Source: Brevundimonas sp. (GTDB lineage Bacteria > Pseudomonadota > Alphaproteobacteria > Caulobacterales > Caulobacteraceae). From it: 32,384 nt of DNA. Shown in pieces: positions 1 through 32,384 of the stretch. Location of the stretch: NCBI RefSeq assembly GCF_018608325.1, contig NZ_JABAZW010000049.1, forward strand, positions 1 through 32,384, in the 5' to 3' direction. Position 1 is the first letter of the stretch. Each line of letters opens with the position of its first letter. Both the position numbers and the translations under genes were made by a program. The notes below the pieces were generated by a model. The model was not told where the DNA came from and made no database searches. It saw only the letters and a program-made list of their open reading frames with translations.

Positions 1-978
1 TTCCAGGCGACCCTGACGCAGGCCCAGGGCCAGCTTCAGCAGAACCAGGCGCTGCTGACCTCGGCGCGTGTGACCCTGACGCGCTACGAAACACTGCAGC
101 AGCAGGACTCCATCGCTGTTCAGCAGGTCGACACCCAGCGTGCGCTGGTTCAGCAGCTTGAAGGGGCGGTCACCGCCAATCGTGGGGCGGTGCAGGCCGC
201 GCAGCTCAATCTGGGTTTTGCGCGCATCGTGGCGCCTGCCAGCGGCCGGATTGGCCTGCGGGTCGTGGACGCCGGCAACTATATCGCGGCGGGGGACGCG
301 TCTGGGATCGCGGTGATCACCACGGTCAGTCCCATCGACATCGAGTTCACTGTGCCCCAGGCCCAGATCGGTCCGATTCAGCAGCGCGCCTATTCTGGCT
401 CCCGTCTGCCGGTTCTGGCGCTGGACACGACACGGACCCAGACGCTGGACACCGGCGTCTTCTCCACGCTGAACAACCAGATCGACGGTACGACCGGCAC
501 GGTGAAGGGCAAGGCGCGTTTCCCCAATGTCTCGGGTGCGCTGTTCCCCAGCCAGTTCGTCAACATCCGCATGACGCTGGACACATTGAAGGACGCCGTC
601 ACCGTGCCGTCCACAGCTGTGCGGCAGAACACGAACGCCTCCTTCGTCTGGATTGTCAGTGACGACAGCAAGGTGTCGCAACGCACCGTCGTGACCGGCC
701 CGGCCACCACGACCACAGTGGTCGTCACCTCCGGCCTCAAAGCCGGAGAGAAGGTCATCACCGAGGGCGGGGACCGTCTGACCGAGGGTGCGCTGGTCAC
801 GGTGGCGGGGCAGGCCCGTCCGCACGGCCAGGGCGCCGGTCAGGGTCAGGGTCAGGGGCAGGGACGGGGCCAGGGACGTGGGCCAGGTCAGGGCCAGAGG
901 CCGGACCAGAATCTGGGTCAGAACGCAGGCCAGAATACGGGTCAGAACTCAGGGCAGGCTCAAGGCCAGGGACGCTGA
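1..978 (+). CDS. RND efflux periplasmic adaptor subunit (MdtA-like), 5' truncated by window edge; C-terminal Gly/Gln-rich tail
   Basis: The frame is open from the window start. It contains barrel-sandwich/adaptor segments (GFARIVAPASGRIGLRVVDAGNYI, ITTVSPIDIEFTVPQ, AGEKVITEGGDRLTEGALV) and lies directly upstream of two RND permeases. The ATG of the supplied ORF at 70 is internal. Confidence 0.9.
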   Translation, partial: FQATLTQAQGQLQQNQALLTSARVTLTRYETLQQQDSIAVQQVDTQRALVQQLEGAVTANRGAVQAAQLNLGFARIVAPASGRIGLRVVDAGNYIAAGDASGIAVITTVSPIDIEFTVPQAQIGPIQQRAYSGSRLPVLALDTTRTQTLDTGVFSTLNNQIDGTTGTVKGKARFPNVSGALFPSQFVNIRMTLDTLKDAVTVPSTAVRQNTNASFVWIVSDDSKVSQRTVVTGPATTTTVVVTSGLKAGEKVITEGGDRLTEGALVTVAGQARPHGQGAGQGQGQGQGRGQGRGPGQGQRPDQNLGQNAGQNTGQNSGQAQGQGR

Positions 979-982
979 TCCG

Positions 983-3900
983 ATGAGCCCCTCGCGTCCG
1001 TTTATCCAGCGGCCGGTGGCCACCTCGTTGTTCATGCTGGCTATCGTGCTGGCGGGACTGGTTGGTTTCCGCCTGCTCCCGCTGTCGGCCCTCCCGGAGG
1101 TCGATTATCCGACGATCCAGGTCCAGACCCTCTATCCCGGCGCCAGTCCCGAGGTGATGAGCCAGACGGTCACCGCGCCGCTGGAACAGCAGTTGGGCCA
1201 GATGGCCGGGCTGGACCGCATGACCTCGATCAGTTCGTCGGGGGCGTCGGTCATCACCCTGCAGTTCGGCCTGTCCGAGACGCTGGATGTGTCGGAGCAG
1301 GAGGTTCAGGCTGCGATCAACGCCGCCAGCGCTCGGTTGCCCGCCGACCTGCCTGCGCCGCCAATCTACGCCAAGATCAATCCGGCCGATGCGCCCGTCC
1401 TGACCATCGCCATTACGTCTGACACCCTGCCGCTGACGGAGGTGCAGAATCTGGTCAACACGCGGCTGGCGCAGAAGATCAGCCAGACCTCGGGCGTCGG
1501 GTTGGTGACCCTGAGCGGGGGGCAGAAGCCGGCGATCCGCATACAGGCCGATGTGCAGCGGCTGGCCTCCTACGGCATTACGCTGGACGCGATGCGCACC
1601 GCCATCGACAATGCCAACGCCAATGGGGCCAAGGGCAGTTTCGATGGGCCGACGCGGTCCTATACGATCAACGCCAATGACCAGCTTCTGACAGTCGCGG
1701 ACTATGAGAACCTGATCGTCAGCTATCGTAACGGCGCGCCGGTGCGATTGAGCGACGTGGCCAAGGTGGTGAACGGGGCTGAGAACTCGCGCCTCGCCGC
1801 ATGGGCCAACGACAAGCCCGCCATCCTGCTGAGCGTGCAGCGGCAACCGGGCGCGAACGTCATTTCGACCGTGGATGCGATCAAGCAGCGTCTGCCGGAA
1901 CTGCAGGCGCAACTGCCTGCCTCGCTGCAGATGACGGTGCTGACGGATCGCACGACCGGCATCCGGTCCTCTGTTCACCACGTCGAGATGGAGCTGGTGC
2001 TGGCGATCATCGGCGTGGTGCTGGTGATCTTCCTGTTCGTGCACAGCCTGCGGGCCACGCTGATCGCCAGTCTGGCGGTGCCGATCTCTCTGATCGGGTC
2101 GTGCGGGGCGATGTACCTGCTGGGCTACAGCCTGAATAACCTCAGCCTGATGGCCCTGACCATCGCGACCGGCTTCGTCGTCGATGACGCCATCGTCATG
2201 ATCGAGAATATATCCCGCTATCTCGAAAAGGGCATGAAGCCGATGGAGGCGGCGCTGAAGGGCGCCAGCGAGATCGGGTTCACCATCATATCGCTGACGG
2301 TGTCGCTGGTGGCGGTGCTGATCCCGTTGCTGTTCATGGGGGATGTGGTCGGGCGGCTGTTTCGTGAGTTCGCCGTCACCCTGGCCATCACCATCCTGAT
2401 CTCGGCGGTGGTGTCGCTGACCCTGACGCCCATGCTGTCGGCGCGCCTGTTGAAGACCCATCCCGAGGCTGGGGCCAAGGGCATTGGCGGCAAGGCGCAG
2501 AAGGCGTTCGAGTGGCTGGAAGGCCATTATGAAAAGGCTCTGGTCTGGGTGCTGGGACGTCAGGCCCTGACCCTGTTGGTCGCCGTGGGCACCCTGGCGC
2601 TGACCTGCCTGTTGTTCGTGGTGATCCCCAAGGGGCTGTTCCCGACGCAGGACACCGGCCAGTTGATGGCGCGGGTTCAGGCGACAAGCTCTGTCTCGTT
2701 CGAGCGGATGAGCCAGTTGCAGCAACAGGCGGCGCGGGTGGTTCTGGCGGACCCGGATGTTGAATCACTCAGCTCATCGGTCGGCGTCGACGGCGCCAAC
2801 AGCGCCGCCCTGAACATCGGCCTGATGACCATCAATCTGAAGACCAACCGCACGACGGGATCACAGCAGGCGATCATGGACCGGCTGAAGTCCGAGGTGG
2901 ACCAGATCGCGGGCCTGACCCTGTATCTCCAGCCGACGCAGGATCTGACCATCGACACCGAGACTGGGCCGACCCAGTACCGGCTGGCGGTGGAGGGAGC
3001 CAGCACCCAGAACGTCAACGAATGGGCCGACAAGATTTCAGCCGCGATGGCGAAACAGCCCAAGCTGCGCAACATCTACAATGACGTGACCGCGACCACG
3101 CCAGCGGCCCAGGTTTCGATTGATCGGGACACGGCGGCGCGCCTGTCGATCACGGCGGCCCAGGTGGATGACGCCCTCTACAGCGCCTTCGGCCAGCGGA
3201 TCGTCTCGACCATCTTCACCGAGACCAACCAGTATCGCGTCATTCTGGAGGCCGACCCCGGCATACTGACCACGCCGCAGTCGCTGGGCCAGTTGAACCT
3301 GCAGGCGTCTGGCGGTGCGACCCCGCTCGGCGCCTTCGCCTCCATCACCGAAAAGGACGCCCCGACCCAGATCACGCGCGTGGCCCAGTTCCCCGCCGCC
3401 ACCATCGGCTTTGACGCCGCGCCCGGCGTATCACTGGGGGCGGCGGTCAGTCAGGTGCAGGATGCGGTCAAGAGCGTGAAGGCCCCGGCCAGCGTCACCG
3501 CCACCTTCCTGGGCGCGGCGGGATCGTTCCAGACCTCGCTGTCGAACCAGTTGTGGCTGATCCTGGCGGCGGTGGTGTGCGTCTATATCGTGCTGGGGGT
3601 TCTGTATGAGAGCTACGTCCATCCGCTGACTATCCTGTCGACGTTGCCGTCGGCGGGGGTAGGGGCGCTGTTCGCCCTGTGGATCACCGGCAACGATCTG
3701 GGCGTCATCGGCATCATCGGCCTGATCCTGCTGATCGGCATCGTGAAGAAGAATGCGATCATGATGATCGACTTCGCCATTGCGGCTGAACGCAACGAGG
3801 GCAAGTCGGCGCACGACGCCATCTTCCAGGCGGCGGTGCTGCGGTTCCGGCCGATCATGATGACGACCTTTGCGGCCCTGTTGTCGGCGGTGCCGCTGAT

Positions 3901-4099
3901 GCTGGGCTTTGGCGAGGGTTCGGAACTGCGACGTCCGCTGGGGATCGCCATCTTCGGCGGCCTGCTGGTGAGTCAGTTGCTGACGGTGTTCACGACGCCG
4001 GTGATCTATCTGGCCTTCGATCGGTTGTCGCCCGCCAGGCGTCGTCCCGAGCCGGATGAAGGCGCGCAGCCAGACGCCGATCTGGAGCCGGTTCGGTGA
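983..4099 (+). CDS. Efflux RND transporter permease (MdtB-like)
   Basis: MSPSRPFIQRPVATSLFMLAIVLAGLVGFRLLPLSALPEVDYPTIQV is a typical RND N-terminus. The ORF-track start at 788 overlaps the adaptor tail out of frame, so the ATG at 983 is preferred. Confidence 0.93.
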   Translation: MSPSRPFIQRPVATSLFMLAIVLAGLVGFRLLPLSALPEVDYPTIQVQTLYPGASPEVMSQTVTAPLEQQLGQMAGLDRMTSISSSGASVITLQFGLSETLDVSEQEVQAAINAASARLPADLPAPPIYAKINPADAPVLTIAITSDTLPLTEVQNLVNTRLAQKISQTSGVGLVTLSGGQKPAIRIQADVQRLASYGITLDAMRTAIDNANANGAKGSFDGPTRSYTINANDQLLTVADYENLIVSYRNGAPVRLSDVAKVVNGAENSRLAAWANDKPAILLSVQRQPGANVISTVDAIKQRLPELQAQLPASLQMTVLTDRTTGIRSSVHHVEMELVLAIIGVVLVIFLFVHSLRATLIASLAVPISLIGSCGAMYLLGYSLNNLSLMALTIATGFVVDDAIVMIENISRYLEKGMKPMEAALKGASEIGFTIISLTVSLVAVLIPLLFMGDVVGRLFREFAVTLAITILISAVVSLTLTPMLSARLLKTHPEAGAKGIGGKAQKAFEWLEGHYEKALVWVLGRQALTLLVAVGTLALTCLLFVVIPKGLFPTQDTGQLMARVQATSSVSFERMSQLQQQAARVVLADPDVESLSSSVGVDGANSAALNIGLMTINLKTNRTTGSQQAIMDRLKSEVDQIAGLTLYLQPTQDLTIDTETGPTQYRLAVEGASTQNVNEWADKISAAMAKQPKLRNIYNDVTATTPAAQVSIDRDTAARLSITAAQVDDALYSAFGQRIVSTIFTETNQYRVILEADPGILTTPQSLGQLNLQASGGATPLGAFASITEKDAPTQITRVAQFPAATIGFDAAPGVSLGAAVSQVQDAVKSVKAPASVTATFLGAAGSFQTSLSNQLWLILAAVVCVYIVLGVLYESYVHPLTILSTLPSAGVGALFALWITGNDLGVIGIIGLILLIGIVKKNAIMMIDFAIAAERNEGKSAHDAIFQAAVLRFRPIMMTTFAALLSAVPLMLGFGEGSELRRPLGIAIFGGLLVSQLLTVFTTPVIYLAFDRLSPARRRPEPDEGAQPDADLEPVR

Positions 4100-7000
4100 A
4101 CCTGTCCGAACCCTTCATCCGGCGACCGATTGCTACCGTCCTGCTGAGCGTCGGTATTGCGTTGGCGGGGATCGCCGCCTTCTTTGTCCTGCCGGTCGCG
4201 CCCTTGCCCCAGGTCGATTATCCGGCGATTTCGGTGCAGGCGCGGCTGCCGGGCGCCAGTCCCGACACCATGGCCTCCAGTGTCGCCACGCCGCTGGAGC
4301 GTCGGCTGGGCGTGATCTCCGACGTCAATGAGATGACGTCGCAAAGCTCAACCGGATCAACGCGCATCAATCTGCAGTTCAACCTGAACCGCAACATCGA
4401 CGGCGCCGCGCGTGAGGTTCAGGCGGCCATCAACGCCGCCCGCGCGGACCTGCCCACGACCCTGCGCAGCAACCCGACCTACACCAAGTCCAATCCGTCC
4501 AGCGCGCCGGTCATCATCATGGCCCTGACCTCGGACACCAAGACGCCGGGCCAGATCTATGACGCGGTGTCCAACATCGTCAGCCAGCGGGTGGCCCAGG
4601 TCGAGGGCGTGGGCGAGGTCGAGATCGGCGGCGGTTCGCTGCCGGCCGTACGGGTGCAGGTCAATCCATTCGCGCTGAACACCTATGGCATCAGTCTGGA
4701 GGACGTTCGTGCCGCCATCCAGGCCGCCAACGCCGATCGGCCCAAGGGTACGGTCGAGGGGGAGGGGCGCCGGTTCCAGATCTATACTGATGCAGCAGGC
4801 AAGACCGCCGCCGATTACGCCAGACTGATTGTCGCGTGGCGCAACAACGCGGGGGTGCGGCTGGCGGATGTGGCGTCGGTGACCGACGGGGTGGCGGACA
4901 CCCGGACACTGGGCCTGTTCAACGGCAAGCCCGCCATCATCGTCCTGATCTCCAGTCAGCCGGGCGCCAATATCATCGACACGGTGGATGGCGTTCGGGC
5001 CGTGGTGCCGGAGCTTCAGGCGCAACTGCCCAGCGACATCAAGATTCAGGTCGCCTCAGACCGGACCAACTCGATCCGCGCCTCTCTGCATGAGATCGAA
5101 CTGACGCTGGTGGTGTCGCTGATCCTGGTGGTGCTGGTGGTCTCAGCCTTCCTGCGCAGCGCACGGGCGACCTTTATTCCCACGGTGGCGACCATCGTGT
5201 CCCTGCTGGGCACGTTCGGTGTCATGTACCTGCTGGGCTTTTCCCTGAACAATCTGAGCCTGATGGCGATTACGGTGGCGACCGGCTTTGTCGTCGATGA
5301 CGCCATCGTGGTGCTGGAGAACACCCAGCGCCACATCGAGGCGGGGATGGAGCGGTTCAAGGCGGCGCTGCTGGGCGCACGCGAGGTCGGCTTCACGGTT
5401 CTGTCGATCAGCATATCCCTGGTGGCGGTGTTCATCCCTCTGCTGTTCATGGGCGGGCAGACGGGGCGGCTGTTCCGCGAGTTCGCGGTCACCCTGTCGG
5501 CGGCGGTGATGATCTCGCTGGTCATCTCTCTGACCCTGACGCCGATGATGTGCGCCTATCTGCTGAAGCCGCGCCCGCATGGCCACCGCGAAGGACGGAT
5601 CGGCCGCACGTTTGAGGCGGCCTTCGCCAGGATACAGAATGCCTATTCCTGGTGCCTGGACTGGGCGCTGCAGTCCAAGCCGATTGTCGTGCTGTCGCTG
5701 GCGGCCGTCATCGGCCTGACAGCCTACCTCTATGTGGTGGTGCCAAAGGGCTTCTTCCCGCAGCAGGACAATGGGCAGTTGATGGCGGGCGTGCGCGCCG
5801 ACCAAAGCGTGTCGTTCCAGGCCATGTCCGCCAAGTTGAAGCGTGTCGTGGACATCATTCACGCCGATCCCGCCGTCGATACGGTGGTCGGGTTTACAGG
5901 CGGAGCCCGGGCGGGCGGGGCCTTCATGTTCGTCAATCTGAAGCCGCTGGATCAGCGCAACGGCGACAAGAGCGCCGACGTGATCGGGCGTCTGCGGCCC
6001 AAGCTGGGGCAGGTTGAAGGATTGAGCGTCTTCCTGAACCCGGTTCAGGATCTGCGGATGGGCGGGCGCCAGTCCAACTCCACCTATCAGTACACCCTGA
6101 TCAGCGATTCCAGCGCCGATCTGCGCACCTGGGGCCAGAAGCTGGAAGATGAGCTGAAGACCCGCCCGGAGCTGACCGACGTGGACAGCGATCTGGCTCA
6201 GAACGGGGTCGAGACCTATCTGACCATCGACCACGATACGGCGGCCCGCATGGGTGTCACGCCGCGCGCCATCGACAACAGCCTGTATGACTCATTCGGT
6301 CAGCGTCAGGTCGCGACCATCTATCAGGACATCAACCAGTATTCAGTCATTTTGGAATGGCTGCCTCAGTTCGCCAAAGGTCCCGAGGCCCTGGCCGATG
6401 TGCAGGTGCCGACGTCTCCGGCGGGTGGATCAGGCGCCGCCGGTTTGATCAATCCGGCGCTGAGAGATCCGTCGACCGGATCGGCCTTGGTCACTATCAC
6501 AACGCCGCTGACGCCGCTGGCCGTGGTCGCCAGTGCGGCGGAACGGCCCGCCGCCACATCGGTCAATCACCAGAACGGCGAACTGGCCACGACCGTTTCC
6601 TTCAATCTGGCGGAGGGGGTGTCCCTGTCGCAAGGGCAGGCGATTGTGAACGAAGCCGTGGCTTCGCTTGGGATGCCGATCAATGTGCGCGGCAGTTTCG
6701 CCGGGCAGGCGGCGCAGGCGCAGCAGCAGAACCAGGAACAGCCCATGCTGATCCTGGCCGCACTGGTCGCTATCTATCTGGTGCTGGGCATCCTGTATGA
6801 AAGCACGGTCCATCCGATCACCGTCCTGTCGACCTTGCCTGCGGCGGGCGTGGGGGCAGTGCTGGCCCTGATGCTGTTCGGGATGGAGTTTTCGATCATC
6901 GCCCTGATCGGGGTCTTCCTGCTGCTAGGCATCGTCAAGAAGAACGCCATCCTGATTATCGACTTCGCGCTGGACGCCCAGAGATCACGAGGCCTGTCGG

Positions 7001-7284
7001 CAGTCGAGGCGGTACGCGAGGCGTCGTTGCTGCGTTTCCGGCCGATCCTGATGACGACGCTGGCGGCGGGGCTGGGGGTGTTGCCGCTGGCCATTGGTTT
7101 CGGCGAAGGGGCGGAACTGCGCCGCCCGCTGGGCATCACCATCATCGGCGGCCTGATCGCCAGCCAACTGCTGACCCTGATCACCACGCCGGTGGTTTAT
7201 GTCTATCTCGACAAGTTGCGGAAGAAGCGGGGCGACGAGCGCGCCCTGGCCCGCGGCATCGATACGGAGTCTTCACCTGCATGA
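4096..7284 (+). CDS. Efflux RND transporter permease (MdtC-like)
   Basis: RND family signature throughout (FIRRPIATVLLSVGIALAG, GFVVDDAIVVLEN, GIVKKNAILIIDFA). GTG start with a 4-nt GTGA overlap with the preceding gene. Confidence 0.93.
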   Translation: MNLSEPFIRRPIATVLLSVGIALAGIAAFFVLPVAPLPQVDYPAISVQARLPGASPDTMASSVATPLERRLGVISDVNEMTSQSSTGSTRINLQFNLNRNIDGAAREVQAAINAARADLPTTLRSNPTYTKSNPSSAPVIIMALTSDTKTPGQIYDAVSNIVSQRVAQVEGVGEVEIGGGSLPAVRVQVNPFALNTYGISLEDVRAAIQAANADRPKGTVEGEGRRFQIYTDAAGKTAADYARLIVAWRNNAGVRLADVASVTDGVADTRTLGLFNGKPAIIVLISSQPGANIIDTVDGVRAVVPELQAQLPSDIKIQVASDRTNSIRASLHEIELTLVVSLILVVLVVSAFLRSARATFIPTVATIVSLLGTFGVMYLLGFSLNNLSLMAITVATGFVVDDAIVVLENTQRHIEAGMERFKAALLGAREVGFTVLSISISLVAVFIPLLFMGGQTGRLFREFAVTLSAAVMISLVISLTLTPMMCAYLLKPRPHGHREGRIGRTFEAAFARIQNAYSWCLDWALQSKPIVVLSLAAVIGLTAYLYVVVPKGFFPQQDNGQLMAGVRADQSVSFQAMSAKLKRVVDIIHADPAVDTVVGFTGGARAGGAFMFVNLKPLDQRNGDKSADVIGRLRPKLGQVEGLSVFLNPVQDLRMGGRQSNSTYQYTLISDSSADLRTWGQKLEDELKTRPELTDVDSDLAQNGVETYLTIDHDTAARMGVTPRAIDNSLYDSFGQRQVATIYQDINQYSVILEWLPQFAKGPEALADVQVPTSPAGGSGAAGLINPALRDPSTGSALVTITTPLTPLAVVASAAERPAATSVNHQNGELATTVSFNLAEGVSLSQGQAIVNEAVASLGMPINVRGSFAGQAAQAQQQNQEQPMLILAALVAIYLVLGILYESTVHPITVLSTLPAAGVGAVLALMLFGMEFSIIALIGVFLLLGIVKKNAILIIDFALDAQRSRGLSAVEAVREASLLRFRPILMTTLAAGLGVLPLAIGFGEGAELRRPLGITIIGGLIASQLLTLITTPVVYVYLDKLRKKRGDERALARGIDTESSPA

Positions 7285-8669
7285 GACGCTTGGCCCCCCT
7301 TCTTCTGACTGCCGTCCTGATGACATCGGCCTGCGCCGTTGGGCCGAACTATGTGACGCCGACAACGCCGACCGTGACGGCGTTCAAGGCCCCGGACGGG
7401 TGGGGTGCGGCCCAGCCGTCGGACGGCCTGGCGCGTGGCGACTGGTGGACCCTGTTCGGAGACGATACCCTGAACAGCCTGGTGGCCCGCGCTGAAACCG
7501 CAAACCAGACCATCGCCGCAGCCGAGGCTGCCTATCGCCAGGCCCGCGCCCTGACGCGTGAGACGCGCGCGGGCCTGTTCCCGACCGTGTCGCTGAACGG
7601 GGCGGGCACGCAGTCGAAGACGCTGACCTCGAACGACAACAAGAACTATCAGGTCGGGATCGGTGCGACGTGGGAGCCGGACTTCTGGGGCCGCATCCGC
7701 CGTACGGTTGAAGCCAATGACGCCTCGGCCCAGGCCAGCGCCGCCGATCTGGCCAGCGCCCATTTGTCGATCCAGGGTGAACTGGCCGCCAACTACCTGA
7801 ACCTGCGCGAAGCCGATGCGGAGACGGCCCTGCTGGATCAGACGATCACCGGCTATGAGCGGGCGTTGCAGATCACCCGCAACCGTTACGAAGCGGGCAT
7901 CGCGCCGCGCACGGACGTTCTGCAGGCCGAGACGACGCTGGCCAATGCGCGCTCGACGCGTATCGGGCTGGAGCGGAACCGCGCCACCTATGAGAACGCC
8001 ATTGCGGTTCTGGTTGGCGAACCGGCCAGCAGTTTCAATCTGGCCCCAGCGCAATGGACGCCGATCATTCCTGACGTGCCGGTCGGGGTGCCCTCGACCT
8101 TGTTGGAACGTCGTCCCGACATCGCCTCCGCCGAGCGTGCGGTCGCCGCCGCCAACGCCCGCATCGGGGTGCAGCAGGCAGCATTCTTCCCGAACCTGTC
8201 GCTGACGGGATCCTATGGCCAGACGACGTCGAACCTTGGCGACCTGTTCGCCAGTTCAGCCAACATCTGGTCGCTGGGACTGGGGCTGGCCGAGACCCTG
8301 TTCGACGCCGGGGCGCGTGGCGCAGCGGTGGAACAGGCCCGCGCCAGCTATGACGCCTCAGTCGCCGCCTATCGTCAGACGGTGCTGACGGCGTTTCAGG
8401 ATGTAGAAAACCAACTGACCGCTACTGACGTGTTGCGTCGTCAGTACGTCGAACTGCAGGCAGCGTCCCAGGCGGCGGATCAGACCGAAACCATGATCCT
8501 GAACCAGTACCGGGCCGGAACAGTGGCCTATACGGATGTGGCGACCGCCCAGGGGACGGCTTTGACGGCCCGCCGCGCGCTGTTGCAAGGCGCGGTCAAT
8601 CGCCAGACGACGGCTGTAGCCCTGATCCAGTCCATCGGCGGCGGCTGGCGCGGCGACGTCGGTTCATGA
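7281..8669 (+). CDS. Outer membrane efflux lipoprotein, NodT/OprM family
   Basis: Lipobox-like N-terminus (LLTAVLMTSACAVGPNY) and OEP repeats; ATGA overlap with the RND permease. Confidence 0.92.
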   Translation: MRRLAPLLLTAVLMTSACAVGPNYVTPTTPTVTAFKAPDGWGAAQPSDGLARGDWWTLFGDDTLNSLVARAETANQTIAAAEAAYRQARALTRETRAGLFPTVSLNGAGTQSKTLTSNDNKNYQVGIGATWEPDFWGRIRRTVEANDASAQASAADLASAHLSIQGELAANYLNLREADAETALLDQTITGYERALQITRNRYEAGIAPRTDVLQAETTLANARSTRIGLERNRATYENAIAVLVGEPASSFNLAPAQWTPIIPDVPVGVPSTLLERRPDIASAERAVAAANARIGVQQAAFFPNLSLTGSYGQTTSNLGDLFASSANIWSLGLGLAETLFDAGARGAAVEQARASYDASVAAYRQTVLTAFQDVENQLTATDVLRRQYVELQAASQAADQTETMILNQYRAGTVAYTDVATAQGTALTARRALLQGAVNRQTTAVALIQSIGGGWRGDVGS

Positions 8670-8753
8670 GCGACGATCAACAACACCCGCTGGCAATTTG
8701 GTACAACTATTGCGAGTGTTTCGTCCGAAACTTCACAATGGGACAAATGCCTC

Positions 8754-8912
8754 ATGGGAGAACAGTACAAGGAGCTGGCGGCGGTGTGGCTTAGCCGTTC
8801 CTTCGGTGCGCCGACGCCCGAGATCGCCGAGGCCTATGTCGAGCTGGCCGCCATCTATGAGGCCTTGGCCTGTCTCGCATTGAGGCTGGATGTGATGGCG
8901 CGTCGGACCTGA
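8754..8912 (+). CDS. Small hypothetical protein (52 aa): MGEQYKELAAVWLSRSFGAPTPEIAEAYVELAAIYEALACLALRLDVMARRT
   Basis: Hand translation shows an ORF with strongly GC-biased third positions. It lies in a different frame from the listed 8698..8883 ORF and fills the gap before the convergent tonB gene. Confidence 0.45.
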   Translation: MGEQYKELAAVWLSRSFGAPTPEIAEAYVELAAIYEALACLALRLDVMARRT

Positions 8913-8919
8913 AGGCGGG

Positions 8920-9657
8920 TCATCGCGGCAGGAAGAACTCTACCGGCGTCACCAGCTCCAGAGTTGCGCCGGGAACATCGTCGGGCGGCGGGGGCAGGGG
9001 CTGGGCGCGGTCCAGCATGGCCAGGGCTTCGCGGTCCAGCAGCGAGCGGCCTGAGCTGCGGTCTATGCGCGAGGACAGAACGCGGCCCGACCGATCCATT
9101 GTGAAACGGACATAGGCGACGCCTTCCTGACGCAGACGCTGGGCGGCGGGCGGATAGCGCTTCTTGGTGTCCAGATGGGCCAGCAGGCGGGCGCGCCAGT
9201 CCTGAGGCGCGGTCGATGCGCGCGGCGCAGGCGGGGCGGGACGAGCCACGGGCGCGGTGGTTTCCGGCGCTGGCGTCTGGTTCTGGGCCGGTCGCGGGGC
9301 GGGCGGTGTCACGGGGACGGCCACAGCCTCTGGGGCGTCCGCCTGAATGCGCGGATGGATCTGTTGCGGCGCGGCGAGGCTGGCGGCGGCCTGAACCTGT
9401 TTGGGGCCTTCGACCTGTTCTGACGGCGGTCGGGGCGGGGCGGCGTTGTTGCGGATCAGCTCAACGGCGATCACCGGCGGCTCTTCCAGCGGGATCGGCG
9501 CGTGCGAGACAAAGTTGATCAGGAACAGCAAGGGCGCGGCGTGCAGGGCCAGCGCGCCGCCAAGGGCGATCATCCCGCGCGCACGACCGGGCTTGCGCCG
9601 GGGTCTTTCGATCCCGACCCGGCCCTGAATCGATGCGCGCGGGAGAACGGACGTCAT
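8920..9657 (-). CDS. tonB: TonB family energy-transducing protein
   Basis: Single N-terminal TM segment (MIALGGALALHAAPLLFLINF), Pro-rich middle, and TonB C-terminal domain (KKRYPPAAQRLRQEGVAYVRFTMDRSGRVLSSRIDRSSGRSLLDREALAMLDRAQPLPPPP). The long ORF start at 9930 overlaps heme oxygenase, so M at 9657 is preferred. Confidence 0.9.
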   Translation of the reverse strand: MTSVLPRASIQGRVGIERPRRKPGRARGMIALGGALALHAAPLLFLINFVSHAPIPLEEPPVIAVELIRNNAAPPRPPSEQVEGPKQVQAAASLAAPQQIHPRIQADAPEAVAVPVTPPAPRPAQNQTPAPETTAPVARPAPPAPRASTAPQDWRARLLAHLDTKKRYPPAAQRLRQEGVAYVRFTMDRSGRVLSSRIDRSSGRSLLDREALAMLDRAQPLPPPPDDVPGATLELVTPVEFFLPR

Positions 9658-10265
9658 GCGGCGTCTGCGGCCCTGGTCTTGAAGCCGATGTCCACCAGGC
9701 CCCGAACGCGGGTGAAGGCGGCGGCGGTTCCTGCCTGAATGCGGGCTTCCTCCTCCTCCGACATTTCGGGGGCGTCGAGGGCGGCGGTGAAGCTGCGCCA
9801 GTGATTGGCGCGGCCCTCGGGCGAGGCGGCCAGGTGGCGGGCGCCGAACTCTGCCGACAGACCCAAGGCCGCCGCCGCCTTGATCAGGAAGGCGGCGCCG
9901 AGGTTCGAACCCTCGGCCACATACAGCCAACCCAACGCCGTCGGCACGTCCACCGCCTCGCCCGCGACAAAGCGAGGCGGGCCGTCGGCGGGCGCGGGTT
10001 CTGCATCCAGATCCGCCAGATCGGTCAGCACTTCATCGATGCGGCGACGTTCCAGCAGGTCCGGCACCAGAGCCGTCAGTTCGGGCATTTCGTACAAGGC
10101 GGCGATGTCTCGGTGGAACAACTGCTGAATCCGCAGGAACTCGGCATATGTCTCGCGGCTGCTGAAGGGCTTGGCGGCCATGATGGCGTTGTCCAGACCC
10201 TCGTGCACGCCGTTGCTGGAGGATTTGAGCCGTTTGGCGCGGCTGGTTTCGAGCGAAGTCATCAT
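9654..10265 (-). CDS. Biliverdin-producing heme oxygenase
   Basis: VHEGLDNAIM and GWLYVAEGSNLGAAFLIKAA motifs typical of bacterial heme oxygenases; 4-nt overlap with tonB and located next to a TonB-dependent receptor. Confidence 0.88.
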   Translation of the reverse strand: MMTSLETSRAKRLKSSSNGVHEGLDNAIMAAKPFSSRETYAEFLRIQQLFHRDIAALYEMPELTALVPDLLERRRIDEVLTDLADLDAEPAPADGPPRFVAGEAVDVPTALGWLYVAEGSNLGAAFLIKAAAALGLSAEFGARHLAASPEGRANHWRSFTAALDAPEMSEEEEARIQAGTAAAFTRVRGLVDIGFKTRAADAA

Positions 10266-10270
10266 CAGTC

Positions 10271-13195
10271 TCAGTAGCGGTAGGTCAGTGCGAGACGGAC
10301 GGTGCGGCCCGGCGCGGGCATGACGCCCAACGCAAGCGGGTCGAGGTAGTATTCGTCCATCACATTGTCGATGTTGAGGTCGAGCTTGGTCTGCTCTGTG
10401 ACCTTCAGGCTGGCGAAGGCGTCATAGATGGTCGCCTCCTTGTACAGTTGCTGGATCGCCGACAGGCCGACGTTCCATTCCTGATCCAGCTTGCTGATCG
10501 GGCCGGCGTTGTGGACCGCGCGTCCGCCGATGGTCAGGCGGTCATCGAACAGGCGGGCGCCCAGCGTCAGGTTCAGGTTGAAGCGCGGCGGGTTCTGGGT
10601 GTTGGTGTAGGAGCCTTCGAAGCCGCCATCGACACAGTTGGGCGTGTTCTTCAGCCCGTCGATGTCCCACTCCTCACCGTACTCGCGACGTTCGGCGGCG
10701 ATGTCGGGCGCGCAGGTCTTGGCCTCGAAATAATAGTGGGCCGACAGGTCGCCGAAGACGATGCCGTTGTCATAGGTGGACTGGAACTCGACGCCCGACA
10801 CCTTGAACTGGTCGATATTGCGGATCAGGCCCGCCGACAGGGTGCGGTAGTCGCGGGTGATCAGGTCGTCGATCCGCGTGTTGAAATAGGCCAGTTTGAA
10901 GCCCGCACGGTCGCCGCCGGTGATCAGGTCGCGGCGGATGGTGCTGGCGCCGACTTCCCAGGTCTGGGCGCGTTCTGGCTTCAGCTCACCGGTCGGCTTG
11001 GCCGCGGTGAACAGGCCCAGCGTCGTCTCGAACAGGCTGGGCAGCTTCACGCCCTCGGCGTATTTCACATACAGCAGCGTGTCTTCGTCGAAGCGGTAGG
11101 TGACGCTGGCCGTCGGCATGAAGGCGTCGTCAGTGCGGCGGATCGGGTCGGACCAGGTCCACTCGGTCGGCACGATCAGGTCTTTGATCGGATCGGCGTT
11201 GTAGAAGTTCCAGCCGGTGATGTCGGCGACGGTCCCGCGCTTATAAGGCGAGGCCAGAAGGGAAGCCTGGGTGAACTGCCCATTGGCGTCGGGGTACCAG
11301 TTCAGGGATGCGATGCGTGACGCCTGCCATACGGGCAGGGCGGGGTTGCCGTTCAGCAGTTGGATCGAGCGATATTTGCCGATGACCTCGCGCTTGGAGA
11401 CGGTCGCCAGCCGATTGCGGTCGCGCACATCGACGTGGTTGTAGCGACCACCGACCATCAGCTCCCAGTGTTCGTTCGGCTCCCACTTGGCCGAGGCGAC
11501 GACGCTGTATTCCTTGCGCACCGCGCTGCGCAGGAAGCGGTTGTTGACCAGATCGTCCTGCATCAGCGGCGAGTTGGGGCCGGGGCCGACATCCTCGTGG
11601 CTGAACGACAGGCCGTAGTCGAAGGTGAACTTGCCCAGGTCGGTGAACAGCAGCGAAGTGTTGGTGATGTCGCCGCCGAAACGCTCCTGCGTCAGTTCGT
11701 TGCGATAGGCGTCCTTGTAACCGGGATCGGTGTTGAAGGTCGGCGCGTCCCACCATTCGGTGCGGCGGTCATAGTACCAGGGCGTGATGCCGGTCAGGCC
11801 GTTGTACATCAGGCTGTCGGAGTGGGTGTACCAGGCGTTGGCGCGCAGATCGACCAGATCGCCCAGCTTGCCCTGCGGCTTGTAGCGATAGCGCAGATTA
11901 TAGGCGTCCATGTCCACGTTCCCCAGCGCCCATTGCGGCACGCGGTCACGATCGACGCGGATGATCTGCGAGGCCATGATCTCGCCCTGCTCGCCCTTGT
12001 AGCGGCGGTAACCGGCTTCCAGCGTCTGCTCGTCGGTGATCCGCCATGTGCCTTTCAGCAGCAGGGATTCCGACTGCGACGAGGTGTTGAAGACCTCGGT
12101 ATTCGTGGGGTTCAGCGTGGCCAGAACGCGGCGGCCTTGCGGGAAATCATTATAGCCCCGGTGACCCGAGAAATAGTTGCCAACATCGCGCCAGGCATAG
12201 GCGGCGACCAGGTCGAACTTGTCCCAGCGGCCTGCCGCCGCGACGTTGAAGAACTGTCCGCCCGGGCGGGTCAGGTCGCCGCTGTCCTTGGACGGCACGC
12301 CGCTATAGGCGGGCAGGCTGCGGGCGCTGGCGTCGGACACGCCGGTGCGGACGCGCAGACCCAGATCGTGGCCTTCGGTCAGGACGTCGTCCGCCTTCAG
12401 CGTCTCCATGACCACTACGCCGCCGATGCCGCCCGACGCATTGGCCTGAAGGCTGGGGCCTTTGGTGATGGTGATGTTGGAGATCAGGTCGGGGTCGAGA
12501 TAGGTCCGCTGCGACTGACCGGCATAGCCGCGATAGGTGTCCATCGTGGACTGGCCGCCGTCGATGATGACCGGCACGCGGCTCTGGCCCTGAATGCCGC
12601 GAATGTTCACGTCCAGGGCATTGGCGGTGCGGGGATCGCCCGCCGTCACGCCTGCAACGCCGCGAACGATGTCGGCGGTCGAGGTGCCGCGGAAACGTTC
12701 GATGGTGTCGTGGTCGATATAGGCGCTGGAGCCAGCCGAGCGATAAGGGGCTTCAACCGGGTCGCCGTGGTCGTTGAAGCCGTCGGCGCTCAGGCGTCCG
12801 GCCGAGCCTTCAGTCGCGCCCTGAACCCGCACGGGACCAAGCGCGATGGCGGCGCCGACGGCGGGCGCCGCCGACAGGGTCACAACGCGGCCCGACAGGC
12901 TGTAGGTCACGCCGCTTCCGGCCAGCAGGCGCGACAGGCCGTCCGACACGCTGTATCGGCCCTGCAGGCCGCGCGTGGAGGCGTTGCGCGTCAGGCTGGC
13001 GTCATAGGCCAGTTCGACATTGGCCTGTTGGGCGAAACGGATCAGGGCCGGGGTCAGGGGACCAGCCGGCACGTCAAAGCTGGGCTGGGCCTGAGCCGCA
13101 GCGGGCAGGGGCGCCAGCACAGCCGCCGAAGCGACCGCCGTGGTGGCCATCAGGAAGAGGCGCATGGCCCCGATATTATGTCTCGCCTTGGTCAA
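10271..13195 (-). CDS. TonB-dependent receptor with N-terminal STN signalling domain, hemoglobin/transferrin/lactoferrin (HasR-like) family; translation start possibly at 13165
   Basis: Signal peptide, STN domain (FDVPAGPLTPALIRFAQQANVELAYD...GRYSVSDGLSRLLAGSGVTYSL), plug (NIRGIQGQSRVPVIIDG) and a C-terminal beta-barrel ending in aromatic Tyr (LALTYRY). Confidence 0.9.
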   Translation of the reverse strand: MTKARHNIGAMRLFLMATTAVASAAVLAPLPAAAQAQPSFDVPAGPLTPALIRFAQQANVELAYDASLTRNASTRGLQGRYSVSDGLSRLLAGSGVTYSLSGRVVTLSAAPAVGAAIALGPVRVQGATEGSAGRLSADGFNDHGDPVEAPYRSAGSSAYIDHDTIERFRGTSTADIVRGVAGVTAGDPRTANALDVNIRGIQGQSRVPVIIDGGQSTMDTYRGYAGQSQRTYLDPDLISNITITKGPSLQANASGGIGGVVVMETLKADDVLTEGHDLGLRVRTGVSDASARSLPAYSGVPSKDSGDLTRPGGQFFNVAAAGRWDKFDLVAAYAWRDVGNYFSGHRGYNDFPQGRRVLATLNPTNTEVFNTSSQSESLLLKGTWRITDEQTLEAGYRRYKGEQGEIMASQIIRVDRDRVPQWALGNVDMDAYNLRYRYKPQGKLGDLVDLRANAWYTHSDSLMYNGLTGITPWYYDRRTEWWDAPTFNTDPGYKDAYRNELTQERFGGDITNTSLLFTDLGKFTFDYGLSFSHEDVGPGPNSPLMQDDLVNNRFLRSAVRKEYSVVASAKWEPNEHWELMVGGRYNHVDVRDRNRLATVSKREVIGKYRSIQLLNGNPALPVWQASRIASLNWYPDANGQFTQASLLASPYKRGTVADITGWNFYNADPIKDLIVPTEWTWSDPIRRTDDAFMPTASVTYRFDEDTLLYVKYAEGVKLPSLFETTLGLFTAAKPTGELKPERAQTWEVGASTIRRDLITGGDRAGFKLAYFNTRIDDLITRDYRTLSAGLIRNIDQFKVSGVEFQSTYDNGIVFGDLSAHYYFEAKTCAPDIAAERREYGEEWDIDGLKNTPNCVDGGFEGSYTNTQNPPRFNLNLTLGARLFDDRLTIGGRAVHNAGPISKLDQEWNVGLSAIQQLYKEATIYDAFASLKVTEQTKLDLNIDNVMDEYYLDPLALGVMPAPGRTVRLALTYRY

Positions 13196-13248
13196 CTTCG
13201 CCTCTCATGGCGCGCACTGCGCCAGTCCATATGGGTTCGCATGGTGCG

Positions 13249-13267
13249 AATGAGAATGGTTCTCGGA
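13249..13267. promoter_or_regulatory. Candidate Fur-like box upstream of the TonB-dependent receptor
   Basis: gaatGAGAAtggTTCTCgga, a perfect 5-bp inverted repeat (13252-13256 / 13260-13264) in an AT-richer intergenic region ahead of an iron/heme receptor. Confidence 0.4.
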
Positions 13268-13330
13268 ATATAGACGTGCGAAGTGGCGGAACCGGGACTG
13301 TAGAATCTGAAAAAAAGTTCAGAACGTCGT

Positions 13331-14308
13331 TCAGTCGTGAACGATGACGGCTCCGCCCAGCAGGCGAGTGGAGCGCAGACCCAGCGTCTGCTCCAGCCGT
13401 GTAACGGTCTGGGCGGGCTGGTCGATGCGGAAGGCGCCGCTGACACGGCGATCCCGCGCCTTGCGGCCAATCACCGTCATTGGCTGTGCGGAATAGCGCC
13501 CGATCTCGCTGACGACAGCAGACAGGGGCTGGTCGTCGAACACCAGCCAGCCGTCCTGCCAGGCGCCCACGCCCACCGACGACGCCACCGGGGCGGTCGG
13601 CGCCTGATGGGGGCCATAGGTCGAGGTCTGATCCTGCGCCACAATCACTGACGCGGGGTTCGATGCGACCCGCACCGAATGTTCGGTCACAGACACCTCG
13701 GTCTGCGCGCCGTAGCGCCGCACGATGAACCGGGTGCCAAGCGCCGTGGTCGAGCCGCCGCCGGCCTCGACGGTGAAAGGTCGGTTCGGGTTCGGCGCAA
13801 CAGTGAAGGCCGCCTCGCCACGCAACAGGCGCACGGTGCGGCGGTCGGGGGCATAGTCCACCTGGACGGCGCTGTCGGTGTTCAGTTGCACGGTGGAGCC
13901 GTCGGCCAGCGTCAGCGTCCTCTGTTCGCCGGGCCGGGTGATGACGTCGGCGCGCAGTCGGGTGGGGCCGTCCAAAGCGACGAAGGCGACGGCCAGGGCC
14001 GCGGCCATGCCGGTCGCGATGAGCGGCGCGCGGGATCGGCGACCGCCAGAGGGCGCAGTCGTTCTGCGCCGACGAGAAGACGTGGCGGCTTGCGGCGCGG
14101 GCCGGACGGCGGCCTCGCCCATTTCCAGCCAGAGGACCTGGGCCTTGTCATAGGCGGCGGCGTTCTCGGCGGTCTGCAGCCAGGCTTCCAGATGCGCCGA
14201 GCCTGCGTCATCCAGCAGACCGCTCTGCTGGTCAGCGACCCAGCGCGCAGCTTCGCGATCCGCGCGGGACACGCGGTCGGGCTTTGAGGTGGTGACGGAT
14301 GTCATCAC
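13331..14308 (-). CDS. FecR family anti-sigma/regulatory protein
   Basis: DUF4880-like N-terminus (AARWVADQQSGLLDDAGSAHLEAWLQTAENAAAYDKAQVLW) and FecR domain (LADGSTVQLNTDSAVQVDYAPDRRTVRLLRGEAAFTVAPNPNRPFTVEAGGGSTTALGTRFIVR). GTG start at 14308 or ATG at 14305. Confidence 0.92.
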   Translation of the reverse strand: MMTSVTTSKPDRVSRADREAARWVADQQSGLLDDAGSAHLEAWLQTAENAAAYDKAQVLWLEMGEAAVRPAPQAATSSRRRRTTAPSGGRRSRAPLIATGMAAALAVAFVALDGPTRLRADVITRPGEQRTLTLADGSTVQLNTDSAVQVDYAPDRRTVRLLRGEAAFTVAPNPNRPFTVEAGGGSTTALGTRFIVRRYGAQTEVSVTEHSVRVASNPASVIVAQDQTSTYGPHQAPTAPVASSVGVGAWQDGWLVFDDQPLSAVVSEIGRYSAQPMTVIGRKARDRRVSGAFRIDQPAQTVTRLEQTLGLRSTRLLGGAVIVHD

Positions 14309-14832
14309 AACGCCTCTTGCTCAGCCAGGCGCGTCTGGCAATGGCTGATTGCATGGCGAACATGTTTCGCCACTGCATTTGTTGTAATTCCCAGTCGTTC
14401 GGCAACTTCTGCGGGCGTCAGGCCCTCGACACGCCGCAAAAGAAACACCTCGCGACAACGGGGCGGCAGTTCGTCGATGGCGGCGGACAGCAGGCTTAAC
14501 CGCTGGCGGTCGATGATCCGGGTTTCCGTGGTCGGTGTGGCGTCGGCCATGCGCACATCGTCGGCCTGACCGTCGAACAGGGCTGCGCCGCGCATCCGTT
14601 TCCGCATCTGATCAGAGGTCAGATTCAGCATCAGTCGATAGAGGTAGGCGCGCTTGTCCTTGATCGCCTCGGGATCGGTGATGCGCTGAATGTTCAGCCA
14701 CAGGGTCTGGGTGATGTCTTCCGCCAGGGTGGCGTCGCCCAGTATCCGCCGCGCCATTCGCATCAATGACGTGCGCTCAGTCACCAGCAGCTGGGAAAAG
14801 GCTGCGCGATGTGAAAGGTCGAGGGGGGACAT
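14305..14832 (-). CDS. RNA polymerase ECF sigma factor, FecI-like
   Basis: Sigma-70 region 2 (RMARRILGDATLAEDITQTLWLNI) and region 4 (LPPRCREVFLLRRVEGLTPAEVAERLGITTNAVAKHV). M at 14832 is preferred over the listed start at 14874 because the latter lies inside a long inverted repeat. Confidence 0.9.
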   Translation of the reverse strand: MSPLDLSHRAAFSQLLVTERTSLMRMARRILGDATLAEDITQTLWLNIQRITDPEAIKDKRAYLYRLMLNLTSDQMRKRMRGAALFDGQADDVRMADATPTTETRIIDRQRLSLLSAAIDELPPRCREVFLLRRVEGLTPAEVAERLGITTNAVAKHVRHAISHCQTRLAEQEAL

Positions 14833-14844
14833 TCGCGATGCGCG

Positions 14845-14879
14845 ATAACGTGTCTGCGAGTGAATCGCAAACACGTTAT
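14845..14879. promoter_or_regulatory. 15-bp inverted repeat (14/15 matches, 5-nt spacer), candidate operator or hairpin in the sigma-factor 5' region
   Basis: ATAACGTGTCTGCGA-GTGAA-TCGCAAACACGTTAT; not followed by a T-tract on either strand. Confidence 0.6.
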
Positions 14880-14888
14880 GGTCGAGAG

Positions 14889-14918
14889 CAACGGCCTGAT
14901 CGCGGGGGCAGGCCGTTG
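14889..14918 (-). terminator. Candidate hairpin terminator downstream of the symporter gene
   Basis: CAACGGCCT-12 nt-AGGCCGTTG, a perfect 9-bp inverted repeat just beyond the minus-strand stop at 14930; no strong T-tract, so only moderate support. Confidence 0.4.
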
Positions 14919-14929
14919 TCGGTGTCAGT

Positions 14930-16152
14930 TCAGCCGATGGCCTTGGGCTCGGCGCCCTCGATTTCGTCCTCGGGGTCCAGTTCGCCTTCCCACTTGGCGA
15001 CGACGGCGGCGGCGACCGAGTTGCCGACCACGTTGGTCGCCGAACGGCCCATGTCGAGCAGGTGGTCGACGCCCAGCACGATAGCGATCCAGGCTTCGGG
15101 CAGGCCGAAGTAGGTCAGGGTGGCCATGATCACGACCAGCGAGGCGCGCGGAATGCCCGCGATGCCCTTGGACGTGACCATCAGCAGCAGCAGCATGAAG
15201 ATCTGTTGCGAGATGCTGAGGTGGACGCCGTGCGCCTGCATGATGAACATGGTGGCGAAGGTGCAGTACAGCATCGAGCCGTCGAGGTTGAACGAATAAC
15301 CCAGCGGCAGGACGAAGCTGACGATACGCTTGCGCACGCCGATCTTGGGCAGGGCGTCCAGAATGCGCGGATAGGCGGCTTCCGAACTGGCGGTCGAGAA
15401 GGCCAGCAGGGCAGGGGTGCGGATCGTGCGGAACAGCGGGATCACGCGCTTGCCCAGAACCACGGCGCCAGCCAGGAACAGGATGCCCCACAGGGTCGCC
15501 ATGGCGCCATAGAAGCCCAGAACGAACTTGGCGTAGGTGCCCAGCATATCCAGGCCCTGGGTGGCGATGGTCGAGGCCAGCGCGCCAAAGATGGCCAGCG
15601 GGGCCAGCTTCATCACGAACTCGGTCACCTTCAGCATGATGGAGGCGGCCTGTTCGACCAGGTGCATCACGGCCGGAGCCTTGTCGTCCAGCGCGGCGAC
15701 GGCGGTGCCGACGAAGACGGCGAAGACGACGATCTGCAGGATTTCGTTGCGCGCCATGGCGTCAAAGATCGACGTCGGCACCAGGTGGCGGGCGCAGTGG
15801 CCACGACGGCTTCGGGCAGATGCAGGTTGGCGCCCGGCTGCAGAATCTGAACGATCACCAAGCCCAGCAGCAGCGAAACAGCCGAGGCCGAGATGAACCA
15901 GGCCATCGTCTTGACGCCGATGCGCCCGACAGAGGCCGCGTCCTCCATGTGGGCGATGCCCGCGACCAGGGTGGTGAAGACCAGCGGCGCAATGATCATC
16001 TTGATCAGGCGCAGGAAGACGTCGGTGATCAGATTGAGGTTACCCGCCGCCTTTGACGCCCCCTCAGCGTCGAGAAAATGGTTCAGGCCCCACCCGGTGA
16101 GGACCCCAAGGATCATCGCCCCGATGATGAGGTACGCAAAAGAACGTTTCAT
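14930..16152 (-). pseudogene. Dicarboxylate/glutamate:cation symporter (DAACS, GltP/DctA-like) interrupted by an apparent frameshift near 15781-15805
   Basis: The N-terminal part (MKRSFAYLIIGAMILGVLTGWGLNHFL...QPGANLHLPEAVVATAPAT) and C-terminal part (HLVPTSIFDAMARNEILQIVVFAVFVGTAVAAL...) lie in different minus frames. Together they make one symporter. Confidence 0.75.
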
Positions 16153-16292
16153 ACAGATAGTCGCCCCAGTTGAGCGTCGGATCACGTCGCCTAATCTTCG
16201 GTGAATGATTCCGAGCCGCCCTCGACAGATTCGACATGAATAACGGCAATCCTCCGCCTCGCCAGCGGAAAATCAGAATAAGAGGATGCGGC

Positions 16293-18605
16293 TCAGCTTG
16301 AGGTTTGTTGGGCCGTGACCTGTCGTTGTCTGATGGTTCTCAGACCGGGCGCCAGCAACCAAAGGCCGTAGATCACAACCAGGACAACCAAGACCGTCGC
16401 CTCAGGAGCAACGTCGGACAGACTGGCGCCGGTCGAATTCATCTTCACGAAGGCCTGCACCCCTGCCGTCGAGGGGAACAGATTGGCCAGCCAGACCAGC
16501 GGTTGGGGCATCATGAAGTGCGGCCAGGCCGTGCCGCCCAGGAAAAACAGCGGCGCCGAGGTGCCGACCAGCACCTGCAGCACCCGTTCGTGCCGGTCGA
16601 ACAGGCCGCCCAGGCAAAGACCCAGCGCCGACACCGCCGCCGAGAACAGCGGCGCCAGAAGGATGACGCCGATCAGGTCGCCAGCACGTGGATAATCCTG
16701 AATCCAGAAGACGAAGCCGAAATAGAACAGGCTGGACAGCGTGCCGATGACGGTCAGGGCCAGCCACAGGCCCAGACGACTTCTGAGCCGTAAGATGGGC
16801 GCCCCCGTCTCACGTCGTATGGCGGCGATGACGCCCGCGCCCAGCAGCAGGGTCTGCTGCAGGATGACTATGCTGACCGCCGGGACCGCATAGTCGCCGT
16901 ATCCTTCGGTGGGATTGAACAGCGACACCTGTTTCAGGCTGGGCGTCAGTGACGCGGCGCGCGCGACCTCAGGCAGGCCGTTCAGGCGTTTACGGATCAC
17001 ATCGACGACCGCGCCAGCCGCCGCCTTGCCGATTGAGGTCACGCGGACCAGATAGCCGCCGTTCAGATAGATGGCGACGCCGTCGGGCGCGCCCCGTGCC
17101 AGGCTGGCCTCGAACCCGTCCGGCAGGACGATGATGCCGTCGACGACGCCGCGCTTCATCAGGGTCTGCGCTTCCTCGACAGAGGATGCGACGGCGGCGA
17201 CCTCGATGGCGTGGCTGGCGTTCAGATCCTCGACCAGAGTGCGCGTCGTCGGCGTCTGACTGCTGGTCACCACCGCCAGAGGCAGGCCGGTGGCGGACTG
17301 ACCCGAATAGGCCGCCGGGTAATAGAAGGCGTACAGCACCACCGCGAGCAGCAGCAGGCTGGCGACTGGACGGGCTTTCACAATGCCTGCGAAGGTGGCG
17401 GTGAAACTGCCGACGAAGCTCTGTGTGGGCAGGGGGAAGGTCAGGGGCTCGACCTTGGGTTCGCGGGTGGCCCGCCAACGGACCGCCAGGGCGGCGATGA
17501 TGAAGGCGCCAAGGGTCACCGCGCAGAGGATGAGCAGGTCGTGGACTGCGGCGGGCCGCGCTCCATCAGTCACCATCTGACTGGTCTGAAGCCGCAGATA
17601 GTGGGTGTAGGGCAGGACGTCGCTCCAGAACTGGGCGAAGCGCGGGCCGTGATCCAGCGGCAGGGTTCCATTGGAAAAGGCGATGGCTGCGCCCGAGTAG
17701 ATAGCCGTGGCGGAGAAGGCCATGTCGTTGTCGCCCGACACCGCGACCAACAAGGCCGACAGGGCGACGCTGACCGCCATCAGGGCCGCCATGCCCAGCA
17801 CCAGCAGGGGCAATGACCCAGCCACGCCCCAACCCCGAAACCCGCAAAGCCAGACAATCCAGGCCAGTCCCCACAGGGTGAAGATCAGGAAATGCGGCGT
17901 CAGATGCCCCGCCAGAGCCGCCGTCGTGCGGCCCCCATTCGAAACCTTGAAGGGGCGAAATGACTTGCCCTGCATCAAGCGCCCGACGGCCAGCACCGCT
18001 GAACAGGCGGCCAGCAGATGCAGGACGCCGGGGCCGAGCAGGCCGCCCAGAAACAGTTCGAAGTTCAGTTGCGAGTTGCCGATGATCGACACCTGCACAT
18101 CTGGCGGGCTGAGTGCGGTCGCAGGTGCGCCCATCTGTCGGGCGCGTTCTTCAAGCACGGGCGCAGCCGCCGAGGCGATGGCGGCGGACTGGTTCAACGC
18201 CGTCAGGGCCCCGGCCGTCTGGAAGGCGCCGTTGAAATAGACCGTCGCCTGTTCAGGCTGTCGAAAGGCGCCCCCGCTGAAGCCGGAGGGGAAATAGGCG
18301 AAGCTGAAAATCTTGCCCTGCCGCATAAGCCTCATCGCCTCGTCCAGAGTGGCGGGGGCATAGGCGACATCAAGGCCCGAACTGGCCTGCATGTTGCGGA
18401 TGGCGGCGCGGCTGAAGCTGGATCGGTCATGATCGACGACAGCGGTCGGAGAGCCGTGAATGACCCCCGGCGCGAACATCAGCGCGATCACCGCCAGCAG
18501 GATCAACGGCAGGCCAAAGGCTACGAACGCGTCCCATGGCCGCGTCAGCAGCAGGCGCGTTTCATCACGCACGGCCCGGGCGAAGGCCGCGCGGCTGGAC
18601 ATCAT
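16293..18605 (-). CDS. ABC-2 type transporter permease, two permease modules fused in tandem (770 aa)
   Basis: Two successive ABC-2 membrane modules. N-half PTAVVDHDRSSFSRAAIRNMQ...TLDEAMRLMRQGKIFSFAYFPSGF parallels C-half LAVVTSSQTPTTRTLVEDLNA...SVEEAQTLMKRGVVDGIIVLPDGF. Confidence 0.85.
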   Translation of the reverse strand: MMSSRAAFARAVRDETRLLLTRPWDAFVAFGLPLILLAVIALMFAPGVIHGSPTAVVDHDRSSFSRAAIRNMQASSGLDVAYAPATLDEAMRLMRQGKIFSFAYFPSGFSGGAFRQPEQATVYFNGAFQTAGALTALNQSAAIASAAAPVLEERARQMGAPATALSPPDVQVSIIGNSQLNFELFLGGLLGPGVLHLLAACSAVLAVGRLMQGKSFRPFKVSNGGRTTAALAGHLTPHFLIFTLWGLAWIVWLCGFRGWGVAGSLPLLVLGMAALMAVSVALSALLVAVSGDNDMAFSATAIYSGAAIAFSNGTLPLDHGPRFAQFWSDVLPYTHYLRLQTSQMVTDGARPAAVHDLLILCAVTLGAFIIAALAVRWRATREPKVEPLTFPLPTQSFVGSFTATFAGIVKARPVASLLLLAVVLYAFYYPAAYSGQSATGLPLAVVTSSQTPTTRTLVEDLNASHAIEVAAVASSVEEAQTLMKRGVVDGIIVLPDGFEASLARGAPDGVAIYLNGGYLVRVTSIGKAAAGAVVDVIRKRLNGLPEVARAASLTPSLKQVSLFNPTEGYGDYAVPAVSIVILQQTLLLGAGVIAAIRRETGAPILRLRSRLGLWLALTVIGTLSSLFYFGFVFWIQDYPRAGDLIGVILLAPLFSAAVSALGLCLGGLFDRHERVLQVLVGTSAPLFFLGGTAWPHFMMPQPLVWLANLFPSTAGVQAFVKMNSTGASLSDVAPEATVLVVLVVIYGLWLLAPGLRTIRQRQVTAQQTSS

Positions 18606-19624
18606 CGGCGCGACCAGTCGAACAGGACGCTCATGCCCGGACGCAGGTTGGCGGTGGGCTGGACGGGCTTGGCCTTGATGGCGAAGCTGCGCACGTCATA
18701 GCCGCTGGACTGGCGGGTCGAGCGCCAGGTGGCGAACTCGCCCTGCGGGCTGATGGCGGTGACGCGGAACGCCACGTTTTTGAGGCCCAGCGCGGGGATG
18801 TCGCCATGCAGCGTCGCGCCCATTTTCAGGTCGCGATACTGGTCCTCGCGAACGGTGAAGGACACCCACGGATCGGTGGTGTCGACCACGGTGTAAACAG
18901 GCACGCCGATCAGGACCAGTTCGCCGACATTGGCGAACCGCTGGGACACCTCGCCCGCATGGGGGGCGACCAGACGGGTTTCGGACTGCAGGCTGGTGGT
19001 TTCGGCGACGGCGGCCTGCGCCCCGCTGACCTGGGCGTCGGCGACGGATCGTTCCTGCGGGCGGGTTCCGGTCTGGGCCTTCACATACTGCTGACGGGCG
19101 GCCTCGGTCTGGGCGGCGGTGGCGGCGCGGGCGGCGACGGCTTCGTCACGACGCTGGGCCGAGATGACGCCCTCGGCGAACAGGGCCTCGGCGCGTCGGG
19201 CGGTCTGGTCGGCCAGACGTTCCGTGGCCTGACTGGCGCGCCAGATGGATTCGACGGTGCGGATGTCTTCGTGCCGGGCGCCCTCGCGGCTGAGGGATTG
19301 CAGCGCCTCGGCGGATTGCAGCAGGGCGCGAGCCTGAACGTCCTTGGCCTCGATCTCGGGGCTGCTCATGACAGCCAGCACTTGCCCTGCAGTGACCCGG
19401 TCGCCTTCGGAGACTAGCAGTTGCTCGACGCGGCTGGGTGCCTTGGTGGCGACGGTGAAGGTCTCGGCCTCCACCATGCCCTGAATCTGCTCCTGCGGCG
19501 GACGGGCGGCCAGGAACAGGCCGATGATGATGAAACCCACCAGCAGTATGGCCCCTGCGGCGATGATCCAGACGCGCAGGGCGCCGCGCTTGCGCGAGGG
19601 GGGCGTGGCTGTCGTCTCGCTCAT
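18602..19624 (-). CDS. HlyD family secretion protein / membrane fusion adaptor
   Basis: Single N-terminal TM, lipoyl-like segment (TVATKAPSRVEQLLVSEGDRVTAGQVLAVMSSPEIEAK), coiled-coil, and C-terminal barrel (RLVAPHAGEVSQRFANVGELVLIGVPVYTVVD). Confidence 0.9.
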   Translation of the reverse strand: MSETTATPPSRKRGALRVWIIAAGAILLVGFIIIGLFLAARPPQEQIQGMVEAETFTVATKAPSRVEQLLVSEGDRVTAGQVLAVMSSPEIEAKDVQARALLQSAEALQSLSREGARHEDIRTVESIWRASQATERLADQTARRAEALFAEGVISAQRRDEAVAARAATAAQTEAARQQYVKAQTGTRPQERSVADAQVSGAQAAVAETTSLQSETRLVAPHAGEVSQRFANVGELVLIGVPVYTVVDTTDPWVSFTVREDQYRDLKMGATLHGDIPALGLKNVAFRVTAISPQGEFATWRSTRQSSGYDVRSFAIKAKPVQPTANLRPGMSVLFDWSRR

Positions 19625-21117
19625 GGTGCGCTGATCCGGTCGTCGCGTTGCAGATAGTCGTTCAGGGTCTGGGGGCTGCTGGACGCCGCCAGCAGGGCCG
19701 CCAGACTGAGATCATATTCATAGGCGGCCACCGCCCTTTGCAGGCGCGCGGCCCCCAGCAGGTTGCGGGCGTCCACCACCGCAGAGACAGGGGATTCGCC
19801 CTCGCGGAAGGCGATCTCCTGCACCCGCAGGTTTTCGGTCGCCGCCGTCAGGCTGGAGTCCATCGACAGGAACTGCCGACGCGCCAGGTCGACCTGATTA
19901 TAGGCGCGCGTGACCAGCAGCCGCGCGTCGTCGCGCGCCTGACGTTCCATCTCGCCCGCGGCCTGCGCCTGTGACCGGGCGGCGCCGGCCATGCGACGAC
20001 GGTCGATGGACGACATCAGGGTGTAGCGCGCCCCGATGCCGACGGCCCAGTCCGGCTCGGTCGGCAGGGCGTTGTCGGGGTTCAGATTGTAGGTTCCGAA
20101 GGCATAGACGGTGGGCCGGAACCGCGACTCCGCCAGATCGACGCCCGCTTCGGCCAGATCGCGGGTGGCCTGGGCCTGGGCGATGCGGGCGTTGGACTGG
20201 GACGCCTGGGCGACAAAGACGTCCATCGGCCCGACCGAGGTGCGGTTGACGAACAGCGACGTTGTGGGCGTCACCCCATCGTCAAGGTTCAGAACCCGAC
20301 CCAGCGATTGAACCGAGTTGTCGTATTCCAGCTGGGCACGGTCCAGTTGGCGCTGTGAAGCATCGCGGGCCACCTGCACCTGCAGCGTCTGGGCGTGGCT
20401 GAGCACGCCTTCGCGCTCCATCCGCTCGGCGTTGCGCAGATGAAGATCAAAGCCGTCGCGGGTTTCGGTGGATATGCGCACCGCCTCCGCCGCCAGCACC
20501 TGTCCGAAATAGGCGCGGGCCAGATTGACGCCTTCCAGATCCACGGCCTCGCGGCGGCGCGCCTGGGCCAGATCGACATTGGCGGCGGCGGCGCGTTGCA
20601 GGGCGGGGATGGCGCCGCCGCTGTAGATGGGCTGCAACGCGGTCAGGGTTGGGCGAAACGCGGTGTCCTCGACCTCCAGCCGCACATCGGTGGGCAAGGC
20701 GGCGAAGATTTCCGGCAGGGCGGCCTGCAGCCGTTGTCCGACGGTCTGAAGAATATCACCCGGTATGCCGGGCAGGTCCGAGATCAATCCCGGAATGGCG
20801 GCGCCCAGTTCGGACTGGGCCTTGTCCAGCGCGCCGGTCAGGGAGATGTCGAAGGTCTTGCGGTAGCGGATGGCCTGAGCGTCCAGCGACACTGTGGGCC
20901 GCCGCAGACCCGCCGCCGCAGCCGCCTGTTCGCTGGCGGCGTCCACGCCGTAACCGGCTGCGCGTGACAGGCTGGAGGAGGAGCGCAGGCGCGCCGTGGC
21001 TTCGGCATAGGTCAGCGGCGTCTGCTGCGGCGACGCCGTCTGGGCGGACGCAGCGCCTGCGAGAAACAACGCGAAGGGCAGTCCGATCCATGCTGAAGCC
21101 ATCATCGATCCTTGCAA
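19621..21117 (-). CDS. TolC family outer membrane protein
   Basis: Signal peptide and OEP repeats (VNLARAYFGQVLAAEAVRI, FREGESPVSAVVDARNLLGAARLQRAVAAYEYDLSLAALLAASS); 4-nt overlap with the adaptor. Confidence 0.88.
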   Translation of the reverse strand: MQGSMMASAWIGLPFALFLAGAASAQTASPQQTPLTYAEATARLRSSSSLSRAAGYGVDAASEQAAAAAGLRRPTVSLDAQAIRYRKTFDISLTGALDKAQSELGAAIPGLISDLPGIPGDILQTVGQRLQAALPEIFAALPTDVRLEVEDTAFRPTLTALQPIYSGGAIPALQRAAAANVDLAQARRREAVDLEGVNLARAYFGQVLAAEAVRISTETRDGFDLHLRNAERMEREGVLSHAQTLQVQVARDASQRQLDRAQLEYDNSVQSLGRVLNLDDGVTPTTSLFVNRTSVGPMDVFVAQASQSNARIAQAQATRDLAEAGVDLAESRFRPTVYAFGTYNLNPDNALPTEPDWAVGIGARYTLMSSIDRRRMAGAARSQAQAAGEMERQARDDARLLVTRAYNQVDLARRQFLSMDSSLTAATENLRVQEIAFREGESPVSAVVDARNLLGAARLQRAVAAYEYDLSLAALLAASSSPQTLNDYLQRDDRISAP

Positions 21118-21214
21118 AGTCTAGGTGACGATCCTGAAGCGGCGCCGTCGGGTCAAGCAAGTTCTCAGATCGTGAGGCGGTTCCGACGCATCATCGACTA
21201 TTCTTGGCATGAAA

Positions 21215-21243
21215 AACGCCCATTCAACGGGTGAATGGGCGTT
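21215..21243 (-). terminator. Rho-independent terminator for the 21267..22148 gene
   Basis: Perfect 11-bp stem AACGCCCATTC / GAATGGGCGTT with a 7-nt loop. Read on the minus strand it continues into TTTTTC. Confidence 0.85.
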
Positions 21244-21266
21244 CTTTCGGGCATTGGAAGTCGGTC

Positions 21267-22148
21267 TTAACGACGGACGCGCGTTTCCAGTTCGCCAAGG
21301 CGGCGCGTCAGATAGGCGGTTTCATCGGCAGACGGGTTGTAGCGGCCATAGGCGGCTTCCAGACGCGTCAGGTCGCCCAGTTGGACCCGTACATCGGCGG
21401 CGTCGGCGCGGGTGAGGGCGCCCGAACGCTCGGCGGCGGTCACGGCGGTTTCAAGCGCGGTCAGGCGCACGCGCGGCGTTTGCGTGACGGCTGGCGGCTG
21501 CACTGCGGGACCGTCGCCGACGCGGGCGTCCAGGGCGTCCAGACGGCTGTCCAGATCGTTACGCTCGCTGGCGGTGATCGAACCCTTGGCGGCGTAGCGC
21601 GTCTCCAACTGGATCAAGGCCTGATAGTCGGTCTTCAGACGCGTCGCCTCGGTGCGGGTGATCCGGCGCGCGTTGACGGAGGCGTCGACGCGGGATTCGA
21701 ATGCGGCGCGGCCCTGGGCGACGGTGTTCACATCGCCATAGCCCGATGCGCCGGATTCCAGCGTCTGGGTCAGGGCGTTGTACCGGCTGTTCAGATCGGC
21801 GCGTTCCTCGTTGGTGAAGCGGCCATCGGCGGCATAACGCGTTTCGAGGTCGACCAGGGCCGTATAGTCGGCGCGCAGGCGCGTCGCGGCGGCGCTGGAG
21901 ATTTGTCCGACGCGCAGGCTGCTGTCGACACGCGTGTTGAACTGGCTCTGACCGTCACGCAGCGGACGGCCGCCGCGCAGCCAGGCCTGATCCAGAGCTG
22001 AAACGCCAAGGCGGTCGCCGAACAGCGCGCCGACCACGGCGCCCAGCCGGTCCTGGTTCGTCTGGTTATTCGTCTGGGCATGTGCAGAGCCAGCGCCCAC
22101 AGCCAGAGCAGTGGCGGCGACGAGGGCGAGGCGGGTGCGGGGTGTCAT
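21267..22148 (-). CDS. Secreted hypothetical protein with about three ~64-aa helical repeats
   Basis: Signal peptide MTPRTRLALVAATALAVGAGSAHAQ. Repeats: FNTRVDSSLRVGQISSAAATRLRADYTALVDLETRYAADGRFTNEERADLNSRYNALTQTLE / FESRVDASVNARRITRTEATRLKTDYQALIQLETRYAAKGSITASERNDLDSRLDALDARVG / a diverged third copy. Confidence 0.8.
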   Translation of the reverse strand: MTPRTRLALVAATALAVGAGSAHAQTNNQTNQDRLGAVVGALFGDRLGVSALDQAWLRGGRPLRDGQSQFNTRVDSSLRVGQISSAAATRLRADYTALVDLETRYAADGRFTNEERADLNSRYNALTQTLESGASGYGDVNTVAQGRAAFESRVDASVNARRITRTEATRLKTDYQALIQLETRYAAKGSITASERNDLDSRLDALDARVGDGPAVQPPAVTQTPRVRLTALETAVTAAERSGALTRADAADVRVQLGDLTRLEAAYGRYNPSADETAYLTRRLGELETRVRR

Positions 22149-22335
22149 GGGGAGGTCCTGTTGGCCTTTGATCGAGTGACGGAGAACGGCGTGCGGCGAG
22201 GATGGTTGCCTCGCGCCCAGCTTGACCATTGGATGACACGACGTGGTTCGGGCGCAAAGCGCTGCGATGTAAAATCCTGTCCAGGCCCACTGGCCGTCGC
22301 TCATTTCGCTGATGCCGGATGATTGATTCTAAAAA

Positions 22336-22348
22336 TGAGCAATGATCA
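22336..22348. promoter_or_regulatory. Candidate TetR-type operator site 1 (TGAGCAATGATCA), upstream of the KAS III operon
   Basis: Resembles sites near the tetR gene at 29586, 30316 and 30333; lies in an unusually AT-rich intergenic stretch. Confidence 0.45.
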
Positions 22349-22392
22349 ATAAATTTATGGACAAGCCTTTTGCGAGGTGCTGCTGTTAGACC

Positions 22393-22491
22393 ATGACCCC
22401 GAAACACGACGGTTCACCCATGCTGCGAAATGCCTTCAGGGATAAGAATACGGGCCTGACCGCCCGTCACGTGCAGGGTGCGTCGCAATGA
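22393..22491 (+). CDS. Candidate short leader ORF (32 aa): MTPKHDGSPMLRNAFRDKNTGLTARHVQGASQ
   Basis: ATG at 22393; its TGA at 22489-22491 overlaps the KAS III ATG (22488-22490) as ATGA, the same coupling used elsewhere in this operon. No strong ribosome-binding site seen. Confidence 0.3.
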   Translation: MTPKHDGSPMLRNAFRDKNTGLTARHVQGASQ

Positions 22492-23483
22492 CGGGGCTGG
22501 CCTTCGTTGGATATGGCGCGGCTCTACCCGAAAGGCGCAGGCCGTCGTCTGAACTGGACGCTGTATTCGGCCAATCATCGGGATGGACTGAAGGGCAGTT
22601 CGGCATCTCCAGTCGAGCGGTCGCGTCGCCTGAGGAAACAACCTCCGTTTTGGGCGCCCGCGCGGCGAGAGCGGCGCTTGAGATGGCGGGGTGGGGCGAG
22701 GGGGATTTCGACGTTCTGATCGGCGCCTGCGGCGTGATGGAGCAGCCGATTCCGGGAACCTCAGTCTTGATCCAGAATGAACTGGGATTGGGCAAATCTG
22801 GCATCTGGGCGTTTGACGTGAACCAGACCTGCCTGTCGTTCCTGGCTGCGCTGGACATCGTCGCCATGGGGTTTGCGACGGGGCGCTGGAAACGCGCGCT
22901 GGTGGTGTCGAGCGACATTGCATCAGCGGGGCTGGATTGGGCGACCCCAGCCTCGGCCGCCATTTTCGGCGACGGGGCGGCGGCGGTCTGCATCGAGGCG
23001 CGGGCGGATGATGAAGGCCCCGCTCTGATCAGTCGCCGGTTCGAAACCTATGGCGAGGGCAAGGATCTGGCCGTCCTGCGCTCTGGCGGCACACGGATCC
23101 GCGCCACGGACGGTTATGAGGCGTTGCTGGAGGGCGCGCGGTTCCGCATGGACGCCTTCGGGGTGTTCAAGGCGGCGGCCAAGGTCTTGCCGCGCATGAT
23201 CGACGGGGTGCTGGAGGAGGCGGGCCTGACGCGCGAAACCGTCGATCTGGTCATCTGCCATCAGGCCAGCCGACCCGGCGTCGAACATGTGCGGCGATTG
23301 ATGGGCGGCGACCCGGAACGGGTCATCGACATCTTCTCGGATCGCGGCAACCAGATCGCCGCGTCTCTGCCCAGCGGCTTGGTCGAGGCGCAGTCTCTGG
23401 GGCGGGTGAAGCCGGGAACAACAGTTCTTCTGCTGGGAACCGCCGCCGGAATCAGCGCGGCGGCCATGGTGCTGCGGTTCTGA
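22488..23483 (+). CDS. 3-oxoacyl-ACP synthase III family protein (FabH/OleA-like thiolase fold)
   Basis: Cys in FDVNQTCLSFLAALD, His in VICHQASRPG, Asn in SDRGNQIAASLPSGL, and the FGDGAAA motif: the KAS III Cys-His-Asn triad. Confidence 0.88.
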   Translation: MTGLAFVGYGAALPERRRPSSELDAVFGQSSGWTEGQFGISSRAVASPEETTSVLGARAARAALEMAGWGEGDFDVLIGACGVMEQPIPGTSVLIQNELGLGKSGIWAFDVNQTCLSFLAALDIVAMGFATGRWKRALVVSSDIASAGLDWATPASAAIFGDGAAAVCIEARADDEGPALISRRFETYGEGKDLAVLRSGGTRIRATDGYEALLEGARFRMDAFGVFKAAAKVLPRMIDGVLEEAGLTRETVDLVICHQASRPGVEHVRRLMGGDPERVIDIFSDRGNQIAASLPSGLVEAQSLGRVKPGTTVLLLGTAAGISAAAMVLRF

Positions 23484-24466
23484 TGCGGCGTGCACTGGTT
23501 ACAGGCGCGACAGGCGGGTTGGGGCTGGCTCTGACCGAGGGGCTGATTGCAGCCGGATATGCCGTGCGTGCGACAGGACGGTCTGCTGGCGCCGTGCAGC
23601 GGCTGAAGGCCATGGGCGCGGATGTGGTCCTATGCGATCTGCTGCAGGCTGACCTGACCCGATTGTGCGACGGCGTTGATGTGGTCTTTCACGCGGCGGC
23701 CCTGTCCAGCCCCTGGGGGGCGGAAGCGGTGTTTCAGCGCATCAATGTCGATGTGACCGAGAGGCTGCTGGCGTCGGCGCAGGTGACGGGGTGCGACGCC
23801 TTCGTCTTCGTGTCGTCGCCATCGATCTATGCCGATTTCAAGGATCAGGAGGGGCTGACAGAGGACAGCCCGCCGACCCTGCGCCCGTTGAACGCCTATG
23901 CCCGAACCAAGCTGACGGCTGAGCGGCAGGTGCTGGCGGCGGATCGGCCCGGCTTCCGCACAATCTCCATCCGTCCGCGCGCCCTGATCGGGCCGGATGA
24001 TGCGGTTCTGCTGCCCCGGATTCTTGAGATGGTTCGACGCGGCAGGCTGCCTGTCCTGCGCGGCGGCGTCGCCCGGATCGACCTGACGGACGTGCGCGAT
24101 GCGGTGAAGGCCCTGGTGCTGGCGGACCAGAATCGTGAGGCAGTGGGCGGGCGGCCAATCAATATCTCGGGCGGTCAGCCGATCCGTATTCTCGATCTGG
24201 CTGAGCGGTTGTGTGAGGTTTTGGAAGTGAGGCCACGGCTGGTCCCCGTTCCGATGGCGCCGATGCGGGTTCTGGCCTCGGTGTCAGAGACGGTGTGTGG
24301 CGCATGGCCGGGCCGCCCCGAGCCGAAGATCACCCCCTATACTCTGGCCATCCTGGCCTATTCCCAGACCTTCGACCTGTCCTATGCGCGGACCGCTCTA
24401 GGCTATTCACCCGCCCATGATGCGGTGGCGATTGCGCTGGATCTGGCGCCGAGGATGGCGGCATGA
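23483..24466 (+). CDS. NAD(P)-dependent epimerase/dehydratase, 3beta-HSD/OleD-like extended SDR
   Basis: N-terminal nucleotide-binding TGATGGLG, FHAAALSSPWG, SSPSIYADF, and YARTK (YxxxK) catalytic motif; 1-nt TGATG overlap with the upstream gene. Confidence 0.88.
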   Translation: MRRALVTGATGGLGLALTEGLIAAGYAVRATGRSAGAVQRLKAMGADVVLCDLLQADLTRLCDGVDVVFHAAALSSPWGAEAVFQRINVDVTERLLASAQVTGCDAFVFVSSPSIYADFKDQEGLTEDSPPTLRPLNAYARTKLTAERQVLAADRPGFRTISIRPRALIGPDDAVLLPRILEMVRRGRLPVLRGGVARIDLTDVRDAVKALVLADQNREAVGGRPINISGGQPIRILDLAERLCEVLEVRPRLVPVPMAPMRVLASVSETVCGAWPGRPEPKITPYTLAILAYSQTFDLSYARTALGYSPAHDAVAIALDLAPRMAA

Positions 24467-25308
24467 CGCGCTGTCAGGTCCATGTGTTGAAGGCAGGTTC
24501 GTGTCGTCACCCGGAGGCGATGGCGCGAAGCGGCGCGGGCTGGGCGCCGGTCGAGTTTCCGGCTCTGGCAGGCCTGATCATGCACCCGACGGTGGGGCCG
24601 GTGCTGTTCGACACCGGCTATGACCCGGCCTTCTTCAGGGCGACCCAGCCGTTTCCAGAGCGGTTCTATCGCTGGACGACGCCAGTCGATCTGCCGGACG
24701 GGCGGGCTGTCGTCGACCAGTTGGGCCGCTTCGGCTTGAAGCCGGAGGATGTGCGGGCGGTCGTCATCTCGCATTTCCACGGCGACCATATCGCTGGGCT
24801 GCACGCCTTTCCTAAAGCGACGCTGTTTTGCGCGCGGGCAGGATTGGCGGATGTGCGCGGTCATGGGCGATTGGCGCGGGTCCGGCGCGGCATTCTGGAT
24901 GGACTGTTGCCCGCCGATATCGACGCCCGCGGGCGCTTTTTCGAGGATCTGCCGCGTGCGCCGCTGGGTGATGACATGGCGCCCTTCAGCGATGGCGCAG
25001 ACCTGTTTGGCGACGGCTCCATGCTGGCGGTTCCTCTACCAGGCCATTGTCCGGGGCATTGGGGGGTGGTCCTGCGAGGCGAGGACGACCGGCGTCATTT
25101 CCTGATCGGAGACGCCGCATGGTCGCGACGCGCTGTACGCGACGACGCCCCGCCGCCGCGCCTGACCACCAGTATCCTGGGCGAGACGGAAACCTATCGC
25201 CGGACCCTGCATGATCTGCATCGCCTCTGGACACGAAACGCCGACCTGGTGGTGACGCCGTCACATTGCGCCGAAGCAGCGGCGGAGATCGGCGGCGATG
25301 ACGCCTGA
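24463..25308 (+). CDS. MBL-fold metallo-hydrolase
   Basis: HFHGDHIAG (HxHxDH), PGHCPGHWGV and GDAAWS metal-binding motifs; ATGA overlap. Confidence 0.9.
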   Translation: MTRCQVHVLKAGSCRHPEAMARSGAGWAPVEFPALAGLIMHPTVGPVLFDTGYDPAFFRATQPFPERFYRWTTPVDLPDGRAVVDQLGRFGLKPEDVRAVVISHFHGDHIAGLHAFPKATLFCARAGLADVRGHGRLARVRRGILDGLLPADIDARGRFFEDLPRAPLGDDMAPFSDGADLFGDGSMLAVPLPGHCPGHWGVVLRGEDDRRHFLIGDAAWSRRAVRDDAPPPRLTTSILGETETYRRTLHDLHRLWTRNADLVVTPSHCAEAAAEIGGDDA

Positions 25309-26554
25309 CCGCAAAGTCATCGGTCGGGCCTGGGCGGCGACGCAGTTCGACAGGCTTCGTTTGCGAACCCGCGCCGACGTGGAGCGGCGCCAGAACGACC
25401 TGTGGCGACGGCTGCAGCCGGTGCTGGCGCGCACCCCGGCTCTGGCTGCCTATGCCGGACGTCCGCTGGGTGAGTTCCCGATTTTTACGCCTACGAAGGT
25501 GCGCGCCGCCTTTGCAGATTGGAACACGCTGGGTCTGGATGAAGCCTCGGTCATGGCGGCGGCGCAGGCGGCTGAGGAAGGGCGCGACGGTGGTCTTGCT
25601 GGCGGCGTGACAGCAGGCTTTTCAACGGGCTCCAGCGGTTCGCGTGGTCTGTTTCTCGCCAGCCCAACCGAGCGCGCCGCCTATGTCGGTCATGCCCTGG
25701 CGCGGCTGTTGCCGCTGGATGCGCCGTTGCGGACCTGGCGTATCGCGCTTTGCCTGAGGGCCGACAGCGCCCTTTATCGGGATGTCGGCGGGGCTGGTCG
25801 GGTGTCGTTCGACTTCATCGGTCTGGATACGCCTGCAGATCAGCGAATGGCGCGTCTCGAGGCGTTTCAGCCGCATGTGCTGATCGCGCCGTCGCATGTC
25901 CTGGCGGATATTGCACGACGGGCGGGCGAGGGCGTTCGGTGGCCGTTGCGGCGTCTGCTTTATGGCGCTGAACCGATGGGCGAGGGCGAACGCGACTGGA
26001 TCGGCCAGCGATTGGGCTTGAGGCCTGATCCCATCTATCAGGCGACCGAGGGCTTTTTGGGTGCGGCCTGTCGGTTCGGGACGCTGCATCTGAACGAGGA
26101 CGTGCTGATCATCGAGCGTGACCCCATTGCGGGCACGAACCGTTTTCGTCCCATCGTCACTGATCTGAGGCGGGTCAGCCAGCCGGTGGTGCGGTTGCGG
26201 CTGGACGATGTGTTGGAGCCTGCTGGCCCGTGCCGATGCGGTTCGCCGTTGCTTGCGGTGCGGGGCGTGGAAGGCCGTTATGACGACCTATGGCGCTGGG
26301 GCGACCACGTCATTCCGCCGCGTGACGTGGAGGACGCTCTGGCTCACGCCTTGGGTCCGCAGCAGGATTGGCGCGTGACGGGCAGTGCAAAGGGCGTGGT
26401 GATCGAGGTCGATCCTGCCGTGGCGCCTGTCGCCGTAGGGGCGTTGGACGGGTTGTTGTCGAAGGTTGAGAACGGTCCGACAATCGTTGTCGCTCCATCG
26501 CCGATCTGGGATCAGCCGAAGCGTCGGCGCATCCGGTGGTCTGATGCCCAATAG
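25298..26554 (+). CDS. F390 synthetase / phenylacetate-CoA ligase-like adenylate-forming enzyme
   Basis: STGSSGSRGLFL phosphate-binding motif, YQATEGFLG, LRLDDVLEPAGPCRCGSPLLAVRGVEGRYDD; 11-nt overlaps on both sides. Confidence 0.82.
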   Translation: MTPDRKVIGRAWAATQFDRLRLRTRADVERRQNDLWRRLQPVLARTPALAAYAGRPLGEFPIFTPTKVRAAFADWNTLGLDEASVMAAAQAAEEGRDGGLAGGVTAGFSTGSSGSRGLFLASPTERAAYVGHALARLLPLDAPLRTWRIALCLRADSALYRDVGGAGRVSFDFIGLDTPADQRMARLEAFQPHVLIAPSHVLADIARRAGEGVRWPLRRLLYGAEPMGEGERDWIGQRLGLRPDPIYQATEGFLGAACRFGTLHLNEDVLIIERDPIAGTNRFRPIVTDLRRVSQPVVRLRLDDVLEPAGPCRCGSPLLAVRGVEGRYDDLWRWGDHVIPPRDVEDALAHALGPQQDWRVTGSAKGVVIEVDPAVAPVAVGALDGLLSKVENGPTIVVAPSPIWDQPKRRRIRWSDAQ

Positions 26555-27704
26555 GGTGCTGATCACAGGCGCGCGGGCGCCGGCTGCGCTCGATCTGGCG
26601 CGCAGTTTCGCCGCGGCGAACTGGGAAGTTCATCTGGCGGACAGTTGTGCCTGTCTGATGGCGCGATGGTCTGGCGTGGCCGAGGCTGTGCATCGGTACG
26701 CCTCGCCGAAACTGCAGTCAGAGATTTTCAGGTCTGATCTTCAATCTCTGATGCAGAGATTTGAATTTAATCTGATTGTTCCTGTGTGTGAGGAAGTCTT
26801 TCATCTGGCTGAGGCTGCGGCTTCGCTGGGTTTTGCCGACCGCCTCTTTGCGCCGTCGCCGCAGGTTTTGAATGACCTCCATTCCAAAAGTCGCTTCGTT
26901 CAGGTGTGCGAGCGGTTAGGGATTTCGGTCCCGAAAACACGTCGGATCAGCGGGCAGGCGGAACTGGATCAGTTGGCGCCGGAGACGGAAAGACTGGTGT
27001 TCAAGCCGGAGTATTCCCGCTTTGGAGCCGAGATCCTGATCGGCCCATCCGCGTCGCAACTGACCCAAATTTCACCTGCCGAAGACCGTGTCTGGGTAGC
27101 GCAGGATCGGATCGTGGGTGAGGAGGTCTGTTTTCATGCTGTTGCAGTGAACGGCGTCCTGACGGCTTTTGCCGCCTATGGTTCGCCATGGCGCAGGCCG
27201 GGCGGCGTCGGTTATGCCTTTGAATCGCTGGCCGAGGTGGCTGCGGCCCCTTTGTTCGAGGCGGCGCAACGGTTGGCAGGCTTTGTCAGGGACGGCCAGT
27301 TCGCCTGTGACGCCATCATCGACGCTGACGGCCGTCCCTGGATGATCGAATGCAATCCGCGTGGCACCAGCGGTCTGCATCTGTTCGGAGGGCGTAGTGA
27401 ACTGGCCTTGGCGATGACCGGGCAGGCGGACCGTCTGGTCAGGGGGCGTGAACGCGGGCATCTGGGATTGGCGATGTGGCTCTATGGCCTGCCAGAGGCG
27501 ATCAAGCAGAGGCGTATGGCGTCCTGGTCGCGTGAACGGCGCGAGGGGCAGGACGTGATCGCCAGGGGCGGCGGCGCGGCGCCTGTGTTGGGTGCTCTGA
27601 TCGACAGCGCCGTCTTTTCGATGCGCGCGGCGCGGACCGGATGCAGTCTGGAGCAGGCCATGACCCGTGATATCGAATGGAACGGCCCCGGAGGCGCGCA
27701 ATGA
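26544..27704 (+). CDS. ATP-grasp domain protein (carboxylate-amine ligase-like)
   Basis: MPNRVLITGARAPAALDLARSFAAANWEVHLADS, LVFKPEYSRFGAEILIG, VAQDRIVGEEVCFHAVAVNG, DAIIDADGRPWMIECNPRGTSG: ATP-grasp lysine and Mg-ligand motifs. Confidence 0.85.
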   Translation: MPNRVLITGARAPAALDLARSFAAANWEVHLADSCACLMARWSGVAEAVHRYASPKLQSEIFRSDLQSLMQRFEFNLIVPVCEEVFHLAEAAASLGFADRLFAPSPQVLNDLHSKSRFVQVCERLGISVPKTRRISGQAELDQLAPETERLVFKPEYSRFGAEILIGPSASQLTQISPAEDRVWVAQDRIVGEEVCFHAVAVNGVLTAFAAYGSPWRRPGGVGYAFESLAEVAAAPLFEAAQRLAGFVRDGQFACDAIIDADGRPWMIECNPRGTSGLHLFGGRSELALAMTGQADRLVRGRERGHLGLAMWLYGLPEAIKQRRMASWSRERREGQDVIARGGGAAPVLGALIDSAVFSMRAARTGCSLEQAMTRDIEWNGPGGAQ

Positions 27705-28714
27705 CGCCCTTGCCTGACAGTATCGCGCGCAGTTGGCAGTTGGCCGCTTTGTCGACTGAGGTTCGCGCCAAGCCATTGGCGCGCAAGGTGGCGGACACGC
27801 CGGTCGTGCTGTTTCGCGACGCGGATGGGAGGATCGCGGCCCTGCTGGATCGCTGTCCGCATCGGAACTTTCCGTTGTCCGACGGGCGGATGAAGGGCGG
27901 TGCGGTGGTCTGTCCCTATCACGGATGGAGGTTCGGGGCGGACGGCGACTGTCTGGAGGTGCCGGGTTGTGAACTGGCCGCAGGCGATGGCGCGCGGCTG
28001 GCGGCCAGCCCCGTCGCCGCTATCGAGCGCAATGGCGGCGTCTTCGTGCGGTTGAAGGAGGGGCAGGCGGACCTGCCTGATCTGGGCGTCTGGGGCGACG
28101 ATGACCATGACCATTTCTGGTGGGCGCAGGGCGTGTGGCGGGGCAGGGCGCTGGACGCGATCGAAAACGTGCTCGACGCCTTCCACACCAACTACATCCA
28201 CGACGGCATCATCCGACGCAGCAATCGGCGGATGCCAGTTCACCTCAGCACCAATGTGTTTGAGACCAGCATCGAGCAGGTGATCGAACAGCCTGTTCCT
28301 GATCTGGGGTGGATGTCACGCATGCTGGAGCCGCCCCGCGACCGCAGCCGCACGCGCCTCTATGCCCCGACGACGGTGCAGGCGCGGTGGGAGGGGCCGA
28401 AGGGTCTGACCCTGTGCGTGTCCGCCTTCTTCACCCCGGTCGACGCCGGTTCGCTGCGTCCGTTCGCCCGCTTCACGACGCCCAAGGGGCGCGGACCTGG
28501 CTGGCTGAAGGAGGCGGCCATCCGTCTGTTCCTGAACCCGGTGGTCGCCCAGGATCGCCGGGCTCTGGCGCGGCAACTGGATGGTATCGAAGCCTTCGGC
28601 GGGCCGCGCTTCATTCAGGGGCCGGGTGATCTGCTGGGCGCGCGGGTGGCGCAACTCTATCAGGGCCAGAGGTTGGAGCCGGGCGTGGAAGGCCCGTTCA
28701 TTCGCACGCTTTAG
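27701..28714 (+). CDS. Rieske non-heme iron oxygenase (alpha subunit-like)
   Basis: Rieske motif CPHRNFPLSDGRMKGGAVVCPYH (C-x-H-x16-C-x2-H) and mononuclear iron motif DAFHTNYIH (D-x2-H-x4-H); ATGA overlap. Confidence 0.9.
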   Translation: MTPLPDSIARSWQLAALSTEVRAKPLARKVADTPVVLFRDADGRIAALLDRCPHRNFPLSDGRMKGGAVVCPYHGWRFGADGDCLEVPGCELAAGDGARLAASPVAAIERNGGVFVRLKEGQADLPDLGVWGDDDHDHFWWAQGVWRGRALDAIENVLDAFHTNYIHDGIIRRSNRRMPVHLSTNVFETSIEQVIEQPVPDLGWMSRMLEPPRDRSRTRLYAPTTVQARWEGPKGLTLCVSAFFTPVDAGSLRPFARFTTPKGRGPGWLKEAAIRLFLNPVVAQDRRALARQLDGIEAFGGPRFIQGPGDLLGARVAQLYQGQRLEPGVEGPFIRTL

Positions 28715-29160
28715 AGCGATTGATCGATCTTCGCTTCCAACTCCCAGCACGCGCCGACGCGGCTGAACACAAACCTGAGCTGATAGTCGGTGTCCGGCTT
28801 GGTCAGATCAACAATCTGATCGCCGTTGCTTTGCGCAAGGAAGCGTGTCCTCAGACCTTCAGTGCGTTGTTGTGCAGTGTTTGGAATGACGGGGTACTGG
28901 ATGGCTTCGCGGGGGCGGTTGCGTGTCACCATCACAGGATCGGGTGTGTCATCGCTGGCTTCATAGGCGGAGAAATCAACGGAGGTGGCCGAAAACTGGC
29001 GCTGGACTTCTGTCGAATTGGCGAACGCCCGGAAGAAGCTGGTGAAATCGCCGGCGGGACAGGCCGCTGCGGCCTGAGCCGAACCCGCGGCCGCAGTCGC
29101 TATGCCCAGGGCGCCGATGGCGATCATCAGTCGCGGCGTCAGTCGTGACGAAGAGATCAT
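28711..29160 (-). CDS. Hypothetical secreted protein
   Basis: Signal peptide MISSSRLTPRLMIAIGALGIATAAAGSAQAA, then CPAGDFTSFFRAFANSTEVQRQFSA...CWELEAKIDQSL. Start placed at ATG 29160. Confidence 0.7.
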   Translation of the reverse strand: MISSSRLTPRLMIAIGALGIATAAAGSAQAAAACPAGDFTSFFRAFANSTEVQRQFSATSVDFSAYEASDDTPDPVMVTRNRPREAIQYPVIPNTAQQRTEGLRTRFLAQSNGDQIVDLTKPDTDYQLRFVFSRVGACWELEAKIDQSL

Positions 29161-29522
29161 GTCGGTTTCCTGTCTTGAGGCGATGATGTCGAGACCGCCG
29201 CGTTTGCGCCGTTCGTGCGTTTGGGGCGAACGCTGAACACCGCGAAAATGATCCATAGGACCAATGAAATCATGATGATGGGGGCTGTGAAGATCAGCAG
29301 GAACATCGCCATGAAGCCGTTGTAGAGGGTGTCTGATATGTCGGCGCCCATCACCATGCAGGGACGGGCATAGGCCTCGTTGACCTGGCAGTTGAAGGCT
29401 GATGCGGCGCCTGCGCTGATCAGGCCCGCCAGCAACGGCGCCCAGCCGACCAGGCTGGACACAAGCGCGGCCCAGAACAGCAGTGTGTTGCGGCTTTTGT
29501 TCTCGGCGGGGTGGCGGGTCAC
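29157..29522 (-). CDS. Small hypothetical membrane protein (two predicted TM helices)
   Basis: LLFWAALVSSLVGWAPLLAGLISAGAA and FMAMFLLIFTAPIIMISLVLWIIFAVF. GTG start near 29522 inferred; the listed start at 29618 is less likely. ATGA overlap with the downstream gene. Confidence 0.6.
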   Translation of the reverse strand: MTRHPAENKSRNTLLFWAALVSSLVGWAPLLAGLISAGAASAFNCQVNEAYARPCMVMGADISDTLYNGFMAMFLLIFTAPIIMISLVLWIIFAVFSVRPKRTNGANAAVSTSSPQDRKPT

Positions 29523-29585
29523 GGGTTTTCTCCGAACTTCAGTCTGGGAGGCTAGGCAGGGATATGTCCGTCGTCCAGTATTATT

Positions 29586-29598
29586 TGAGCGATGTTCA
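29586..29598. promoter_or_regulatory. Candidate TetR-type operator site 2 (TGAGCGATGTTCA)
   Basis: Located in the divergent intergenic region between the minus-strand small genes and tetR; differs from site 1 at 2 of 13 positions. Confidence 0.4.
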
Positions 29599-29693
29599 TT
29601 TATTTTTCGCGCCACCAACTTGGATTGGGCAGCCTAGGCGGGGCCTGCTGTTTCTAAGTTTTATGACGCTCCGATGCCTGCTATGCGGTGACC

Positions 29694-30302
29694 ATGGGAA
29701 GGCGATCAGATCACACGCGTCAGGAGCTCGAACATCTGTTCGTGGTCGAAGGCCATAAACATATGGCCGAGGTGGGGTTTGCCCGCTTCTCTGCGCGTGA
29801 GGTGGCCAAACGGATCGGCTATTCCGTGGGCACGCTCTATAACGTGTTTGGAACGCTGGATCGGCTGCTGATCACGATCAATACGCGCACCTTCCAGCTT
29901 TGGGCCGACTATGTGCGGCAAAGGCTTGAAGCCAGCGGTGCCGACCGGATCCAGACGCTGGTCGAGGCCTATTTCGGTTTTGCGCGCGACAATGCGAACA
30001 GCTGGACCGCCATCTATGACCACCATCTGCCGCCGGACGTCGCTATTCCCGACGAGCAGAACCTGCAGCGCGGCGCTTTGACCCAGCTCATTGTGGACGA
30101 GGTTGCGTCTGTGCTGCCGACGCAGGCGCAGTCTGAGGCGCCACGTCTGGCGCGCTCGTTGATCGCGGTGGTGCACGGGCATTGCGTCTTCGATCCGAAC
30201 GGCAGTTTCGCCCTGATGAACATCAGCCAGCCAATGGAGCTGGCTCTGGATCGTGTGTGGGAAGCCTTGATCCACGCCGGGGCTGCGCCGCCTTCACGTT
30301 GA
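29694..30302 (+). CDS. TetR/AcrR family transcriptional regulator
   Basis: N-terminal HTH (VEGHKHMAEVGFARFSAREVAKRIGYSVGTLYNVFGTLDRLLITINTRTF) followed by a divergent ligand domain. ATG 29694 (alternative GTG 29688). Confidence 0.9.
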   Translation: MGRRSDHTRQELEHLFVVEGHKHMAEVGFARFSAREVAKRIGYSVGTLYNVFGTLDRLLITINTRTFQLWADYVRQRLEASGADRIQTLVEAYFGFARDNANSWTAIYDHHLPPDVAIPDEQNLQRGALTQLIVDEVASVLPTQAQSEAPRLARSLIAVVHGHCVFDPNGSFALMNISQPMELALDRVWEALIHAGAAPPSR

Positions 30303-30315
30303 CCACATGAGATAT

Positions 30316-30345
30316 TGGACAATGATCAAAATTGTTCAATGATCC
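30316..30345. promoter_or_regulatory. Candidate tandem operator sites 3 and 4 (TGGACAATGATCA, TGTTCAATGATCC)
   Basis: Two CAATGATC cores 17 bp apart (30320-30327, 30337-30344), upstream of the 30402 secreted-protein operon and just after tetR. Confidence 0.4.
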
Positions 30346-30401
30346 CTTGGCGGGCGCTCGCGCGTCCAGCTTTGACGTTCGTGTTCCGGGCTGCGGGAGG
30401 G

Positions 30402-30884
30402 ATGATGCGAAAGCTGCTGATAGCCGGTCTGGTCTTGGCCTGCGCTGCTGGGATGGCTGCCCCGTGTGCGGCTGTGGCGCAGGAAGCGGGCGACCAGGTT
30501 TCGCCAGACATGGCGGCGATCCAGCGGCAACTGTTCCGGGGTCATGCCGTGCTGGCTGTGCGCATCCAGCGTCTGGTGGGCATGGGGTTGCTGTGTCGGC
30601 TATTGTCCGACGAGGACGCGCTGTTGATCCAGAACAACGCCAATGCAGACGCTGATTACGAACGGAGCCGGTTGCCGGAAAAGGATCGCGAATGGGCCGA
30701 GGTCTATACGCAGGGACTGCAGGACGGCGCCTTTCGCGCCGCTGATCTCTCGCAGGAGATCGGCCCGGAGGTGTGCCAGAAGTTCGCCGCGCCAGGCGGA
30801 CCTCTTGTCAAGATTCTGACCTGGACGGACCGGCCGCAGGAGATTGCACCAGGCATCCGCGCCAGCCCCAGGACGTTGCCATGA
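30402..30884 (+). CDS. Hypothetical secreted protein
   Basis: MMRKLLIAGLVLACAAGMAAPCAAVAQ signal peptide. Listed start 30315 overlaps the tandem motif; internal ATG 30402 preferred. Confidence 0.65.
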   Translation: MMRKLLIAGLVLACAAGMAAPCAAVAQEAGDQVSPDMAAIQRQLFRGHAVLAVRIQRLVGMGLLCRLLSDEDALLIQNNANADADYERSRLPEKDREWAEVYTQGLQDGAFRAADLSQEIGPEVCQKFAAPGGPLVKILTWTDRPQEIAPGIRASPRTLP

Positions 30885-31576
30885 GCGGCGCCAAGATGAG
30901 GGCGTGTGTCGTGGCGTCAGCCTTGGCGCTGGCCGCTCAGGCGGTTGTCGTAGAGGCGCAACCGGTTCCCGTGCCTAACGTGTGGATGCCAACGGAAGCG
31001 ACGGCCTGCGACCTGGCTGCATGGCCGAGCTACAGGCTCAGCGCGCCGCTTGTTGTCAGAAGCGCGCCTGATGCTCAGGCCGTTGCGCTCGGCGCCATTC
31101 CGACGCGCGCTCAAGAGCGGGAGTATCCCCACAGCGTACGCTTTCAGGTCAAGGAGGCGAGGCGCGGCTGGTTGAAGATCGCGGACGCAAGCGACGCCTA
31201 CAACGAGGGCGAAACAGACGCCGACGACCGGCCCTTGCCGGTTCGAACGGTCTATTCAGGCGAGGGCTGGATTCCTGCCGACGCCGCGCAATTCGCCATC
31301 CAGTCCGCCCGTGGTTTCGCCCGCCCTGACCGGGCTGGCGAGCGTGTGCTGGATCTGGGTGATGACTGGGTGACGGACATGGGGCGTGTCACGGCGATCC
31401 GCGCCTGTGGCCAGGACGGCTGGGTTCTGGTCGACTATGTCATCCAGCGCGAGAGCGTGGGCGGCGCGCTTCAGGCCTTGCCCGCCAATCGGATTCGCAC
31501 AGGAACGGCCTGGTTCCAGGGTGTATGTGGGGCCGAAGAAACGACCTGCGACATGGCTTCGGTGGATCGGGATTGA
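30881..31576 (+). CDS. Hypothetical secreted protein, possible SH3-like segment
   Basis: Signal peptide (MRACVVASALALAAQAVVVEAQ), PLVVRSAPDAQAVALGAIP... and YSGEGWIPADAAQF resemble bacterial SH3 strands; ATGA overlap. Confidence 0.6.
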   Translation: MSGAKMRACVVASALALAAQAVVVEAQPVPVPNVWMPTEATACDLAAWPSYRLSAPLVVRSAPDAQAVALGAIPTRAQEREYPHSVRFQVKEARRGWLKIADASDAYNEGETDADDRPLPVRTVYSGEGWIPADAAQFAIQSARGFARPDRAGERVLDLGDDWVTDMGRVTAIRACGQDGWVLVDYVIQRESVGGALQALPANRIRTGTAWFQGVCGAEETTCDMASVDRD

Positions 31577-32049
31577 TGCGACGTTTTGGAAATGCCCGCA
31601 CTGTGCTGGCGATCACGGCTGTGATTGGTCTGTTCCCGCTGAGCAGCGCGTGGGCCGCGCAGGTTGACGACGAGACGGCTGAACCTGCGCTTGGCGCCCC
31701 TGAATGGCTGGCGTGGTGCATGCGTGACGCCGGGTCTTCACTCGGTGACGCTGTTTGCTATGGCAAGCACCGCGCCGGTCTTGAGGATGTGCATGCGACG
31801 CTGGTGTTTCAGATCGCGAACAGGCTGAGCGGGGTGGGGCCGGAGGGCAGCGATTACGTCAAGGCGGGCGCCAGCCTGATGGCGGCCGAGGAGCATTGGC
31901 GCGCCTTCATCCGCGACGACTGCGACGTCGTCAGCGACGTCTTCGGTCAAGGGACGGCGCTTGGCATGGCGGGCGAAGCCTGCACGATCGCCCATTATGA
32001 GGCGCGCATCGCCGCCCTTCGCGCGCTGAAGGCCAACTATCTGGATTGA
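31576..32049 (+). CDS. Secreted LprI/DUF1311-like protein
   Basis: Signal peptide, then W(L)AWC, LMAAEEHWRAFIRDDCDVV and AGEACTIAHYEARIAALRAL resemble the lysozyme-inhibitor LprI N-terminal family pattern. Confidence 0.5.
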   Translation: MRRFGNARTVLAITAVIGLFPLSSAWAAQVDDETAEPALGAPEWLAWCMRDAGSSLGDAVCYGKHRAGLEDVHATLVFQIANRLSGVGPEGSDYVKAGASLMAAEEHWRAFIRDDCDVVSDVFGQGTALGMAGEACTIAHYEARIAALRALKANYLD

Positions 32050-32050
32050 C

Positions 32051-32082
32051 GCCGTTTCCGCCGGTTGCGCGACGAAAACGGC
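32051..32082. terminator. Candidate hairpin between convergent genes
   Basis: GCCGTTT...AAACGGC, a 7-bp stem between the 32049 stop and the minus-strand stop at 32090; weak T-tracts. Confidence 0.3.
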
Positions 32083-32089
32083 TTGGCGA

Positions 32090-32384
32090 TCAGTTGGTGT
32101 CTTGGGTGAGCGGGTTCACGCGGAAATAGGTCCCGGACAGGCTGCCGTTGAAACCGCAGTAGGGGATGGATGGGTCGCCGCTGACATGGCGTTCTTCGAC
32201 CTGCATCGTGTCGCCCTTGCGGGTGACGACCAGCGACCAGCGCGAGGTGTCTTCGCCCGTCTTCACCTCCAGCGTGCCTTCGTTTTCGCCTGCCCACTCG
32301 CCGTTGCCGTCGGCGTCACAGACCCAGCGGGCGCCCAGCGGATCGACGGCGTTGGCGTTGAATGTCAGCACCCCTGTGGCCCAT
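32090..32384 (-). CDS. Hypothetical protein, 5' end beyond window
   Basis: Frame stays open to the window edge (WATGVLTFNANAVDPLGARWVCDADGNGEWAGENEGTLEVKTGED...). Confidence 0.6.
   Translation of the reverse strand, partial: WATGVLTFNANAVDPLGARWVCDADGNGEWAGENEGTLEVKTGEDTSRWSLVVTRKGDTMQVEERHVSGDPSIPYCGFNGSLSGTYFRVNPLTQDTN

Follow-up and report, generated by a model that had tools for sequence, protein, structure and literature searches.

The window, that is, the whole 32,384-nucleotide stretch of Brevundimonas DNA analyzed here, contains a compact operon at positions 22488–28714 of the plus strand. Its six ORFs are present at the coordinates first given, and each starts with ATG. The overlaps at the five junctions noted in the first-pass annotation (1, 4, 11, 11, and 4 nt, in order) were reproduced. 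The first gene (22488–23483) encodes a KAS III-type ketosynthase of 331 aa (Pfam ACP_syn_III and ACP_syn_III_C), which is allied to CorB and MxnB, not to FabH or OleA, according to its solved relatives, trees, and motifs. It is followed by an extended short-chain dehydrogenase/reductase (SDR) of the OleD/3β-HSD type (23483–24466, 327 aa; Pfam Epimerase and 3Beta_HSD) and by a lactonase-type metallo-β-lactamase-fold hydrolase (MBL; 24463–25308, 281 aa) assigned from its structure model, PDB folds, and a complete set of di-metal ligands. The fourth product is an F390-synthetase-related adenylate-forming ligase (25298–26554, 418 aa), and the fifth is a PRK06849-like ATP-grasp ligase (26544–27704, 386 aa) with a C-terminal DIEWNG motif. 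The last gene (27701–28714) encodes a Rieske-type oxygenase with a VanA_C-like catalytic domain (Pfam Rieske and VanA_C), 337 aa long from the supported start. Its start is most likely at 27701, rather than at the earlier in-frame ATG at 27677, because the homology with Brevundimonas nasdae opens at the eighth residue of the longer version. The six proteins are 83–96% identical to those of B. nasdae, and the dN/dS values of all six genes in this comparison (NG86) are about 0.04–0.17; the operon is therefore maintained under purifying selection. None of the six products reaches the curated cut-off of its nearest named family at NCBI, and thus each is a divergent member of its family. No ACP gene is encoded within the six-gene operon, and searches of the six ORFs with Pfam and NCBIfam gave no match to an α/β-hydrolase.

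Downstream of the operon lies a plus-strand gene for a TetR-family regulator (29688–30302; TetR_N and TetR_C_33), the probable regulator of the operon. A minus-strand ORF between the two (28711–29256) finds no counterpart at the B. nasdae locus, where both of its neighbors are conserved. A sigma-70 promoter scan of the operon region gave no match, which says nothing either way on the promoter. Just upstream, an export-type set on the minus strand (16293–21117) consists of ABC-2 transporter, HlyD, and outer-membrane efflux genes. Further upstream are an iron-uptake-type signaling set, also on the minus strand (10271–14874; TonB-dependent receptor, FecR, and ECF sigma factor), and an RND efflux-type row (70–8669) made up of an HlyD-like ORF, an AcrB-type pump gene (788–4099), a second long ORF (4096–7284), and an outer-membrane efflux gene. 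A role of the RND pump genes in the pathway is not supported, since no such family recurs in the neighborhood survey described below.

In the alignment, the catalytic Cys–His–Asn triad of the KAS is intact, and the best solved relatives of the enzyme are CorB and MxnB. OleA has an essential Glu followed by Pro (Glu117 in Xanthomonas campestris; PMC7064751). At this column, the operon KASs, including that of the window, have Ile/Leu–Pro, three OleA-group rows have Glu–Pro, and most FabH rows have Phe; CorB and MxnB have Val where OleA and PpyS have Glu (PMC4578411). The active-site segment reads HQAS or HQGS (HQ-x-S) in 31 of the 31 operon KAS rows, with HQAS in the window, and HQAN-x-R in all seven FabH rows. 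In the tree, the operon KASs form one group separate from FabH and OleA, and the split of the operon KASs plus CorB/MxnB from FabH and OleA has a support of 99/98. CorB and MxnB are on a long branch, and positions nested inside or beside the operon KASs are not told apart (p-AU 0.355). The window KAS scores 102.8 bits (cut-off 285) against PRK09258 (NF006720), which we take to be the OleA family, and 172 bits (cut-off 292) against the FabH model TIGR00747. The earlier view of this KAS as OleA-like is contradicted by the missing Glu–Pro, the low score, and the position outside the OleA group. Another locus of the genome, broken between two contigs, matches FabH better, and the operon KAS is therefore not the housekeeping one; the HQAS segment and the TIGR00747 score also rule out this identity. 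The window KAS shares with the CorB/MxnB type the triad, a hydrophobic residue at the Glu105/Glu117 site, and the grouping against FabH. MxnB fuses two β-ketoacyl chains in vitro (PMC5724707). Based on this activity, the grouping with CorB/MxnB, and the active-site motifs, chain fusion by the operon KAS is our leading hypothesis.

The catalytic motifs of the other enzymes were likewise found intact, as had been claimed. The SDR was previously called OleD-like, and OleD is indeed its best NCBIfam match, but the score is far under the cut-off (167.7 versus 580 bits), and its closest solved sequence is sterol-4-α-carboxylate 3-dehydrogenase. The structure model of the MBL (pLDDT 94.8) has AHL lactonases and a pyridoxolactonase as its best PDB folds, and the di-metal ligands His104, His106, Asp108, His109, His195, Asp217, and His268 are invariant in 38 aligned sequences. 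The F390-type ligase scores 214.4 bits against TIGR02304, under the curated cut-off of 251.9; its adenylate-forming motifs as well as Cys258, Cys312, and Cys314 are invariant. The ATP-grasp protein reaches 254.9 bits against NF005315 (cut-off 406), and its ECNPR motif is invariant in 24 aligned sequences. In its structure model (pLDDT 93.6), the nearest folds are GAR synthetase and L-amino-acid ligases, a fold that is consistent with amide formation. The alignments supplied for structure prediction contained no sequences taken from plasmids or E. coli. For the Rieske oxygenase, the closest solved sequence is the oxygenase of dicamba O-demethylase.

To survey the neighborhoods, one genome per species was scanned with an ATP-grasp alignment, 80 loci were kept, and the neighbor genes were scored with profiles built in this analysis. 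The first-pass annotation had named a lack of co-conservation in relatives as its possible refutation; KAS, SDR, and MBL are all beside the ATP-grasp gene in 64 of these loci, which were found by the ATP-grasp alone. This recurrence and the low dN/dS values put the operon beyond a chance arrangement. The individual genes are present in 67 (KAS), 65 (SDR), 65 (MBL), 57 (F390), and 62 (Rieske) of the 80 loci, together with a GNAT-like gene in 53 and TetR in 16. A TetR homolog adjoins the operon in 18 loci of a wider set. When the ORFs surrounding 98 loci were all clustered, the seven operon families, including the GNAT-like one, and TetR were the only widely shared families, antisense ORFs aside. 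The commonest architecture is that of the window, without GNAT (17 loci, Brevundimonas/Erythrobacter type). The GNAT-like gene, usual elsewhere, is not in the window operon, and the Caulobacter Root655 copy, used as the query, found no match in the rest of the genome (draft 90.7% complete, no positive control). The hosts are mostly alpha-, beta-, and gammaproteobacteria, along with a spirochete and an Opitutaceae MAG. Within the genus Brevundimonas the distribution is patchy: the F390 search matched 19 of 131 genomes, and the neighboring genes are carried by all 11 of these whose loci were checked.

The operon appears to be built of two partly independent modules, KAS–SDR–MBL(–F390) and ATP-grasp–GNAT–Rieske, which are on opposite strands in some loci; the latter is found without a nearby KAS in loci L112 and L114. 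SDR and MBL are jointly missing in three Asticcacaulis loci (L092, L101, and L104), which suggests that these two enzymes act together. The Xanthomonas and Stenotrophomonas loci examined have no F390 gene near the operon. On the large Pseudomonas plasmid pMPPla107 (L126:5780–9368), F390-related and ATP-grasp homologs are close together, without KAS, SDR, or MBL nearby. Two Deinococcus plasmids have the ATP-grasp gene with an adjacent GNAT gene (L129:9995–12243) or with an unnamed gene of GNAT-like size (L131:9995–12252), and no other operon genes are annotated nearby in either.

A wider family emerged when the F390 ligase was searched against plasmid records; in it, the KAS–SDR–MBL–F390 block is joined to other partners. 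The same gene order is seen in the window, many alphaproteobacterial loci, Paraburkholderia, Rhizobium, Paracoccus, Ketogulonicigenium, and E. coli. The four-gene block is present in 674 of 5,426 complete E. coli genomes (approximately 1 in 8), and 672 of the places are chromosomal. In E. coli, the block is followed by genes for PAP2, a fatty-acid hydroxylase, and a desaturase, and the whole is located between narI and tyrT (L139:7001–13882 and L204:572–7453). The bearers include the asymptomatic bladder strain ABU 83972, and no paper on the narI–tyrT operon was found. Elsewhere, the block is adjoined by a divergent TetR–sulfotransferase pair (Paracoccus and Ketogulonicigenium), DUF3419 and GNAT (Rhizobium), or a GT21 glycosyltransferase and a second SDR (Fusobacterium). 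Plasmids of Bacillota have the order KAS–ATP-grasp–SDR–MBL–F390, with GNAT in addition in Paenibacillus. Two relatives from operons of this kind exceed the NCBI cut-offs, namely the Paenibacillus KAS (424.9 versus 402 bits, PRK07204) and the E. coli ligase (755.5 versus 251.9 bits, TIGR02304). PAP2, fatty-acid hydroxylase, desaturase, GT21, DUF3419, and sulfotransferase partners are typical of lipid modification. Mainly because of these partners, we infer that the block is a lipid-backbone cassette with swappable tailoring.

Here, we propose a six-step scheme for the operon of the window, the Brevundimonas type of a modular biosynthetic operon whose distribution is patchy. We infer the substrates, the order of the steps, and the product, and give the scheme as a whole slightly less than an even chance. 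In the first step, the KAS III would catalyze a Claisen condensation, most likely joining two acyl or β-ketoacyl thioesters from primary lipid metabolism as in CorB/MxnB, and the SDR would then reduce a ketone of the condensed chain. The lactonase-type MBL may hydrolyze an ester, lactone, or thioester to give a free acid, which the F390-type ligase would adenylate. The ATP-grasp enzyme would couple a carboxylate to an amine or amino acid, and the Rieske oxygenase would hydroxylate or desaturate the product. The predicted end product is an amide-type amphiphilic lipid or lipid-like metabolite, made under the control of the neighboring TetR; in the relatives, other tailoring or head-group genes come after the same front block. 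A chain formed by KAS and SDR and then activated and ligated, as the first-pass annotation had it, is still the best reading, and its OleA-like condenser has been dropped. The linear order may be wrong because the steps are not all obligatory, as seen in Asticcacaulis without SDR and MBL and in Xanthomonas/Stenotrophomonas without a nearby F390 gene. Since ATP-grasp, GNAT, and Rieske also occur without a nearby KAS, the ATP-grasp enzyme may act on another substrate. A bolder proposal, which is possible but rather doubtful, is that the block represents an undescribed cross-phylum route to a new lipid class made from two fused acyl chains. Its interchangeable head-group modules would be ATP-grasp/GNAT/Rieske here, fatty-acid hydroxylase/desaturase/PAP2 in E. 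coli, and glycosyl, sulfo, or DUF3419 modules elsewhere.

Three other explanations were weighed. If the KAS corresponded to OleA, the SDR to OleD, and the F390-type ligase to the β-lactone synthetase OleC, with the MBL replacing OleB, the operon would produce a β-lactone or an olefin. The OleD-type SDR as best NCBIfam match and the presence of both an adenylating enzyme and a lactonase-fold hydrolase speak for such an OleABCD-like route. We regard it as improbable, because the KAS without the Glu117–Pro of OleA (PMC7064751) falls outside the OleA group and far under its cut-off, the ligase belongs to the F390/PaaK type, no α/β-hydrolase is assigned in the operon, and neither the ATP-grasp nor the Rieske enzyme would have a role. 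Membership of the Ole pathway proper is ruled out by the KAS motif, the scores, and the tree. It is also unlikely that the KAS acts as an alternative FabH and forms an unusual 3-hydroxy fatty acid for attachment to a known lipid or amine by the ligase and the ATP-grasp enzyme. The segment that distinguishes all 31 operon KAS rows (HQAS/HQGS) from the seven FabH rows (HQAN-x-R), the extended OleD/3β-HSD type of the SDR, which is not FabG, and the better FabH match elsewhere in the genome argue against this fatty-acid starter variant, even though the KAS is still FabH-like (172 bits to TIGR00747) and a KAS and a reductase suffice for 3-hydroxyacyl formation.

The fold of the MBL, nearest to AHL lactonases, raises another idea, in which the enzymes of the operon form and open a diffusible lactone-like signal, with the linked TetR as its sensor. 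The TetR of the window, a homolog of which accompanies the operon in 16 of the 80 loci, has weak similarity to ScbR, FabR, and FasR, and some head-to-head ketosynthases do make signals, such as the photopyrones formed by PpyS (PMC4578411). PpyS is of another KAS type, having the Glu, the TetR similarities are only 21–24 bits and far under the cut-offs, and in operons with fatty-acid hydroxylase, desaturase, PAP2, or GT21 genes, these partners resemble enzymes that tailor membrane lipids; a signaling lactone thus has a small probability. We retain the scheme leading to an amide-type lipid as the preferred reading.

No description of the gene families, the gene combination, or the product was found in the open-licence literature, which does not prove novelty, and related terms gave only papers on Ole and pyrones. 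Together with the co-conserved gene set, this upholds the initial proposal of one uncharacterized biosynthetic operon. We conclude that the operon is genuine, widespread, and uncharacterized, that its product is probably a lipid-like molecule, and that versions of it exist in several bacterial phyla. No product was found described for a block that many environmental bacteria carry and that also recurs in E. coli (674 of 5,426 complete genomes). Should this product prove to be a condensed lipid, it would be a membrane or signal molecule overlooked in well-studied organisms. Because the partner genes are interchangeable, the proposal can be tested by a lipid comparison between strains that have the block and strains that lack it.

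Among known systems, PRK07204 (NF005541), TIGR02304, and PRK06849 (NF005315) are the same protein families as the operon KAS, ligase, and ATP-grasp, respectively, but no pathway is attached to these names, and none of the cut-offs is reached by the window proteins. The operon ligase belongs to the same adenylate-forming superfamily as F390 synthetase and PaaK and has the conserved ligase motifs, whereas its similarity to solved PaaK-type ligases is weak (E 2e-4) and its score with the PaaK model is far under the cut-off. The AHL lactonases AiiA, GcL, and AhlX have the closest fold to the MBL and the full metal-ligand set; in contrast, the MBL is only 17–26% identical to AHL lactonases, does not reach the AttM/AiiA cut-offs, and sits in a biosynthetic operon. 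The OleABCD olefin/β-lactone pathway also combines a thiolase-fold condensing enzyme, an OleD-type SDR, an adenylate-forming enzyme, and a hydrolase. The operon differs from it in lacking the Glu–Pro of OleA, in scoring under the OleA and OleD cut-offs, in having a ligase and a hydrolase of other families, and in its extra ATP-grasp and Rieske enzymes. CorB and MxnB of corallopyronin and myxopyronin biosynthesis provide the closest solved structures to the KAS, share the Q-x-[hydrophobic]-P and CLSF motifs, and group with it against FabH. They act terminally in polyketide assembly lines and form α-pyrones, whereas the operon has no PKS and adds an SDR, an MBL, a ligase, an ATP-grasp enzyme, and a Rieske oxygenase to its condensing enzyme.
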